Origin: an uncultured Rhodobacter sp.
Lineage (GTDB): Bacteria; Pseudomonadota; Alphaproteobacteria; Rhodobacterales; Rhodobacteraceae
Direction of reading: 5' to 3'
Length of the DNA stretch: 64,000 nt
NCBI GenBank assembly: GCA_945952585.1
Contig: CAMFII010000005.1
Coordinates: 1-64,000 of the forward strand
Below, in pieces: positions 1 to 64,000 of the stretch. Positions within the stretch are counted from its first letter, which is position 1, and every line of letters starts with the position of its first letter. The position numbers and the translations under genes were made by a program. A model generated the notes under the pieces. That model was not told where the DNA came from, searched no databases, and was given only the letters and a program-made list of their open reading frames with translations.

Positions 1-48
1 TCTACACTATCCTCTTCGTCGGCAGCGTCAGATGTGTATAAGAGACAG
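1..48 (+). other. Illumina Nextera i5 adapter (sequencing artefact)
   Basis: The first 48 bases match the Nextera read-1 adapter structure. Bases 1-7 are the tail of the P5 primer, 8-15 an eight-base index (TATCCTCT, which I recall as i5 index S503/N503), 16-29 the read-1 overhang, and 30-48 the 19-bp Tn5 mosaic end. This is library-construction sequence left untrimmed at a contig end. It is not a genomic transposon, although it contains the Tn5 end. Real sequence probably starts at base 49. Confidence 0.97.
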
Positions 49-60
49 GAGGCTGCCTGC

Positions 61-102
61 CTCCTCCTGCACCTCCACCGGGGATATTTGGGCAAAAGAG
101 AC
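61..102 (+). repeat. Dispersed GGGATATTTG intergenic element, copy 1
   Basis: A C-rich stretch is followed by CGGGGATATTTG and an A/G-rich tail (CAAAAGAGAC). Similar elements lie after tauR (1681-1712) and, inverted, at 29341-29385. All three are intergenic. I recall similar GC-rich/ATATTTG sequences being common between genes in Rhodobacteraceae. Their function is unknown to me. Confidence 0.5.
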
Positions 103-176
103 GGACTGGGGTGGCTTGACGGGCTGCGGGCGGGGACGGAAGGATAGGTCCAGTCCAATCGCTCGATGAGGCCAGA

Positions 177-1637
177 ATGCCGATCCCGCCCGAAGCCTTC
201 GTGCTGCCGCCCGGCCGCGATGGCACGCTGCAGCAGGCGATCCGGCAGATGGTGATCGACGGGATCCTGTCGGGCCGGTTTCGTCCGGGCGACCGCCTGC
301 CGTCGAGCCGGGGGCTGGCCGATCACTTGGGCATCGCGCGGATCACGGTAACGCTCGCCTATGCCGAACTGGTGGCGCAGGACTATCTCGCCTCGCGCGG
401 GCGGTCGGGTTACTTCGTTTCGGAGAGTGCGCCGCGCCCGCCGGAGGTTCCCTCCGGCGACCTGCCCGAGGTAACCGTCGATTTCGACACGCTGACGGGG
501 CGGCGGTTCTCCCGCGCCGAGGGGGTGGATCGCCCGGCCGACTGGCGGCGCTATCCCTATCCCTTCATCTACGGTCAGGCCGATCCGACGCTGTTCGATC
601 ACCAGAACTGGCGGCTTTGCGCGCTGAAGGCGCTTGGCAGGGCGGATTTCGAGACGCTGACTTCGGATCACTACGAGGAGGACGATCCGCTTCTCATCGA
701 ATACATCCTGCGCAACATCCTGCCGCGTCGGGGGATCGCCGCGCGGCCGGAGGAAGTTCTGCTGACCATGGGCGCGCAGAACGCGATCTGGCTGGCGGCG
801 CAGGTGCTTTTGACCCGTGACCGGCGGGCGGTTCTGGAGAACCCGTGTTATCCCGGCCTGCGCCGCATCCTTGGCCAGACCGCCGCCGAAACCTTGACGG
901 TGGATGTGGACGAGGAGGGGCTGCCGCCGGACCTTTTGCCGAAATGGATCGATGTCGTCTTCCTGACCGCGAGCCACCATTGCCCGACCAACGCGACCCT
1001 GCCGCTGGAACGGCGGGTGGCGCTGCTCGAGAAGGCCGGGCGCGAAAATTTCCTGATCGTCGAGGACGACTACGAATTCGAGATGTCCTTCCTGAAGCCC
1101 GCCTCACCCTCACTGAAATCGCTCGACCGCGAGGGGCGGGTGATCCATGTGGGATCGTTCTCGAAGTCGATCTTTCCCGGGCTGCGTCTGGGGTACCTCG
1201 TTGGGCCAGCGGCCTTCATCCGTGAGGCGCGGGGGTTGCGGGCGACCGTCCTGCGCCATCCGCCGGGGCATGTGCAGCGGACGGCGGCCTATTTCCTGTC
1301 GCTTGGCCATTACGATGCGCTCATCAACCGGATGAAGCAGGCCTACCGCCGTCGCCGCACGGTGATGGACGAGGCGATCCGCGCGGAAGGTCTGACGGTA
1401 GCGGGGCAGGGCGGCTTCGGCGGGTCGAGCTTCTGGATGGAGGCGCCGGAGGGGGTGGATACCGAAGTGCTTGCGGCGGCCCTTCGCGCGGACGGCGTGC
1501 TGATCGAACCGGGACGAACGTTCTATGCGCCGGGCACGGCGCCGGCGAACCGCTACAGGCTGGCCTATTCGTCGATCGCGCCGGGGCGCATCCCCGACGG
1601 GATCGGCCTGATCGCGCGGGCGATCGAGAGAGGGTAG
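177..1637 (+). CDS. tauR: MocR/GntR-type regulator of taurine catabolism (TauR-like)
   Basis: This 486-residue protein has the MocR layout. A GntR winged helix lies at about residues 15-85 (containing SGRFRPGDRLPSSRGLADHLG), followed by a long fold-type I aminotransferase-like domain. The PLP-lysine region reads HVGSFSKSIFPGLRLGYL. TauR proteins are known to activate taurine and sulfonate genes and to use PLP with an inducer. The assignment to taurine rests on xsc lying directly downstream on the same strand, and MocR proteins otherwise serve many pathways. The ATG at 177 has a GAGG a few bases upstream. Other tau genes, if present, would lie beyond the contig end. Confidence 0.8.
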   Translation: MPIPPEAFVLPPGRDGTLQQAIRQMVIDGILSGRFRPGDRLPSSRGLADHLGIARITVTLAYAELVAQDYLASRGRSGYFVSESAPRPPEVPSGDLPEVTVDFDTLTGRRFSRAEGVDRPADWRRYPYPFIYGQADPTLFDHQNWRLCALKALGRADFETLTSDHYEEDDPLLIEYILRNILPRRGIAARPEEVLLTMGAQNAIWLAAQVLLTRDRRAVLENPCYPGLRRILGQTAAETLTVDVDEEGLPPDLLPKWIDVVFLTASHHCPTNATLPLERRVALLEKAGRENFLIVEDDYEFEMSFLKPASPSLKSLDREGRVIHVGSFSKSIFPGLRLGYLVGPAAFIREARGLRATVLRHPPGHVQRTAAYFLSLGHYDALINRMKQAYRRRRTVMDEAIRAEGLTVAGQGGFGGSSFWMEAPEGVDTEVLAAALRADGVLIEPGRTFYAPGTAPANRYRLAYSSIAPGRIPDGIGLIARAIERG

Positions 1638-1657
1638 CCTTGCTTCTGTGGAGGCCG

Positions 1658-1680
1658 CCGGGGGACTTCACGTCCCCCGG
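1658..1680 (+). terminator. Hairpin after tauR
   Basis: A perfect 9-bp stem (1658-1666 with 1672-1680) encloses a 5-base loop 20 bases after the tauR stop. It is followed by the second copy of the ATATTTG element rather than a run of T, so it may be an attenuator or a factor-assisted terminator between tauR and xsc. Confidence 0.5.
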
Positions 1681-1712
1681 GCCCCCTGTGGGATATTTGT
1701 CAGCAGAAAATA
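1681..1712 (+). repeat. Dispersed GGGATATTTG intergenic element, copy 2
   Basis: CCCCCTGTGGGATATTTG followed by an A-rich tail (CAGAAAATAG). It has the same layout as the element at 61-102: C-rich arm, GGGATATTTG core, purine-rich tail. It sits directly after a GC hairpin in the tauR-xsc gap. Confidence 0.45.
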
Positions 1713-1819
1713 GGCAGGGTGATCTGGACCTATGTCGGGCTTTCTGCTGGCCCTAAGGCGGGGACGGGGCCGCGCATAGGGTGCAGCTGAGAAATCTTGC
1801 CCTCCGGAGGAGCACCCCC

Positions 1820-3595
1820 ATGAAGATGACCACTGAAGAAGCCTTCGTGAAGGTCCTGCAGCGGCACGGCATCGAGCATGTCTTCGGCATCATCGGTTCG
1901 GCCTTCATGCCGATCTCGGACATCTTCCCCAAGGCCGGCATCACCTTCTGGGACTGCGCGCATGAAGGCTCGGGCGGGATGATGGCCGATGGCTACACCC
2001 GCGCGACCGGCAAGATGTCGATGATGATCGCCCAGAACGGGCCGGGCATCACCAACTTCGTCACGGCGGTGAAGACCGCCTACTGGAACCATTCGCCGCT
2101 TCTCCTCGTCACGCCGCAGGCAGCGAACAAGACCATCGGACAGGGCGGCTTCCAGGAAGTCGAGCAGATGGCCGCCTTCAAGGACATGGTCTGCTACCAG
2201 GAAGAGGTCCGCGACCCCTCGCGCATCGCCGAGGTGCTGAACCGGGTGATCCTGCAGGCCAAGCGGCAGTCCGCCCCGGCCCAGATCAACGTGCCGCGCG
2301 ACATGTTCACCCAGGTGATCGACATCGACCTGCCAGCCATCGTCGAGTTCGAGCGCCCCTCCGGCGGGGACGAGGCACTGGCCCAGGCGGCGCAGCTTCT
2401 GTCCACCGCGAAGTTCCCGGTGATCCTGAACGGCGCGGGCGTGGTTCTGGGCGGGGCGATCCCGGCCTCGATGGCGCTGGCCGAGCGGCTGGATGCGCCG
2501 GTCTGCGTCGGCTACCAGCACAATGACGCCTTCCCGGGCTCGCATCCCTTGTTCGCCGGGCCGCTTGGCTACAACGGCTCGAAGGCGGGGATGGAGCTGA
2601 TCTCGCAGGCCGATGTGGTGCTGGCGCTTGGCACCCGGCTCAACCCGTTCTCGACCCTGCCGGGCTATGGCCTCGACTATTGGCCGAAGGACGCGAAGAT
2701 CATCCAGGTCGACATCAACCCCAACCGGATCGGCCTGACTAAGAAGGTGACTGTCGGGATCGTCGGCGATGCGAAGAAGGTGGCGGAAGGCATCCTGTCC
2801 CGGCTGTCGAAGACTGCCGGAGACGCGGGCCGGACCGAGCGCAAGGCGCTGATTCATCAGAAGAAAGCGCGCTGGACGCAGGAACTGGCGGGCATGGACC
2901 ACGAGGCCGACGATCCGGGCACCACCTGGAACCAGCGCGCCCGCTCGGCCAAGCCCGACTGGATGAGCCCGCGCATGGCCTGGCGGGCGATCAGCGCGGC
3001 GCTGCCGAAGGAGGCGATCATCTCCTCCGACATCGGCAACAACTGCGCCATCGGCAACGCCTATCCGTCCTTTGAAGCCGGACGGAAGTACCTCGCGCCG
3101 GGTCTCTTCGGCCCCTGCGGCTACGGTCTGCCCTCGGTCGTCGGCGCCAAGATCGGCTGCCCGGACGTGCCGGTCGTCGGCTTCTCGGGCGACGGCGCCT
3201 TCGGCATCGCGGTCACGGAATTGACCGCAATCGGGCGCAAGGAATGGCCGGCGGTCACCCAGATCGTCTTCCGCAACTACCAGTGGGGGGCGGAAAAGCG
3301 GAACTCGACGCTCTGGTATGACGACAACTTCGTCGGCACCGAGTTGAACGAGCAGGTTTCTTATGCCGGGATCGCCAAGGCCTGCGGGCTGCAAGGCGTC
3401 GTGGCGCGGACGATGGAGGAACTGACGGCGGCGCTCGCCAAGGCCATCGACGACCAGATGAACCATGGGCGAACCACGCTGATCGAAGCGATGATCAACC
3501 AGGAACTGGGCGAGCCCTTCCGCCGCGACGCGATGAAGAAGCCGGTCGAGGTGGCTGGGATCGATCCTGCTGACATGCGGCCGCAGATCGTCTGA
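1820..3595 (+). CDS. xsc: Sulfoacetaldehyde acetyltransferase
   Basis: This thiamine-diphosphate enzyme converts sulfoacetaldehyde and phosphate to acetyl phosphate and sulfite, the central step of taurine and isethionate breakdown. The protein is 591 residues, the usual Xsc length. It shows the N-terminal glutamate region (AHEGSGGMMADGYTRATGK), a middle TPP-enzyme domain, and the ThDP/Mg motif GDGAFGIAVTEL with a downstream NYQWGAEKRN. I chose the ATG at 1820 over an upstream GTG because CCGGAGG lies 10 bases before it. The stop overlaps the start of the next gene by one base. No phosphotransacetylase gene, often adjacent, is visible in the window. Confidence 0.93.
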   Translation: MKMTTEEAFVKVLQRHGIEHVFGIIGSAFMPISDIFPKAGITFWDCAHEGSGGMMADGYTRATGKMSMMIAQNGPGITNFVTAVKTAYWNHSPLLLVTPQAANKTIGQGGFQEVEQMAAFKDMVCYQEEVRDPSRIAEVLNRVILQAKRQSAPAQINVPRDMFTQVIDIDLPAIVEFERPSGGDEALAQAAQLLSTAKFPVILNGAGVVLGGAIPASMALAERLDAPVCVGYQHNDAFPGSHPLFAGPLGYNGSKAGMELISQADVVLALGTRLNPFSTLPGYGLDYWPKDAKIIQVDINPNRIGLTKKVTVGIVGDAKKVAEGILSRLSKTAGDAGRTERKALIHQKKARWTQELAGMDHEADDPGTTWNQRARSAKPDWMSPRMAWRAISAALPKEAIISSDIGNNCAIGNAYPSFEAGRKYLAPGLFGPCGYGLPSVVGAKIGCPDVPVVGFSGDGAFGIAVTELTAIGRKEWPAVTQIVFRNYQWGAEKRNSTLWYDDNFVGTELNEQVSYAGIAKACGLQGVVARTMEELTAALAKAIDDQMNHGRTTLIEAMINQELGEPFRRDAMKKPVEVAGIDPADMRPQIV

Positions 3596-4338
3596 TGCCC
3601 TTCGACCTGGGCCCCGGCGCGGCGCTGTGGATGGCGGTGGTCATCCTCGTCGCGGGATTCGTCCGGGGCTATTCGGGCTTCGGCTATTCGGCGATCGTCA
3701 TCGCCGCCTCGAGTGTGGTGATGAGCCCGCTGCATTTCGTGGCGGTGGTGGTGATCCTCGAATTTGTCATGTCGCTTCAGGCCTGGAAGGGCGCGGGGTC
3801 GTCGGTCGACTGGAAACGGGTGCTCTGCCTGCTGGCCGGGGCGGCCGTGGGGCTGCCGGCCGGACTCTGGGCGCTGACCGCGATTTCCGAGAACGCGGCG
3901 CGGGCGGTGATCTCGGGCTATGTGCTGGCGATGTGCGTCCTGCTGTTCCTGGGCCTCCGGATGCGGTCCGAGGCGCGTGGCGTACCGGTAAACCTCGGTG
4001 CGGGTCTGATCTCGGGTCTCGCCAATGCACCCGGCATGGGGGGCCTGCCGGTGGCCGCGTTCTTCGCGGCGCAGCCGATGCAGGCGAACGTGTTCCGCGC
4101 CACGCTGATCGCTTACTTCCCGCTGCTCGATATCTATTCGGCGCCTCTCTACTGGTGGCACGGGCTGGTGACCTGGGACACGCTCTGGGCCTCGCTCTAT
4201 GCCTTGCCCCTGACGCTGGTCGGCAACTGGCTGGGAGGGCGGCATTTCTTCGGCACCGATCCGCAGGAGTTCCGCCGTTTTGCCATTCTGCTTCTGGCCG
4301 GGCTGGCGCTGCTCGGCCTTGGCCGGGCGCTGGTGTAA
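3595..4338 (+). CDS. TauE/SafE-family membrane exporter (probable sulfite exporter)
   Basis: A 247-residue, very hydrophobic protein with about eight predicted membrane segments. It opens with a glycine/serine-rich VRGYSGFGYSAIVIA segment and has an internal GLANAPGMGGLPVAAFF half-repeat, the duplicated pattern of the TauE/SafE family. It starts on the last base of the xsc stop (TGATG), so it is translationally coupled. Xsc releases sulfite in the cytoplasm, so a sulfite exporter is the natural partner. Substrate assignment is inference from family and context. Confidence 0.8.
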   Translation: MPFDLGPGAALWMAVVILVAGFVRGYSGFGYSAIVIAASSVVMSPLHFVAVVVILEFVMSLQAWKGAGSSVDWKRVLCLLAGAAVGLPAGLWALTAISENAARAVISGYVLAMCVLLFLGLRMRSEARGVPVNLGAGLISGLANAPGMGGLPVAAFFAAQPMQANVFRATLIAYFPLLDIYSAPLYWWHGLVTWDTLWASLYALPLTLVGNWLGGRHFFGTDPQEFRRFAILLLAGLALLGLGRALV

Positions 4339-4487
4339 GGCGTTTCGCCCGGCGCCCCGGCCGATGCGCTGACAGATGGGAGCGCTTGGCCTGGGTCCGG
4401 ATGCCGATGACACGGTCGGAATGCGGCTGGCGGTCCGATTGGCCCGAGGGTAGCTTTCCGGCACGATCGGCGCGGAAGGGGGGACGG

Positions 4488-6197
4488 ATGGGCGAAGCCG
4501 TCCTGGACCAGTACAGGCAGGCGGCTCGGCATATCCGGCCGCTGCTTGCAGTCCATCTGGTGCTTCGGCTGGTCGGGGTTGCCCTGCTTGCGCCAGTCGC
4601 GGTCTTGGCCATCGCCGAAGCGATGCACGCGACAGGCCGGACAGGGATCACCGACAAGGACATCGTCTGGTTCTTTTACCTGCTGCCGGGCACGCTGACG
4701 CTCTTCGCGATTGGGGCTTTGGCGGTGTTGGCCGCGGTCCTTGACGTCGCATTGATGTCGGTGGTGCTGGCCGCTGGCGAAACCCGGGCCTCCGGTGCCG
4801 TTGCGCTGGCCCTTGGGACGTTACTGAAGAGGCCGGGGCGGGTGATCGGGGTTTGCGGCGGCTTGGCCTTGCGCCTGATCTGGGGGGCGCTGCCGTATGT
4901 TCTCGGCCTGCTTCTGGTTCGATGGATCGGGCTGCGTCGGCACGAGATGGACTATTACCTGGTGACCTGGCCGCCAGAGTTCCTGCTGGCCCTGCTGACC
5001 GGCGCGGCACTGGCTGCCGGTCTGGTCCGGAAAGCGATCAGGTGCCTGTCACAGAACGGGATCGCGCTGCACCTCGCACTGTCGCGGCAGACCACAGTCC
5101 GGGGAAGCCTCGTCGCCAGTGGACGGAGCCTCGACCCTTTGCAACCGGCACTGCGCCGCGAGATCGCGCTTTGGGCAGGCGTCAAGCTCATCCTTGCCCT
5201 TGTGCTTACGGGCGGCATGGCAGTCTTGACCGGTACGCTGCCAGGCTTGTTCGGTGCGGATTTGCGGCTGGCGGCCGTAACAGTGGCCGGGCTGCTTCTC
5301 CTCTGGGCGGTGCTTGCAGCGGCGGTCGCGGCACTGTCGAACGGGGCGCTGGCGGGGCTTTTGCTCAAGGCTTGGGAAAGGGCTGGAGGCGAACCTCTTC
5401 CGCAGGACCGGTTCGGGATGAAAACCGGCGTGATCCTCCTGTTTGGGGCGGGACTTGCCTGTGCCGTTTCTGCCGCGATGGCCCCGCGGCTGATCCCGAC
5501 CTTCGTCCAGACGCCCGACATCCAGATCATCGCCCGACCTGCCGACGGGATTGCCGGCATCCGCGCTGCGATGGCGTCGGAGGCGGACTGGATCCTGATC
5601 GGGTTGCGTGCGGATATTGCGGGAGCGATCGTGCTTGCCAGTGGCGGGCAGGACGGCCAGGCGGACGTGCGGGATGTGCTGGAACTGGCGGATGCGGCGC
5701 AGGCGCCGCTGCTGTTCGATCTCGAGGCCGATGGCGACGGGGCCGGGCTTGTCGCGCAGTTGGCCGAGCTTGTGGATGAGACCGGGACAGGCGGGCAGGT
5801 CGCGGTGATGTCGTCCAGCATCGAGGTTCTGAACCGGATGCGGCTTCTGCGTCCTGGCTGGCGATCGGGGGCGCTGGTGCTTTGGCCGAGGGGTGATTTT
5901 TCGGGGCTTGATGTCGACTTCCTTGCGCTGAATTCCGGACAGGTGACGATGAAGCGGATCTGGCGGGCGAAATCGGCGGGGAAAGAGGTCTATGCTTGGC
6001 CGGCCGACCGGACGCTGGCGATCACGCGGGTCATCGAACAGGGGGTGAATGGCGTCATCACCGCCGATCCCGCCTTTGCCCGGCAAGTGGCCGAGGCCCA
6101 TAACCGCCTGCCCTTGGCCGACCGGCTGCTGCTGTGGCTGGCAGGCAGGCTGAACCCGAACGGTCTGCGCCTTGCCGAGCCCGGTTCAACCGACTGA
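4488..6197 (+). CDS. GDPD-membrane-domain protein with a degenerate phosphodiesterase domain
   Basis: A 569-residue protein. Roughly residues 1-335 form a multi-span membrane region resembling the glycerophosphodiester phosphodiesterase membrane domain. The rest resembles a GDPD barrel, with a recognisable tail VYAWPADRTLAITRVIEQGV and GVITADPAFARQVAE. The catalytic signature is missing: where the family has HRG there is RPADG, and the usual E-x-D is replaced in ADWILIGLR. It is therefore probably not an active phosphodiesterase. The ATG at 4488 follows a GGAAGGGGGGA ribosome site. In-frame codons further upstream lack one. Its role is unknown; a scaffold or lipid-binding function is possible. 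Confidence 0.75.
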   Translation: MGEAVLDQYRQAARHIRPLLAVHLVLRLVGVALLAPVAVLAIAEAMHATGRTGITDKDIVWFFYLLPGTLTLFAIGALAVLAAVLDVALMSVVLAAGETRASGAVALALGTLLKRPGRVIGVCGGLALRLIWGALPYVLGLLLVRWIGLRRHEMDYYLVTWPPEFLLALLTGAALAAGLVRKAIRCLSQNGIALHLALSRQTTVRGSLVASGRSLDPLQPALRREIALWAGVKLILALVLTGGMAVLTGTLPGLFGADLRLAAVTVAGLLLLWAVLAAAVAALSNGALAGLLLKAWERAGGEPLPQDRFGMKTGVILLFGAGLACAVSAAMAPRLIPTFVQTPDIQIIARPADGIAGIRAAMASEADWILIGLRADIAGAIVLASGGQDGQADVRDVLELADAAQAPLLFDLEADGDGAGLVAQLAELVDETGTGGQVAVMSSSIEVLNRMRLLRPGWRSGALVLWPRGDFSGLDVDFLALNSGQVTMKRIWRAKSAGKEVYAWPADRTLAITRVIEQGVNGVITADPAFARQVAEAHNRLPLADRLLLWLAGRLNPNGLRLAEPGSTD

Positions 6198-6255
6198 TCC
6201 CTTGGCGGCAGCCCCAGAGCGCGGCTAGTGTCGCCTCACGCGAGGGAGACAGGCG

Positions 6256-7044
6256 ATGTTCTACGTTCTGATCGATTTTGGTCTTTCGGTGCTCTTGTTC
6301 GCCTCGATGCTGGGCGCGATGCTGTTCGGCGTGCGCTTTGGCAAACGCAACCGGGCCAAGGCCGATGGCGAGGTTACGGGTTCGTCGGCGGTCGACGGGG
6401 CGGTCTATGCGCTACTGGGTCTTCTGGTCGCCTTCACCTTTTCGGGCGCGGCCAGCCGTTTCGACGAGCGGCGCGACCTGATCGTGGAAGAGGCGAACGA
6501 CATCGGGACGGCCTGGTTGCGGCTTGACCTCTTGCCGCCCGAGGCGCAGCCCGATCTGCGCAGGTTGATGCGCGATTACACGCAAGCGCGGCTGCAGATC
6601 TACAAGATGCTCCCCGATCTTGAAGCGGCGCGTGAGCAGCTGCAGAAATCGCAAGGGTTGCAGGGCCAGATCTGGGACGCGGCTGTGACCGCCTCCCGCG
6701 AGCCTGGCCAGAGCACGGCGGCGGCCATGCTGTTGCTGCCGGCGTTGAACGCCATGTTCGACATCACGACGACGCGGACCATGGCAATGATGAAGCATCC
6801 GCCCACGGCGATCTTCGTGATGCTCTATGTGATCAGCGTCCTTGCCTCGCTTTTGGCCGGGCACAACATGGGGCTGAGCGGCAAGGTAAGCAGCCTGCAT
6901 GTGATCGTCTTTCCGCTTGTCCTTTCGGCGGCGGTCAACCTGATCCTCGACCTCGAGCATCCAAGGCTCGGCGCAATCGCGGTCGATGATTTCGATCAGG
7001 TGATCGAGCAGTCGCTCGCCTCGATGGAGGCGCGGCTGCAATAG
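6256..7044 (+). CDS. DUF4239 (bestrophin-like) membrane protein
   Basis: A 262-residue protein with two N-terminal membrane segments (about 4-25 and 50-70) and two more near 190-235. Between them is a soluble region starting SRFDERRDLIVEEANDIGTAWLRLD. This matches the DUF4239/bestrophin-like family, whose function is not established. A GAGGGAG ribosome site precedes the ATG at 6256. It ends three bases from the convergent CDF gene. Confidence 0.75.
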   Translation: MFYVLIDFGLSVLLFASMLGAMLFGVRFGKRNRAKADGEVTGSSAVDGAVYALLGLLVAFTFSGAASRFDERRDLIVEEANDIGTAWLRLDLLPPEAQPDLRRLMRDYTQARLQIYKMLPDLEAAREQLQKSQGLQGQIWDAAVTASREPGQSTAAAMLLLPALNAMFDITTTRTMAMMKHPPTAIFVMLYVISVLASLLAGHNMGLSGKVSSLHVIVFPLVLSAAVNLILDLEHPRLGAIAVDDFDQVIEQSLASMEARLQ

Positions 7045-7047
7045 CGG

Positions 7048-7935
7048 TCAGAGCACGACGATGCCGGAATGCTTCGCCTTTTCCTCGGGCTCGACATGGA
7101 TGGTGATGATGGCGCTGTCGATGACCGCCTTGATCGCGGCTTCGACCCGGTCGCACATCGCATGGGCGTCGCTGACGGTCAGGCTGCCAGGCACGACGAG
7201 GTGGAACTCGATGAAGGTCGCCTGACCGGCATGGCGGGTCCGCAGGTCATGCGCCTCGACCGCGCCTGCGGCTTCGGTCGAGATTGCCGCTCGGACCTTG
7301 CGCAAAGTGTCGTCGGCAACGGATTCGTCCATCAGGCCGCTGAGGGATTCCTCCATCACCTTCCAGCCGGACCACAGGATGTTCAGCGCCACGATCGCGG
7401 CCATGCCGGGGTCGAGCAGGGGCCAGCCCGTCTCGATCGCGAGCAGGACGCCGATGGTCACCCCGACCGAGGAGATGACGTCGGAAAGAAGATGCTTGCC
7501 GTCGGCGACCAGTGCGGGCGAGCGCAGGCGACGTCCCTGGCCGATCAGGATCCAGCACCACGCGGCATTTATGACGCTGGCCAGCATGTTGACCGCAATG
7601 CCGGACAGGGGCGCGTCGAGGACGCGCGGGGAGGTAAAACCGTGCCAGGCCTCGCGCAGGATCAGGAGGGCGGCCACGATAATCATCGCACCCTCGATGA
7701 TCGCGCTGAAGAATTCTGCCTTGTGGTGGCCGTAGGGGTGGTTGGCATCCGCAGGCCGCGCGGCAACGCGGATCGCGATCAGCGCCGCGATGGCCGTGGC
7801 GACGTTGACCGTGCTTTCCAGCGCATCTGAAAACAGCGCGATCGAGCCGGTCATCTGCCAGGACAGCAGCTTCAGCCCCAATACGATCAGGCCCACGACA
7901 ATGCTGCCGGTCGCAAGTTTCATCGTCCTGGTCAT
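7048..7935 (-). CDS. Cation diffusion facilitator (CDF) metal exporter
   Basis: A 295-residue CDF transporter that would export a divalent metal (Zn, Fe, Mn or Co) by proton antiport. It has six membrane segments, the first metal-site motif in ALFSDALEST, the HPYGHHKAEFFSA loop, and the second site in DGKHLLSDVISS. A C-terminal cytoplasmic metal-sensing domain follows (about 205-290, with HDLRTRHAGQ and ITIHVEP). The metal cannot be fixed from sequence alone. The first site (S-D-A-L-E-S, where zinc exporters usually have HMLxD) leaves iron or manganese possible. A Fur-like box lies upstream. Confidence 0.88.
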   Translation of the reverse strand: MTRTMKLATGSIVVGLIVLGLKLLSWQMTGSIALFSDALESTVNVATAIAALIAIRVAARPADANHPYGHHKAEFFSAIIEGAMIIVAALLILREAWHGFTSPRVLDAPLSGIAVNMLASVINAAWCWILIGQGRRLRSPALVADGKHLLSDVISSVGVTIGVLLAIETGWPLLDPGMAAIVALNILWSGWKVMEESLSGLMDESVADDTLRKVRAAISTEAAGAVEAHDLRTRHAGQATFIEFHLVVPGSLTVSDAHAMCDRVEAAIKAVIDSAIITIHVEPEEKAKHSGIVVL

Positions 7936-7995
7936 TGCGAGTCTCCGGCCGCGTTGCCGGAGCCTTTAGCGGTGGGAAAAAGCTGAATCAAGCTC

Positions 7996-8015
7996 TTGAT
8001 AATGAATGATAATGC
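7996..8015 (-). promoter_or_regulatory. Fur-family-like box upstream of the CDF exporter
   Basis: Two GATAATG units in tandem within 20 bases, 60-80 bases upstream of the CDF start. They resemble the hexamer array of Fur-family boxes (GATAAT repeats). Which alphaproteobacterial regulator (Fur/Mur, Irr or other) would bind is not clear from sequence. Confidence 0.4.
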
Positions 8016-8101
8016 TTCGCACCCTCACCAATGGTGGGCTTGCTGCATCGCGGCGTCTAAGCCATTGATCTTTTGACCTAAGATCACGATGACGCCATCG
8101 A

Positions 8102-8115
8102 CTGACATAGATCAT
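8102..8115 (+). promoter_or_regulatory. FNR/CRP-like half-conserved palindrome
   Basis: CTGACATAGATCAT resembles the FnrL consensus TTGAT-N4-ATCAA with mismatches at the outer bases. It lies 94 bases before the start of the membrane protein/HlyD/SulP/PPK2 operon. It is weaker than the site in front of the second PPK2 at 25233. Confidence 0.3.
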
Positions 8116-8208
8116 GGAGACAGGATCTCATCTTGGCCCTAAGCTGCAGCAAGGCCGCCGCGAAACTTCGAACCCGCCCGGGAATCGGCCGGAGAGATGG
8201 GGGAGACA

Positions 8209-8643
8209 ATGACCAGCGACATCAATCCGATTGCTCCACATGTCTTGCCCTTCTTCATCACCGCGCCGGGGCAGACCGACGGTCTGATGATCGCGGCGAT
8301 CGTGTTCATGGTTTCCGTCGTCCTGAGCGTCGGTCTGCTTTACCTGCACCTGCATGCGATCCCCGAGCGGATGATGCATCGCAAGGCGAACAAGACCCAG
8401 TTCGAGATCGTCGCCGTGCTCGCACTTCTGGCGCTTTTCACGCACAACAACCTCTTCTGGGTGGCGGCGCTGCTGCTGGCGATGGTGACATTCCCCGACT
8501 ATTCCTCGCCGATCCAGTCGATGGCGGAGTCGCTTGCACGCCTGGCGAAACGGGACGAACCCGCGCCCGCAGCCGGTCCGGAGCCCGCGGAAAGCGAGGC
8601 TCCGCCGCCAGACGCAGTCTTGGCCGAAAGCAAGGAGTCCTGA
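8209..8643 (+). CDS. Small two-span membrane protein of unknown function
   Basis: A 144-residue protein with membrane segments at about 20-45 and 65-90 and a proline/glutamate-rich cytoplasmic tail (EPAPAAGPEPAESEAPPP). The ATG at 8209 is preferred over the in-frame ATG at 8197 because GGGGGAG sits seven bases upstream. The next gene begins three bases after its stop. I do not recognise a named family. Its fixed position before an HlyD-type protein suggests the two form one membrane complex. Confidence 0.7.
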   Translation: MTSDINPIAPHVLPFFITAPGQTDGLMIAAIVFMVSVVLSVGLLYLHLHAIPERMMHRKANKTQFEIVAVLALLALFTHNNLFWVAALLLAMVTFPDYSSPIQSMAESLARLAKRDEPAPAAGPEPAESEAPPPDAVLAESKES

Positions 8644-8646
8644 GAG

Positions 8647-9885
8647 ATGCTGGAACTCCTCTTCTGTTCGGCGCTCACGATCCTGCCGGATTTCCTTTAC
8701 CGCCGTTATCGGCAGGGCAAGCGCATCGGCTACGAGATCACCCTTTTCTCGGTCTGGTACGAACTGCGCTATGGCATCGTCACCTGCCTGTTCCTGACTG
8801 TCAGCCTCATCACCACGATCTTCTACTTCCACCCTGCCACATCGGCGGCAGTCGTGATGTATCGCGCGGTGCCGATCGTGCCCGAAGGCATCGGCCGGGT
8901 CTCGGAAGTCTATGTCGGCCTTAACGAAAAGGTCACGGCGGGCCAGCCGCTGTTCCGGCTGGATGACAGCGAACAGGTGGCGGCCGTGGCAACGGCGCAG
9001 GCCAAGATCGACGAGGTGACGGCGGCCGTCGCTGTCACCCAGACGGAAATCGCAACAGCCGAGGCCCGCATCATCGAGGCGCGCAGTGCCCTGAAACAGG
9101 CCGAGGACGAGCGCGACACCAAGGCCGAGATTCGCAGGCGCAATCCGGATGCAGTGTCGGTGCGCGAAGTGGAGCGACTGCAGAACCTCGTCGATGGCCG
9201 GGCCGGCGGTCTGAAGGCCGCCGAGGCCGAGAAGGCGACGCTGGCGGCGAAGATCGAAACCCAGCTTCCGGCAGAGTTGCGGACGGCCCAGGCGGAACTG
9301 GTGCAGGCACAGGCCGATCTTGCCAAGACGGTGGTACGGGCCGGTGTGCCGGGGGAATTGCAGCAATTCGCCCTGCGCGTCGGCGATCTGGTAAACCCGA
9401 TGATGCGGCCTGCTGGCGTGCTAGTGCCCGAGGGGGCAGGCCGCGCCGCGATCCAGGCCGGGTTCGGCCAGATTGAAGCGGATATCATCAAGCCCGGTAT
9501 GGCGGCGGAAATTGCCTGTATCGCCAGGCCGTTCACCATCATCCCGATGGTCGTTTCGGATGTGCAGTCGACCATTGCCAGCGGCCAGTTCCGGGCAACC
9601 GATCAGCTGTTTGATCCGGTGCAGGCGGCGCAGACCCCCGGAACGATCGTCGCCCATCTGGAACCCATGTTCCAGGGTGGGCTGGAGGGCGTCCCGCCGG
9701 GCAGCGTCTGCACGGCCAATGCCTATACGAGCTATCATGAGGAACTGAAGGATCCCAATCTCGGGACGTTCCAGCGCATCGGCATGCATGTGGTCGACAC
9801 GGTCGGCCTTGTCCATGCGCTGATCCTGCGGATGCAGGCTGTCATCGCACCGGTAAAAGTTCTCGTGTTCTCGGGTGGCCATTGA
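8647..9885 (+). CDS. HlyD-family membrane fusion protein
   Basis: A 412-residue protein with an N-terminal cytoplasmic stretch, a membrane segment at about 40-65, and a biotinyl-lipoyl-like half (GRVSEVYVGLNEKVTAGQPLFRLDD). A coiled-coil hairpin follows (about 115-225, rich in A, E, Q and R), then the second lipoyl half and beta-barrel. This is the periplasmic adaptor architecture of tripartite exporters. No ABC or RND pump is next to it; the neighbours are a small membrane protein and a SulP transporter, so the exported substrate is unknown. Confidence 0.85.
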   Translation: MLELLFCSALTILPDFLYRRYRQGKRIGYEITLFSVWYELRYGIVTCLFLTVSLITTIFYFHPATSAAVVMYRAVPIVPEGIGRVSEVYVGLNEKVTAGQPLFRLDDSEQVAAVATAQAKIDEVTAAVAVTQTEIATAEARIIEARSALKQAEDERDTKAEIRRRNPDAVSVREVERLQNLVDGRAGGLKAAEAEKATLAAKIETQLPAELRTAQAELVQAQADLAKTVVRAGVPGELQQFALRVGDLVNPMMRPAGVLVPEGAGRAAIQAGFGQIEADIIKPGMAAEIACIARPFTIIPMVVSDVQSTIASGQFRATDQLFDPVQAAQTPGTIVAHLEPMFQGGLEGVPPGSVCTANAYTSYHEELKDPNLGTFQRIGMHVVDTVGLVHALILRMQAVIAPVKVLVFSGGH

Positions 9886-9895
9886 GGAGTCCGTC

Positions 9896-11611
9896 GTGAG
9901 CGGCGGTGATCATCAGACTGGCGAGGCACCATCGCGGCGGCTTGACCTGCTGGCGAGCTTGCGCGGGTACAAGTCAGCTTGGCTGCCGACCGATATCGGC
10001 GCGGGCCTGGCCATCGCGGCGGTCGGCCTGCCTTCTGCCATTGCCTATCCCGCGATTGCCGGACTGCCGGCAGAAACCGGGATCTATGCCAGCATCGCCT
10101 CGGTTCTGGCCTATGCCGTCTTCGGTCCGTCGCGCCGGCTGATCGTCGGGCCGGATGCGGCCACGGTGACGCTGCTGGCCAGCGTGATGGGGGCGGCGCT
10201 TGGTGCAACTGGCGGCGGCGCCGATGCGCGTGTGGCCGTGGCCGCGGCTATCGCCATCATGGTTGGGGCAATTTGCTTGATCGCTCGGCTGCTCAGGCTC
10301 GGCAGCATCGCGAGTTTCCTGTCGCGCCCGATCCTCGTCGGCTTTTTCGCTGGTGTCGCCCTGTCGATCCTCGTCGGGCAACTTGGCAAGGTAACCGGGC
10401 TCAAGATTGACGCTCCCGGGCCGGTAACGGCGATTGTCGAGCTGTTCACCAAGGTTGATGCGATCCACTGGCCGTCGCTGATCCTGGCCGCGGCGATGTT
10501 CGTCATCCTGCTGGCGGCCCCGCGGCTGAAGTCCCCGGTGCCCGGGCCGGTCATCGTGGTGGTGCTGGCGACGCTCCTGTCCTGGATCTTCGGTTTCGAG
10601 GCGATGGGCATGCGCGTGGTCGGCGTTCTGCCGGAAGGATTGCCAAGCCTGAGCCTGCCGGATTTCCGCAGCCTGTCGATCCCGGATTTCCTGATGGGCA
10701 CGGGCGCGGTCTTCCTGGTCAGCTTCGGTGCTGGGATCATCACCGCCCGCAGTTTCGGGGAGATTACCGGCGAAGAGGTCGATCCAAACCGCGAACTGGT
10801 GGGCTTCGGCGCCGCGAATGTTGCGTCGGGTCTTCTGGGCGGTTTTCCGGTGACGGCGTCGGACAGCCGGACGGCGGTGAACCTGTCGGTCGGGGGCCGG
10901 ACGCAGATGGCCGGGCTTGCCTCGGCCGTCGCCCTGTCGGCGGCGATGCTTTACTTCAGCGACCTGTTGCGGCTTGTGCCGCTGCCGGCGCTTGGGGCGA
11001 TCCTCGTCTCCGCGGCGCTTGGGTTGATCGACCTCAAGGACCTGCGCGAGATCTGGCGGATCAGCCCGATCGAATTCGTCTTCGCGATGGTCGCGATGGT
11101 GGGCGCGATCGGGTTCGGGGTGTTGCAGGGCGTCATCATCGCCATCTTCGGGACATTGGCGCATGTGGTGATGAACGGGATGCATCCGCGCGTGGTGCTG
11201 CTTGGCCGGCTGCCGAACCAGGCGGGGTTCTACAAGATGCACCGCTCGGATCGCGTTCAGGCGATCCCGGGTATGACCATCGTCCTGATCCAGGACAGCC
11301 TGCTTTTCTACAACGTCAACCATGTGAAAGAGCGCCTGACCGAGATCCGCGCGGCGCTTCCGGACGGCACGCGCTGGGTGGTGCTGGACGGCTCGGGCAT
11401 TGCGCAGATCGACGTGACTGGCGCCGCTATGCTTCAGGAGTTCCATCGCGCGCTGGCCGGTGACGGTCTGCGGTTGGCCATGGCAGAGCTGTCGTCTGAG
11501 GCGACGGCGCTACTGCGGCGGGCGGAACTGATCGACGAGATCGGCGAGACGATGTTCTTCGATGATCTCGAGGACGCCGCGCGCAGCTTTGAGGCGTCGC
11601 GGAACGGCTGA
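9896..11611 (+). CDS. SulP-family inorganic anion transporter with STAS domain
   Basis: A 571-residue secondary transporter of the SulP/SLC26 family (sulfate, bicarbonate or other anions). The membrane domain carries family motifs such as GLPSAIAYPAIAGLPAETGIY, and a C-terminal STAS domain (about 440-560) contains VVLDGSGIAQIDVTGAAML. I chose GTG at 9896, which has GAGGAG six bases upstream, over a GTG at 9875 inside the HlyD gene. The substrate cannot be read from sequence. Being in one operon with a polyphosphate kinase is unusual. Confidence 0.88.
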   Translation: MSGGDHQTGEAPSRRLDLLASLRGYKSAWLPTDIGAGLAIAAVGLPSAIAYPAIAGLPAETGIYASIASVLAYAVFGPSRRLIVGPDAATVTLLASVMGAALGATGGGADARVAVAAAIAIMVGAICLIARLLRLGSIASFLSRPILVGFFAGVALSILVGQLGKVTGLKIDAPGPVTAIVELFTKVDAIHWPSLILAAAMFVILLAAPRLKSPVPGPVIVVVLATLLSWIFGFEAMGMRVVGVLPEGLPSLSLPDFRSLSIPDFLMGTGAVFLVSFGAGIITARSFGEITGEEVDPNRELVGFGAANVASGLLGGFPVTASDSRTAVNLSVGGRTQMAGLASAVALSAAMLYFSDLLRLVPLPALGAILVSAALGLIDLKDLREIWRISPIEFVFAMVAMVGAIGFGVLQGVIIAIFGTLAHVVMNGMHPRVVLLGRLPNQAGFYKMHRSDRVQAIPGMTIVLIQDSLLFYNVNHVKERLTEIRAALPDGTRWVVLDGSGIAQIDVTGAAMLQEFHRALAGDGLRLAMAELSSEATALLRRAELIDEIGETMFFDDLEDAARSFEASRNG

Positions 11612-11649
11612 ACTGAGAGACGCCGGACATCCGGGGAAAGGGGAGGAAA

Positions 11650-12468
11650 ATGGCCAAGAAACACAAGGACGAGCCAGAAAACGAGCCGGGCGCCAAGATG
11701 ACGCGGAAAGCCTACGAGAAGGCGATCGCGGACATCCAGGTCGAGATCGCCCATCTTCAGGCCTGGGTGAAGGCCACCGGGGCGCGGATCGTCATTGTCT
11801 TCGAGGGTCGCGATGCTGCCGGCAAGGGCGGCATGATCCGCCGCCTGACCGAAAAGGTTAGCCCGCGTGTATTCCGGGTCGTGGCGATGCCGACACCGAG
11901 CGATCGCGAGAAGTCGCAGATCTTCATGCAGCGTTACATCGCCCAACTTCCGGCGGGCGGCGAGGTCCTGGTCTTTGACCGCAGCTGGTACAACCGGGCG
12001 GGGGGCGAGCGGGTGATGGGCTTCTGCACCGACGAGCAGGCCCGGCGGTTCCTGGAGACCGCGCCGCAATTCGAGGCATCGCTGATCGAATCCGGGCTGA
12101 TACTTCTGAAGTACTTCCTCGATGTCAGCCCCGAAGAACAGCAACGCCGTTTCGAGCAGCGCATCCATGACCCGGTCCGGCAATGGAAGCTCAGCCCGAT
12201 GGACATCGAATCCTACCGGCGCTGGTGGGACTATACCCGCGCCTATGACGAGATGATCCGGATGACCGATACGCGCCACGCGCCCTGGTACATCGTGGAC
12301 TCGACGGACAAGAAGGCCGCGCGGATCAACTGCCTGACGCATCTGCTGTCGAAGATCCCCTACGAGCGGGTGCCGTTCGAGAAACCCAAGCTTGGCAAGC
12401 GCAAGAGCCGTCCAAAGGACTATGTCGAGGATCCGCATATCCGCACTTATGTCCCAAGCGCGTTCTGA
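11650..12468 (+). CDS. ppk2: Polyphosphate kinase 2 family protein (copy 1)
   Basis: A 272-residue PPK2 enzyme, which transfers phosphate between polyphosphate and nucleotides. It has the Walker A motif FEGRDAAGKGG, the lid/Walker B block VLVFDRSWYNRAGGERVMGF, and the conserved SPMDIESYRRWWDYTRAYDEM. A GGGGAGG ribosome site precedes the ATG. The subclass (NDP versus NMP phosphorylation) is not certain from motif reading. It closes the 8.2-12.5 kb operon. A second PPK2 lies at 25306. Confidence 0.92.
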   Translation: MAKKHKDEPENEPGAKMTRKAYEKAIADIQVEIAHLQAWVKATGARIVIVFEGRDAAGKGGMIRRLTEKVSPRVFRVVAMPTPSDREKSQIFMQRYIAQLPAGGEVLVFDRSWYNRAGGERVMGFCTDEQARRFLETAPQFEASLIESGLILLKYFLDVSPEEQQRRFEQRIHDPVRQWKLSPMDIESYRRWWDYTRAYDEMIRMTDTRHAPWYIVDSTDKKAARINCLTHLLSKIPYERVPFEKPKLGKRKSRPKDYVEDPHIRTYVPSAF

Positions 12469-12594
12469 GCCGGGCGGAGGCTTCCGCGGCTCCTTGTCGA
12501 GCGAACTGCCGCATCGGTTCAGTTCGGTCTGGCAAGACGGTCGTTCCCTGCGTAAGGCTGTGTCCGAACGGGGACTTCACCGCAGGAGGCAGGC

Positions 12595-13107
12595 GTGGCG
12601 GCGGCAAGCGGGGGCGCAGATCGTGCGGCGGTGCCGGCTGCCGTGATGCGCTTCACGCTGTTCCTGCTCCTCTGGCTTGTCCTGATCGGGTCGGGTTGGG
12701 GCAACCTTGCCGCCGGGGTTCCTGCCGCAGCCCTGGCCGCATGGGTCAGCCTGCGGCTGCTGCCGCAGACCGGTCGGCGGCTTTCGCTTTCCGCGCTGTC
12801 CGCCATGCTGGTGCGCCTGCCGGGCCAGTCGTTGATCGCCGGCATCGATGTCGCGCTTCGCGCGCTGTCACCCGCGATGCCGCTGCGGACCGGGATCGTC
12901 GCCTATCCAACACGCATCCCGCCGGGCCCGGAGCGCGAGGCATTCCGTGCCCTGATGAGCCTGCAGCCGGGTACTCTGCCGGTGGGCGAGGACGAGGCGG
13001 GCGCGATCCTGTTCCATTGCCTCGACCTCGACCAGCCGGTGGCGAACCAACTGGCGGCGGAAGAGGCGCGGTTCCTTCGGATCCTGGGGGGACACGCGCA
13101 TGGCTGA
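12595..13107 (+). CDS. mrpE: Mrp cation/proton antiporter subunit E
   Basis: A 170-residue protein with N-terminal membrane segments and the MrpE tail (PSLQ-type region MSLQPGTLPVG, then a C-terminal soluble part). It starts at GTG with CGCAGGAGG upstream. It is the first gene of a tightly packed operon of seven Mrp genes, and its end overlaps mrpF by eight bases. Confidence 0.88.
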   Translation: MAAASGGADRAAVPAAVMRFTLFLLLWLVLIGSGWGNLAAGVPAAALAAWVSLRLLPQTGRRLSLSALSAMLVRLPGQSLIAGIDVALRALSPAMPLRTGIVAYPTRIPPGPEREAFRALMSLQPGTLPVGEDEAGAILFHCLDLDQPVANQLAAEEARFLRILGGHAHG

Positions 13108-13375
13108 GTTCCTGTTTGCTGCCGCCGCGATCGTCTTGGTCCTGACCGGGCTTGCCCTGGTGCGGATGCTCTGGGGGCCGTCGCCCGCCGACCGGATGAT
13201 GGCCGCGCAACTTCTCGGCACCGGGGGCGGGGCGATTGCGATCCTCGTCGCCATCGCCAGCGGGATGACCGCTGTCTTGGACATCGCCCTGACGCTGGCC
13301 TTGCTCGCGGCCTTCGCCGCTGTTGCGCTCACGCTTGGCGAGCCGGGATCGAAGCGGCGCGGAGGCGGCGAATGA
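13100..13375 (+). CDS. mrpF: Mrp antiporter subunit F
   Basis: A 91-residue three-span membrane protein with the MrpF pattern RMLWGPSPADRMMAAQLLGTGG. It overlaps mrpE upstream and mrpG downstream by 8 and 4 bases, so translation of the operon is coupled. Confidence 0.88.
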   Translation: MAEFLFAAAAIVLVLTGLALVRMLWGPSPADRMMAAQLLGTGGGAIAILVAIASGMTAVLDIALTLALLAAFAAVALTLGEPGSKRRGGGE

Positions 13376-13662
13376 GCCTGCTTCTCGACCTTTTCACGAT
13401 TGTCGCGGTTTCCTCCGGCCTGTTCTTCTTTCTGGCGGGAACGGTGGGTTTCTTGCGGTTTCCGGACACGCTGACGCGCCTGCATGCGCTGACCAAGGCC
13501 GACAATCTGGGGCTCGGGCTGATCGTCCTCGGCCTTTTGCCGCGATGCCCGGATCTGGTCTCGGCGCTGAAGCTGGTCGCCATCTGGGCGCTGGTGCAGC
13601 TCGGCGGCGCCACGGCAAGCCAGCTCATCGCCGAATTCGCCCGGCGGGGCGGAGGACGCTGA
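13372..13662 (+). CDS. mrpG: Mrp antiporter subunit G
   Basis: A 96-residue membrane protein with the MrpG signature AGTVGFLRFPDTLTRLHALTKADNLG. It starts on the ATGA overlap with mrpF and its stop shares one base with the next start. Confidence 0.9.
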   Translation: MSLLLDLFTIVAVSSGLFFFLAGTVGFLRFPDTLTRLHALTKADNLGLGLIVLGLLPRCPDLVSALKLVAIWALVQLGGATASQLIAEFARRGGGR

Positions 13663-14597
13663 TGAGCCTTGTCGTCGATCTTTTCATGGTTCTGCTGATC
13701 CTGACCTCGGCGGTCTGGACCGTGCTCGCCCGCGATCGGCGGGACGCGGTCATCGCCTTCATCGTGCTTGGCCTGCAACTTTCGCTGGTCTGGATGCGGC
13801 TGATGGCGGTGGACGTCGCCCTGACCGAGGCGGCCGTCGGTGGCGGGGCGACGGGCCTTGTCCTTTTGCGCGCTTGCGCCCGGCTTCAGCCTGTCGAAGC
13901 AGAGGGGCGCCTGCCGGGCCTGCGCGCGCAGATCGCGGCCGGGCTGCTCTGCGCGGGTGTGGGCGTCGCGCTGGCGGCGGTCATCCTCGCGCCGGCTGCA
14001 CCCGCGCCGTCGCTTGCCCCGGCGGTTGCCGCCCATATGGACGAGGTCGGGTTGAAGAACCCCGTGACGGTGGTGCTGCTGGCCTATCGCGCGCTCGACA
14101 CGCTTCTGGAGAAGGTGGTGCTGGTGCTGGGCCTGATCGGGGTCTGGGCGCTCGCGCCGGACCTGTTCTGGGGCGGGCGGCCGGCCTCGCTACGAGCCGC
14201 AAGCCCGAGCGGGACGCTGACCTTCCTCGCGCGCGTCCTGCCGCCGGTGGGCGTGTTGATCGGCGTCTATCTGGTGTGGAACGGGGCGGACCATCCAGGC
14301 GGCACCTTCCAGGGGGGGACGGTGCTGGCGGCGATGTGGCTTCTGGTGATGATGGCGGGTCTCGGTGAGTTGCCCGAGACGCGGGCCCTGCGCCTGCGCC
14401 GGCTGGTCGCGGTCGGGCCGGCACTGTTCATCGCCGTGGGCCTTGCCGGGTTCTGGATGGCCGACGGGTTCCTGTCCTATCCGCCCGAATATGCCAAGCC
14501 GATCATCGTCGCGGTCGAGGTGGCGCTGGCGCTGTCGATCGCCGTCATCCTTGGCCTGATGGTGGCCGGCCCTGCGGCGAAGGAGCCCGAGCGATGA
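13662..14597 (+). CDS. mrpB: Mrp subunit B fused to a DUF4040 (MbhD-like) domain
   Basis: A 311-residue protein. Residues 1-75 are a DUF4040/MbhD-like unit (AVDVALTEAAVGGGATGLVLLRA) and about 170-300 are MnhB/MrpB (NGADHPGGTFQGGTVLAAMWLL). In the classical operon the DUF4040 unit belongs to the C-terminal part of MrpA, so here that part is joined to MrpB. The true start is the ATG at 13662, which overlaps the mrpG stop. Confidence 0.85.
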   Translation: MSLVVDLFMVLLILTSAVWTVLARDRRDAVIAFIVLGLQLSLVWMRLMAVDVALTEAAVGGGATGLVLLRACARLQPVEAEGRLPGLRAQIAAGLLCAGVGVALAAVILAPAAPAPSLAPAVAAHMDEVGLKNPVTVVLLAYRALDTLLEKVVLVLGLIGVWALAPDLFWGGRPASLRAASPSGTLTFLARVLPPVGVLIGVYLVWNGADHPGGTFQGGTVLAAMWLLVMMAGLGELPETRALRLRRLVAVGPALFIAVGLAGFWMADGFLSYPPEYAKPIIVAVEVALALSIAVILGLMVAGPAAKEPER

Positions 14598-14923
14598 CGC
14601 CCGCAACGCTCTATGGTCTGTGCGCGGCGGCGCTGGTGGCGATTGGGCTTTTCGGCCTGATCCTGCATCCCACCCCCCTGCGCAAGGTGATCTCGTTCAA
14701 CCTCATTGGCAGCGGCACCTTCCTGTTCTTCGGTATCGCGGCCCGACGCGGAGCGGCGGCCGGGTTCCTGGGCGATCCGGTGCCGCAGGCGATGGTCATC
14801 ACCGGGATTGTCGTGGCCTTTGCCGCCACGGCACTGGCCGTGGCGCTGCTGCTGCGGATGCTCGAGGCCGGGGCACCGACCGTGGACGGGCCGCCGGAAC
14901 AGCCGGATGACCTGTCGCCATGA
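14594..14923 (+). CDS. mrpC: Mrp antiporter subunit C (NuoK-like)
   Basis: A 109-residue three-span NuoK-like protein with HPTPLRKVISFNLIGSGTFL and a second segment DPVPQAMVITGIVVAFAATALA. These are the family's conserved loops. The ATGA overlaps on both sides keep it in the operon. Confidence 0.9.
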   Translation: MTPATLYGLCAAALVAIGLFGLILHPTPLRKVISFNLIGSGTFLFFGIAARRGAAAGFLGDPVPQAMVITGIVVAFAATALAVALLLRMLEAGAPTVDGPPEQPDDLSP

Positions 14924-16419
14924 TGGCCGATGCGACGACGCCGGGCGGGGGGCTCCTGGTCCTTGCGCTGATGCTGCCCGCGGTGGGCATGCTCGCCATC
15001 TTCGCGCTCGGCCTTCGCCATGCCGAGCGTATTGCCCACGCGACGCTGCTGGCCGGGCTTGCAGTGGCGCTGGCCGTCGCGGTCAAGGTCGGGCAGAGCG
15101 GGCAGGCCATGACCTATCTGATCGGCGGTTGGCGCCCACCGCTTGGCATCGCACTTCAGGCCGACGGCCTGTCGGCCGTGCTCATGGTGATGACGGCGGT
15201 GATCCTTTGCGCGGTTGGCGTCTTTGCACGGGGTAGCTTCTCATCGCCGCGCGACGGGGCCGAGACGCGGCGGCCCTTCGTGTTCTGGTCGCTGTTTCTG
15301 GGACTGTGGAGCGCGCTGAACTGCGCCTGGCTGGCACGGGACCTCTTCAGCCTGTTCGTGGCGCTTGAGCTTCTGACCTTTTCGGCCGTGCCGCTGGTCT
15401 GTCTGGATGGCAGCCGCGAGACCCTGCGGGCCGCGCTGCGCTACCTGCTTTTCGCGCTTGCCGGATCGGTGCTGTACCTGATGGGCACCGGACTGATCTA
15501 CGGCGCCTATGGCACTATGGACATTGCAACGCTGCACCATCTGACGCGCGCTGACTGGGCGACCTCGCTGGCGCTTGGGCTGATGATCGTGGGTCTGATG
15601 GCGAAGGCCGCGCTCTTTCCCCTGCATCTGTGGCTGCCGCCTGCCCATGCCGGTGCTCCTGCGGCGGCGAGCGCGGTCCTGTCGGCGCTGGTGGTGAAGG
15701 CACCTTTCGTCCTGATCCTGCGGCTCTGGTTCGAGGTCGCGCCGCAGCCCGCCTCCACGCCGGCGGGCGCGATGCTGGCGGGCCTCGGCGCGGCGAGCAT
15801 CCTGTTCTGCAGCGTCATGGCGCTGCGCCAGGCGCGGCTGAAGCTGATGATCGCCTATTCGACGGTGGCGCAGGTGGGCTACCTGTTCCTCGTTTTCCCG
15901 CTGGTGATGGGCAGTGCGGCGGTGACGCCGTGGGAGTCGGTCGGCTGGACCGGCGGGGTGCTGCAACTGGTGTCGCATGCCTTCGCGAAGGCGGCCATGT
16001 TCCTTGCCGCCGGCCTGATTGCCGAGGCGCTTGGCCATGACCGCATCGCCGATCTGGGCGGAGCGGCGAAGGCGGTGCCGGTCACGGTCGCGGCCTTCGC
16101 GCTGGCTGGGCTGTCGCTGATGGGGTTGCCGCCCGCAGGCGGGTTCATCGCCAAGCTGATGCTGCTGACGGCGGCGGTCGAGACGGCGAACTGGTGGATT
16201 GCGGCGACGATCCTTGCCGGGGGCATCCTTGCCGCGACCTATGTCTTCCGGGTGGTGGGGAGCGCGCTGGCCGAGGCGCCCGAGGGCGCAGGGACGACCG
16301 CCATCGCGCGTTCCCGCGAACTGGCGGTCCTTGCGCTGGCGCTGATCGCCGTGGCGCTCGGGTTCCTGCCGCTGCAACCCTTCGACTATCTCGCCATCGG
16401 ACGCGGGGGGATGCCATGA
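14920..16419 (+). CDS. mrpD: Mrp proton-conducting subunit D
   Basis: A 499-residue NuoN/NuoM-like antiporter subunit with about 14 membrane segments. It has the conserved ion-path segments LFVALELLTFSAVPLV, KAALFPLHLWLPPAHAGAPAAASAVLSA (with the key lysine), and SHAFAKAAMFLAAG. It follows mrpC with an ATGA overlap. Confidence 0.88.
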   Translation: MMADATTPGGGLLVLALMLPAVGMLAIFALGLRHAERIAHATLLAGLAVALAVAVKVGQSGQAMTYLIGGWRPPLGIALQADGLSAVLMVMTAVILCAVGVFARGSFSSPRDGAETRRPFVFWSLFLGLWSALNCAWLARDLFSLFVALELLTFSAVPLVCLDGSRETLRAALRYLLFALAGSVLYLMGTGLIYGAYGTMDIATLHHLTRADWATSLALGLMIVGLMAKAALFPLHLWLPPAHAGAPAAASAVLSALVVKAPFVLILRLWFEVAPQPASTPAGAMLAGLGAASILFCSVMALRQARLKLMIAYSTVAQVGYLFLVFPLVMGSAAVTPWESVGWTGGVLQLVSHAFAKAAMFLAAGLIAEALGHDRIADLGGAAKAVPVTVAAFALAGLSLMGLPPAGGFIAKLMLLTAAVETANWWIAATILAGGILAATYVFRVVGSALAEAPEGAGTTAIARSRELAVLALALIAVALGFLPLQPFDYLAIGRGGMP

Positions 16420-18038
16420 CCGCCGCCGGCCTGCTGATCGCCGCCTCGGTGGCCCTGCCACTTCTGATGGCGCTGGCCTGCCTTTGGCCTGCCTTCCGCG
16501 ATCGTGCCGCGGACTGGCTGGTGATCGCCCCGCTTCCGGCGCTTCTGGCGGCGCTGCTCGCGCGCGGGGGAAGCATCGTCGTGGCGCCGCCACCGCTGCG
16601 GCTGACGCTGGCGCTTGACGACGTGGGCGCGATGCTTCTGGGGGGCGCGGCGCTTCTCTGGGCGGCGGCGGGGGCCTATGCGGGCAGCTACTTGCGCGGG
16701 CAGCCGGGGCTGGCGCGCTTTGCGGTCTGGTGGCTTCTGACGCTGACGGGAAGCCTCGGCTGTTTCATCGTCGCCGACATGACGAGCTTCTACCTCGCCT
16801 TCTCGGTGGCGAGCCTTGCGGCCTATGGCCTTGTCTCCTTCGAAGGGTCGACGCGGGCGCAACGGGCAGGGCGGGTCTACATGGCGCTGGCGCTTCTGGG
16901 CGAGGCCTTCATCCTTCTGGGCTTCGTCATGCTGGCGATCGGCGCGCCGCAGGGCAATCCGCTGATCCGCGATGCCGTGGCGCTGTTCCCCGCAGCCCCC
17001 CTACGCGATCCGGCGCTGGCGCTGCTGATCCTGGGCTTCGGGCTGAAGATGGGGCTGGTGCCGCTGCATGTCTGGATGCCGTTGGCCCATCCGGTGGCGC
17101 CGATGCCGGCCTCTGCCGCCTTGAGCGGCATCATCGTCAAGGCGGGCGTCATCGGGCTGATCCGCTTCCTGCCGCTCGAGGCGGCGCTGCCGGGCTGGGG
17201 CGCGACGCTGGTTGGGGCCGGACTTTTCACCGCCTTCTACGCGGTTGCGGTCGGGGTCACGCAAACCCAGGTCAAGACCGTGCTGGCCTATTCGACGGTC
17301 AGCCAGATGGGCGTCGTGGCGGCGGTGCTGGGCGCGGGCCTGATGACCGCCGCGCCGGGGACAGCGCTGCTGGCGGGCTTCTATGCGCTGCACCACCTGC
17401 TGGTGAAGGGCGCGCTTTTCCTCGGGGTGGGCGTCGTGATGGCGACCGGGCCGCGCCACCGCAAGCTGGTGCTGGCGGTGATGGCGGTTCTGGCGTTGAG
17501 CCTCGCCGGTCTGCCGCTGACCAGCGGGGCGCTGGCAAAATACGCGGTGAAGCCGCTGTTCGGGGACGGGCTGGCCGCGACGTTCGCGACCCTGTCGGCG
17601 GCGGGCAGCACGGTGCTGATGCTGCATTTCCTGCGCCTGCTCGGCGGGGCCGCAAAGCCCGGCGCCGAAACACCGCCTGCGGGGATCGTCTGGCCCTGGG
17701 CCGTCGTTGCTCTGGCCGCCTTCGCCGGGCCCTGGGCGATCTTCGGAGGGGCGACGGCGCTGCCTCTGGCGGCGAGCCTTGGCGCCAAGGCGCTCTGGGC
17801 CGCGCTCTGGCCGATCGGGCTGGGTGCGGTGCTTTGGGCAGGGCTGCGGGTCCTTCGCCTTCCCGCGGTTCCCGAGGGCGATGTCATCGTGCTTGCTGAC
17901 CGGCTTGCCCCTGTCGTGGCGCGGGCCGGCGACGCGGTCGAGCAGGCCGATGGCTGGCTGCGCCGCTGGCCGGTTGCAGGGATGATGCTCGCCGGGCTGG
18001 CGGCCGGGCTGTCAGTGCTGCTCTGGGCAGGGTCCTGA
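16416..18038 (+). CDS. Second Mrp proton-conducting subunit (MrpD/A-like)
   Basis: A 540-residue paralogue of the preceding gene, with FGLKMGLVPLHVWMPLAHPVAPMPASAALSG and HHLLVKGALFLGVGVV. It starts at the ATG overlapping the mrpD stop. Classical Mrp operons have one large MrpA (800-950 residues) and MrpD. Here there are two medium subunits and no full MrpA, so this one may replace the NuoL-like half of MrpA. Confidence 0.8.
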   Translation: MTAAGLLIAASVALPLLMALACLWPAFRDRAADWLVIAPLPALLAALLARGGSIVVAPPPLRLTLALDDVGAMLLGGAALLWAAAGAYAGSYLRGQPGLARFAVWWLLTLTGSLGCFIVADMTSFYLAFSVASLAAYGLVSFEGSTRAQRAGRVYMALALLGEAFILLGFVMLAIGAPQGNPLIRDAVALFPAAPLRDPALALLILGFGLKMGLVPLHVWMPLAHPVAPMPASAALSGIIVKAGVIGLIRFLPLEAALPGWGATLVGAGLFTAFYAVAVGVTQTQVKTVLAYSTVSQMGVVAAVLGAGLMTAAPGTALLAGFYALHHLLVKGALFLGVGVVMATGPRHRKLVLAVMAVLALSLAGLPLTSGALAKYAVKPLFGDGLAATFATLSAAGSTVLMLHFLRLLGGAAKPGAETPPAGIVWPWAVVALAAFAGPWAIFGGATALPLAASLGAKALWAALWPIGLGAVLWAGLRVLRLPAVPEGDVIVLADRLAPVVARAGDAVEQADGWLRRWPVAGMMLAGLAAGLSVLLWAGS

Positions 18039-18105
18039 GCCGGCGGCGGGTTGCGGCGGATCACGCGCCGGTAAATGATCCCGGCAGACCCAAAGGAGCC
18101 CCGAG

Positions 18106-18534
18106 ATGACCGACCCCAGCCCCGACGCGCTTCACCCCGTCGCCCGTGAGCAGCCCCCCTTCGCGCTGCATCTCGACATGCGGATCGTCTTCGCCGAGCC
18201 GCATCAGGTCGAGGCGGTGATGGAGGTGACACCCGCCCATATCAACCGCAACGGCGTGTTGCATGGCGGAGCGATCATGGCGCTGGCGGACAATGTGGGC
18301 GGGACGGGGGCCTTCATGAACCTGAAGCCGGGCGAGGGCACCACCACGATCGAAAGCAAGACGAACTTCTTCCGCGCGGTCCCGGCAGGGGACAAGGTGC
18401 GCGCGATTGCAGTGCCGCTACACCTCGGCCGCCGCACGCAGGTCTGGCAGACGACGATCCTGCGCGGCGATGGCAAGGTCGCGGCGCTGGTCACGCAGAC
18501 GCAGATGGTGCTGCCGCCCGGCGACCGGAGCTAG
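18106..18534 (+). CDS. PaaI-family hotdog thioesterase
   Basis: A 142-residue single hotdog domain. The motif NRNGVLHGGAIMALADNVGGTGA carries the HGG loop and the aspartate typical of PaaI-like acyl-CoA thioesterases. The ATG has AAAGGAG upstream. It ends converging with the DUF2177 gene, overlapping it by four bases. The substrate acyl-CoA is unknown. Confidence 0.85.
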   Translation: MTDPSPDALHPVAREQPPFALHLDMRIVFAEPHQVEAVMEVTPAHINRNGVLHGGAIMALADNVGGTGAFMNLKPGEGTTTIESKTNFFRAVPAGDKVRAIAVPLHLGRRTQVWQTTILRGDGKVAALVTQTQMVLPPGDRS

Positions 18535-18923
18535 GCCAGAGCCCGCTCGACCGCCACACCGGCGGCGGCGGCGATGGCGGTCAGCACGGTGCCCCAGGCC
18601 ATGTCGACGGCGACCATGGTCGGGCTCCAGCCCTTCATGATCGTCCAGCTTGTCAGTTCGTAGGTCCCATAGGCCATCGCGCCGAGGATCGCCGCCGTCA
18701 GCAGGACCGACCCGCCGCCTCGCAGCGCAGGCAATGAGACCAGCGCCAGGATGCCCGCCGGGTAGAGCAGGTAAAACAGGATCGCCGGCACGAGTTGCAG
18801 GTCCGGCGCCATGAGATCGGCGATGTGGCGCTTGAACAGGGGCTGCATCACATAGGTCAGCATCGCCGCATCGAGGGCGACAAAGACGGCCAGCGTGACG
18901 AGGTAAAGGCGGACAAGGGACAT
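18531..18923 (-). CDS. DUF2177-family membrane protein
   Basis: A 130-residue, four-span protein with the DUF2177 signature YELTSWTIMKGWSPTMVAVDMAWGTVLTA near the C-terminus (given here only as a landmark). The function of the family is not known to me. It runs convergent to the thioesterase gene, with overlapping ends. Confidence 0.75.
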   Translation of the reverse strand: MSLVRLYLVTLAVFVALDAAMLTYVMQPLFKRHIADLMAPDLQLVPAILFYLLYPAGILALVSLPALRGGGSVLLTAAILGAMAYGTYELTSWTIMKGWSPTMVAVDMAWGTVLTAIAAAAGVAVERALA

Positions 18924-18978
18924 GGGCGCTCTCCTGCGATCCGTGGCAGCTAGCGCGCCGGGCCGCTTCGGAAAGATG

Positions 18979-19007
18979 GCCCCGGCGCGAATGGGTCGCG
19001 CCGGGGC
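18979..19007 (-). terminator. 12-bp perfect hairpin between two minus-strand genes
   Basis: Arms 18979-18990 and 18996-19007 are perfectly complementary around a 5-base loop. On the minus strand the stem is followed by ATCTTTC. It lies eight bases after the stop of the 52-residue membrane peptide gene and so would end its transcript before the DUF2177 gene. Confidence 0.65.
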
Positions 19008-19014
19008 GTTTGGC

Positions 19015-19173
19015 CTAAAGCAGGCTGCCGAGCAGGACTATTCCGCCAAGTCCCACAGCCGTGATCAGCCAGTTGAGGATCAGTCGGGGCAGGGGAAGCG
19101 TTTCAGGCTCTCTGCCGGGATCGGGCGCGACGCCGCGGTCGCCCCGCGCGGGGTCGTTCGGTTCGTATGACAT
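19015..19173 (-). CDS. Small single-span membrane protein (52 residues)
   Basis: A short ORF from ATG at 19173 (with GGAGAA six bases upstream) to TAG at 19015. It encodes 52 residues: a charged, proline-rich N-terminus (MSYEPNDPARGDRG) and a C-terminal membrane segment from about residue 33 (LNWLITAVGLGGIVLLG). A good ribosome site and a hairpin directly after the stop support it as a real gene. The function is unknown. Confidence 0.6.
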   Translation of the reverse strand: MSYEPNDPARGDRGVAPDPGREPETLPLPRLILNWLITAVGLGGIVLLGSLL

Positions 19174-19227
19174 GCGTTTCTCCAGTCATGACAAGGGGAT
19201 GCCGCAGGGCCCACGGGGCCGCGACGT

Positions 19228-19596
19228 TCAGATGTCGATGGCAGGGAGAGGCGAAGGCGGTGCGCGGGCGCGACGATGGGCCGTGAAGCGCGCGGGTTCG
19301 GGTGACCAGACCGGCACGGTGGCCGCCGCCTCGACCCGCGTCGGCGCGAGCGGAGGCGCCGGCCGGTCGGGCAGGATCGCGACGAAGGGCCAGCGCGCGG
19401 CGTCGGCGGCCGCGGGCTTGACCGCGATCAGGCTGGGCTGGGTCGCGTAAAGCGCCGTGACGGGCGCGCGCAACGCCTCGACCTGCGTCTGCACCGGCCG
19501 GATCGGCGCGGTCTGGACGAGGCCCAGCAGCAGCAACCCGACCAGCCAGAGGCCGAACCAGTTGCGGACAGGAAGGAGGCGGCGAGCGCTGGCCAT
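19228..19596 (-). CDS. Hypothetical protein with N-terminal membrane anchor
   Basis: A 122-residue ORF from ATG at 19596 (CAGGG upstream) with one membrane segment near residues 12-32 (FGLWLVGLLLLGLVQ) and a proline/alanine/arginine-rich remainder. Codon usage fits the neighbours. I recognise no family. A spurious GC-rich ORF is still possible. Confidence 0.45.
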   Translation of the reverse strand: MASARRLLPVRNWFGLWLVGLLLLGLVQTAPIRPVQTQVEALRAPVTALYATQPSLIAVKPAAADAARWPFVAILPDRPAPPLAPTRVEAAATVPVWSPEPARFTAHRRARAPPSPLPAIDI

Positions 19597-19789
19597 GCGC
19601 CAGCCCTGCCGGATCACGGGGCCGGGGTCAAGTGTGGCGGGCAGGGTGGGCGATCAAGCCCCACGGTGGTTGGGCTCAGGTCGCGCGGGACCGCCGGGCG
19701 GGCGAAAGGCGCCGGCCCGACGGCTTGATGTTGAGGCCCGGCCAGGGGGCGCGGACCTGGCTGCTTCGAGATCTGCATCGGCAGGATGG

Positions 19790-19996
19790 TCAGCTGCCGT
19801 TCGCCTTGCTGCATTCGGTCGCAGGATTGAGGCCGGGATGAGCCGCGGCCCATTGGACGGCCTTGCTGTGGGTATTCACGTCACAGGCGCCGGTTGGCCC
19901 GCCTGTACCGGTCATGGACCCGGCAAAGGCAATCGTGGCAACAACGAGAACGGTGGCGGCGATGCCGGGAAACGCGAGATTGCTGGTCTTGGACAC
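19790..19996 (-). CDS. Small exported protein
   Basis: A 68-residue ORF starting at GTG 19996 with AGGAGG five bases upstream. It has a clear signal peptide (charged start, hydrophobic core GIAATVLVVATIAFA, cleavage near AFA/GS). The mature part has two cysteines (GACDVN and ECSK) that could form a disulfide in the periplasm. No family is recognised. Confidence 0.55.
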   Translation of the reverse strand: MSKTSNLAFPGIAATVLVVATIAFAGSMTGTGGPTGACDVNTHSKAVQWAAAHPGLNPATECSKANGS

Positions 19997-20300
19997 AGGA
20001 GCCTCCTACTGATTAACATACCGTGGGATCACCATACCTCCCCGCGCCGCGCTGTTCCGAATGAAACATCGCTTCGGAGGCCGGGGTTGTGGGGCGTCCG
20101 GACCCGCACCACGCAAGCCGAGAGCGGGGAGACGGGTGACAGAGGACAGGCAGGAACCTTCCAACGGACGGTTTCCCGGTGCGATTGCCCGGAGGCGTAA
20201 GCCGCAGGGCAAAGGGGGTGAGGCCTGCTTTGACTGGGGTCAAATCAGGCGGGGTCCCCAAATCGGGCAGGGTCCGCAATGAATGCGCACCCTACGCATG
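19997..20300. other. Intergenic stretch, no gene supported
   Basis: About 300 bases of high-GC DNA between the small exported protein and the AT-richer cassette. ORFs here lack ribosome sites and coding character. It ends abruptly where AT content rises near 20284, which may mark the left boundary of the RusA/HEPN insertion. Confidence 0.5.
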
Positions 20301-20936
20301 TTAAATGTCCTTCATTTCTGGATGAAACCGCCGAAGGATAGAAAACAATTGACGAATTTGTCTGTCTGCGACTCCATCAGAGAAATCGCCATGAACGTAT
20401 TTGTTCCTCAGATCTTTCAATTCTCTCAACGTGTCCGCCTCGGTAGGCGTAATTGTTCCGTCCATCGCGAGGAGTTCAATAATTCGCCCTGGAGTTTGCG
20501 CTAATCTAAACTCTTCTGGCATTAGTCGCCGGGCACTTGCCTCAAGGCAAGCCCATGCTACTAACAAGGCGGGCATCCCGTGCGATTTATTATACAACTC
20601 AATAGCGCGAAAAATCTCATCGACGATCTGACGGTCCTCCTGAGGCTTTATTCCGTCGCTCTCCAATGAATTCAGAATGAAGACCTTCCGCCCCCATTCT
20701 GGATTATGCTCAAGGAATTTAGATACTTTTTTATGATCTAGTGCGCGCGGTTCTCCTGATGTTTTCATCTCAACAAGAATTTTTTCTCCATCCTTGATCG
20801 CAATTGCGTCTGGAAAGTATCCGGCGAGTTCCAGAGGCAGAAGTTTTGCGCTTGGCTCTAAAATTACTTCGTAGCCATCTGCGACTAGCTCGTTTCTTAC
20901 TATGGTCAACAGCTCACGCTCTGATTGTCGCGGCAT
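20301..20936 (-). CDS. PD-(D/E)XK nuclease-like plus HEPN domain protein
   Basis: A 211-residue protein from ATG 20936 (a GTG at 20939 is also possible). The N-terminal half looks like a PD-(D/E)XK core: FPDAIAIKDGEKILVEMKT with D43, E56 and K58. The C-terminal half looks like HEPN: helix LLVAWACLEASARRL, then the ribonuclease motif RNKYVH (R177-N4-H182). HEPN domains with R-x4-6-H are typically RNases in toxin and defence systems. It overlaps the upstream RusA-like gene by one base (TGATG). Base composition is clearly lower in GC than the flanking genes, which indicates transfer. No exact named family is recognised. Confidence 0.7.
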   Translation of the reverse strand: MPRQSERELLTIVRNELVADGYEVILEPSAKLLPLELAGYFPDAIAIKDGEKILVEMKTSGEPRALDHKKVSKFLEHNPEWGRKVFILNSLESDGIKPQEDRQIVDEIFRAIELYNKSHGMPALLVAWACLEASARRLMPEEFRLAQTPGRIIELLAMDGTITPTEADTLRELKDLRNKYVHGDFSDGVADRQIRQLFSILRRFHPEMKDI

Positions 20937-21382
20937 CACACCATTCCTTGGTAAGGGTCATCGTAGATCGCAACATAAACTACAGGCGGGTGAAGGCTTA
21001 AGGCGCCGAGAACTTCGTCCGTTGGATCGGATAGTCTTGCGAGCATGTTTGGCCTGAATCGCCGAACAATCACGGATTCCACTTGAGAGTCATCTTGCAT
21101 GATGCTCGGCACCATTGCATCGAGAATTAATTTAACGCAGTTATCTACATCTCCAGTCGCGTCTTCGGTTGCAAAATAGTATATGACAACAGTGAGAAGT
21201 TCGGAGGTAGCAAAACACGCGGGATCAACCTTTTCTCTACAGCCTGCGAGTACGCGTGCCTTCCATTCCTCACGGGCATTTGCATTCTTGGTTTGGATCG
21301 ATACGGGAGTGCCCCTAACAACAAACTCAAGGGAAAATCGTATTTCAACAGTGTCAATCAGCAACGAGTCGACGTCATTCAC
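20936..21382 (-). CDS. RusA-family Holliday junction resolvase-like protein
   Basis: A 148-residue protein with the RusA core: DATGDVDNCVKLILDAM (D78, D80, N81, D88) and a following QDDSQVESV, matching the metal-binding aspartates and D-D-S-Q strand of RusA enzymes. RusA resolves four-way junctions and is usually phage-borne. It starts at a GTG overlapping the parE stop (GTGA), using a GGAGGAG that lies inside the end of parE. It is therefore coupled to parE translation. It is AT-rich relative to parE. Confidence 0.75.
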   Translation of the reverse strand: MNDVDSLLIDTVEIRFSLEFVVRGTPVSIQTKNANAREEWKARVLAGCREKVDPACFATSELLTVVIYYFATEDATGDVDNCVKLILDAMVPSIMQDDSQVESVIVRRFRPNMLARLSDPTDEVLGALSLHPPVVYVAIYDDPYQGMV

Positions 21383-23346
21383 ACATCCAACTCCTCCACG
21401 AACCTCGCGTTCTCGGAGATATACTGGAACCGCAGTTCCGGCTTCTTGCCCATCAGCCGCTCGACGAGGTCGCCGGTCTCGCCCGGTTCGTCCTCGTGGA
21501 CCGTCACCCGGATCAGCTTGCGGGTCGCGGGGTTCATGGTGGTGTCCTTCAGGTCCTTGGCGTCCATCTCGCCCAGGCCCTTGAAGCGCTGGACGTCGAT
21601 CTTGCCCTTGCCGCCCAGACCCGTCTCCAGCATCCGCTCCTTCTCGGCGTCATCCTGCACATAAATGCGCTTGGCCCCTTGCGTCAGGCGATAGAGGGGC
21701 GGGCAGGCGAGGTAGAGGTGCCCCTTGTCGATCATCGGCCGCATCTGGGTGAAGAAGAACGTCATCAGGAGCGAGGCGATATGGGCGCCGTCCACGTCGG
21801 CGTCGGTCATGATGATGACCTTGTCATAGCGCAGGTCGTCGACGTTGAACTTCGTTCCCATCGACACGCCAAGCGCCTGGCAGAGATCGTTGATCTCCTG
21901 GTTGGCGCCCATCTTTCCGCTCGCCGCGCCGAGCACGTTCAGGATCTTGCCCCTGAGCGGCAGCAGCGCCTGGTTGGTCCGGTCGCGCGCCATCTTGGCG
22001 CTGCCGCCTGCGCTGTCGCCCTCGACGATGAAAAGCTCGGTCCCGTCGCGGTTGGTGGCCGAGCAATCGACCAGCTTGCCCGGCAGGCGCAGCTTCTTCG
22101 TCGCGGTCTTGCGCTGCGTCTCCTTCTCCTGCTTGCGGCGCAGGCGTTCCTCGGCCCTGAGCACGAGGAAGTCGAGGATCGCCCCGGCCGATTTGGTGTC
22201 GGACGCCAGCCAGTTGTCGAAATGGTCGCGCACAGCGTTCTCGACCCACCTTGCGGCTTCCTCGGTCGAAAGCCGGTCCTTGGTCTGGCCGACGAAGGAC
22301 GGCTCGCGGATGAAGACCGAGATCAGCGCACAGCCGCCTGTCAGCATATCGTCGCGGGTGATGAGTTCGGCCTTGCGGTTCTTGGCGAGCTCGCCATAGG
22401 CGCGGATACCCTTCAGGATCGCCGCCCAGAACCCCGCCTCATGTGTGCCGCCCTCGGGCGTGGGAACCGTGTTGCAGTAGGACTGGATCGAGCCGTCGCG
22501 CACCGGCGACCAGTTGATCGCCCATTCGACCGAACCGGGGAGGTTGTATTTCTCCTGGAAGCTGACCTTCCCGGCGAAAGGACGGTCTGCATACGTCACG
22601 GCGCCAGTCAGCTGTTCGTTCAGGTAATCGGCCAGCCCGCCAGGGAAGTGGAACACCGCCTCTTGCGGCATGTCGCCATCGGGGATCGCCGATTTCCAGC
22701 GGATCTCGACGCCGGAGAACAGGTAGGCTTTCGACCGCGCCATCCGGAACAGCCGGGACGGCTTGAACTGGAGATGGCCGAAGATCTCGGGGTCGGGGTG
22801 GAAAGTGACGGTGGTGCCGCGGCGGTTCGGGGCCGGGCCGATCTTGACCAGCGGCGCCTTCGGCACGCCGCGGCTGAACTCCTGCATGTAAAGCTCGCGG
22901 TTGCGCGCCACCTCGATCCGCAGCAGGTCGGAGAGCGCGTTCACCACCGACGAGCCAACGCCGTTCAGGCCGCCGGATGTCGAATAGGCCTTGTTCGAGA
23001 ACTTGCCGCCGGCATGGAGCGTACAGAGGATCACCTCGACCGCGGATTTGCCGGGAAACTTCGGATGCGGATCGATCGGCATGCCGCGGCCGTTGTCGCG
23101 AATGGTGACGGAGAAATCCGCCAGCAACTCCACCTCGATGCGGTTGGCGTGCCCCGCCACCGCCTCGTCCATCGCGTTGTCGAGGATCTCGGCCACGAGG
23201 TGATGCAGCGCCCGCTCATCGGTGCCGCCGATATACATGCCGGGGCGCTTGCGGACGGGTTCCAGCCCCTCGAGCACCTCGATCGAGGAGGCGTCGTAGC
23301 TTTCGGCCGCGCCGGACAGAAGATCGGCAGAGGTGTCTTGGGCCAT
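21379..23346 (-). CDS. parE: DNA topoisomerase IV subunit B
   Basis: A 655-residue type IIA topoisomerase ATPase subunit, which with ParC decatenates daughter chromosomes. It has the GHKL ATPase motifs EILDNAMDEA and DNGRGMPI, the transducer region, the TOPRIM motifs EGDSAGGSAK and DADVDGAHI, and the C-terminal RFKGLGEM. The ATG at 23346 (MAQDTSADLL) is preferred over a further upstream start. Its last codons carry the ribosome site for the overlapping RusA-like gene. Confidence 0.95.
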   Translation of the reverse strand: MAQDTSADLLSGAAESYDASSIEVLEGLEPVRKRPGMYIGGTDERALHHLVAEILDNAMDEAVAGHANRIEVELLADFSVTIRDNGRGMPIDPHPKFPGKSAVEVILCTLHAGGKFSNKAYSTSGGLNGVGSSVVNALSDLLRIEVARNRELYMQEFSRGVPKAPLVKIGPAPNRRGTTVTFHPDPEIFGHLQFKPSRLFRMARSKAYLFSGVEIRWKSAIPDGDMPQEAVFHFPGGLADYLNEQLTGAVTYADRPFAGKVSFQEKYNLPGSVEWAINWSPVRDGSIQSYCNTVPTPEGGTHEAGFWAAILKGIRAYGELAKNRKAELITRDDMLTGGCALISVFIREPSFVGQTKDRLSTEEAARWVENAVRDHFDNWLASDTKSAGAILDFLVLRAEERLRRKQEKETQRKTATKKLRLPGKLVDCSATNRDGTELFIVEGDSAGGSAKMARDRTNQALLPLRGKILNVLGAASGKMGANQEINDLCQALGVSMGTKFNVDDLRYDKVIIMTDADVDGAHIASLLMTFFFTQMRPMIDKGHLYLACPPLYRLTQGAKRIYVQDDAEKERMLETGLGGKGKIDVQRFKGLGEMDAKDLKDTTMNPATRKLIRVTVHEDEPGETGDLVERLMGKKPELRFQYISENARFVEELDV

Positions 23347-23660
23347 GGGATGCTCGATTCTTTTTTCTTGGATTGGCGCAGGATTAGACCATCGCTCGGG
23401 GCCGGGACGCAAGATGTGGGGCTCAGCTGCGCTGCGGGGAAGAAGACAGGCGAAGAGGGAGCGGCGGACGTTCGCTCTGTCCGGGCTTCGGTCCGTGGGG
23501 CGGATTACGCGATTATCGGCGGACCGCTCAAAATTGGGGCGGTTTGAAAAAGTCTAGTTCTCAAATGGAAACAATCCGTTGCGGGCAATTGTGTTGAAAC
23601 TGTGACAAAATCATGGAATTCCCACGCCTTGTTACGCAGGACGTTTTGGGGACGAATACG

Positions 23661-24416
23661 ATGCGTGGAATGAAGACGATTGCCGGTGCGGTGGCGTTTG
23701 CCCTGCTGGGCTTTGGAGCCCAGGCAGCGACCGTTTCGGTCGATGTACATGACCTGAGCGAGTACGCCAGCCTGACAGCAGGCTGGAAGAACGCGATTTC
23801 CGAAGACTTCGAGACACTTGGCGCGGCCGGCGGCCGGCGCGAGGTCGGAGTGCTGGATACCGCTGTCGGGAGTTTCACGACCCTCGGCGGCAAGGGGACG
23901 GGAGGGACCGTCACCGACAAGAAGAACAACACCACCGTCAAGAACACCGGCACGAAGTTGGCGCTGCGGGATGGCACGGTCTACGGCCGGACCAACATCG
24001 CCCCGGCGGGCGGCAAGTGGTTCCTCGACAGCAACGATACCTTCGGCATGGTCTGGAACGTTGCGCTGGCTGGCGGTCACGCTTTCAACAAGCTGATCTT
24101 CGCGCTGACCGATGCCTCGGACGAGGGCGCCTATCTGCGCGTGACGGTCGACGGCGTGGTGCAGGAAATCCTGTCGAAGCTCAAGAACGGCACGACCAAG
24201 CTGTTCGTCATCGACTTCGGCGGCCCGGTCCACTCGGCCAAGATCGAACTTGGCAACTATACAAAGTCGACCGGCGGCAAGCAGAAGACGAATGACGGCT
24301 TCTCTGTCGACGCGATCCAGGTCGCCCCGGTTCCGCTGCCCGCAGGCCTCGTCCTGCTCGGTTCGGCGGTCGCTGGCTTTGGCGTTATCGGTCGCCGTCG
24401 GGCCCGGATGGCCTGA
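23661..24416 (+). CDS. VPLPA-CTERM sorted surface/exported protein
   Basis: A 251-residue protein with a signal peptide (TIAGAVAFALLGFGAQA) and a C-terminal sorting tripartite: VPLPAG, a membrane segment (LVLLGSAVAGFGVI) and an arginine-rich end (GRRRARMA). This is the VPLPA variant of PEP-CTERM signals, recognised by exosortase-type enzymes. The middle is threonine/glycine-rich and resembles secreted beta-sandwich proteins. No exosortase gene is in the window. Likely surface or matrix associated. Confidence 0.82.
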   Translation: MRGMKTIAGAVAFALLGFGAQAATVSVDVHDLSEYASLTAGWKNAISEDFETLGAAGGRREVGVLDTAVGSFTTLGGKGTGGTVTDKKNNTTVKNTGTKLALRDGTVYGRTNIAPAGGKWFLDSNDTFGMVWNVALAGGHAFNKLIFALTDASDEGAYLRVTVDGVVQEILSKLKNGTTKLFVIDFGGPVHSAKIELGNYTKSTGGKQKTNDGFSVDAIQVAPVPLPAGLVLLGSAVAGFGVIGRRRARMA

Positions 24417-24437
24417 TCGGCAAGATATCCAAATGCG

Positions 24438-24463
24438 AACGCCCCGGCTCAGCCCGGGGCGTT
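24438..24463 (+). terminator. Bidirectional terminator between VPLPA-CTERM gene and GST
   Basis: A 10-bp perfect stem (24438-24447 with 24454-24463) encloses a 6-base loop and is followed by TGTCATTTC. It lies between convergent genes 22 bases after one stop and 20 before the other. Confidence 0.75.
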
Positions 24464-24482
24464 TGTCATTTCGGGCCGACGA

Positions 24483-25142
24483 TCAGGCCGGTTCGGCCAA
24501 CCGGGCCTCCCACATCGCCTTGAAGGCCGGGCGGGCCTGACAACGTGCGAGCCAGTCCGACACCTTCGGGAATTCCGCCATGAGGGCGGCGTGGGCGCTT
24601 GCATAGCGCACGCATTCGGCCACGCAGATATCTGTCGCGGTAAAGCGGTTTCCGATCAGCCAGTCCCGGTTGGCGAGATAGCTTTCGAGCCGCGCAAAGG
24701 GGCGGCGCAAGTCCGTCATCGCCTTCTCGATCTCTGCTTTGCCCTCGGGTGTCGTGGCCCGGTTCTGGGCATAGGCGTACGAGATCACCAGGGCTGGCGC
24801 CTCGATCGAGGTGGCAGCGAACAGCGCCCATTGCAGCGACAGGGAATCCTCCATCCCGTCGAGCGCCCCCAGATCGCCGCCGTAGCGGCGCGCAAGGTAC
24901 AGGGTGATGGCCATCGACTCGGTCAGCAGGAAGCCGTCATCGTCCATCGCGGGGATCTGGCCTTGCGGATTGATGGCCAGGAACGCCTCGGACGCGGTGT
25001 TCACCGGCGCATCCGACGCCGCCGCATTGGGCAGCCGGTACGCCTGGATCACCGGAACGTGTCGGAAGGGTGTGCCGGTCTCGTGGAGCAGCCACAGAGG
25101 GCGGGTCGCGCGCGACCGGTAGCAGCCATAGATCGTTAGCAT
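24483..25142 (-). CDS. Glutathione S-transferase family protein
   Basis: A 219-residue GST. The thioredoxin-like N-domain shows NPQGQIPAMDDDGFLLTESMAITLYLARRYG (glutathione-binding proline and ES) and the helical C-domain shows NRDWLIGNRFTATDICVAEC. The ATG at 25142 gives the standard length. The electrophilic substrate is unknown. Confidence 0.88.
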   Translation of the reverse strand: MLTIYGCYRSRATRPLWLLHETGTPFRHVPVIQAYRLPNAAASDAPVNTASEAFLAINPQGQIPAMDDDGFLLTESMAITLYLARRYGGDLGALDGMEDSLSLQWALFAATSIEAPALVISYAYAQNRATTPEGKAEIEKAMTDLRRPFARLESYLANRDWLIGNRFTATDICVAECVRYASAHAALMAEFPKVSDWLARCQARPAFKAMWEARLAEPA

Positions 25143-25232
25143 CGTGGAGGGCCTCCGGTGAATGTCGGCGCGACAGTAGCCAGCCCGGCCTGTTGCGAAA
25201 AGGCCCCAAACGTCCTGCCACATGAAGGTTTT

Positions 25233-25246
25233 TTGACATCGGTCAA
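25233..25246 (+). promoter_or_regulatory. FNR-like palindrome upstream of second PPK2
   Basis: TTGACATCGGTCAA is a perfect 5-4-5 palindrome closely matching FNR/FnrL sites (TTGAT-N4-ATCAA, with TTGAC half-sites also known). It lies 60 bases before the PPK2 start, where an activator of the FNR/CRP family could act. Oxygen- or nitric-oxide-linked control is an inference. Confidence 0.6.
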
Positions 25247-25305
25247 AGTGGACATCTTTGCCATGCGAAAGACTCGGCAAATTCCAGTTCAAGGAGAATT
25301 GCCGC

Positions 25306-26271
25306 ATGGAAGACATCGCTGCCAACACGACTGTCGCTGCCCCTGGGACAACTGCCGTTCTGCCCGACCACGACCCGGATGCCGCCGTCCCGGGCGCGCC
25401 GCGGAGTTTTCCGAAACTTGAAGCCGATACAGTGCGGACCGCCTTCGAGAGCGGTCATTATCCCTATCCCCGGCCGATGGGCGTCAAGGTCTATGAAGCC
25501 GAGAAGATGAAGCTCCAGGCCGAGCTTCTGAAGGTGCAGATCTGGGCGCAGGAAACCGGCCAGAAGTTCGTCATCCTGTTCGAGGGCCGCGATGCCGCTG
25601 GCAAGGGCGGCACGATCAAGCGCTACATGGAGCATCTGAACCCTCGCTATGCCCGCGTCGTCGCGCTGACCAAGCCGGGCGAGAAGGAAAAGGGCCAGTG
25701 GTTCTTCCAGCGCTACATCGAGCATCTGCCGACTTCGGGCGAAATGGTGTTCTACGACCGCTCCTGGTACAACCGCGCTGGCGTCGAGCGGGTCATGGGT
25801 TTCTGCTCGCCTTCCGAATATCTCGAATTCATGCGTCAGGCCCCCGAATTCGAGCGGATGCTCGTGCGGTCCGACATCCGACTTTACAAATACTGGTTCT
25901 CGGTCACCCGAGAGGAACAGCGCAAGCGCTTCCTCGCCCGCGAGACCGATCCGCTGAAGCGCTGGAAGCTGTCGCCGATCGACAAGGCCAGCCTTGACCG
26001 GTGGGATGCCTATACCGAGGCGAAAGAGGCGATGTTCTTCTACACCGATACCGCCGACGCGCCCTGGACCATTGTCAAGTCGAACGACAAGAAGCGCGCG
26101 CGGCTGAACTGCATGCGGCATTTCCTGTCCTCGCTCGACTATCCGGAAAAGGACCTGTCGGTCGTCCAGTCGCCCGATCCGTTGATTGTCGGCCGGGCCA
26201 GCCAGGTCATCGGCGGTGCGGCAGGCCACATCCTTCAGTCCGCGACCCCGCCGGATCTCCGTCGCGGCTGA
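25306..26271 (+). CDS. ppk2: Polyphosphate kinase 2 family protein (copy 2)
   Basis: A 321-residue PPK2 with FEGRDAAGKGGTIKRYMEHLN (Walker A) and MVFYDRSWYNRAGVERVMGFCSP, plus SPIDKASLDRWDAYTEAKEAMF. It has about 50 more N-terminal residues than the copy at 11650. The ATG at 25306 follows AAGGAG. It stands alone behind an FNR-like palindrome. It makes nucleotides from polyphosphate or the reverse; the direction cannot be read from sequence. Confidence 0.92.
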   Translation: MEDIAANTTVAAPGTTAVLPDHDPDAAVPGAPRSFPKLEADTVRTAFESGHYPYPRPMGVKVYEAEKMKLQAELLKVQIWAQETGQKFVILFEGRDAAGKGGTIKRYMEHLNPRYARVVALTKPGEKEKGQWFFQRYIEHLPTSGEMVFYDRSWYNRAGVERVMGFCSPSEYLEFMRQAPEFERMLVRSDIRLYKYWFSVTREEQRKRFLARETDPLKRWKLSPIDKASLDRWDAYTEAKEAMFFYTDTADAPWTIVKSNDKKRARLNCMRHFLSSLDYPEKDLSVVQSPDPLIVGRASQVIGGAAGHILQSATPPDLRRG

Positions 26272-26360
26272 CACGAGGTCTTGATGAAGTCCGGGCCAGC
26301 GGTGGCTGGCCCGAAGGCCGCACCACGGCTAGTCTCCGCCGGCTACGACGGGGACTCACG

Positions 26361-27011
26361 GTGCGGTATCTTGCTTCGGCTCTCCTGATTTCTGTGGCAG
26401 GCCCGGCCTGTGCGCATCCGCATGTCTTTATCGACACGCGGGTCGAGGTGATCTTCGACAAGGCCGGCAAGGCGGCGCAGGTCCGGATCACCTGGACCTA
26501 TGACGACTTCTATTCGCTCTCGATCCTGACCGACCAAGGTTATGATCCGGACGGCGATGGTAAATTGACCGATGACGAAAAGCGACGCCTGCCGGGTTTC
26601 GACATGCATTGGGAGGCCGGCTATCCCGGTGATACCTATGCGCTCTTCGGCGAGACGCCGCTGCAACTCGGCCCGCCGCACGGCTACACGGCTGAAATCG
26701 ACAACGGCAAGCTTGTTTCAACCCATCTGCGCGATATCGAGCCAGCCGTCGATCCGGTGGAAAAGCCGCTGGTCATCCGCAGCTATGATCCAAGCTATTA
26801 CGTCGAGTACACCATCACCGATCCGCCCAAGGTTACGGGGCGCGACGGCTGCGAGGTCGCATTGGTCGAGCCTGACCTGACAGCCGCCGACAAGCAGTTG
26901 CAGGATGCGCTGTCGAAGTACTCCGCCGACATGGATGTCGAGATGGACTATCCTGCGGTAGGTGCCGCCTTTGCCGATGAAGTCCGCGTCCAATGCGCAA
27001 GTCATTCCTGA
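26361..27011 (+). CDS. DUF1007-family exported protein
   Basis: A 216-residue protein starting at GTG 26361 (GGGGA upstream). It has a signal peptide ending PACA/HPHV and the DUF1007 opening HPHVFIDTRVEVIFD, with a D-rich loop DPDGDGKLTDDEKRRL. Such proteins are typically paired with nickel/cobalt transporters as a periplasmic partner. Here the next gene, an RcnA-type exporter, overlaps its end by 19 bases. A metal-linked role is inferred from this pairing. Confidence 0.82.
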   Translation: MRYLASALLISVAGPACAHPHVFIDTRVEVIFDKAGKAAQVRITWTYDDFYSLSILTDQGYDPDGDGKLTDDEKRRLPGFDMHWEAGYPGDTYALFGETPLQLGPPHGYTAEIDNGKLVSTHLRDIEPAVDPVEKPLVIRSYDPSYYVEYTITDPPKVTGRDGCEVALVEPDLTAADKQLQDALSKYSADMDVEMDYPAVGAAFADEVRVQCASHS

Positions 27012-27934
27012 TCCTGGGCCTTTTCCTTGCTGTGGCGCTCGGCCTTCTGTGGGCCAGCGGGTCGCTTGCGGCGCTCGAGCGCACGATGGTGCTGGCGCAA
27101 CGCGAGGCGCAGAACGCCCTCGCCGGGGCAGTGCGGCGGCTTCGGGCGGGCGAGCCGGGCGCTGTCCTTGGCTTTCTGGGCATTGCCTTTGCCTACGGTT
27201 TTTTCCACGCTGCCGGGCCGGGCCACGGCAAGATGCTGATTGGCGGCTATGGCATGGCCAGCCGTGTCCGCTTCGGCCGGCTCGCGCTGATTGCCGTGGC
27301 GGCGAGCCTTGCCCAGGCCGCAGCGGCTATCCTGCTTGTCTATGCGGGGCTCCTGATCCTTGGCTGGGGGCGCGACAAGCTGGTCGGTGTGACCGAGGGC
27401 GTGCTGACACCGATCAGCTATGCAGCCGTGGCCTCGATCGGTCTCTGGCTGGTCTGGCGCGGGCTGCGCAGCTTCCGCGCGTTCGAAGCCGAGTCCCATC
27501 CCCACCACGCCCATCCCCATGACCACTCCCATCACGACGACCACTCGCATCACGACCATGACCACGTCCACGACGCCCATTGCGGCCATTCGCACGGCCC
27601 GACCATCGAAGAAGTCGCCCGCGTTCATGGCCTGCGCGATGCCCTGGCCCTGATCGGAGGTGTCGCCATGCGTCCCTGCAGCGGCGCGCTGCTGGTTCTT
27701 GTGCTGACCTGGCAGTTGAGCCTTGCCCTGCTGGGCATCGCGGCAGCGATCGCCATGGGGGTCGGCACGGCGACCCTGACCCTGGTGGTGGCGGGTCTTT
27801 CCGTCTGGGCGCGCGAGGGGGCGCTGGCGACCCTCTCCGGGCCCGTCGCGCTCCGCGCCGCCGCGACAATCCAGATTCTCGCCGGTGCTGTCATTGCCCT
27901 GGCCGCCGGCCAGCTCCTTTTCGCGGCAGTCTGA
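26993..27934 (+). CDS. Nickel/cobalt transporter, RcnA-like
   Basis: A 313-residue membrane protein with the NiCoT/RcnA motif HAAGPGHGKMLIGGYGMA in an early helix and a second metal motif GGVAMRPCSGALLVLVLTW. Between them is a long histidine/aspartate-rich cytoplasmic loop (about residues 168-203) with roughly 18 histidines, a likely Ni/Co-binding or sensing stretch. It lies behind the DUF1007 gene with overlapping ends. Export rather than uptake is likely but not proven. Confidence 0.82.
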   Translation: MRKSFLILGLFLAVALGLLWASGSLAALERTMVLAQREAQNALAGAVRRLRAGEPGAVLGFLGIAFAYGFFHAAGPGHGKMLIGGYGMASRVRFGRLALIAVAASLAQAAAAILLVYAGLLILGWGRDKLVGVTEGVLTPISYAAVASIGLWLVWRGLRSFRAFEAESHPHHAHPHDHSHHDDHSHHDHDHVHDAHCGHSHGPTIEEVARVHGLRDALALIGGVAMRPCSGALLVLVLTWQLSLALLGIAAAIAMGVGTATLTLVVAGLSVWAREGALATLSGPVALRAAATIQILAGAVIALAAGQLLFAAV

Positions 27935-27975
27935 GGCGGCTTGCCGCTTTCCGCGGCACTTGATAATCGGGTGGC

Positions 27976-29337
27976 ATGACCTCCTCTCAGACCCAAACGT
28001 ACGGCGCCCATGCGCGGGCGACGCTGGCGCTCGGCCTGCCTCTGATCGGCAGCCACCTCGCGCAGATGGCGCTGCATGTGACCGACACGATCATGCTCGG
28101 CTGGTATTCGGTCGAGGCCCTGGCGGCGGGTGTGCTGGGGGCCTCGTCCTTCTTCGTCATCTTCATTCTCGGGTCGGGGTTTGCCCAAGCGGTGATGCCG
28201 ATGGTCGCGGCCGCGCTTGGCCGCGGGGACGAGGCGCAGGTGCGCCGCGACACGCGCATGGGCCTGTGGCTGTCGATCGCCTTTGGGGTCTTGTGCTACC
28301 CGGTCTTCTGGGCATCGGAGCCGATCCTGCTGGCCCTTGGCCAGAAGCCCGAAGTGGCGGCGGCGGGGGCGAGCTTCCTGCGGATTGCTGGCCTCGGCAT
28401 GATCCCGGCGCTGCTGGTGATGGCGCTGAAAGGCTATCTCGCGGCGCTCGGCCGGACGCAGGTCGTCCTGTGGACTACCGTGGCGGCGGTCGGGCTGAAC
28501 ATCGCCGTCAACTGGGCACTGATCTTCGGCAACTGGGGCTTCCCCGAGCTCGGGGTGCGTGGCTCGGCCATCGCGTCGGTCGTGTCGCAGGGCGTTACGC
28601 TTCTGGTTCTGGCCGTCTATGCGGCGGTGCTGCCGGACTTGCGCCGGTTCCACCTTTTCCAGCGCTTCTGGCGCGCCGATTGGTCCGCCCTCCGGCAGGT
28701 CTGGCGCCTCGGCTGGCCGATCGGGTTGACCGGTCTGGCTGAAAGCGGGCTCTTCCAGGCCTCGGCGCTGATGATGGGCTGGATCGGCACGGTCCAGCTG
28801 GCCGCGCATGGCATCGCCATGGAGGCCTGCGCCCTCGCCTTCATGGTCCATCTCGGCCTGTCGAATGCGGTGACGATCCGGGTCGGCCGCGCGGATGGCG
28901 CGGGCGATGCGCCCGGCGTGCGCCGGGCCGCGCAAGTGGCGATCCTGCTTTCGCTCGGGTTCGGCTCGCTCGTCGTTGCGACCTTCCTGATTGCGCCGGT
29001 GCCGATCCTGTCGCTGTTCCTCGACACCGACCTGCCGGAGGCGCCCGGGATCATCGCGATCGGCGTGACGCTCTTGGCCCTCGGCGCGATGTTCCAACTG
29101 GCCGACGCCATGCAGGTCATTGCGCTTGGCCTTCTGCGCGGCATCCGCGATACCCGCGTCCCTATGGCCTATGCCGCCGCCAGTTACTGGGGGATCGGCA
29201 TCCCTTCGGCCTACCTCCTGGCCTTCAAGTTCGGGCTGGGCGCTGTGGGATTGTGGCTTGGCCTCGTCATCGGCCTGGTGCTCGCGGCTTCCTCGCTGAT
29301 GACCCGCTTCTGGCGCAAGGCGCCCCGACCGCTCTGA
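27976..29337 (+). CDS. MATE-family multidrug efflux transporter
   Basis: A 453-residue, 12-span MATE protein. The opening LGLPLIGSHLAQMALHVTDTIMLGWYSVEALAAG and the mid-protein repeat of that pattern (GWPIGLTGLAESGLFQASALMMGWIG) match the NorM-type two-bundle fold. It exchanges cationic drugs for sodium or protons. No strong ribosome site is visible. Confidence 0.88.
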   Translation: MTSSQTQTYGAHARATLALGLPLIGSHLAQMALHVTDTIMLGWYSVEALAAGVLGASSFFVIFILGSGFAQAVMPMVAAALGRGDEAQVRRDTRMGLWLSIAFGVLCYPVFWASEPILLALGQKPEVAAAGASFLRIAGLGMIPALLVMALKGYLAALGRTQVVLWTTVAAVGLNIAVNWALIFGNWGFPELGVRGSAIASVVSQGVTLLVLAVYAAVLPDLRRFHLFQRFWRADWSALRQVWRLGWPIGLTGLAESGLFQASALMMGWIGTVQLAAHGIAMEACALAFMVHLGLSNAVTIRVGRADGAGDAPGVRRAAQVAILLSLGFGSLVVATFLIAPVPILSLFLDTDLPEAPGIIAIGVTLLALGAMFQLADAMQVIALGLLRGIRDTRVPMAYAAASYWGIGIPSAYLLAFKFGLGAVGLWLGLVIGLVLAASSLMTRFWRKAPRPL

Positions 29338-29340
29338 GGC

Positions 29341-29423
29341 CTTCAGGTTTCTTCTTGGTGCAAATACCCTCGGGGGGAGGTGCGGCCCACGGGGCCGCAT
29401 CCGGGGGGCGGACAGCCCCCCGT
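29341..29423. repeat. Dispersed ATATTTG element, inverted copy 3, with GC hairpins
   Basis: In reverse complement the part at 29341-29385 reads C-rich, then GAGGGTATTTG, then a purine tail ACCAAGAAGAAA, like the copies at 61 and 1681. It is followed by strong GC hairpins (29382-29398 and around 29403-29428). It sits between the convergent MATE and hypothetical genes and probably acts as a terminator. Confidence 0.45.
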
Positions 29424-29433
29424 CCGCCGCAAG

Positions 29434-29844
29434 TCAGGCTGCGCCGTCGGTCGCCAGACGCTCGGCCTTGCGCCGCACCAGGACCGACCGCAGGTCATGC
29501 ATGGCGAGAAGCAGGGCATCGGTCACCAGCTCCAGCTCATCATCGTTGGCGCGCGCCTGCGCCCAATGCGCGGTCAGGTTCAGGTGGTCGACCGTCCGCA
29601 GGATGTCGTCGATGTCGCGTTCGGCCAGCACCCGGCGCCGCTCGGCCAGCCAGCGCTCGATCGCGGCCAGGTCTTCGGCCGAGAGCGTGCGGTCGCCCTG
29701 CGGCTTGACTTTGCCGTTGTCGACATTGACCGTGGCGATCGGGTCCATCTCGATGCGGCGCTGCCGGTTCTCCGTATCCACGCGAAAGACGGTCGCGCCG
29801 TTGTCGCGGATGCGGAAGTAGTAGTCCGGCAGGTCGTCCGCCAT
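29434..29844 (-). CDS. Conserved hypothetical protein downstream of aatA
   Basis: A 136-residue soluble protein, acidic and arginine-rich, beginning MADDLPDYYFRIRDNGATVFRV. A ribosome site (GGGGG) and a 9-base gap from aatA make a two-gene operon. No catalytic motif is visible and I do not recognise the family. Confidence 0.65.
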   Translation of the reverse strand: MADDLPDYYFRIRDNGATVFRVDTENRQRRIEMDPIATVNVDNGKVKPQGDRTLSAEDLAAIERWLAERRRVLAERDIDDILRTVDHLNLTAHWAQARANDDELELVTDALLLAMHDLRSVLVRRKAERLATDGAA

Positions 29845-29853
29845 CGCGCCCCC

Positions 29854-31116
<1,263 letters not shown>

Positions 31117-31141
31117 TCAAGCGCAAACGGGGAGACGGCGC

Positions 31142-31414
31142 ATGGCGGAGACCGCGGAAGACCGGCTCAAGCGGCTGAGGATGCGGTCCTGGCGGCGAGG
31201 CACCAAGGAGATGGACCTGGTGCTTGGCCCCTATGCCGATGCCCGGCTCGGCGCGATGGACGAGCCGACGCTGGCCCTCTACGACCGGCTCCTGACCGAG
31301 AACGATCAGGACCTGCTGCCCTGGGTGCTGGGCCAGACGCCGCCGCCGCCGGACTATGGCGCGCTCCTGGCCGAGATCGCTGCCTTTGCCCGGACGCGGC
31401 TGTCGCCCGGTTGA
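31142..31414 (+). CDS. sdhE: FAD assembly factor SdhE
   Basis: A 90-residue protein with RLRMRSWRRGTKEMDLVLG, carrying the RGxxE-type motif of SdhE/Sdh5. These small proteins help insert FAD covalently into the succinate dehydrogenase flavoprotein. It is divergent from aatA. The start at 31142 follows GGGGAGACGGCG. Confidence 0.85.
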   Translation: MAETAEDRLKRLRMRSWRRGTKEMDLVLGPYADARLGAMDEPTLALYDRLLTENDQDLLPWVLGQTPPPPDYGALLAEIAAFARTRLSPG

Positions 31415-31502
31415 GCGTTCGCCCTGTTCGGGCGTCGTTTACCGAATGTTCGATCTTTGCCCCGACTCTCTGCCGGACCCGGAACGTGTGCGGAGGCGGC
31501 GG

Positions 31503-31994
31503 ATGCACGGAAGACCGATCGAGGCGGAGGAGGACAGCGGCCTGATCCTCGGCAATTACCTGGACACGCTCGCGCTGGTTGAACGGCTGCACCGGCTGCT
31601 GCTCGATGTCATCAAGGACGAGTTCGAACGGCTCGGCGTGCTCGAGATCAACGCGGTGCAGGCGCTGTTGCTGTTCAACATCGGCGAGCATGAGGTGACG
31701 GCGGGCGAGTTGCGCACGCGCGGCTACTACCAGGGCTCGAATGTCAGCTACAACCTGAAGAAGCTGGTCGATCTCGGCTACATGCACCACCAGCGGTCCG
31801 AGGCCGATCGCCGGTCCGTCCGCGTGCGGCTGACCGAGAAGGGGCGGCGGGTACGGGGGCTCCTGACCGACCTCTTCCTGCGTCACGCGGCGCTCCTTGA
31901 CCGCCGCTCGCTCACCACGGTCCTGCCCGAGGTGAACGAGGCGCTGCGACGGACGGAACGCTTCTGGACCGAGCAGATCCGCTACATCTACTGA
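31503..31994 (+). CDS. LdtR-like MarR-family regulator
   Basis: A 163-residue winged-helix protein. The DNA-binding part reads HEVTAGELRTRGYYQGSNVSYNLKKLVDLGYMHHQRSEADRRSVRVRLTEKG. This resembles LdtR, a MarR regulator of L,D-transpeptidase genes in Rhizobiales and Liberibacter. The ATG at 31503 has CGGAGG seven bases upstream, better than an in-frame ATG at 31446 which has none. Target genes are not visible here. Confidence 0.75.
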   Translation: MHGRPIEAEEDSGLILGNYLDTLALVERLHRLLLDVIKDEFERLGVLEINAVQALLLFNIGEHEVTAGELRTRGYYQGSNVSYNLKKLVDLGYMHHQRSEADRRSVRVRLTEKGRRVRGLLTDLFLRHAALLDRRSLTTVLPEVNEALRRTERFWTEQIRYIY

Positions 31995-32017
31995 TGGCCC
32001 GTTCCTGAAGGCCCGCG

Positions 32018-32272
32018 TCAGGCCTTCTTGACCACGCGGATCAGCACCAGCAGCAGCACCGCGCCGATGGTCGCATGGACCACGGTCGCGCCGGTGCCAC
32101 CGCCGAAACTCAGGCCGATCAGCGGGAAGATCAGCGCGGCCACGACGGCGCCGGCAATGCCGACGGCGATGTTGCCGATCAGGCCAAGGCCCCGGCCCTT
32201 GACGATCAGCTCGGCCAGCCACCCGGCCAGCCCGCCGATCACCAGCATCGCGACGATGCTCATTCCGCTCAT
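32018..32272 (-). CDS. GlsB/YeaQ/YmgE-family stress membrane protein
   Basis: An 84-residue three-span protein rich in glycine (GGLAGWLAELIVKGRGLGLIGNIAVGIAGAVV), the typical transglycosylase-associated/YeaQ family pattern. An AAGGGGAT ribosome site precedes the ATG. It lies 10 bases after gloA on the same strand. A role in envelope stress is a family-level guess. Confidence 0.82.
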   Translation of the reverse strand: MSGMSIVAMLVIGGLAGWLAELIVKGRGLGLIGNIAVGIAGAVVAALIFPLIGLSFGGGTGATVVHATIGAVLLLVLIRVVKKA

Positions 32273-32282
32273 CTGATCCCCC

Positions 32283-32711
32283 TTACCAATGCCCGGTATT
32301 GCCCATGCTCAGCCAGGGCTCGGCCGGGGGCAGGGCGCCCCCCATCTGCAGAAGCTCGATCGAGATATTGTCGGGCGAGCGCACGAAGGCCATCCGGCCG
32401 TCGCGCGGCGGGCGGTTGATGGTCACGCCATTGGCCTGCAGATGCGCGCACATGTCGTAGATGTTCTCGACCTCGTAGGCGAGGTGGCCGAAATGGCGGC
32501 TGTCGCTCGGCAGGCCGGTGTCGCCGTCCCAGTTCCAGGTCAGCTCGACCGGGCAGTCGGGCTGGCCGGGCGGGGCCATGAAGACCAGCGTGAAGCGGCC
32601 CTGTTCGTAGTCATTGCGGCGGGTCTGCTCCAGCCCGAGCAGCTTGTAGAAGGCGATGGATTTGTCGAGGTCCAGCACGCGGACCATGGTGTGCAGGTAG
32701 CGGATCTTCAT
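32283..32711 (-). CDS. gloA: Lactoylglutathione lyase (glyoxalase I)
   Basis: A 142-residue glyoxalase I that converts the methylglyoxal-glutathione hemithioacetal to S-lactoylglutathione. It has the opening MKIRYLHTMVRVLDLDKSIAFYKLLGLEQ with the metal histidine, VELTWNWD, HFGHLAYEVENIY, and the late SPDNISIELLQ with the metal glutamate. AGGAG precedes the start. The enzyme is complete. Confidence 0.92.
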   Translation of the reverse strand: MKIRYLHTMVRVLDLDKSIAFYKLLGLEQTRRNDYEQGRFTLVFMAPPGQPDCPVELTWNWDGDTGLPSDSRHFGHLAYEVENIYDMCAHLQANGVTINRPPRDGRMAFVRSPDNISIELLQMGGALPPAEPWLSMGNTGHW

Positions 32712-32883
32712 GGCGGTCTCCTGTCGCGGGTCGGGGTGAAGCTAGTCCTGGATTGCCGCAAAGGAAATGCCTTGCCCGCGCCCCCGCCGACATTCTATCG
32801 CAAACCCTTGCCATCCGCTCAACCCATCGTAGGATGGTCAGCCAGACACGCCACATCTTGTATCGCCCGACTCGGAGGCCCCC

Positions 32884-33789
32884 ATGCCGCTTTCCCCTGA
32901 CCAACTCGCCGAAATCGAGGCCGCCCGGGCCAATCCGCGCCCGACGCTCCGCGCGGTCAGCGAGGGGATGGAGGCGCATCTCTACACCGCCCACCCGGTG
33001 CTCGATCACGGCTTCGTCCGGGTGATCGACTACATGGGCGACGATTCCGCCATCGTGCAGGCCGCCCGCGTCTCCTACGGCGCCGGCACCAAGCATGTCA
33101 GCAATGACGAGGGGCTGATCCGCTACCTGATGCGGCACTGGCACTCGACCCCGTTCGAGATGTGCGAGGTCAAGTTCCACGTCAAGCTGCCGGTCTTCGT
33201 CGCCCGCCAGTGGATCCGCCACCGCACCGCGAACGTCAACGAATACTCGGCCCGCTACTCGATCCTCGACCGCGAGTTCTACATCCCCGAGCCGTCGCAA
33301 CTCGCCGCGCAAAGCACCGTCAACAACCAGGGCCGGGGCGAGGTCCTGTCCGGCCCCGAGGCCGCCCGCGTGCTCGAGTTGCTCAAATCCGACGCCGCCC
33401 GGTCCTATGACCACTACGAGGCGATGCTGTCGCAGGAAGGTCAGCAGGGCCTTGCCCGCGAACTGGCGCGGATGAACCTGCCGGCCAACATCTACACCCA
33501 GTGGTACTGGAAATGCGACCTGCACAACCTCTTCCACTTCCTGCGCCTGCGCGCCGATGCCCATGCCCAGTACGAGATCCGCGTCTATGCCGAGACGATG
33601 GCCCGCCTCGTCGCCGACTGGGTCCCGCTCGCCTACCGCGCCTTCGAGGACTACCGCATGGGCGGCGTGACACTCTCCTCCAAGGCGATTGACTGCGTGC
33701 GCCGCATGCTCAAGGGTGAAACGGTGACGCAGGAGAATTCCGGCATGAGCAAGGGCGAATGGCGGGAGTTTGAGGGGGTCTTGGGGTGA
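32884..33789 (+). CDS. thyX: Flavin-dependent thymidylate synthase
   Basis: A 301-residue ThyX, which makes dTMP with FAD and methylene-tetrahydrofolate. The ThyX signature [14 protein letters not shown] is intact, and [26 protein letters not shown] precedes it. The gene ends only five bases before an AT-rich protease gene. Confidence 0.95.
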
Positions 33790-33794
33790 CATAG

Positions 33795-34577
33795 ATGTAT
33801 CATCCACTACCACGCTCTTTCCTGTACACAGCATTTAGGATATCTGTCGATTGGAGTGACTTCGGGAACTCAAAAAAAACCGCGGGAACTGGCTTCATCG
33901 TGATTGATGGTGCGGGTCGGAAGTTCCTTGTAACAAATCGCCACGTCGTTGATCCGGGATTTGCGGATCCGAGGCGAAGTCATCTTAATCTTGCTTCTAT
34001 AAGATTGGGCGGATTTATCTCCGATAGCTATTTGCCTTTCGGGGCTGATATTGACGTCATTGGGATGAAGTACGCGCGCAGCGATCTGGAAGATGTTGCA
34101 ATAGTCGAGTTTTCTAAGTTAAGGCACGATCTTCCAGCAGTAAAAGTCCAGAATATTCCCCGACTAATGTTTGCGTCAGATGCTGATTTGAGCGAGTTGA
34201 TGCTAGCTGAAACCGTATACTTCCCGGGCTATCCAGCATGGAATAATTCAGGTGACGGAAGGCCAATCATGCGAAGGGGGACAATTGCAAGTGATCCGAT
34301 GCATGACTATGGAGGTGGAAGTTTAAATATTAATGGGCGAGTTATTGCCTATGAGGGATTTTCTTTTTCTGGGTCATCCGGAAGCCCGATCTTCTTACCG
34401 CCATTCGGAGTAACTCTCGATGGCAGGTCTGGAGGAAACTTCAGGCCGCCTAAGCTTCTGGGCGTAAATGCCGGTCATTTGACGTCAAATGACACATACA
34501 AATCACATACTGGAATCTCATATTTCTATAGGTCAACGGTCGTTGATGAGATACTATCTGACTTTAGTGCGAGCTAA
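33795..34577 (+). CDS. Trypsin-like serine protease (transferred gene)
   Basis: A 260-residue protein with a full catalytic triad layout. The histidine is in VTNRHVV (about residue 50), the aspartate in SDLEDVAIVEF (about 98) and the serine in FSGSSGSPIF (about 197). No signal peptide is visible, so it is probably cytoplasmic. It is markedly AT-rich compared with thyX, five bases upstream, and with the genes after it, indicating recent transfer. Stand-alone cytoplasmic trypsin-like proteases occur in bacterial conflict systems, but no partner gene is next to it. A function is not assigned. Confidence 0.75.
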   Translation: MYHPLPRSFLYTAFRISVDWSDFGNSKKTAGTGFIVIDGAGRKFLVTNRHVVDPGFADPRRSHLNLASIRLGGFISDSYLPFGADIDVIGMKYARSDLEDVAIVEFSKLRHDLPAVKVQNIPRLMFASDADLSELMLAETVYFPGYPAWNNSGDGRPIMRRGTIASDPMHDYGGGSLNINGRVIAYEGFSFSGSSGSPIFLPPFGVTLDGRSGGNFRPPKLLGVNAGHLTSNDTYKSHTGISYFYRSTVVDEILSDFSAS

Positions 34578-34610
34578 ATTCCTTATGACACATACATTTA
34601 CTCGACCAAA

Positions 34611-34709
34611 ATGACCCGCCGCCTCGCCATCTGCCTCGCCCTGGTCCTGACGACCGCCGCCTGCGAACCGGCGGCGCTCTCCCCGTGGGGCGGCTACAAG
34701 ATGCACTGA
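34611..34709 (+). CDS. Possible tiny lipoprotein (32 residues)
   Basis: A short ORF encoding a signal-peptide-like start (MTRRLAICLALVLTTAAC) with a lipobox-like TAAC followed by 14 residues. GC content is back to chromosomal level. It may have been the original neighbour of thyX before the protease gene came in between. No clear ribosome site is visible. Confidence 0.4.
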   Translation: MTRRLAICLALVLTTAACEPAALSPWGGYKMH

Positions 34710-34721
34710 CGGCGCGGGGCG

Positions 34722-35165
34722 TCACTCACCCCCGTGGTGATGGTCGAACTCCGAGACGCTGGTGATCGCCACCACGGCGAGGACGGTGAAGGAGGCGATG
34801 AACAGGGCCATCGCCAGGATGAACAGCACCGCCATGCCATGCGCGTGGTCATGGTCGAAGATCGCCATGACGAAGCCGGTCATGATGAGGAGCGCCGTCA
34901 CCACCCCGGTGGCGAGCGTCAGGACGGCCGCCAGCCGCAGGAGGCGCAGGATGTGCCTCTGCCGGGGCAGGTCCTCGCGCAGCCAGGCGCGGGGGGAGTC
35001 CGTTTCGGGTATGGCGTTCAACTCGCGCAGCCGGTCCACCACCGCCGCCATCCGCCCGAAGACCAGCGTTACAAGCCCGATCACCGCGCCGAGCAGGAAC
35101 GAGGGCGCGATCACATGGCTGATGACCTGTGTCAGGTGGTCGAGCGTATCGGCGTCAAAGGCCAT
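34722..35165 (-). CDS. DUF2721-family membrane protein
   Basis: A 147-residue protein with three membrane segments (about 18-38, 75-95 and 112-132) and histidines near the end (FDHHHGG). The first segment and the loop GRMAAVVDRLREL match DUF2721 proteins, of unknown function. AGGAG precedes the ATG. Confidence 0.75.
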   Translation of the reverse strand: MAFDADTLDHLTQVISHVIAPSFLLGAVIGLVTLVFGRMAAVVDRLRELNAIPETDSPRAWLREDLPRQRHILRLLRLAAVLTLATGVVTALLIMTGFVMAIFDHDHAHGMAVLFILAMALFIASFTVLAVVAITSVSEFDHHHGGE

Positions 35166-35293
35166 GGAATCTCCTGCTTTTTGCGCAGACTGCCCGTCCG
35201 GTCCGGTGCCGTCCAGCCCCCGCCCGCTGTGCGTTCACGCGCGCCCTGCCTGTGCGGCAATGCGCAGGATGGCCCATCGTTCCGCTTGAATAG

Positions 35294-35305
35294 TAAGCAT
35301 GCTTA
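35294..35305. promoter_or_regulatory. Palindromic operator of the MarR-emrAB operon
   Basis: TAAGCATGCTTA is a perfect 12-bp palindrome 16 bases before the MarR start, inside an AT-rich promoter-like stretch. MarR dimers bind such near-palindromes, so this is the likely autoregulatory operator. Confidence 0.65.
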
Positions 35306-35320
35306 TATTATGTCGTGCTC

Positions 35321-35794
35321 ATGACATTGGGACTCGACAGATTGGGCCTGCTTCTTCACGACGCCACGCGCGCCGTGCGCCGCCGTTTCGAACTGCGGAC
35401 GCAGGATTGGGGCCTGTCCTCGGCGCAATGGCGGCTGCTTGTTTCGCTCAAGCGCGACGGGCGCGCCAACCAGGCGCGTCTGGCGGAACTGCTGGAAATC
35501 GAGCCGATCAGCGTCTCGCGCATGATCGACCGGATGGAGCAGACCGGCTGGGTGCGGCGCGAACCCGATCCCACGGACCGGCGGGCGCGGGTGATCGTGC
35601 CTACCGACCGCGCGCTGAAGGCGTTTGAGACCGTCAATGGCGTGGCGGGCGGGGTCTATGCCGAAGCGCTGGCTGGCCTGTCGGAGTCCGAGAAGGCGGC
35701 GCTGGTGAAGGCGCTGAACAAGATCATCGAGAACCTGACGGGCGCGGAGGCAGTCTGTGCGACCGAGCCCCGGCCCGAAACCGAAAGCAACTGA
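35321..35794 (+). CDS. MarR-family repressor of an efflux operon
   Basis: A 157-residue MarR protein with NQARLAELLEIEPISVSRMIDRMEQTGWVRREPDPTDRRARVIVPT, covering the recognition helix and the wing DRRAR. It starts at ATG 35321 (a GTG at 35315 is possible) directly behind the palindrome. emrA begins one base after its stop, so the regulator and the pump are one operon. Inactivation by phenolic or other ligands is usual for the family. Confidence 0.88.
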   Translation: MTLGLDRLGLLLHDATRAVRRRFELRTQDWGLSSAQWRLLVSLKRDGRANQARLAELLEIEPISVSRMIDRMEQTGWVRREPDPTDRRARVIVPTDRALKAFETVNGVAGGVYAEALAGLSESEKAALVKALNKIIENLTGAEAVCATEPRPETESN

Positions 35795-35795
35795 G

Positions 35796-36896
35796 ATGAG
35801 CACGAGCGACACCACTGAAAACAAAACGGCCGAAGCCCCCGCCGCGCCGCCGAAGAAGCGTCGGCGCCTGGGCTTGATGCTGTCCGTCCCGGTGCTGATC
35901 CTGGCCGGCGTGGCCGGAGTCTGGCTGACCGGTGGGCGCTACGAGACGACCGAGAACGCCAACCTCAAGCAGGCCCGCATCTCCATCGCGTCGGATATCG
36001 GCGGGCGGGTGGTCGAGGTCTCGGTTGCCGACAACCAGCACGTCATGGCAGGCGATCTTCTGTTCAAGGTCGATGACCAGCCCTATCGCCTTGCGGTTTC
36101 GCAGGCCGAGGCGGCGCTGGCCTCGGCCCGGCTGCAGGTGGAACAGCTCAAGGTCGCGTACAAGCAGGCGGTGACGCGGGCAAAGCTCGCGTCCGAGACG
36201 CTCGATTACCAGCGTGGCGAACTGGCCCGCCAGCGGGCTCTGTCCGACAAGGGCGTGGCCGCGATCACGGCGCTGGATGACGCCCAGCACGAGGAACGGC
36301 TGGCCGAGGAAGAAACCATCGTCGCGCAGCAAGGGGTGGACAATGCCCTGGCCGCGCTTGGCGGCGCCCCCGACGCGCCGGTCGACAGCCACCCTGCGGT
36401 GCAGTCGGCGCAGGTCGCGCTGGACGAGGCGAAATACAAGCTCAGCCTGACGACGGTGCGCGCCCCGGCGGACGGAACCGTCTACCAGGCGGCGTCGTTC
36501 AAGACCGGGCAATATGTGAACGCCGGAACGTCGCTGTTCGCGCTGGTCGAAACCGGGGACACCTGGATCGACGCGAACTTCAAGGAGACCCAGCTTGGCC
36601 GCATCCGCGAAGGGCAGGAGGCCGAAGTGACCTTCGATCAGATGCCGAACCGCCCCTTCAAGGCGCGGGTCGAGGCAATCGGGGCGGGCACGGGGGCGGA
36701 GTTCTCGCTTTTGCCGGCGCAGAACGCGACGGGCAACTGGGTGAAGGTCACGCAGCGCGTACCGGTTCGGCTGGCGCTTGAGGATGTGCCGGACATGCCG
36801 GCCCTGGCCACCGGGGTCAGCGCCGAGGTCAAGGTCGATACCGGCGCGGGCAACAGCGTCTGGGACCTGTTCCCGGCCTTTGCCGGGACAAGGTAA
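35796..36896 (+). CDS. emrA: EmrA-type periplasmic adaptor
   Basis: A 366-residue HlyD-family protein with an N-terminal membrane segment (about 28-48), the lipoyl half GGRVVEVSVADNQHVMAGDLLFKVDD, a coiled coil (about 95-180), the second half APADGTVYQAASFKTGQYVNAG, and a beta-barrel. It couples the EmrB pump to an outer membrane channel. No TolC gene is in the window. Confidence 0.9.
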   Translation: MSTSDTTENKTAEAPAAPPKKRRRLGLMLSVPVLILAGVAGVWLTGGRYETTENANLKQARISIASDIGGRVVEVSVADNQHVMAGDLLFKVDDQPYRLAVSQAEAALASARLQVEQLKVAYKQAVTRAKLASETLDYQRGELARQRALSDKGVAAITALDDAQHEERLAEEETIVAQQGVDNALAALGGAPDAPVDSHPAVQSAQVALDEAKYKLSLTTVRAPADGTVYQAASFKTGQYVNAGTSLFALVETGDTWIDANFKETQLGRIREGQEAEVTFDQMPNRPFKARVEAIGAGTGAEFSLLPAQNATGNWVKVTQRVPVRLALEDVPDMPALATGVSAEVKVDTGAGNSVWDLFPAFAGTR

Positions 36897-36908
36897 GGGC
36901 CCGCTTCC

Positions 36909-38459
36909 ATGTCCGCCGCCGCTCAGGCCGCATTCCCCGATCCGCATGCCGTCAAGCATCGGGGGCTGATCACGATCGGCATCATGCTGGCGACGATCAT
37001 GCAGGTGCTCGACACCACGATCGCCAACGTCGCTTTGCCGTCGATGACAGGCGACCTCGGTGCGTCGCAGGACACGATCAACTGGGTGCTGACCTCTTAC
37101 ATCGTCGCCGCCGCGATCATGACGCCGGTCACCGGCTGGCTGTCGGACCGCATCGGCAAGCGCGAGCTTTTCCTCGTCTCGATCGTCGGTTTCGTCATCA
37201 CCTCGATGGCCTGTGGCCTGGCCTGGAGCCTGCCCAGCATGGTGGCCTTCCGCCTGCTTCAGGGCGTCTTCGGCGCAGCGATCGTGCCCCTGTCGCAGAC
37301 CATCCTCCTCGACATCAACCCGCGTGAGAAGGCGGGGCAGGCGATGGCCATGTGGGGGGCGGGCATCATGGTCGGCCCGATCATCGGCCCGACGCTCGGC
37401 GGCTGGCTGACCGAAAGCTACAACTGGCGGTGGGTGTTCTTCATCAACCTGCCGGTCGGCATCGTGGCCATGGCCGCCTGCGTGATCTTCCTTCCCCGGA
37501 CGCCCCGCCGACTGCGCCGCTTCGACTTCTTCGGTTTCGCAATGATGTCGCTGGCGATCGGCGCGCTGCAACTCCTGCTGGACCGCGGCGGCGAGGTCGA
37601 CTGGTTCAACTCGCCCGAGATCTGGGCCTACATGCTGATCTCGATTGCCGGGTTCTGGGTCTTCGCCGTGCATATCTTCGGGGTGGAGCATCCGTTCCTG
37701 GACCCGAAGATCTTTGCCGACCGCAATTTCACCATGGGTCTGGTCTTCATCTTCATCATCGGGATCGTGCTGCTGGCGAGCCTCGCGCTGCTGCCGCCGA
37801 TGCTGTCGCGGATCTTCGGTTACCCGACGATCACCACCGGTCTCGTCATGGCGCCGCGCGGGGTAGGGACGATGATCTCGATGATCCTCGTCGGGCGCCT
37901 TGTCAGCCGCTTCGACCCGCGCCTTCTCGTCGTGCTTGGCCTTGGCCTGACAACGACCTCGCTGTGGATGATGACGGGCTTTTCCCCGCAGATGGACAAG
38001 ACCCCGATCATCGTGTCGGGCGTGGTCCAGGGACTGGGCCTTGGCCTCGTCTTCGTTCCGCTCTCGACCGTGGCTTTCGCCACGCTCGACCAGAAGTTCC
38101 GGGCGGACGGCACGAGCCTTTTCAGTCTCGTGCGCAACATCGGATCGTCGATCGGCATTTCGGTGGTTTCAGCCGTGCTGACCCGTAACATCCAGATCAA
38201 CCATGCCGAGCTTGGGGCGGCGATCTCGCCCTACAATCCTGTGCTTCAGCAGCTTTCGCCGTTCGCGGCACAGGGCAATTCGTCGGCGCTGTCGCAGATC
38301 GACCAGCTGGTGAACCAGCAGGCGCTGATGGTGTCCTATGTCGATGACTTCAAGCTGATGATGATGATCACGCTTGCCGCGATCCCGCTCGCCTTCCTGC
38401 TGAGCCGGCCGAAACCCCATGCTGGCGGCGGCGCGGCACATGCGGCCATCGCGGACTGA
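36909..38459 (+). CDS. emrB: EmrB/QacA-type multidrug MFS exporter (DHA2)
   Basis: A 516-residue, 14-span MFS drug/proton antiporter. It has the DHA2 marker MLATIMQVLDTTIANVALP in the first helix, WVLTSYIVAAAIMTPVTGWLSDRIGKRELF, and motif C GAGIMVGPIIGPTLGGWL. It follows emrA with a 12-base gap. Confidence 0.93.
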   Translation: MSAAAQAAFPDPHAVKHRGLITIGIMLATIMQVLDTTIANVALPSMTGDLGASQDTINWVLTSYIVAAAIMTPVTGWLSDRIGKRELFLVSIVGFVITSMACGLAWSLPSMVAFRLLQGVFGAAIVPLSQTILLDINPREKAGQAMAMWGAGIMVGPIIGPTLGGWLTESYNWRWVFFINLPVGIVAMAACVIFLPRTPRRLRRFDFFGFAMMSLAIGALQLLLDRGGEVDWFNSPEIWAYMLISIAGFWVFAVHIFGVEHPFLDPKIFADRNFTMGLVFIFIIGIVLLASLALLPPMLSRIFGYPTITTGLVMAPRGVGTMISMILVGRLVSRFDPRLLVVLGLGLTTTSLWMMTGFSPQMDKTPIIVSGVVQGLGLGLVFVPLSTVAFATLDQKFRADGTSLFSLVRNIGSSIGISVVSAVLTRNIQINHAELGAAISPYNPVLQQLSPFAAQGNSSALSQIDQLVNQQALMVSYVDDFKLMMMITLAAIPLAFLLSRPKPHAGGGAAHAAIAD

Positions 38460-38654
38460 TCGCACCTGACGCGACCCCGCTCCCGCATTCCCGGCAAGGC
38501 CGAACCTAAGGTGCGTTGGCCCCGATCTGGCAGGAATGACCCAATCCTGGCCACATCCACTTTGGGGGGAAGGTGTGCTTCTGGCTAGGCTTTGCTCCAG
38601 GCAGGCTGACGCGCAGCTCGACAGATTGCCAGGTTCACCTTCATGGGGGCAAAG

Positions 38655-39155
38655 ATGGAAAACGGGAAATCGACGGTTTTCGGAAAGACCCTGTCTCTTG
38701 CAGCCGCTATCGCGCTTGCCACGGCGGGTCCGAGCTTTTCAGCTGTAACCGCATCAAGGGTATCCGGCGACAGCACGCCTTCAGAATGCGGGTCCGCCAA
38801 AAAAGCGGATTACGCGATCGAGCTGACAGGCAGCCTTGCAGGGTGCTGGTCCACCTTCGTCAGCCACTACAATTGCGAAGCGATGAATGGCTACTCTCTT
38901 TACACCGAAATCGGCAGAGAGGAATTCGAGGGCAAACTCGAGGGTGAGGCGGTCCGTTTTGACACCGTGTATTCCTTCACGGGGATCTTTCCGGAGGGAT
39001 CATGTCCCAGCCCCGCAGCAGACAAAGAAATCACAGGCGGGTGCATCCACTACATCTCGGGCGATGGTTTGGTGGGAACGATCCGGTTTTACGATGTGAT
39101 GCAGGGGGAAGGGGCGCCCCACTACTTCTACGAAGGATTTCTCAGCCGCAATTAG
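38655..39155 (+). CDS. Hypothetical exported protein
   Basis: A 166-residue protein from ATG 38655, with a signal peptide (TLSLAAAIALATAGPSFS) and about five cysteines in the mature part (SECGS, GCWS, YNCEAM, GSCPSP, GGCIHY). It is probably a small secreted, disulfide-bonded domain. No family is recognised. GC content is somewhat below the core. It marks the start of the accessory region. Confidence 0.6.
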   Translation: MENGKSTVFGKTLSLAAAIALATAGPSFSAVTASRVSGDSTPSECGSAKKADYAIELTGSLAGCWSTFVSHYNCEAMNGYSLYTEIGREEFEGKLEGEAVRFDTVYSFTGIFPEGSCPSPAADKEITGGCIHYISGDGLVGTIRFYDVMQGEGAPHYFYEGFLSRN

Positions 39156-39380
39156 GGGGGGGCTTTCCAGACCTCTTCAGTCTGTCGAGGGTTGCTTCCG
39201 GTTTGCTCTCATCGTCACGGCGATCCCCTCTCGGGCAGAGGAGATGCAGAGCAAGCCGCGAAGTCCCTCACTGGCCGACAGTGCAAGCTGTGGGACACAG
39301 ATGCAAAATCAAGCCATCCAGCCGTATTGGCTGGCGGTTTAACGCATTGAATTAACGATATTTTTGGCTCCGGCGGTAGG

Positions 39381-39490
39381 GGCGCAAGAACCGCAGATTC
39401 GCCTTGAAAAATCAAAGGCTTGCGGGCGGACTCTGACACGGAATCCGGCTTGTGTAGAGGACTATGCTCCACCCTGTGCCCGAATTCAAG
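39381..39490 (+). repeat. Long direct repeat A, copy 1 (flanks hipBA)
   Basis: 110 bases that align without gaps to 42955-43064, with about 12 mismatches by eye (near 89% identity). The offset is exactly 3574 bases throughout. The two copies bracket hipBA. A further shared block follows in each copy (zeta gene end at 39800-40048 versus 43137-43385). Confidence 0.85.
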
Positions 39491-39516
39491 CGCGAATTCA
39501 AGCGCGAATTGAAGTG
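39481..39516 (+). repeat. 12-bp tandem repeat, three units
   Basis: Three consecutive 12-mers of the form CGAATTCAAGCG (the third is CGAATTGAAGTG). Copy 2 of the direct repeat has only one such unit, so this looks like local slippage expansion. Confidence 0.8.
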
Positions 39517-39813
39517 CGCCAAGGGCAACGGCCACGGTTGTCGATCCGAGTGGGTCGCTCTTGCGCTGATCGCCACGATCAGCGGCAGTTCCAGGCGTCC
39601 GCACATGCTCCGCGAGATCCAACCCCGCGTAGCAGGACCAGGCCAGCCCACCGTGGATGTCACGGTGGCCGGTCGGGGGATCCGGCCAGCAGACCCGACG
39701 AGCGGCAATCGCGTATTCGGGCACCGGCTAAACCTGCAGGAAATGGCATTGCCGCCTCCATCCACTCCGTGGTCGCAGGAAACTACCACCTCCCATGTGT
39801 CGCGAGCGCCGTC
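39491..39813. other. Non-coding segment inside duplicated block
   Basis: About 300 bases between repeat A copy 1 and the zeta pseudogene. The matching interval in copy 2 is only about 75 bases, so copy 1 carries extra DNA. ORFs through it lack ribosome sites and recognisable motifs. Confidence 0.4.
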
Positions 39814-40048
39814 TCAACCCAGGAGAAGATCTGTCTGACAGGCGCGGAGCGCCCACTCAGCAAGTAATAGATCGGCCTTGATAAGGCGCGCCGTTGCGAA
39901 AACGAGCATCAGGTTCGGCGGACTGTTCAGGCGAGAGTTGTCGAACACCATTCTCCTGTCGGCACGGAACACAGCTTGGCGGATCTGAGGCAGGCTGTGT
40001 TCCTAACGACCGCGAATCTTGTCTTCGGGCACATCATGACCGCGCTCG
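39814..40048 (-). pseudogene. Truncated zeta-type toxin pseudogene
   Basis: Reading the minus strand gives the C-terminal third (about 78 codons) of the protein encoded at 43151-43741. Recognisable pieces are DVPEDKIRGR, IRQAVFRADRRMVFDNSRLN and DLLLAEWALRACQTDLLLG. An in-frame TAG at 40003-40005 replaces a tyrosine codon of the intact gene. The N-terminal part with the P-loop is absent. It is a dead duplicate. Confidence 0.85.
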
Positions 40049-40049
40049 G

Positions 40050-40337
40050 GAATGGGAAAGCCAGCGCCGAAACATCAGGAAAGAGACGGACGACGTCGAA
40101 TTTGGAAGGGGTCCCTACGGGGGACAGTATGTCGCTGGGCTGAGTTTTGGCTTTCGTCTGGTCCGGGATTACCAGCGCCCGCTTTTTGACGAGACTCTCC
40201 GGAAGGAAGCGGAAGAAAAGCAGCGCTGCGCGGGACGGCAGGGCATGAACGACCGGGATTGGAAGCCTTCGGGGCAGGGCGTCCGGTCGGCTGGATTCCT
40301 TTGCCGGCTTTTCGGCAAGAAGTCCAAGCCGTTCTGA
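40050..40337 (+). pseudogene. 3' fragment of an unidentified plus-strand gene
   Basis: The last 95 codons of an open frame (landmarks DVEFGRGPYGGQYVAG, RKEAEEKQRC, LCRLFGKKSKPF) run to a stop 28 bases before a strong terminator. Upstream the frame runs into the inverted zeta pseudogene, so the 5' part seems to have been lost at that junction. No family is recognised. Confidence 0.4.
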
Positions 40338-40364
40338 ACTCCGCAAGCCGGAGACAGCACCACC

Positions 40365-40386
40365 AGGAGAGCCTCTTGGCTCTCCT
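40365..40386 (+). terminator. Rho-independent terminator
   Basis: A 9-bp stem (40365-40373 with 40378-40386) with a TCTT loop, followed by TTGTGTTTTG. It is directed to the plus strand, and would end the transcript of the gene fragment upstream. It may also help stop hipA transcription from the other side. Confidence 0.8.
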
Positions 40387-40449
40387 TTGTGTTTTGCCCG
40401 GTGTTTCCAGGACAGGGACGTTGCTGCAGGATGTCGGGAGGCGATTGCC

Positions 40450-41763
40450 TCACACGAAGCGGAACATCTTCCGGGCGCGTTCGGAAAGGTCTTCCGGGAT
40501 GCCTGCCTGTGACGCATAGATGTCCCATTGCCGGGCCAGGCTCGCCACTTCCTCGAGTATGTCGAGTGTCCGCTTGGGCTTGAGGTCCGCCATCTTCCCG
40601 AACTGGACGAGGTCGTCCGGGGTGAAATTGTCGGCTTTCCCTGAAATGGTCATCTGGTGCTGCGACGTCCAGTTGCCCGCGGGGTTGTAGGCGTAAACGA
40701 CGTCATAGGCCGGCGCGAGGCGCCAGGCGCCGGACTTGTCCATCAGGAAGGACAGGTTCCGGACGTGATCATCCTGGTTGCGGATGACAACGTTGACGAT
40801 GGCGCGGCGGACTATCTGTTCCAGGGCAGCATTGCCGAGATCCAGCCGCCGTGCGGTGTCGAGGGCCTGTTCGTAGGAATAGGCCTGGGGGGCATTGAAG
40901 TCGAAATGGCGCATGCCGCCGAGAGACAGCATGTGCAGTTTCTCTCCGTCGCCGCCGTTTGCCGCGGGGACACGGTCGAACCGCCTGGTCATGAAATGCG
41001 CCCGGCCACCTTCGTGGTGCAACCTGGAGGGCATCATCTCCACGCCGGCCGCGGTCGCCAGCAGGTAGCAGGCATATTCGAGCCGGGTGAAGCCTTTCGG
41101 ATCGGACAGGCCATGGTCACCGGAAGCCGATACGCCGTCGAACTTCATCAGCCATTGAGTGAAGCCAGGGCCGGCCAGGAGTTGGCCGGAATGGAACTCG
41201 CCGGTCGTTTCGTTCCAGGCGAGGACTGCCTTCGCCCGGGCCCCGCCTGCGGATGTTCCGACCCTCAGGAGTTCCGTCAGGGCAGCCTTGTCATCCTTGC
41301 CATCGATGACGCCCGCCAGGGATTGGCGTTCCGCAAGGACGCGATTGGCGAGCTCCACCAGGGGAGCGATGTCGACGGTCGTCCCCGGATCGCGCTGCGG
41401 CCCGTCTGCCGGTTCGAACTCGAGGGCGCCCATGCCGCGCTTGCCCGTGTAGAGGAGGCGTTCGACGGGATCCATGCTGTCGGGAGACCGACCCTGCTCG
41501 GCGAGCCAGCGGTTGATCAGGAGGTTCCCGAACCGGTCTGGAAGGCTGTCGGACAGCAGGCCGGGCAGGCCGTGGAATGTTTCCCGCGGCAGGCTGGGGA
41601 AGTCATAGACGCCGGCCGCCAGCGGCAGGGTGAAGGGGGCAAGCTCGATCCGGGACCGGATGAAGGGCTGGGTATATTCGAAGGTTCCCAGGCCACGCTC
41701 CGCCGACCACAGCACGGAAGCGACATGTCGTCCCCAGAGATGGATTTGGGCCAGGGAAGTCAT
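40450..41763 (-). CDS. hipA: HipA-family serine/threonine kinase toxin
   Basis: A 437-residue HipA-type kinase. HipA toxins phosphorylate targets such as glutamyl-tRNA synthetase and cause dormancy. Key parts are the nucleotide loop GTSAGGARAKAVL (about 169-181), the catalytic NQDDHVRN (D331 and N336 matching the family's N-x-D-x-H-x-x-N), and APAYDVV (D354). It starts four bases inside hipB (ATGA), so the antitoxin is made first. All catalytic positions appear intact. The target is unknown. Confidence 0.92.
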   Translation of the reverse strand: MTSLAQIHLWGRHVASVLWSAERGLGTFEYTQPFIRSRIELAPFTLPLAAGVYDFPSLPRETFHGLPGLLSDSLPDRFGNLLINRWLAEQGRSPDSMDPVERLLYTGKRGMGALEFEPADGPQRDPGTTVDIAPLVELANRVLAERQSLAGVIDGKDDKAALTELLRVGTSAGGARAKAVLAWNETTGEFHSGQLLAGPGFTQWLMKFDGVSASGDHGLSDPKGFTRLEYACYLLATAAGVEMMPSRLHHEGGRAHFMTRRFDRVPAANGGDGEKLHMLSLGGMRHFDFNAPQAYSYEQALDTARRLDLGNAALEQIVRRAIVNVVIRNQDDHVRNLSFLMDKSGAWRLAPAYDVVYAYNPAGNWTSQHQMTISGKADNFTPDDLVQFGKMADLKPKRTLDILEEVASLARQWDIYASQAGIPEDLSERARKMFRFV

Positions 41764-42101
41764 TGGTCGTCACCCCAGGACCATGGCTCGTTTTCAGCTT
41801 CCCTGTTGGCCGGTCGGGCACGCTTTCTGGACTTGGAAGCGGGCCGCGGATCGAGCGGGCTCACGCGGGCGTCGGGCACGAGCGTTTCCAGGCGATCGTC
41901 CACACCGAGGGAGCGCAAGACCCTAATGAGGGTGTCGATCGTTCCGCCTTCGCCCGACTCGAGACGGTTGATCGTGCTTCTTGAAAGCCCGGTGTCGCTT
42001 GCCACGTCTTCCTGACGCATGTTCCTGGAAAGTCGGAATTTTTCGATCTGTTCGCCAAGTCTTTTCGCGGAGAGATGGACTGGTGTGGTGTGGTAACGCA
42101 T
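41760..42101 (-). CDS. hipB: HipB-type XRE-family antitoxin
   Basis: A 113-residue DNA-binding antitoxin with the helix-turn-helix MRQEDVASDTGLSRSTINRLESGEGGTIDTLIRVLRSLG (about residues 28-66, quoted as landmarks DVASDTGLSRSTINRLE). A basic tail (RPASKSRKRARPANRE) follows that could contact HipA or DNA. The ATG at 42101 is preferred over a longer frame. It represses its own operon via upstream repeats. Confidence 0.9.
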   Translation of the reverse strand: MRYHTTPVHLSAKRLGEQIEKFRLSRNMRQEDVASDTGLSRSTINRLESGEGGTIDTLIRVLRSLGVDDRLETLVPDARVSPLDPRPASKSRKRARPANREAENEPWSWGDDQ

Positions 42102-42135
42102 CGATCTTCGCTCATTAAAGGGCGGACAAGCGATA

Positions 42136-42193
42136 ATGTAGCGATAACGACACGCAAATACAAGCTGAGATATGTAGCGAAAACGAGACGCAA
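42136..42193 (-). promoter_or_regulatory. Two direct repeats in the hipBA promoter
   Basis: Two 22-base repeats start at 42136 and 42172 and differ at two positions. Their shared core is ATGTAGCGA followed by AACGA. The 36-base spacing is a little over three helical turns. They lie 35-92 bases upstream of hipB and are probable HipB operators. Confidence 0.65.
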
Positions 42194-42243
42194 GGCGTCT
42201 ACGGGGGAATAATGACGCCAAAACGATACATAGTGGTGTGACG

Positions 42244-42668
42244 TCAGCTTTCCCCTAAAGGAAAGGCCATGTCGACGACACGGCGATGGCCATCGCGCCG
42301 TTCGAGCTGAATGATACAACCAACTTGGCGTTTGATGCTGGCGATGTCCGTCGCGACTGTCGCGGTATCTGGAGATGCTCGCTCCAGCAATTTCTCAGCG
42401 CGCACTCTCGCCAGACGTCCGAAGGCCGCTCCTGCTCCTGGTGCTGTAGGGCGACGGCTTCGTTTTGCCGTGCCTCCGCAACCTCGGTCTCCGGCGCGGC
42501 GATGCGGACGCTGGCGTCCATGGCGGGAATGGCTTTGATCTTTTCCGTGTAGTCCTCGGGCAGTGGCCTCAGGGTTCCGTCATTCCAAGTGTAGTATCGC
42601 ATCACCTGGACGGAAAGCGCATCCTCGCGCCGGATCAGGTCGTCTGAGCTTGTCACGTCTCGCTCCAT
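42244..42668 (-). pseudogene. Frameshifted small gene, phage-like
   Basis: The first frame begins MERDVTSSDDLIRREDAL and reads to about 42420. After that a different frame looks coding (EKLLERASPDTATVAT, then IIQLERRDGHRRVVDM) and ends at TGA 42244-42246. Start patterns like DDLIRREDAL occur in small phage and prophage proteins. It is interpreted as a single frameshift. No function is assigned. Confidence 0.45.
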
Positions 42669-42669
42669 G

Positions 42670-42954
42670 TCAAGGGTGCATATCGGGGAAGTCCGACCGG
42701 ATGTCGCCGCATTTCCCCGGCAGCATGTGACGGGATGCCCGGGAGATTTGGACGTTGTCCTGATCACGGAAGGCGGTTTGGAGCTGGTCCGTCCGTCTCA
42801 TCTCTCCAGCCGATCGCGAAGGCAGTCTCGCGATACGGCAGGCCATCCATCTCGACTCGAGGATGTTTCAGGAGTTCCGGTCCAGCTCGATCTCTCCGAG
42901 GATGTCTCCGGTGGGTCCGATGAAGTCGGCCCAGAAGTCGGTGCTGCGGTTGAT
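42670..42954 (-). pseudogene. Decayed coding remnants
   Basis: On the minus strand two coding-like pieces appear: one ending FIGPTGDILGEIELDRNS and stop, and one reading MDGLPYRETAFAIGWRDETD. The latter runs into a tandem GGAC duplication near 42790-42797. Removing four bases there would extend the frame (QLQTAFRDQDNVQ and beyond). No family is identified. These may be the ends of two small genes damaged by indels. Confidence 0.35.
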
Positions 42955-43064
42955 GGCGCAAGAACCGCAGATTCGCCCTGAAAAATCAAAGACTTGCGGG
43001 CAGACTCTGACGCGGAATCCGGCTTGTGCCGAGGAATGTGCGCCAGCGTGTGCCTGAATTCAAG
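42955..43064 (+). repeat. Long direct repeat A, copy 2
   Basis: Partner of 39381-39490, in the same orientation, with about 89% identity over 110 bases without gaps. It lies directly downstream (about 90 bases) of the intact zeta-type toxin gene, just as copy 1 lies downstream of the zeta pseudogene. The whole block was therefore duplicated. Confidence 0.85.
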
Positions 43065-43150
43065 TGCAAAGTGAGGAACAGAAAGGTCGTGTCGACCGGT
43101 AGGTCGGTGTCACATGAGGCGACGACTTCGCAGCTGGCGCGAACGCCGTC

Positions 43151-43741
43151 TCAGTCCAGGAGAAGATCCTGCGCGTAGGCGCGGACCACCCATTCGGGGA
43201 GAAGGGCCTCGGCTTTGTTGATGCGTCCATTTGCGAAAACGACCATCAGTTGCGGCGGGGTGTTCAGGCGAGAGTTGTCGAATACCATTCCCCTGTCGGC
43301 ACGAAGCACGGCTTGGCGGATCAGCGGCCGGCAGCGTTCGTAGCGATCGCGAATCTTGTCTTCGGGAACATCATGGCCGCCCTCTTCCGTGCGGGCCTTC
43401 ACGCGAGCCACACTTAGATCTGGTGTCTCGACGCAGATGTGCATGACGAACACGATGTAGCCAAGTCGCTTCGCAGTCTCGATAATCTCAAGCTTTGAAG
43501 GGTGCGAGAAAACCGTCTCGGTCGCGAAGCTATTCCGAGCGGCAAAATGCTGTTGCCGTCGCTCTCCTGCTATCTTTGCGGCGGCATAAGATGCCGTCAT
43601 CGAAGAATCCAGGAGTTCGTCGCGCTGGATGATGTCGGCATTAACGAAAGGACCCGCGAAGCTACCTGCTACGCGGGTCTGGTAGAGGGTGGTCTTGCCT
43701 GACCCGTTTGGGCCCGCAAGCAGAACGAGGGTTGGTTTCAT
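43151..43741 (-). CDS. Zeta-toxin-family kinase
   Basis: A 196-residue P-loop protein: Walker A GPNGSGKTT at residues 10-18, VNADIIQRDELL, RNSFATETVFSHPSK and ARVKARTEEGGHDVPEDKI. This is the common zeta-toxin-like/AAA form. Zeta toxins phosphorylate UDP-N-acetylglucosamine, but this short subfamily is little studied. It overlaps the preceding ParD-like antitoxin gene by four bases (ATGA). A dead partial copy exists at 39814-40048. Confidence 0.88.
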   Translation of the reverse strand: MKPTLVLLAGPNGSGKTTLYQTRVAGSFAGPFVNADIIQRDELLDSSMTASYAAAKIAGERRQQHFAARNSFATETVFSHPSKLEIIETAKRLGYIVFVMHICVETPDLSVARVKARTEEGGHDVPEDKIRDRYERCRPLIRQAVLRADRGMVFDNSRLNTPPQLMVVFANGRINKAEALLPEWVVRAYAQDLLLD

Positions 43742-44094
43742 GCGGTGACGTCAGCTTTCGCATAGACCAGTTTGCCACCGGCATCGACGCCGACACCACG
43801 ACCAAGCATCTTCCTGTTGGCATAGAAGGAGCGTTCGCCGCCGGAGGATGTGGACATCTTTTCGGTGAAAGCCTCCAGCCAGACAGGTTCCTCCTCGGGC
43901 TGGAGCTCGGTGGTGTCGACCCGACCTTCCAATGCAGCGTTGATGCGCGCGTGATCGTAGCCGCCAAAACGTTCAATCGCGCGGCCGATCTTGAGCCAAT
44001 GAGTGATTTGCCCAGCGACGGACCGGCTTTGAAGCTCTGCCTCATGGCGAACCAGGGCCATAACTTCGTCTGCGAGTTTCACGGACTGTGCCAT
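43738..44094 (-). CDS. ParD-like antitoxin
   Basis: A 118-residue protein beginning MAQSVKLADEVMALVRHEAELQSRSVAGQITHWLKIGRAIE (landmark RSVAGQITHWLKIGRAIE), the ParD-like antitoxin family. The ATG at 44094 with GGGAG upstream is preferred over a longer frame. The C-terminal half (from about 65) should wrap the toxin. It precedes and overlaps the zeta-type gene, the expected antitoxin-first order. Confidence 0.85.
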   Translation of the reverse strand: MAQSVKLADEVMALVRHEAELQSRSVAGQITHWLKIGRAIERFGGYDHARINAALEGRVDTTELQPEEEPVWLEAFTEKMSTSSGGERSFYANRKMLGRGVGVDAGGKLVYAKADVTA

Positions 44095-44117
44095 CGGATT
44101 CTCCCTATCTCTGTGAA

Positions 44118-44134
44118 GGTAGCAAAATGCCACC
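44118..44134 (-). promoter_or_regulatory. Inverted repeat upstream of the antitoxin
   Basis: GGTAGCAAAATGCCACC has 6-base arms that match at five positions around a 5-base centre, 24-40 bases before the antitoxin start. It is a plausible autoregulatory operator for the ParD-like protein. Confidence 0.45.
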
Positions 44135-44183
44135 TAAAGACAAGGATTTGCGGTGTGTGCGACCACGCGCGGCGTCGACTGAA

Positions 44184-44662
44184 TCAGGGTGGGATTGTTC
44201 CGTCGTGGGACCAAGAGGCGCTGGCGAGCTCGATGCATTCATCCCTTTCGGTATCTGAACGGACAGCCGCGTAACGCATGGTCATCCAGCAACAGTCCAT
44301 CATCCGACACGCCCGCTGTTCGCTCATCCCGTGGCCCACTTGAGATGCGCTTGCCGTTCGCCGTCGGACGTCACAGCTTGTTCCCCGACCGACCCTCGGC
44401 GCGGCATTGCCAAGCATCGCGTAGGCCACCAGCGGTTCAGACGGAAGATATTGTCCTCGAGACCTTTCAGGCAGCTGGCCTCACCGAGATCGATACCGGC
44501 ATCTTTGGCCCTCCAACCATGGATGGTCGCATTAGGGTCGACGCGAGTGCGGCGCAAATCGGCGACCGAAACACACGCCTCGCGTTCCTTATGGAAGCCG
44601 ATGATCCCGTCTTCGGTGAACCTGCCGCCCTTCCTCGCCGGTCCTGTCGGTAGGGTGGGCAA
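44184..44662 (-). pseudogene. IS3-family transposase remnant (OrfA and OrfB start)
   Basis: The minus strand reads a damaged OrfA (RFTEDGIIGFHKERE, VADLRRTRVDPNATIHGWRAK, GIDLGEASCLKGLED). In another frame follows the start of an OrfB-like part (GMSEQRACRMMDCCWMTMRY). Both match IS3-family transposases but with many substitutions and shifted frames. No catalytic DDE domain remains. It lies between the zeta module and the NucS-like gene. Confidence 0.75.
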
Positions 44663-44767
44663 TTGCCTAAAGATGGTCGGGCAGAGAAGGCATCGTCACG
44701 GTCTGCCCGAATTTGGCCGTTCTCCTCGGCTACTGCTGCTGCCTGCGAAGTCGTGGAGGCGAGTGAG

Positions 44768-45649
44768 ATGGGTGTGTCGGATGTCCGCAGGTTTTCCGGA
44801 GGACTCTTGGTCCAAGAAACGTCCAGCGGACTTCTGGTCCGTCAGGGCGACGAGGCCTATGTCGCAAGAAACTGGCGACTTTCTCCCCAAGTGGAAGAAC
44901 TGATTGAGACCGCAATCGGCGCTGGCCTTGGGTGCATGATCAGACAAGACCATCCGCGAAAGAATGCCCGTCTGCCCAACTCCCGCGGCGTCGTCTATCT
45001 CGCGTTTTCGCCTCACCCGAGCTTGCAATGGTCCCTCGCGATCGACACCGTAAATCAGAGGACTGGCGACTTCGGTTTTGGTGTTTTCAACGGAAAATAC
45101 CGCGCGCAATTTTCGGCTGCACAAATCCCATTCGACTTTGAGGGGAGAAACAAAGGGGCTGGCCATCTTGTCGTTCAGCGCCATCTTGTCCTGCCGACTC
45201 TGCGGAAGCTGGCGGGGTTCGATCACTCCGTCCTGGCGATGAACCGGACAGAACACAGTGGCGAAGGTTTCACGAGCGAGTATGTCATCCAACGTTCGAT
45301 CATCGTTAACTGGAAGCATACGCCATGGGGGGCAACACATCAGTTCATTCAGGATGAGTTTCCGGTCGACGGTGGCCTTACGTCGCGAAGAATAGACATT
45401 CTCGCTCGAGATCGCCGCACTGGAGATTGGCTGATCGTCGAACTCAAGCGCGCCGAGGCCAATATTTCGGCAGTCCACCAGGTCGAGAACTACCTCCTTG
45501 CACTCGGTCGCCGGGACGATTTCGCAAGCGGCACTCTGCACGGTGTGCTCGTAGCCGAACGGATTTCACCCGCTGCCAGGCAGCGAGCTGAAGATGCAGG
45601 CGTCGAACTTTTCGAGATTTCCTGGCCGATGACGCTGACACGTGTGTAA
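44768..45649 (+). CDS. NucS-like PD-(D/E)XK nuclease
   Basis: A 293-residue protein. The C-terminal third (about 195-285) has the NucS/DUF91-type nuclease core: SRRIDILARDRRTGDWLIVELKR with D210, E225 and K227, then AVHQVENYLLALG. NucS enzymes cut mismatched or branched DNA. The N-terminal 170 residues do not match the NucS N-domain that I know. The ATG at 44768 has GGAGGCGAG upstream. It converges with the giant helicase gene 320 bases away and may work with it. Confidence 0.75.
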   Translation: MGVSDVRRFSGGLLVQETSSGLLVRQGDEAYVARNWRLSPQVEELIETAIGAGLGCMIRQDHPRKNARLPNSRGVVYLAFSPHPSLQWSLAIDTVNQRTGDFGFGVFNGKYRAQFSAAQIPFDFEGRNKGAGHLVVQRHLVLPTLRKLAGFDHSVLAMNRTEHSGEGFTSEYVIQRSIIVNWKHTPWGATHQFIQDEFPVDGGLTSRRIDILARDRRTGDWLIVELKRAEANISAVHQVENYLLALGRRDDFASGTLHGVLVAERISPAARQRAEDAGVELFEISWPMTLTRV

Positions 45650-45969
45650 GGACCAATCTCCGGTCACAGCCGAGAAGTGTGAAAAATCAACAGGAACACC
45701 GTCGTCCGGAATCCGTTCTGTTACTGAAAAGTAAGGCCCCAATCTTGAATCGGGCGCTTCTTGACCGCGATCCGGGCGAGAGAGCCGGGTGGGGCAATCG
45801 GAAATATCTGGACCACGGTCACCTCGGTATTGAGGACTGCTCGAGCTCTCCAGGTGGGGCGACATGCAAGCCAGCCTGAAGCCACCCCGTCACATCCAGC
45901 GAATTTTTGGTCGTCCGACTTACCGGGATGGCCGCTGGCAGTCCGAGCACTTCCTCGCTTAGGGCCGCT
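45650..45969. other. Intergenic region between convergent genes
   Basis: 320 bases between the NucS-like stop and the helicase stop. A minus-strand frame around 45730-45860 (VTVVQIFPIAPPGSLARIAV) looks faintly coding but has no start or ribosome site. No terminator hairpin is obvious. Confidence 0.4.
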
Positions 45970-48900
45970 TCACTTTCGTCCGACCCGTCGGAACACAAGT
46001 TCGGGCAGGACCGTCTCCCACTCGTCGTGCTTGACGTAAGTCTGGTAGCGCTCTTCGTTGTCAGATTTGCGCCAGCGCACGACGGCACCCACCTTGCCTG
46101 ATACCAGATAAGTTCGCTCAGGAGGCGCCCAGTTCGCCGCCATACGGCCAAGCGGCCGGCCGCCGCGATCGAGGATCATCCATTTCCCCTCCCGCAATTC
46201 GAGCGACACCGGGTCATCGACCTGAGCCGCGGCGATCGCGGCATGGGTCGGGTTCGTCCTTGGCAGTCGGCCGGCATAGGATAGGTCGACAGACGTCAGA
46301 TCAGGCACCTGATACTGGTCTGGATCGGGAAGATCGAGCCGCTGCGCCATCTCGACTTTGCGGAGCATCTCACTGTCGCTGTCAGCAACCACGAAGGCAT
46401 GCTCCCCACTTGTCACGACCGCAAGGCTGCGGCGCGCGCGCGTCATCGCAACGTAGAACAAGCGTCGCGGGGCTTCACCGTCTTCGCCCTGCGAGATAAC
46501 TTTCCAGCCGCCGTTCAGAATGACCACATGGTCGAATTCGAGCCCTTTGGAGCGATGCGCAGTCAGCAACAGTAGGCCCCTTTGCGCACTGCGGATATCC
46601 TGCGACCATTCCGCCAGCCATTCGATAACATCGGGCACGGGCATGGTCTTCTTGCCCAACTCGCGTGCAAGATCCGCGATCCCCTCCGCAATGAGATCGA
46701 CCCAGCGGTTCGACGGCTGCTCGTTCAGTGAATCGAGAATATCTTGGATTGTGAGCATCGCTGCCGGGCGTTTGCGCAAGCTTGCAACAAGACGCTGCAT
46801 CTCGCGCAAGCGCCAGACGCTCGGAAGCCGTTCATTGGCCATTTCGACGGGAAGTTCGAGCTTTTCGGCATAGGCGCGGACTGCGCCAAGCCGTCGCCAG
46901 TCGCGAGAGATGATCGCGCAGCGCGCCCAGCTAAAGCCGGGATCAAGTCGTGAAATCCGCACCAGTTCATCCACCGCCGCCATTGCTTGTGCAGTGTCGT
47001 CGGCGGGCACATCAAGAAATTGCACACGGCCGTGCCCGACTGGGTCGTAGCCCGCCATTACGCCTCCGCCTGGATCGAGGCGGCGCATCTTGTCTACGGT
47101 GATCGCGTGTCCGACCTTCAGCCGACCTCGCGCAGGTTCGATGACCTGGTTGGCGGCGTCGATGATGTAACGGGTCGAGCGATAGTTCTCGATCAGAAAT
47201 TTGGGTTTGGCGCGGTAGTCTTCTTCGAATTGACGAATGAATGAGATCTTGGACCCTTTGAAGGCATAGATGTTCTGATCGTCGTCGCCCACGGCAAAAA
47301 GGCTCAGCCGCTGATCTGGATCTTCGAGCGAGCGCCCAGCCACGGCCGCGATCAGTGCGTATTCCACTTCGCCAATGTCCTGATATTCGTCCACCAGGAT
47401 CCAACGATAGCCCTGAATAAGCGCCTCACGCTGAGCTTCCGCTTCGGATCGGCTTAGCCCATCGCCATTGATCTGGCGCACCGCCTCAGCCACGATTCCG
47501 TCGAAGTCCCGCTGCTCAGTCGTGTCGCCGGCAAAGCTTGCCCCCACCAGCCGCATCGCAAGCGCGTGACAGGTGGACACGGTGACGCGCGCGGCGTCCT
47601 CGCCAACCAGATTGCGGAGACGGGCGCGAATTTCTGCCGCCGCATGGCGGTTGTAGGTCAGCACAAGGATTCCGTGCGGATCCTCGCGCTTGACGCGCAG
47701 GAGATAGGCGATGCGATGCACAAGCACACGGGTCTTGCCTGAACCGGGCCCTGCCAACACCAGCACGTTCGTCTCTTCGCGGTCATCCGCGACGATCTCC
47801 TGTTGAGTTGGATTGCCCAAGTCATCAACGATCTGCTTCCACGCCTTGCCGGTTGTCTGGCGGCGGATCTCGGTGCTGCGGCCAGGCATCCAGCGTTGCA
47901 GGAAGCGGTCCTGATCGAGTTTGAAGTAGTCTTCGGACAGACGCACAGCCTCGTCGATGTGTGCCAGCCCTTTTTCGGCGTAGGTGGCCATGACATGGGT
48001 CTGCAGGGTCTGCTCGCGATAGTGTTCTTCGAGTGGAAGGAAATCCTTCTTGGTAAAGCCGGTGTGCCCCGGTTTCAGATAGATGGTCATGGCCGAACGG
48101 AACACGGTCAGCCCTTTGCCGAGCGTCAGCACCTGCTGCTCATGCAGCCACAGCAGGGCGCGCTCCATGAGCTTGTTCATATCCTTCACACCGGAGGCTC
48201 CGACAAGGGCGTCCGCTCTCAGCGTCCCAAGCAGATCGCCGATCGTGGTCTCCATCTGAACATCCTTGCCACGCGCCCCTGAGGGAGCCTTGCCAATCAG
48301 AAACTCAAGGAGTTTCTCGGCCGCCATCCACCGGACTGAGGCGGTTTGCTCCACAACCCGCCACGAGCGTTGCAACACCACCTCACGCACCTTGCTGGAA
48401 AGCTTGCGCAAACGGATGTTTCCGTGTCCGCCGTCGCTGTCGCGCCCATCTCGCTCGATGCTGCGCAAGAGGCGGTCGAGGATATGTGGACTCGCATCCG
48501 CATGTCCGTCGTCGCGCAAGAGTTGGCTTGCCGCCGCCAGATCAAGAGGCGTGCGATCATCCACCTCTGCCTCGGGCGCCAGTTCGCGCATCCGCGAAAT
48601 AAGAGCCTTCTCCAACCGCATCGCTCGTGTCAGGCGCTGGCGCGACTGGTTTTCGACCCCGATATGCACGGCGACAGTGACAGCAATGTCGTTGCGCGCA
48701 ATGCCAAGGGCCTCGAGATCTGCCATCGCCTTGGTCAATGACCGGTGCGAAAGCCCGCTAATTCCGGTCAGTTCATCCGTCGATATGCCCTTGTCTGCGG
48801 GGGTGTTCATCACGTGCCGCACGATGGTCAGAAGCTGATCGCGGCGCGCCTTGGTGATCTCGGCCGACTTCAGTCGCCCCTCCGCCTCATCCAGTGTGCG

Positions 48901-51111
48901 GACCAGAAGTGACGAGGGAAACACCTGAACCCGGTTTTCCTCACGAGATACCAGCGCGGCCTCCTCAAGCCATGAAACGGCCGTCTTGACGCGCGTGTCA
49001 TCGGTGGCGCTGTCGCGCTCGAACTCACGATCCTTTTCTTCGCGCACAATCTCGCCCGGAGTCGCCACCACTACGCCGCTGTTGCGGGTATGCTCGTCCA
49101 TTCGGCGAAGCGCCTTGAGAATGGCGCCGATTTCATGCCGTTCGAGGCGTGATCGCGCTGTCAGGCTAAACTGTCGCTCGACGTCGTCGGGATGGTAAAG
49201 CAAAACGCATTCGGCAGGGGCCCGGTCGCGTCCGGCCCGTCCTGCTTCTTGCAAGTAGTTTTCCAGGGATCCCGGTATGTCGGCATGGACCACGAGACGG
49301 ATGTCTGGTTTGTCGATGCCCATGCCGAAGGCGTTCGTGGCCGCGATCACGCGCAAATCGCCCTGACGAAATCGCTCCTGCACGGCCTGCTTATCGTCAG
49401 CTGACAAGCCGGCGTGAAAATGTTCGGCGGCGAGGCCTTGGATCTTCAGAAAATCCGCGACGCGTTCGGTCTCCTTGCGGGTCGCGCAATAGATGACGGC
49501 TCCTGATCTGTCGTTTGGGGCCAGACGCTCGGTGACAGCCTGCAAGATATCCCCGAGCTTGCTTTCCTTCGACGTAGGCAGGACCGAGAAGGTCAGGTTG
49601 GTGCGCGTCGCGCCACCATCAAGCAGCTCCAACTCGATGCCAAGACGCTCGCGAAAATGTTCGGTGACGTCGCGGATGACCTCGGGTTTGGCCGTGGCCG
49701 TCAGGCACAGCACTGGTGCGGGCTTCGCGTCGCCGGAGAATTCACGGATGAAGCGCCCGACATAGCGATAGTCAGGTCGGAAGTCGTGCCCCCATTTCGA
49801 GACGCAATGCGCCTCATCCAACACCCAAAGCCCAATTTCGCGTTGTGCCAAGACCGAACGGACGGAGACGCTGCGCAACTGCTCGGGCGAGATCAGCACG
49901 ATCGCCGCCTGGCCCATCCGAACCCGATCCAGTGCATCCTGACGTTCGGGCATCGAGAGCATACCATTAATGGTCACTGCAGAAGAAATCCCCGCGCGCT
50001 CCATCCCTTGCACCTGATCGGCCATCAAGGCCACCAAAGGCGAAATGACCACCGTCAGCGACCCGATTTTATCATAAAGGCTGAGTGCGGGCACCTGATA
50101 GCAAACGGACTTGCCGGTGCCAGTGGGCAAGATGCCAAGCACGTTTACTTGCCGCATTGCGTCGGCGACGATGACCTCCTGCAACGGCCTTCCATCGCTA
50201 TGTGCCGGCTGAGGACGGTAGCCGTCGAAACCGAACCATCTCTGAAGCGTGCCTACAGGGTTGTTCATCTCCGAGCACCAGTCACATGAGCCATCGCCGC
50301 AGTTGATGTCCCGAAGGTCGCGCACGATCAGGGCAGCTTGGGGAAAGCTGGCCCGCACCCACGGCGGCATGACGGATTCTCCGCCCGAGACGGAAATCCA
50401 AGCAAGGGCGTAGGCCATCGGCCAACCCATCCTTGGGTCTGACAGTCCCTCGAGAATCTGAGACACCTGCGCGGCGCAGGCCCTACCAGTAAGTAGCGCC
50501 CGGATCGCCGAAAGCGCGGCGTTGCGATCCGGTTGAGCGGCCTTACGGATATGCTTGAAGAGCGCATCAAACCCTGCAGACCGGTCCGTGCGGGTAGCGA
50601 GGTAGTGATAGGCCACCAAGCTATCGGGCGACTGTGTCGCCATCTCGGCCAGAGCTTTGATCTGGTTCTCCAGCACTTCGAACACCAGCCGTGCATCTCG
50701 TTCGGGGTCGTTCACGTGTCCGGCCTGCAAACGCCCGTCCTGATAGTGCTTCACGAGGTGGTGGTAGGGGTTGCGTGGAAATGCCAGCGGATTGATCCAA
50801 AGCGTATCGATGGGCGCGGCCATTCGTGTTGCCAACCGCGGTCGCGCCGCCAGAAGATGCTCGATATCGTGCCGAAGGATATTGTGGCCAATGACATGTG
50901 GCGTCTTCGCAAGCGCTTTTTCCAATTGGTCGAGCGCCTGGTTGATCTTCCCTTTGGGCGCCACAACCGCCGGGCCATTTCCGAAACGCACAGCAGCCAT
51001 GTCAAAGAGTTCGGCCGTCTTTGGGTTGACCTCAAGATCAACCGAAAGACACTGCTCGAGCAAAGGCCCTTTGTCCTCGCCCCTCGATCTTAGGAAGTTC
51101 AGAAAAGCCAT
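45970..51111 (-). CDS. Giant DEDD exonuclease-RecQ-UvrD fusion helicase
   Basis: About 1,713 residues from ATG 51111. Residues 20-150 are DnaQ/DEDD-like (VDLEVNP with D25/E27; GHNILRHDIEHL; NDPERDARL with N134/D139). A cysteine cluster CGDGSCDWC lies near 271-279. Residues 300-650 are a RecQ helicase (LPTGTGKS, VLDEAHC, QEAGRAGRDR), followed by winged-helix/HRDC-like sequence. From about 1,100 to 1,600 there is a UvrD/Rep SF1 helicase (LAGPGSGKTR, LVDEYQDIGEV, GDDDQNIYAFKG, TAHRSKGLEF, YVAMTRARR). Two motors of opposite superfamilies plus a nuclease in one chain suggest processing of DNA ends or invading DNA. The neighbours are nucleases and toxins. Confidence 0.9.
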   Translation of the reverse strand: MAFLNFLRSRGEDKGPLLEQCLSVDLEVNPKTAELFDMAAVRFGNGPAVVAPKGKINQALDQLEKALAKTPHVIGHNILRHDIEHLLAARPRLATRMAAPIDTLWINPLAFPRNPYHHLVKHYQDGRLQAGHVNDPERDARLVFEVLENQIKALAEMATQSPDSLVAYHYLATRTDRSAGFDALFKHIRKAAQPDRNAALSAIRALLTGRACAAQVSQILEGLSDPRMGWPMAYALAWISVSGGESVMPPWVRASFPQAALIVRDLRDINCGDGSCDWCSEMNNPVGTLQRWFGFDGYRPQPAHSDGRPLQEVIVADAMRQVNVLGILPTGTGKSVCYQVPALSLYDKIGSLTVVISPLVALMADQVQGMERAGISSAVTINGMLSMPERQDALDRVRMGQAAIVLISPEQLRSVSVRSVLAQREIGLWVLDEAHCVSKWGHDFRPDYRYVGRFIREFSGDAKPAPVLCLTATAKPEVIRDVTEHFRERLGIELELLDGGATRTNLTFSVLPTSKESKLGDILQAVTERLAPNDRSGAVIYCATRKETERVADFLKIQGLAAEHFHAGLSADDKQAVQERFRQGDLRVIAATNAFGMGIDKPDIRLVVHADIPGSLENYLQEAGRAGRDRAPAECVLLYHPDDVERQFSLTARSRLERHEIGAILKALRRMDEHTRNSGVVVATPGEIVREEKDREFERDSATDDTRVKTAVSWLEEAALVSREENRVQVFPSSLLVRTLDEAEGRLKSAEITKARRDQLLTIVRHVMNTPADKGISTDELTGISGLSHRSLTKAMADLEALGIARNDIAVTVAVHIGVENQSRQRLTRAMRLEKALISRMRELAPEAEVDDRTPLDLAAASQLLRDDGHADASPHILDRLLRSIERDGRDSDGGHGNIRLRKLSSKVREVVLQRSWRVVEQTASVRWMAAEKLLEFLIGKAPSGARGKDVQMETTIGDLLGTLRADALVGASGVKDMNKLMERALLWLHEQQVLTLGKGLTVFRSAMTIYLKPGHTGFTKKDFLPLEEHYREQTLQTHVMATYAEKGLAHIDEAVRLSEDYFKLDQDRFLQRWMPGRSTEIRRQTTGKAWKQIVDDLGNPTQQEIVADDREETNVLVLAGPGSGKTRVLVHRIAYLLRVKREDPHGILVLTYNRHAAAEIRARLRNLVGEDAARVTVSTCHALAMRLVGASFAGDTTEQRDFDGIVAEAVRQINGDGLSRSEAEAQREALIQGYRWILVDEYQDIGEVEYALIAAVAGRSLEDPDQRLSLFAVGDDDQNIYAFKGSKISFIRQFEEDYRAKPKFLIENYRSTRYIIDAANQVIEPARGRLKVGHAITVDKMRRLDPGGGVMAGYDPVGHGRVQFLDVPADDTAQAMAAVDELVRISRLDPGFSWARCAIISRDWRRLGAVRAYAEKLELPVEMANERLPSVWRLREMQRLVASLRKRPAAMLTIQDILDSLNEQPSNRWVDLIAEGIADLARELGKKTMPVPDVIEWLAEWSQDIRSAQRGLLLLTAHRSKGLEFDHVVILNGGWKVISQGEDGEAPRRLFYVAMTRARRSLAVVTSGEHAFVVADSDSEMLRKVEMAQRLDLPDPDQYQVPDLTSVDLSYAGRLPRTNPTHAAIAAAQVDDPVSLELREGKWMILDRGGRPLGRMAANWAPPERTYLVSGKVGAVVRWRKSDNEERYQTYVKHDEWETVLPELVFRRVGRK

Positions 51112-51120
51112 AAAGCCCAA

Positions 51121-51518
51121 GGCAATAATGGATCACTATTTGACCTTAAGGTGCCAAAACCTGCACTGCAATAGAGCAACTCTGGCTCGGGAACCGGGGA
51201 CAATCGCAACCGGAAGCGAATTCGGAATTGGTCAGATCAATCGCGCCGGGCGTGCTGGACGTTGACTTCAGTTGGCCCCGCGGCGATGCCTTCCGTTCCA
51301 GAGCCACATGGACGCTGCTCCTGTTTCTGGCGTAGCATGTTGGCTGTCCACCGGGCCGATCGTGCGCCAAGACTGAAATCGGATAATCCCAGAACTGGGC
51401 AGGCCAACTTGGAGTAGGAAATCCTCCTGCCAACACAAAACATTCAGCCGCGGGCTGGCAGGCAGGTATGATCCTGCAAGGAAGGGACTTCGGTGATTGA
51501 CCTCGATTTGGAGACAGG
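51121..51518. other. Divergent promoter region
   Basis: About 400 bases between the divergent helicase and HEPN-LOTUS genes, with moderately lower GC. No clear repeat or operator stands out. It should hold both promoters. Confidence 0.5.
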
Positions 51519-52370
51519 TTGACCAAAGTGACTGGGATTTTTGGCTATCTGCCCGGCCCACAGCAAAATGAAATCCAAAGGCTGTATGGTCAGTGCCTGC
51601 TTCACCTCCAGGCCTACGAGCGGCTGATGAAGGCGATTGTCGCGGAGCATCGCCTCATTGGTGAGACTGACGAGCTGGAGGCTATTCGGGGCAACCAGGC
51701 TGCGGAGACGGGCCGGAAGACGCTCGGGATCTTGGCTGGCGAGATGACGAGCTCGTTTCTCTTGCCTGAAGGGTCCGAACCTGAGAGCTTCAGGCCGGAA
51801 AACCTGCCTTCATTTGGTCTCCATATGCGGCTCATCCTGCCGAGGGAGGCATTCGAGCAGGCTGAGATGGACCTTCGTGAAGTCGTGGCTCTGCGTAATC
51901 GACTGGTCCATCACTTCCTTGAGGAGCACGAACTCGTCACACCAGATGGCCGTCTCAAGGCGCAGGAGTGCCTCTTGAAAGCTCAGGATCGCGTGGAGCA
52001 GGCTTTTGAGGAATTGCGCGGCTGGGCCGTGGCCCTGAATGACAGCAAGAAGGCCCTTGCTGAACTTTTGTCCTCTCCCGACGTTCTCGACCTTGTCACG
52101 GAAGGGGAGTCTTCATGGGAGAACTCCGAGGCGGTGAAGGCTCTGCGTCAAGCGGCCGCGGAGCTTTCGGTCGGCGGCTGGACAGAAGTCAGCGCGGCGG
52201 TCGGCTGGATTGGGGCTCATTTCCCGAATGCACGGCCTGCAGCCTATGGCTGTAGGACCTGGCGCCAGGTAATTCATGAGTCAGGCTTGTTCGAGCTGAA
52301 GGCTCGGAGCATTCAAGCAGGCCGCCGCCGATTTTATCGACCGCGAACCCGCTTGGTCGCGGAGCCTTGA
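51519..52370 (+). CDS. HEPN plus OST-HTH/LOTUS domain protein
   Basis: A 283-residue protein. The first 160 residues are helical and contain VALRNRLVHHF, a canonical HEPN ribonuclease motif (R126-N4-H131). The C-terminal part (about 213-276: GWTEVSAAVGWIGAHF, YGCRTWRQVIHESGLFEL, RRRFYRPR) fits the OST-HTH/LOTUS RNA-binding fold. An RNA-binding domain joined to a probable RNase suggests an RNA-targeting effector. The start is probably TTG at 51519 (GGAGACAGG upstream); GTG at 51528 is possible. It is divergent from the giant helicase. Confidence 0.75.
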   Translation: MTKVTGIFGYLPGPQQNEIQRLYGQCLLHLQAYERLMKAIVAEHRLIGETDELEAIRGNQAAETGRKTLGILAGEMTSSFLLPEGSEPESFRPENLPSFGLHMRLILPREAFEQAEMDLREVVALRNRLVHHFLEEHELVTPDGRLKAQECLLKAQDRVEQAFEELRGWAVALNDSKKALAELLSSPDVLDLVTEGESSWENSEAVKALRQAAAELSVGGWTEVSAAVGWIGAHFPNARPAAYGCRTWRQVIHESGLFELKARSIQAGRRRFYRPRTRLVAEP

Positions 52371-52462
52371 AGCGATCGACAATCCTCCCGCAACAAGCCG
52401 ATGTCAGCATCCCCGGCTGACGGGCCTTCATGTCCGTCCGACCTTACATTGGCGAGGCGATC

Positions 52463-52776
52463 TGCCCCCCTGAAACGTCCGCACTTTGAGGTTAGCCTGT
52501 TCTCCAGCGAAGGAGACGGACATGAAGCGCAGCAGGTTCACGGAAGAACAGATCATCGGCATCCTGAAGGAGCACCAGGCTGGGCTGAGCGCTTCTGCGC
52601 CATGCCCGCCACTTGATCGCGGCATGGCGTGACGACTACAACCATCACCGCCCACATACGAGCCTCGAAAGGCTCATGCCGCGGGAGTTCTTCAACCGGT
52701 CACTAAACGACCAAACCCTGAACAGGACTAACTTCTGAACGAGGACAAAGCTCGGAGCGGGTCATTCAGGGGGGCA
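52463..52776 (+). mobile_element. IS3-family relic with internal deletion, 314 bp
   Basis: It is bounded by perfect 12-bp inverted ends (TGCCCCCCTGAA at 52463-52474 and its complement at 52765-52776). Inside, OrfA starts at 52523 (MKRSRFTEEQIIGILKEHQAG). It is joined after about 24 codons to the end of OrfB (ARHLIAAWRDDYNHHRPHTSLERL, then NRTNF and stop at 52738). The catalytic core is deleted. It could only move with a helper transposase. Confidence 0.88.
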
Positions 52777-52845
52777 GGTCAGGGCACATAGGAGAAGTCC
52801 TCGTCTGGTCAGGACGGGGGACATGGGTTCATTTCCGGCGACTGT

Positions 52846-53967
52846 TCAGTCCGGGATTGCTGCCGCGAGACGGACTACGTCGTCAATCGACTGGCGAACG
52901 ATTGCGAAGGGCAGACCCTTGCAGATCAGCAGTGTCGCGCATTGGTTCTTCGCCTCCAGCTCGTCATGAGAACTGGTGCCGTTCGGGCCGGGAACCCAAA
53001 GAGGGAGAGAAATGTCTTCGATCGCATTGCGGGTGTAAGCGCGGGCCGCGTTGTCGACGGCGTATCCTTCTCGGACCCACTCGCCCAGAAGGAATTGCAG
53101 GATCTTGGCAATGGCCCGGTATTTGAGAAATTCTTCCTCGAAGCAATCTTCGGGAGGCGCGCCCACCTGGATCCCGCCATTGCCGCGGAGAAGGATCGGG
53201 TCGGCTGAGGACTGCATGAAGGCAGTGCCGACAAGGCCGGCGAGATGACGGAGATGTGCCTGTTCCGTTTCGCTCCAGCTCTTGAGGTGGCGCAGCCCGG
53301 TGCGGGCATAGGTCTCGAGGATCTCCCAGGAACATGTGCCATCGACATCGGAGCTGTTCGCGTCGATCCAATGCTGCGTGGTCCTGATCCGGGCGGCTCG
53401 GTCGAGGCACCCGCGGGACACCACCACCACTTCCTTCCCTGGACCCTGTGTTGCGAAATCGGTCAGCCGGAGCGGGTTGCGGTATCCCTCCGGAAGCAGA
53501 AAGTTGTCCCCGCCAGCCCGAATGGTCGTGACCCCCTTCTCAACAAAAAGTTCGGGTTCCGGAAAAGCGTGCACCGGATTGCGCTCGAGTTCACGGCTCC
53601 AGAGCTGCTGGCTTCCCCCTCTGCCGGTCAGATGGGCGAAGTTGAGGCCTGATCTTTTCGGGAGGGCCTGTCCTTTTCCGATCTTGGCGACGACGGAATT
53701 CTCGAAAACCATCGCGATGACTGGCGGAAATTCCGGTCCCGCGTCACCGGTCCAGTGACGGACCACCAGGGCCGGATTGGCATGATCAACCACGAGCATG
53801 CACATGAGCGTCGTGATTGCGTCGTCGGACAGATGATAGGTCTCGACGGCTTTGGCAATCCCGGACGCGATCCAGTCATGGTCCTCCATGAGGCCGGACT
53901 CGAGATCGCACCAGTCATTCAGGTCTCCGATTTCCCGGGCAACTTCCAGAAGGCGATAGGGCTGCAC
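52846..53967 (-). CDS. Protein of unknown function, 373 residues
   Basis: The start is GTG at 53967, in frame and six bases behind GGAGG; a longer frame with TTG has no ribosome site. The protein is soluble, without signal peptide or membrane segment. Landmarks are VVDHANPALVVRHWTGD, EKGVTTIRAGGDNFLLPEGY and LWVPGPNGTSSHDELEAKNQ. I see no nucleotide-binding or nuclease motif and no known family. It lies alone beside the IS3 relic in the island. Confidence 0.6.
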   Translation of the reverse strand: MQPYRLLEVAREIGDLNDWCDLESGLMEDHDWIASGIAKAVETYHLSDDAITTLMCMLVVDHANPALVVRHWTGDAGPEFPPVIAMVFENSVVAKIGKGQALPKRSGLNFAHLTGRGGSQQLWSRELERNPVHAFPEPELFVEKGVTTIRAGGDNFLLPEGYRNPLRLTDFATQGPGKEVVVVSRGCLDRAARIRTTQHWIDANSSDVDGTCSWEILETYARTGLRHLKSWSETEQAHLRHLAGLVGTAFMQSSADPILLRGNGGIQVGAPPEDCFEEEFLKYRAIAKILQFLLGEWVREGYAVDNAARAYTRNAIEDISLPLWVPGPNGTSSHDELEAKNQCATLLICKGLPFAIVRQSIDDVVRLAAAIPD

Positions 53968-54706
53968 CAAGGACCTCCGGGCAGGGATGTGCAAGGACTT
54001 GTAGGACAATTGTTTTTCAGCGGGAAGATGCAGGCTTCTGTTGCCAGGTGCCTGCGACCCCGCCTGCCCGGGCTCGACCGGTCAGGACGAGTGCCAAACA
54101 TTTCGCGTGTGCAAATGCGCGCGCCGCTGTGCCCGGGGATTGCGGCCTCGTTGTGGACAATGCAATTTTGGCCCCAGAACGCTTCTCCAGCCTGCATAGA
54201 GGAGGAGCTTGGTTTCGCCTGTAGTGGACATGGACCAGTTCGCTTTCCAGCAACTCAATTCACAAACTACTGGAGGCCTCCCACCCATTTTTCAACAAGC
54301 GAGCGATGCCGACTACAAGACCTTCGTTCCCGCTTTAAAGTTCCATTATTGACAATCCACATCAACTACTTAAGGCACCTAATTGCGATGCTTTCCCGGC
54401 GGGTCGCCTACTTTCTCTCATTGGAATGCTGGCCCAGGCTGGGAGGGTTGGTCCGCTTGTAGAACTGCGCATCTACCTCAACCTGTCGCTTCCCGAGCTT
54501 GAGATCGCACGGGGCCTCACTCGCGGGCTCTTGGTCTTGGAGATCGCCGTGGCGCGGGCTGTAAGTATCACCATTAATCACAATTGGATACCGTTTCTTC
54601 TCGAAAAGCCTGGCGGAGTGAGCTGTGGCAAAACCATCACCTGTTCTCTGCCATGGTCGGGACTACGAGTTTGCATTGGCGGTCCGTGCCGGCCACACCG
54701 AGCCCG
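53968..54706. other. Long intergenic stretch
   Basis: About 740 bases with no supported gene. Several ORFs cross it but none has a ribosome site or motif. A lower-GC patch occurs around 54210-54450. It may hold the promoter of the 373-residue gene and degraded DNA. Confidence 0.45.
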
Positions 54707-55876
54707 TCAATGCATGCTGGGCTTCGGTGCCAGGGACGATATCAGGCGCATGATCTCGCCCCGGCTGTGCGTGCCTGTTTTCGCCAGAATGGACTGAATC
54801 TGGTTTCTGACCGTGTTGATGGTGACGCCGCGCTGCTCGGCCAGCTGTCGCGTGCCGGTGCCCGACGCGATTGCCATGGCAATCTCGGCTTCGACCGCGG
54901 AGAGACCGAACCTGTCGCGCAAGCGAGCCTCCGGCGAGGATCGGGAGTCGGCGGGAAAAAGGACGAGAACGAGACAGGGTGATGCATATCCGGCAGGAAA
55001 GCCCAAACGGCTCGGGCCCTTTGACGGCTCCAATCCGTTCCGGCAGGGCACGGCACGAAGAAGCCAATCGGCTCCGATCAGGCGCGACCGCAGCTCGAGG
55101 CGCTGGGTCACCAGGTCGTCGTCACCGTCGATCAGGGTCATGACCCCCTCGAGCCAGTCCTGGGCAACGCTGTTGAGGAAAGACGCCCGGCCCGCTGCGT
55201 CGAGGTGAAGGATGCTGCCAAAGAGCCGCGGCGCCGCAGGGTCCATCCAGAGAACCCGGCGATTGCCATCGAGAAGCAGGGCGCCCTTCGGAGCTTGCGG
55301 AGGAGAGCCGCCTTGCGTCCGATCCAGCCCATTCAGCGAACGTTCCGCCATAAGGGTTGCCAGGGCCTCGTTGACGGCGAAGGCGTGCGACAGGTGGGGC
55401 TCGAGAACCTCCAGCCAACGGAGGGCGGCGGGTTGATATTTGTCGAGACTCCTGGCTCGCATGTTCACGCCGAAGAAGAGGGATTTGCCTCCAACAGACC
55501 GTGTTCTGAGGCCGCTGCCGCCACGCAGGTCATCCTGGGGCAGGACCCAGTCGTGATAGAATTCCGACTTGTAGAATTCACTGGGGAAGTCGTTCCCGAA
55601 ATTTCTCGGTCTGCCGAAGGGGGTTTTCAGGATCTTGCTCGGCCAGGGGCTGAGCCCGACATAGTAGTCGACATACGAGCTGGAAAAATCGGGATCAAAT
55701 CTTCCGATCCCGACAATCGACGTGCTTTTCATGCGCGTGTCGATGCAATGAAGCGCCATCGGGCTTTCGTCGAAAAGGTCCTCGAGGCTCCTCAGGACAA
55801 CCGGCCAGGCCGTCGCATCGAGAGCTGCCCGGTGAATGGCTTTCACGATGTCGCGGGCGGGGCGCGTCTCTAACAT
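54707..55876 (-). CDS. LuxR-type transcriptional regulator
   Basis: A 389-residue protein with a C-terminal LuxR helix-turn-helix (about 320-375: FGLSAVEAEIAMAIASGTGTRQLAEQ, VTINTVRNQIQSILAKTGTHSRGE). The long N-terminal region (DATAWPVVLRSLEDLF, GLSPWPSKI) and a mid PAS-like part (LLLDGNRRVLWMD) could sense a ligand. It is not the AHL-binding type as far as I can read. It lies 240 bases downstream of the methyltransferase on the same strand and may regulate it. Confidence 0.82.
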   Translation of the reverse strand: MLETRPARDIVKAIHRAALDATAWPVVLRSLEDLFDESPMALHCIDTRMKSTSIVGIGRFDPDFSSSYVDYYVGLSPWPSKILKTPFGRPRNFGNDFPSEFYKSEFYHDWVLPQDDLRGGSGLRTRSVGGKSLFFGVNMRARSLDKYQPAALRWLEVLEPHLSHAFAVNEALATLMAERSLNGLDRTQGGSPPQAPKGALLLDGNRRVLWMDPAAPRLFGSILHLDAAGRASFLNSVAQDWLEGVMTLIDGDDDLVTQRLELRSRLIGADWLLRAVPCRNGLEPSKGPSRLGFPAGYASPCLVLVLFPADSRSSPEARLRDRFGLSAVEAEIAMAIASGTGTRQLAEQRGVTINTVRNQIQSILAKTGTHSRGEIMRLISSLAPKPSMH

Positions 55877-56117
55877 CAGCAGCAGCACCTTTTTGCAAGG
55901 AGTTTGGCCACGTCGACATCAGGTCAAATATCCAATGACCGGTCAAGCATCTCACCCATTGCTCTCCACACAGCCTGTCAGCACGAAAGCTGCAAGAAGT
56001 GTGGTTGATAGATGCTTCATCCCCATTCTGTCCCCACATGTTTTAATGGGTGCAAGGTCGCGGCCTGTTCGGATGGATGACGGTCGACGGCGCCGACTGC
56101 GCTCGACCGCCAGGAGT

Positions 56118-57101
56118 TCACTGGACCAAGCGGGTGGACCCGCCTTGGCCGTTGTCGAGATCTCGTTGAAAATCCAACGCCATGAAGTTTATGGCGGCGC
56201 GCGGATCGGTGAAAAAACTGACCTCGACGCATTCCCGAAGATCGTCGTCGATGAAGTCGTCCAGGTCCTTGAATGAGCGATGGGTCAGGAACCACTGTCC
56301 GCACCATTCGATCCACGCTCTGGTCGCGTGGCTCGAGGCGAAGTTCCCGATCACGAGCCTGCTGCCTTCCCTGGCGAAGGACGCAAGCCGCCTGAGAAGG
56401 AACGCCCCCTGCTTCTGATTGAAATAGTCAAACAGTCCGGCGCTCCAGATCAGGTCGAACTTGACCTGGGACCTGAACCTCATCGCATTTCCGATGTGGA
56501 ACATGAAGGACCGGTCGAACCGCGGCAGCTCTGCCTGGATCAGGCGCTTGGCGTAGGCAACGCTGGTCGGGTCGATGTCGACGCAGGTAATCGCGACGCC
56601 ATCCGGGTCCAGGGCCAGGGCTTTCAGTCCATCGACAATCTCCCGGCAGGGGCCGCTGCCGACGCTGAGAATCCGGATCGGCTTTTGCCTTGCCTCGCGA
56701 TCCTCGACGACAAGGCACAGCTCGTCGAAGAAACGATGTCGCCGCCAGTTCACCGCCAACGGTGCGTCCTGAACATGAAAGAACTCGTCCCAGAACCTGC
56801 CGCGATCCGTCGAGGCCGCGACCCGCTTGGCGTAAATCCAGTCGATGACTTCGAAATCGCCGGCATAGCCATACGGCTTGTCGAGAATATGCCGGACCAT
56901 TTCCCCTTCGCGGAAATGAAGGCAGGCTGTTTCCACCATCTTCTTTCGAGCTTCGACGAGGGCCGCCGCATCGAGACTTCTCGCCGCATCATCAATCGAT
57001 CTCAACCGCGCATGGAATTCCGGTGCAATCCCGATATCGGCCGCGTCGGAACAAAACCTGTCGAACTCTGAAATCATGCCGGAAACAACCTGGACCACCA
57101 T
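56118..57101 (-). CDS. SAM methyltransferase, PhcB-like (3-hydroxy fatty acid methyl ester type)
   Basis: A 327-residue protein starting at ATG 57101 (AGGAGAAGGGG upstream). It has DKPYGYAGDFEVIDWIY (about 75-90) and the SAM motif RILSVGSGPCREI (143-155), with acidic VDID (174-177) and LIWSAGLFDYF. I associate the GYAGD-type segment with proteins annotated as extracellular-factor 3-hydroxypalmitate methyl ester synthases, as in Ralstonia PhcB. That link is memory-based. Small-molecule methylation in signalling is a reasonable inference given the LuxR neighbour. Confidence 0.7.
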   Translation of the reverse strand: MVVQVVSGMISEFDRFCSDAADIGIAPEFHARLRSIDDAARSLDAAALVEARKKMVETACLHFREGEMVRHILDKPYGYAGDFEVIDWIYAKRVAASTDRGRFWDEFFHVQDAPLAVNWRRHRFFDELCLVVEDREARQKPIRILSVGSGPCREIVDGLKALALDPDGVAITCVDIDPTSVAYAKRLIQAELPRFDRSFMFHIGNAMRFRSQVKFDLIWSAGLFDYFNQKQGAFLLRRLASFAREGSRLVIGNFASSHATRAWIEWCGQWFLTHRSFKDLDDFIDDDLRECVEVSFFTDPRAAINFMALDFQRDLDNGQGGSTRLVQ

Positions 57102-57178
57102 GGTTTTACCCCTTCTCCTGCCAGCAATGGTTGATTGAAGCCGGGCACGCCCGAAATCTGCGCAAGCGGTCGGGTGGA

Positions 57179-57868
57179 TCATTCGTGAACACTGACCCAT
57201 TCACCCAAGGGCGCCCGGCTCGTTTTCAGATTTGCCGTGGGATGACATCGGTCGGCATAGCCGATTGCCATGCCACACAGCAGGCGTTCGCCTTCCGGAA
57301 TTCCCGCGGCGCCCTTGACGACCGACGAAAAGGCGGCAAATGCGGCCTGTGGGCAAGTATCGAGGCCGCGGGACCTTGCAATCAGCATGATGTTCTGCAT
57401 GAACATGCCGACATCGAGAACCGCACCCTCTTCCATGTTTCGGCTTACCGTGAAGAGAAGTCCGACGGGTGCACCGAAAAACGCGTAGTTCTGCAGAAAG
57501 TGCAGGCGTTTCGCCGCAATGTCGCGCCGGTCTATTCCGAGGCAGTCGTAAAGGGCATTGCCGACTTCGCGGCGGCGCGCCAGGAACGGATCGACAAAGC
57601 GGGACGGGTAATACTTGAACTCTTCCCAATTCGCCCGGTCCGGCGAGATTTTAGAGCCCTTTACCGCTTCAAATACACGAGCAATGGCCTTTTTTCCGAG
57701 GACGTGAACTTTCCATGGTTGCATATTGGCACCAGATGGTGCCCTGGCCGCCAATTCGAGTATGGAATGAAGCAGGTCCATATCCAGGGACCGATCAAGA
57801 TAGGCCCGGACTGCCTGTCGCGATGCTATCGCTTCATCTACAGGAATGACCCGAACAGACAGATTCAT
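57179..57868 (-). CDS. Nitroreductase-family flavoprotein
   Basis: A 229-residue FMN-dependent oxidoreductase with SRQAVRAYLD near the start, ARAPSGANMQPWKVHVLG (FMN and active-site loop) and DVGMFMQNIMLIARSRGLDTCPQ. It could reduce nitro groups, quinones or act on a small metabolite. It is the first of three minus-strand genes with the methyltransferase (77-base gap) and the LuxR regulator. Confidence 0.88.
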   Translation of the reverse strand: MNLSVRVIPVDEAIASRQAVRAYLDRSLDMDLLHSILELAARAPSGANMQPWKVHVLGKKAIARVFEAVKGSKISPDRANWEEFKYYPSRFVDPFLARRREVGNALYDCLGIDRRDIAAKRLHFLQNYAFFGAPVGLLFTVSRNMEEGAVLDVGMFMQNIMLIARSRGLDTCPQAAFAAFSSVVKGAAGIPEGERLLCGMAIGYADRCHPTANLKTSRAPLGEWVSVHE

Positions 57869-57889
57869 GGGTAATCCTCCAGCCGTGCA

Positions 57890-58117
57890 TCATGTCATCC
57901 CGGCGTTATCGCCGTTCGGGATTTCAAGGAGTGGTGCTTTTTGCGATGGGCGCGCCAGGCATGGCCCGACGGACGCTTTCACAGCCGGGATGAACGGATG
58001 CCGGGCCATTTGTCGGAATACCCGATCCGAACTCACTACCATCACCACTCGCACCCATTCTGGCCCAGCCTGCAGAAGATCCCCGAGATCTTCGCCATCC
58101 GCATGATGCATTTGCAC
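57890..58117 (-). pseudogene. Coding-like fragment of unknown origin
   Basis: A minus-strand frame of about 75 codons (QMHHADGEDLGDLLQAGPEW, VVMVVSSDRVFRQMARHPF) reads as coding but starts without a ribosome site and has no identifiable domain. It probably represents the end of a decayed gene just before the nitroreductase operon. Confidence 0.3.
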
Positions 58118-58258
58118 TATGCCTGTAAATTTTTCCGCGGGCCCGGGGTGGCGCCGATCTGGTGGCGGATGGCGAGGATCGTCGTCTGCGGTCCGGTAGG
58201 CAAGGTAGCTTGGACATGAATGAAGAAGCCCGGACCATCCGGTCCGCGCTTGCCTGTC

Positions 58259-58560
58259 TCAGGTAGCCTTTTGCCCAGGCATCACGGACAGCTTTCCCGT
58301 CCGCAGATCCCCTGACCGGTTTGCGCAGTGCAAACGACGAACACGTGTTGGATTGCTGCGCGCAGCACCTCGTCCGGGCGAGTCTGTTCCGAAAGCCGGG
58401 CCGGGGTTGACCTGCTTCGCCAGATGATCGTGATCGGTGGACGGGACGATCTGTAAAACCATGAAGAGCGGCTCGACATCGCGCGGATCATGACCTTTGT
58501 CGCCAATGCCCCGCAGAAGGTCGATCATGTGCAGGACGCGCTTGCGAAACCTGCCCTCGA
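58259..58560 (-). pseudogene. Frameshifted gene fragment
   Basis: One frame reads GRFRKRVLHMIDLLRGIGDK, DVEPLFMVLQIV, then near 58400 coding character passes to another frame (SEQTRPDEVLRAAIQHVFVV, TAQTGQGICG). A single indel would join them. No family is recognised. Confidence 0.35.
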
Positions 58561-58576
58561 CAGACCCGCCCTTCTG

Positions 58577-59017
58577 TCAGTTGGCCTCGTAGTCAAATCG
58601 TTCGGGTTCTGCCTTGATCGGGCCCAGCGCCGTTGCAAGGGCCAGCGCCTGACGGATCGGAAGGTCGCGTTCGGAATCGGCCAGATGATGTGGCTTGGGC
58701 GAGGCGTTTGCGGCCAGCGCGTGTTCGGTCATAAGCCGCAGGCCCAAGCCGTGAAGGGTCGAGAAATAGAGGCGTTCCGCGGCCATTGCCTCGACCACCA
58801 ACCCCTTCGGCCATAAGGGCGCCGCGGTCACCACCCAAATCGTTCCAGCGGCGCATTCGCGAGGCTTTCCGCCCAGACCGGGTCGTGCGCCTCGGCAATG
58901 GCACGCGCGGGCGACCATTCGGCAGCGATTGGTGCCAGAAGCTTTCAGCAAGGCGGGTGGCGGTGAGACGATATTGCAGGTCGGACGCGGATCGGCGACG
59001 AGAAATGGGTAATGCAT
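58577..59017 (-). pseudogene. Multiply frameshifted gene
   Basis: Three successive minus-strand frames look coding: QYRLTATRLAESFWHQSL, then AEWSPARAIAEAHDPVWAES to LERFGW, then AAPLWPKGLVVEAMAAERL down to ERFDYEAN and stop at 58577. The start MHYPFLVADPRPT is near 59017. At least two frameshifts break it. Function unknown. Confidence 0.45.
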
Positions 59018-59212
59018 GAAGTGTCTGCCATCTTCTGTTCTGCAGATTGGAAACGAGGACAGTCAAGATATCAGGCCATTAGAGCAGACGTTTTTTGGTC
59101 AGACGCATCCGGGAGCACCAAAAGCAGGTCCGGTGAGTGTATAGGGCCATAGCCGCCGAAGCGTGGGCCAACACGCACGTCGGAAGAATGAAGAACCGAT
59201 AGGTCATGCTGT

Positions 59213-60241
59213 TCAGCGACCAGAGATAGACGCTGCCCAGCTGCGGATTTCAGCCTGATGCGTGACGAACCATGCACGCAATGCGCGGGTTGCGGCAATG
59301 CCAGTCCTCACCGCTTCGATCTGGTCATCAAAGGGAATGAAATGATCCAGCGTCGGCGTATCAACCACCAGCATCAGACCCGAGCGTCCGGTTCTGCGCT
59401 TGTTGACATTGGGAATGGCGCGGATGGCGGTGCCAGCGAGACCTGCCGAGATCCGGGCCGCCAGTTCGTTGAAATGGTCACCCCAAGTGTAGAAATTGAT
59501 GTTGGCATTTGCCTCGCGCAGTTGATGCACGATTCGCATCTGAGGCAGAAAGGGCCAGGCTGGGAGGCTTTCTGGGCCGAAGATCATCGTCACGCTGTCG
59601 GCAGCACTTTCGCGCAGCATCGATGGACCGGGGATCAGCTCGGGAGCCATCTCGCGCAAGAGATCGACATAGCGGGTTGTGAATTCCCGTTTTGCCGGGT
59701 GAATGACCTGAGTATAGCCTCGTCGCTGCTTTTCGATCGCCTGGCGCATCATCCGGGCACGGTGCGAAATGCGAGCAGACAACTCGCCCGTCTCATGCGC
59801 CGCTCGGGTCTCGAAAAAGCCCGCGAGGCTCTCATAGCTGATCACATGGTCGAAACCGGCGGCGAAAACGGTGTTCTCCGCGCGGTAGGATTGCGGGCAG
59901 GTCAGGATTGTGCGGACCAGATGATGGCTTGCGGCCTGTTCCTTTGCCTCGGCTCGGTATGATTCCGCCTGGCGCGGCTGCTCAGATGTGTCGAGCTTGT
60001 TCTCGATCAGCAAAAGCACTTCCCCGGCAGCGGTCCGCATGCGGACAGAGATGTCGATCTCGCGCCGGCTGTAGATGCGGCGCACCGAGTGCAGGACCGA
60101 GGCGCGCTGGAAGCCCAGTTCGGCAAGGCCAATGGATCTCAGGATCGCCGCCGCGAAGATGGGAGAAGCAGCAAACTCCTCAACCAACAGCAGGTCGATG
60201 TCTCGCTCGGTCGCATGGGTCAGGACAGGAATATCATTCAT
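59213..60241 (-). CDS. PD-(D/E)XK nuclease superfamily protein
   Basis: A 342-residue protein. The N-terminal third has the core REIDISVRMRTAAGEVLLLIENK with D63, E80 and K82, followed by RQAESYRAEA. This matches PD-(D/E)XK superfamily proteins often found beside restriction systems. The C-terminal part (from about 210) is a separate domain of unknown type. Its start overlaps the stop of a small membrane-protein ORF (ATGA), and the type III restriction operon lies just upstream on the same strand. Confidence 0.75.
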   Translation of the reverse strand: MNDIPVLTHATERDIDLLLVEEFAASPIFAAAILRSIGLAELGFQRASVLHSVRRIYSRREIDISVRMRTAAGEVLLLIENKLDTSEQPRQAESYRAEAKEQAASHHLVRTILTCPQSYRAENTVFAAGFDHVISYESLAGFFETRAAHETGELSARISHRARMMRQAIEKQRRGYTQVIHPAKREFTTRYVDLLREMAPELIPGPSMLRESAADSVTMIFGPESLPAWPFLPQMRIVHQLREANANINFYTWGDHFNELAARISAGLAGTAIRAIPNVNKRRTGRSGLMLVVDTPTLDHFIPFDDQIEAVRTGIAATRALRAWFVTHQAEIRSWAASISGR

Positions 60242-60498
60242 GGAAAGCGGGCCTCTGCAGGTAGCTTATGCAGAAAGGACATACGTTTGCGGCCTTGCAC
60301 TGACAGAAATGTGGTTTTGGGAGGAGCAGTGGACATCACGACGCACCTGTCGGCAGAAGCCCGAGGAGGGTCCCGGCCAAGGTGAGCAGCCCCGACCAGC
60401 AAGAGTGACAGGAGCGCGGCGAGCTCGCCGAGAAACAGAACCACGCAGAATGGAAAGAGGATCACGCACAGGATGAGCGGTGCGATCCTGCCGCTCAT
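60238..60498 (-). CDS. Possible small membrane protein coupled to the nuclease gene
   Basis: An 86-residue ORF. The N-terminal half is strongly hydrophobic (LILCVILFPFCVVLFLGELA, then LLSLLLVGAAH), the C-terminal half basic. The overlap ATGA with the PD-(D/E)XK gene supports reality; the ribosome site is poor. It could be an accessory membrane component or a chance frame. Confidence 0.4.
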   Translation of the reverse strand: MSGRIAPLILCVILFPFCVVLFLGELAALLSLLLVGAAHLGRDPPRASADRCVVMSTAPPKTTFLSVQGRKRMSFLHKLPAEARFP

Positions 60499-60794
60499 GA
60501 CCTTGGCATCCGCTCGAGGGATCCCGCCTCGCCGGATGGGGGCGGATCGTCTCAGCGCGGCGCATCCAGAATTGAGCCTTCATCGAGGCGACAGCCCGAT
60601 CTGTCCTGCAACAGGATGTCAGGATGTGACAAACCCGTAGTGCCCGCCGGTCAATATCCGCTCAATCGTGGCCTCGGCAGCGGGCCATCTGATCGACCGC
60701 CGCGACTGGACAGCTCGCGACGCTGACGTAACGAGCGATCAGGCGTGATCGGCGCGACAGGGTAGAGTGGGCCTCAGGATGGCGCTCGACATGG

Positions 60795-63629
60795 TCAGGA
60801 GGCCAGGGCGATGTCCTTCTCTGCGCCGCCAAGCTCGAATCGTCCCCGCAGGTCGGCGTCGGCCTCGCGCCGATACGCCGAAGCCAGCCCGTTGACCGTG
60901 GCATTCTCAAGCACGGCCGTCTCGGGCACCAGCAGATAGGACCAGGGTTTCTCGTCAGGAAGCCCGGCCCGGGCCTGGGTGGCGATGAAGGCCCAAAGCG
61001 CGGCGGCCTCCGCCTTGCGCAGGACCACGGCATCGGCCATGTCGCTGGTGCGCTTCGTTTCGATGATCAGCTTCTCGGTCTCGGTCTCCACCACGAAATC
61101 GGGCTGGTAGGGATGCCCGTCCGTGTCGAAGATCTTGAACTGGTTCGGACCAGGTTTCATCCAAAGGCGAACCGTAGGATCCCGCTCCAGGAGCACCGCC
61201 ATCTTTCGCTCGGTGTCGGAATCGAACTTGGCCATGGCGTAACAGCCCTTTTGGAACCCACTGAAGATGAAGCGCTTGATCTCGCTCAACCGTTCAGGCG
61301 CTTGCCGGAAGTCCCGCATAACGCCAGGACCGCTGCCGTCGTAGGTCTGGGGACGCAACTGATCGAATGCCGCATTGACCGTGACCCGATAGCCGGTTTG
61401 TCCGCGCCACATGTTCCCCTTCATGGACGCAAAGATGGCATCCGACATCTGCCGGGCATGACCTTGCAGGACGCTGCGTAGCTTTTCCTCCTCCGGAAAC
61501 TTGCCCCGGAAATGCGTCACCACCTGACCCGCCAGATCGTAGAGGATGGCGGCATGCGCGTCATAGTCAATCTCGGGGAAGTCCACGAGCCGGGCGACGA
61601 TATAGTCCTCGAGACGCGCGGGCATTTCTCCCCCCGCTTCGCCGCTGATCGCCCGACGATCCTCGGTTCGCAGGACCTGGATCAGCAGCTCCCGGGACAG
61701 CGGCTGATAGTTCCAGGTCTTCAGATCCAGTTGAAAGGACTTGAAGCCGAAGGCAACTTGCTCCTTCGGCGTGATGGTCAGGGTTGGGATGGCGATGGTC
61801 CGTTCGATCAACTGCTTGCAGACCTCCTCGACGACAGCGACGGCCTGCTCAGGCGTTACCGATGCGAACAACCCCTCCTGCATCTTTTGCGCTGTGAGCG
61901 CGACTTCGACAATGTGTTGCCTAACCTTCGGATCCTGCAGGTCCTTGATCGATGAGACCTGCTTGCTGACTTCGGGCAGAACCACGCCGAGGACCGTCTT
62001 TGCCAGTTTGACCTCTTCGGGCTTCTGGAAGCGGAAGGGCGGGGCAACAGGGGCAAGACCGGGCGCGGCCGTCATCGGAGGCTGGCCATGCGGCACCGGC
62101 GCGGAGCTGACGGCGGCCGACTGCGCCTCGGCCTGCTGAACCATCTGGTCGAGGATGGAGGGCGCCGTCACGATAATGGGCTTCGTTGCCGGCACATCTC
62201 CGCCGTCGCCGATCGTCACCGTCTTCAGCTTGCGGGTGACGCCATTGTCCTCCTTGGCGCGTTCGATCAGGTCGTTGAACCGGTCATGGGCGATGACGGT
62301 CAACTGATCCACCTCGGCGACGCCGGTGCGCTTACCGTAAGGCAGGCGCAACCCGCGACCCAGGGTCTGCTCGGTCAGGATGTCCGACGCCGAGGCGCGC
62401 AGAGGCACGATGGTGAAGAGGTTGGAGACATCCCATCCCTCCTTCAGCTTGTTGACATGGATAACGATGTCCGTGTCGCCGCCCTTTTCGATGTTGAGCA
62501 GGCGCTGCGCATTCTCGTCGCTTTCCTCCCCGGTAAGCTTCGAGTGGATCTCGATGACTCGACCCTTGTAGCGCCCCTCGAAGAACTGATCGGATTCGAT
62601 GAAGTCGCGCACCTGCCGTGCGTGGGTGGTGTCCTGGGTCACGACCAGCATGAAGGGCCGAACCACGCGCACCCCGTTCTGTCGCGCATAGGTTTCCAGG
62701 GCGACCTTCACATGCTCGTGGTAGTTGATTCCATCCTCGAGCTTGATCCGTTCGAGCTTTGCCTCGTCCACAGATTTTGGGTCGAAGTTCGCCCTGGTGC
62801 CGACGGCAGGCTCCTTGACGTAATTGTCCTCCATGGCCTCGGGCAGGTCGTAGCGGTAGACGACGTTCCGGAACTCCTGCGACTTCGCGCCGACCGACTT
62901 GGGCGTGGCCGTGACCTCCAGCCCCAGGATCGGTTTCAGCTCGGCAATTGCCCGGGCGCCCGCTGAACCGCGGTAGCGGTGCGCTTCGTCCATGAGGAGC
63001 ACGAGATCATCCAGTTCGGACAGGTAGCTGAAATAGCTGTCGCCAATATACTCCTGCAGGCGCTTGATCCGGGGGGCATTGCCGCCGCGGACCTCGGAAT
63101 TGATCTTCGAGATGTTGAATATGTTGATGATCGCGCCCTCACGACCGAAGAAATCGGTGCCGCGCACGCCCCGTCCTTCCTCGTAGTTCTCGGCGTTGAC
63201 GATGAGCGGCGGATTGTGGGCGAAGGCCTCGATGCCGCGGAAGACATATTTCGGACTGGTCGGCTGAAAGTCGGCAAGCAGCTTTTCGTAAATCGTCAGG
63301 TTCGGGGCCAGAACGAAGAAGTTACGGCTCTTGCCGATCATGTAGAGGTAGCTGATGAAGGCCCCCATCAGCCGGGTCTTGCCGACACCGGTGGCGAGCG
63401 CGAAGCAGATCGACGGGAAGTCGCGTTCGAAATCCTCGAACCTCGCATCATCAAGCTTGCCATAGACCTCACGCACGGCAGCGCGGGCGGCTTCGACATC
63501 GGTATCCTTGCTGGGAGCGATCAGGTCGACGATGTCATCGAGGCGCCGCAGCGCCTCGGTCTGCGGCTTGCGCAGGGACAGGCGCTGAGCGATCTGCGTG
63601 ACGGCGCGCTTGGGGTCAATCTCCTTCAT
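60795..63629 (-). CDS. Type III restriction-modification Res-like helicase-nuclease
   Basis: A 944-residue protein. It has a Walker A ALATGVGKTRLMGAF near residue 80, LVLLMDEAHRYRG, a helicase motif VI EQTLGRGLRLPYG, and a C-terminal PD-(D/E)XK core (YQPDFVVETETEKLIIETKR; D, E and K visible). This fits the restriction subunit of type III systems, which cuts DNA after ATP-driven movement. The ATG at 63629 lies two bases after the Mod stop. All ATPase motifs look intact. Confidence 0.88.
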   Translation of the reverse strand: MKEIDPKRAVTQIAQRLSLRKPQTEALRRLDDIVDLIAPSKDTDVEAARAAVREVYGKLDDARFEDFERDFPSICFALATGVGKTRLMGAFISYLYMIGKSRNFFVLAPNLTIYEKLLADFQPTSPKYVFRGIEAFAHNPPLIVNAENYEEGRGVRGTDFFGREGAIINIFNISKINSEVRGGNAPRIKRLQEYIGDSYFSYLSELDDLVLLMDEAHRYRGSAGARAIAELKPILGLEVTATPKSVGAKSQEFRNVVYRYDLPEAMEDNYVKEPAVGTRANFDPKSVDEAKLERIKLEDGINYHEHVKVALETYARQNGVRVVRPFMLVVTQDTTHARQVRDFIESDQFFEGRYKGRVIEIHSKLTGEESDENAQRLLNIEKGGDTDIVIHVNKLKEGWDVSNLFTIVPLRASASDILTEQTLGRGLRLPYGKRTGVAEVDQLTVIAHDRFNDLIERAKEDNGVTRKLKTVTIGDGGDVPATKPIIVTAPSILDQMVQQAEAQSAAVSSAPVPHGQPPMTAAPGLAPVAPPFRFQKPEEVKLAKTVLGVVLPEVSKQVSSIKDLQDPKVRQHIVEVALTAQKMQEGLFASVTPEQAVAVVEEVCKQLIERTIAIPTLTITPKEQVAFGFKSFQLDLKTWNYQPLSRELLIQVLRTEDRRAISGEAGGEMPARLEDYIVARLVDFPEIDYDAHAAILYDLAGQVVTHFRGKFPEEEKLRSVLQGHARQMSDAIFASMKGNMWRGQTGYRVTVNAAFDQLRPQTYDGSGPGVMRDFRQAPERLSEIKRFIFSGFQKGCYAMAKFDSDTERKMAVLLERDPTVRLWMKPGPNQFKIFDTDGHPYQPDFVVETETEKLIIETKRTSDMADAVVLRKAEAAALWAFIATQARAGLPDEKPWSYLLVPETAVLENATVNGLASAYRREADADLRGRFELGGAEKDIALAS

Positions 63630-63631
63630 GC

Positions 63632-64000
63632 TCAAGACTCCGGCGTATCAGCAAAGAGGTCACCAGTGGAGGTGTCGATCTTGCCCTTACCCTCAGTTCG
63701 AGAGGGCGACACATCGTCATCGCCCTCATCCTCCGACATCATCGGCAGGGCCTCGATCTTCAGCGAGTAGTCGTCTTTGCCCCATTCGCAGCTGCTCAGA
63801 ACCGCTTGCGGGATCTTCCGGAGGGTCAGATTTGCGAGCTTCTCTGCGCCGGACTCGTAAGCCGTGCAGCAGATGAGCAAGCTCCGGCCGTCACCGACTT
63901 CATCCGAGATGGCGCGAAGCTGGTCGAAAGTCAGGCTGTTCGTGGTGACGAAGATGAACGCACTTTCCGAGGAATGACCCTGCATCCAGTAGTGTTCGGG
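63632..64000 (-). CDS. Type III DNA methyltransferase (Mod), C-terminal part, runs off the window
   Basis: Open frame without a start to the window edge. The visible end has SLTFDQLRAISDEVGDGRSLL, LANLTLRKIPQAVLSSCEWG and KDDYSLKIEALP, typical of the C-terminal part of type III-like adenine methyltransferases next to their Res gene. Catalytic motifs would be further upstream, outside the window. The acidic tail precedes the stop two bases before res. Confidence 0.75.
   Translation of the reverse strand, partial: PEHYWMQGHSSESAFIFVTTNSLTFDQLRAISDEVGDGRSLLICCTAYESGAEKLANLTLRKIPQAVLSSCEWGKDDYSLKIEALPMMSEDEGDDDVSPSRTEGKGKIDTSTGDLFADTPES

Follow-up and report, generated by a model that had tools for sequence, protein, structure and literature searches.

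The stretch of DNA analysed here, referred to as the window, covers 64,000 nucleotides of an uncultured Rhodobacter sp. (contig CAMFII010000005.1, positions 1 to 64,000). Between positions 44,768 and 52,370 lie three adjacent genes, which we term A, B and C (Table 1). The strands alternate over the three, with A on the plus strand, B on the minus strand and C on the plus strand. A and B are therefore convergent and B and C divergent, and because of this orientation the three genes cannot form a single transcript. The initial annotation had placed the locus among toxin-antitoxin and restriction genes, and these are indeed present as a zeta/ParD-like pair, a HipA/HTH pair and a type III restriction subunit. 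The 387-amino-acid gene beyond C gave no match in Pfam, NCBIfam or PADLOC.

Table 1. Features of the locus and of its surroundings, in window coordinates.
Feature	Position	Strand	Details
HipA-like gene with HTH gene	40450-42221		
Zeta-type toxin-like kinase with ParD-like antitoxin gene	43151-44133		
Gene A, NucS_C-type nuclease	44768-45649	+	PF01939, E 1.8e-13
Gene B, giant protein	45970-51111	-	about 1,713 aa
B, C-terminal domain	45973-46395	-	aligned across relatives
B, UvrD motor	46396-47814	-	residues 1103-1575
B, middle region	47836-49053	-	residues 690-1095, tandem winged-helix-like
B, RecQ motor	49096-50202	-	residues 307-675
B, CxxxxCxxC module	50275-50301	-	C274, C279, C282
B, DEDD 3'-5' exonuclease domain	50641-51051	-	residues about 24-160
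Gene C, HEPN-LOTUS protein	51519-52370	+	OST-HTH 52113-52310; motif 51894-51911
387-aa gene	52846-54009	opposite to adjoining C	
PD-(D/E)XK_4 gene	59213-60241		
Type III restriction-type helicase-nuclease subunit	60795-63635		ResIII and RE_endonuc

The open frame of B extends from a TTG at 51120, with the ATG at 51111 being the likelier start. From its amino-terminus the protein comprises a DEDD exonuclease, a Cys module, a RecQ motor, a winged-helix-like middle, a UvrD motor and a C-terminal domain. A single chain uniting an exonuclease-like domain with two helicases had been proposed for this gene, and the architecture holds, with the RecQ and UvrD motors identified by profile matches and the DEDD domain by its predicted fold and acidic residues. 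The first motor belongs to the RecQ family, scoring 305.7 bits on TIGR00614 against a cut-off of 219.8, and the second is UvrD/Rep-like of superfamily 1, matching PF00580 (2.8e-42, 145.7 bits) and PF13361 (2.6e-13, 50.6 bits). The exonuclease domain was not detected by Pfam. Its assignment to the DEDD superfamily comes from residues D28, E30, D85 and D142, the four acidic ligands of metal in the three Exo motifs, together with an RNase H-like predicted fold, which resembles ExoI, Orn, the T7 polymerase exonuclease and DinG. The C-terminal domain gave no significant Pfam match, and the middle region, being specific to the family, was used as the probe in our surveys.

The catalytic residues of B are conserved. 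Those of all three enzymes are present in 62 to 65 of the 65 intact GTDB relatives, every absence being a gap of the alignment. K337, D435, E436 and R631 of the RecQ motor, which include the Walker A and DEAH residues, are found in all 65, as are K1129, D1244, E1245 and R1561 of the UvrD motor. In relatives from viral contigs the active-site residues are retained in six of six, except for N137 and D142, which are retained in five. In the DEDDh and DEDDy subgroups the fifth catalytic residue is a His or Tyr in motif ExoIII. The equivalent position in B, set by its spacing to D142, is occupied by Asn137, as it is throughout the 65 intact relatives, and this places B outside both subgroups. With Asn replacing the His or Tyr, exonuclease activity of B is not certain. 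The Cys module, which may form a zinc site, is kept in all 65 of the intact GTDB relatives and in all six of the viral-contig relatives; in one alignment of relatives it is absent from the row for Aliarcobacter and from the three for cyanobacteria.

Individual parts of B recur in several well-studied proteins. WRN likewise joins a 3'-5' DEDD exonuclease to a RecQ helicase in one chain, and we found no evidence for a common origin of the two fusions. WRN is a DEDDy enzyme that has RQC and HRDC domains and is without a UvrD motor. The DinG protein of S. aureus fuses a DEDDh exonuclease to a helicase motor of the XPD type, whereas B carries RecQ and UvrD motors and a large winged-helix-like middle. 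RecBCD and AddAB process DNA ends as helicase-nucleases, with a nuclease fold unlike the DEDD fold of B; the likeness to B, which is one chain, is of function only. Compared with canonical bacterial RecQ, the motor of B reaches 354.6 bits on TIGR01389, below the equivalog cut-off of 640.2. A RecQ-like core is also shared with DpdF and PsyrT of defence systems (375 and 308 bits, respectively), in matches restricted to that core, and B was rejected as the DpdF of a Dpd system on its score of 209.8 on NF041063, where the equivalog cut-off is 550. The UvrD-type motor is held in common with Gabija GajB (models up to 188 bits) and with UvrD-PcrA. B stays below the UvrD/PcrA equivalog cut-offs. Gabija is defined by the OLD-family ATPase-nuclease GajA encoded beside GajB, and clustering of neighbour families showed no recurring partner gene for B. 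Within PADLOC-DB (2023) the best 25 of 90 matches to B are confined to the RecQ or UvrD core, with no fusion model among those listed. No description of an exonuclease-RecQ-UvrD chain appeared among the matches listed from a mostly open-licence collection of papers.

B is an accessory gene. Canonical RecQ scored over its cut-off in 48 of 48 genomes carrying B, of which five have a broken copy; this set comprised the window's own genome and 47 of 80 GTDB relatives, hand-picked mostly for long contigs. We could therefore discard the idea that B is the housekeeping RecQ or its replacement. GTDB contigs contain at least 532 stretches that match, and 80 of these were taken into the analysis. Together with the patchy distribution of B and neighbours that match defence models far more often than those of recQ, both described below, this context supports the view that the giant is a defence gene and not a housekeeping one. 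Among 73 fully covered copies, 64 have a full-length frame and nine do not, none of the nine exceeding 1,550 amino acids. The broken copies carry stops, frameshifts, deletions or truncations and fit a dispensable gene; since they come mostly from draft genomes, sequencing errors are also possible.

The gene is also mobile. Of 42 matching plasmid records, 22 cover at least 80% of B; the remaining 20 cover less, many of them the RecQ core only. The named plasmid carriers span four phyla and include Paracoccus, Rhizobium, Cereibacter, Microvirga, Sulfitobacter, Thiothrix and Allochromatium, as well as Croceicoccus, Nostoc, Scytonema, Pseudanabaena, Bacteroides and Aliarcobacter. We rejected B as an ordinary phage gene, as none of 50,697 phage records covers 80% of it and 21 match at all. 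Relatives were found on eight viral contigs. In a tree of 77 rows, the eight Hyphomicrobiales sequences need six label changes, which points to repeated transfer. A number as low arose in 13 of 500 shuffles, so the order labels are still somewhat clustered on the tree and vertical descent has contributed too. These counts are read with the viral-contig rows and one contig, L047, put under Rhodobacterales by default, and with two long branches (L017 and L102) placed unsurely. L047 is a GTDB contig titled Exiguobacterium profundum (MAG) whose B copy is nested among Rhodobacterales, and the name of the record is probably wrong.

We then considered the company that B keeps. Clustering of the open reading frames around 95 loci yielded no neighbour family in more than 12, and a recurring partner gene was discarded on this basis. 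The 12-locus family resembles ABC-transporter ATPases in the one member inspected by eye. Seven of the 95 loci have a type IV restriction-like helicase (one member checked by profile), and families present in five loci comprise a profile-checked WYL regulator and, on inspection by eye, P-type ATPases and a small gene of methyltransferase-like type. The last of these is the only methyltransferase-like family noticed among the neighbours, and in four of its five loci it adjoins the type IV restriction-like helicase.

To compare these surroundings with a control, we took from each genome the open reading frames of at least 150 amino acids closest to B and those closest to canonical recQ. Control regions were obtained from 40 of the 48 genomes and neighbours were compared in 39, with 112 of 148 case frames and 115 of 156 control frames drawn at random within a size limit. 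At E <= 1e-15, about 14 of the 112 B neighbours matched PADLOC-DB, against one of the 115 recQ neighbours (Fisher p 3e-4; 5e-3 if only 10 are counted). The B neighbours match 78 PADLOC models and the controls one model, once. The figure of about 14 was counted from family tallies with 25 of the 78 families shown, and assumes that no protein falls into two groups, as was borne out for four matching proteins that we checked; a fifth protein checked had no match. The tally consists of Mokosh/Hhe-type (5), PbeA-type including type IV restriction (4), WYL (2), type III restriction (1), type II methylase (1) and DarG (1). Most sampled B neighbours have no match among the families shown, several of the models that were matched describe helicases, and some of the loci are closely related. 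In particular, the Hhe-like counts are not all independent because the near-identical relatives L073 and L075 are both included. Pfam tallies agree with this picture, with DUF4011, MTES_1575 and ResIII near B, and MFS transporters and two-component genes near recQ.

Several single loci are worth describing. On the Allochromatium plasmid a type I restriction set lies one gene from B, and on the Thiothrix plasmid CRISPR type I-D genes lie about 4 kb away. In four loci B adjoins a gene for an Hhe / PDC-S37-like DUF4011 helicase that also has a nuclease domain of the Vsr type, MTES_1575 (L073:3966-9845, L075:3957-9845, L083:3960-9845 and L025:3968-9481). In L073 and L075 this gene ends at the start of the B open frame on the same strand, and it is possible that the Hhe-like gene and B form a two-gene combination.

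By guilt by association, the genomic context of B suggests a role in defence. The reading that we favour, and hold to be somewhat more likely than not, is that B acts by itself as a defence enzyme directed at DNA, encoded by one gene and resembling WRN, DinG and RecBCD in function. B would engage DNA that invades or over-replicates, loading on single strands at its forks, gaps or ends. The known relatives of RecQ and UvrD are 3'-5' translocases, and the two motors of B would open and strip the DNA while the DEDD domain would digest its 3' ends. The foreign molecule would thus be unwound and shortened by a single chain, a task for which WRN, the staphylococcal DinG and RecBCD have fewer or separate parts. 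We infer the order of these steps and their polarity, and likewise that B would stop phages or plasmids and spare self DNA. The more far-reaching proposal, that B alone recognises, unwinds and digests foreign DNA as an undescribed one-gene immune system, a bacterial defensive counterpart of WRN borne by plasmids in at least four phyla, is put forward tentatively, at somewhat less than even weight.

The main rival is that B serves repair. Its domain content is that of repair enzymes and its carriage on plasmids could also fit plasmid maintenance or repair. On the Aliarcobacter plasmid B adjoins the partition genes, and in Bacteroides it lies within 6 kb of genes for single-stranded DNA-binding proteins. 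B would then be an accessory enzyme of DNA repair or replication restart, an analogue of WRN or DinG that travels with mobile DNA and helps to maintain large plasmids or islands, with no immune purpose. We regard this as rather unlikely, given the enrichment of defence genes around B, its restriction to 34 of 228 related genomes and the loss of the full frame in nine of the 73 copies. In addition, the neighbours in the 95 loci include no recurring family of replication or partition genes.

A different possibility is that B senses DNA damage or ends and then kills or stalls the cell by uncontrolled degradation of all DNA, as abortive infection in one chain, where the favoured reading has it clear invading DNA selectively. 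That no self-marking partner recurs widely beside B, the methyltransferase-like family reaching five of the 95 loci, would agree with such indiscriminate degradation. The full-length frame in 64 of 73 copies and the lack of any recurring antitoxin-like family beside B in the 95 loci speak against it, and we consider it improbable.

The remaining question is what A and C contribute. For A, the proposed NucS-like nuclease core is recovered as a match to the NucS C-terminal domain (Table 1). The match is confined to that domain, leaving the N-terminal half without assignment, and A scores 49.5 and 39.6 bits on the NucS equivalogs, below their cut-offs of 216 and 252. We found no plasmid match and no viral-contig relative of A. 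The HEPN-type motif and LOTUS domain described for C are likewise upheld. PF12872 identifies the OST-HTH/LOTUS domain (27.3 bits, cut-off 23.8), and the motif R126-N-x-L-V-H131, which we take to be the HEPN RNase signature, is invariant in seven aligned sequences, the window's own and six relatives. The putative HEPN assignment is drawn from this motif, scores on the Pfam HEPN models lying under the cut-off. No paper on a bacterial HEPN-LOTUS protein was found in a mostly open-licence collection.

The initial annotation had joined the three genes into one abortive-infection design. Our search for the neighbourhood in other genomes does not support this, as the genes mostly occur independently of one another. 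Among 106 loci around B relatives (80 GTDB, 8 plasmid, 8 viral-contig and 10 short), a relative of A is present in one (L043) and a relative of C in two (L023 and L063, within 5 kb of B). A family survey of 228 genomes, one per genus and including the window's own, found B in 34, A in six and C in five, with all three together in the window's own genome only; B is absent from three of the six A genomes. With the own genome excluded, A is found in five genomes and B in 33, with two shared (Fisher p 0.15), and C in four, one by a weak match, with two shared with B (Fisher p 0.10). In both pairs these small numbers lean positive and are not significant, and co-location in DNA rich in defence genes would produce such a tendency. 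In a survey of the class (n=385) the B middle region occurs in 10 genomes including the window's own, C in the own genome only, and A as a strong match in the own genome only with six weak matches elsewhere. Across the 48 B genomes, again with the own genome, C is present in five and A is clear in two, partial in one and weak in three. A also adjoins B, in an arrangement other than that of the window, in L043 and G564, which are probably the same species, and in G385 it lies about 22 kb from B.

On five plasmids that we inspected, C stands without A or B alongside, and the same is true of viral contigs. One abortive-infection locus in which B senses DNA and the HEPN-LOTUS protein cuts RNA would draw on the adjacency in the window, on the three loci with A or C near B, on the HEPN-type motif and on the positive lean in co-occurrence, and we judge it very improbable given the alternating strands, the non-significant association, the absence of A, C or both from 33 of the 34 genomes with B in the family survey and the solitary copies of C. 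A and C look like independent neighbours of B, unrelated residents of a defence-rich stretch. Nine IMG/VR viral contigs carry HEPN-LOTUS relatives of C, and we inspected the surroundings in three. In L173, C (4054-4923) begins at the end of a metalloprotease/regulator-like gene and is followed after 0.8 kb by an integrase/invertase-like gene. The C relative of L175 (3889-4881) precedes a recombinase-type gene, and that of L178 (5956-6810) has a tail tape-measure gene at a distance of 3 kb. Judged by sequence and context, C may be a separate RNase defence gene borne by prophages and plasmids.

If B is indeed a defence enzyme that works alone, then a common gene without a name, found in 34 of 228 genera sampled from the family, in at least 532 GTDB stretches and on plasmids of four phyla, would be a complete immune system in one polypeptide. 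This would explain why some plasmid genes are annotated simply as 'RecQ helicase' although the host has a RecQ of its own. B would also offer a simple model for how an exonuclease is coordinated with two helicases of different superfamilies, a problem usually studied in WRN or RecBCD.
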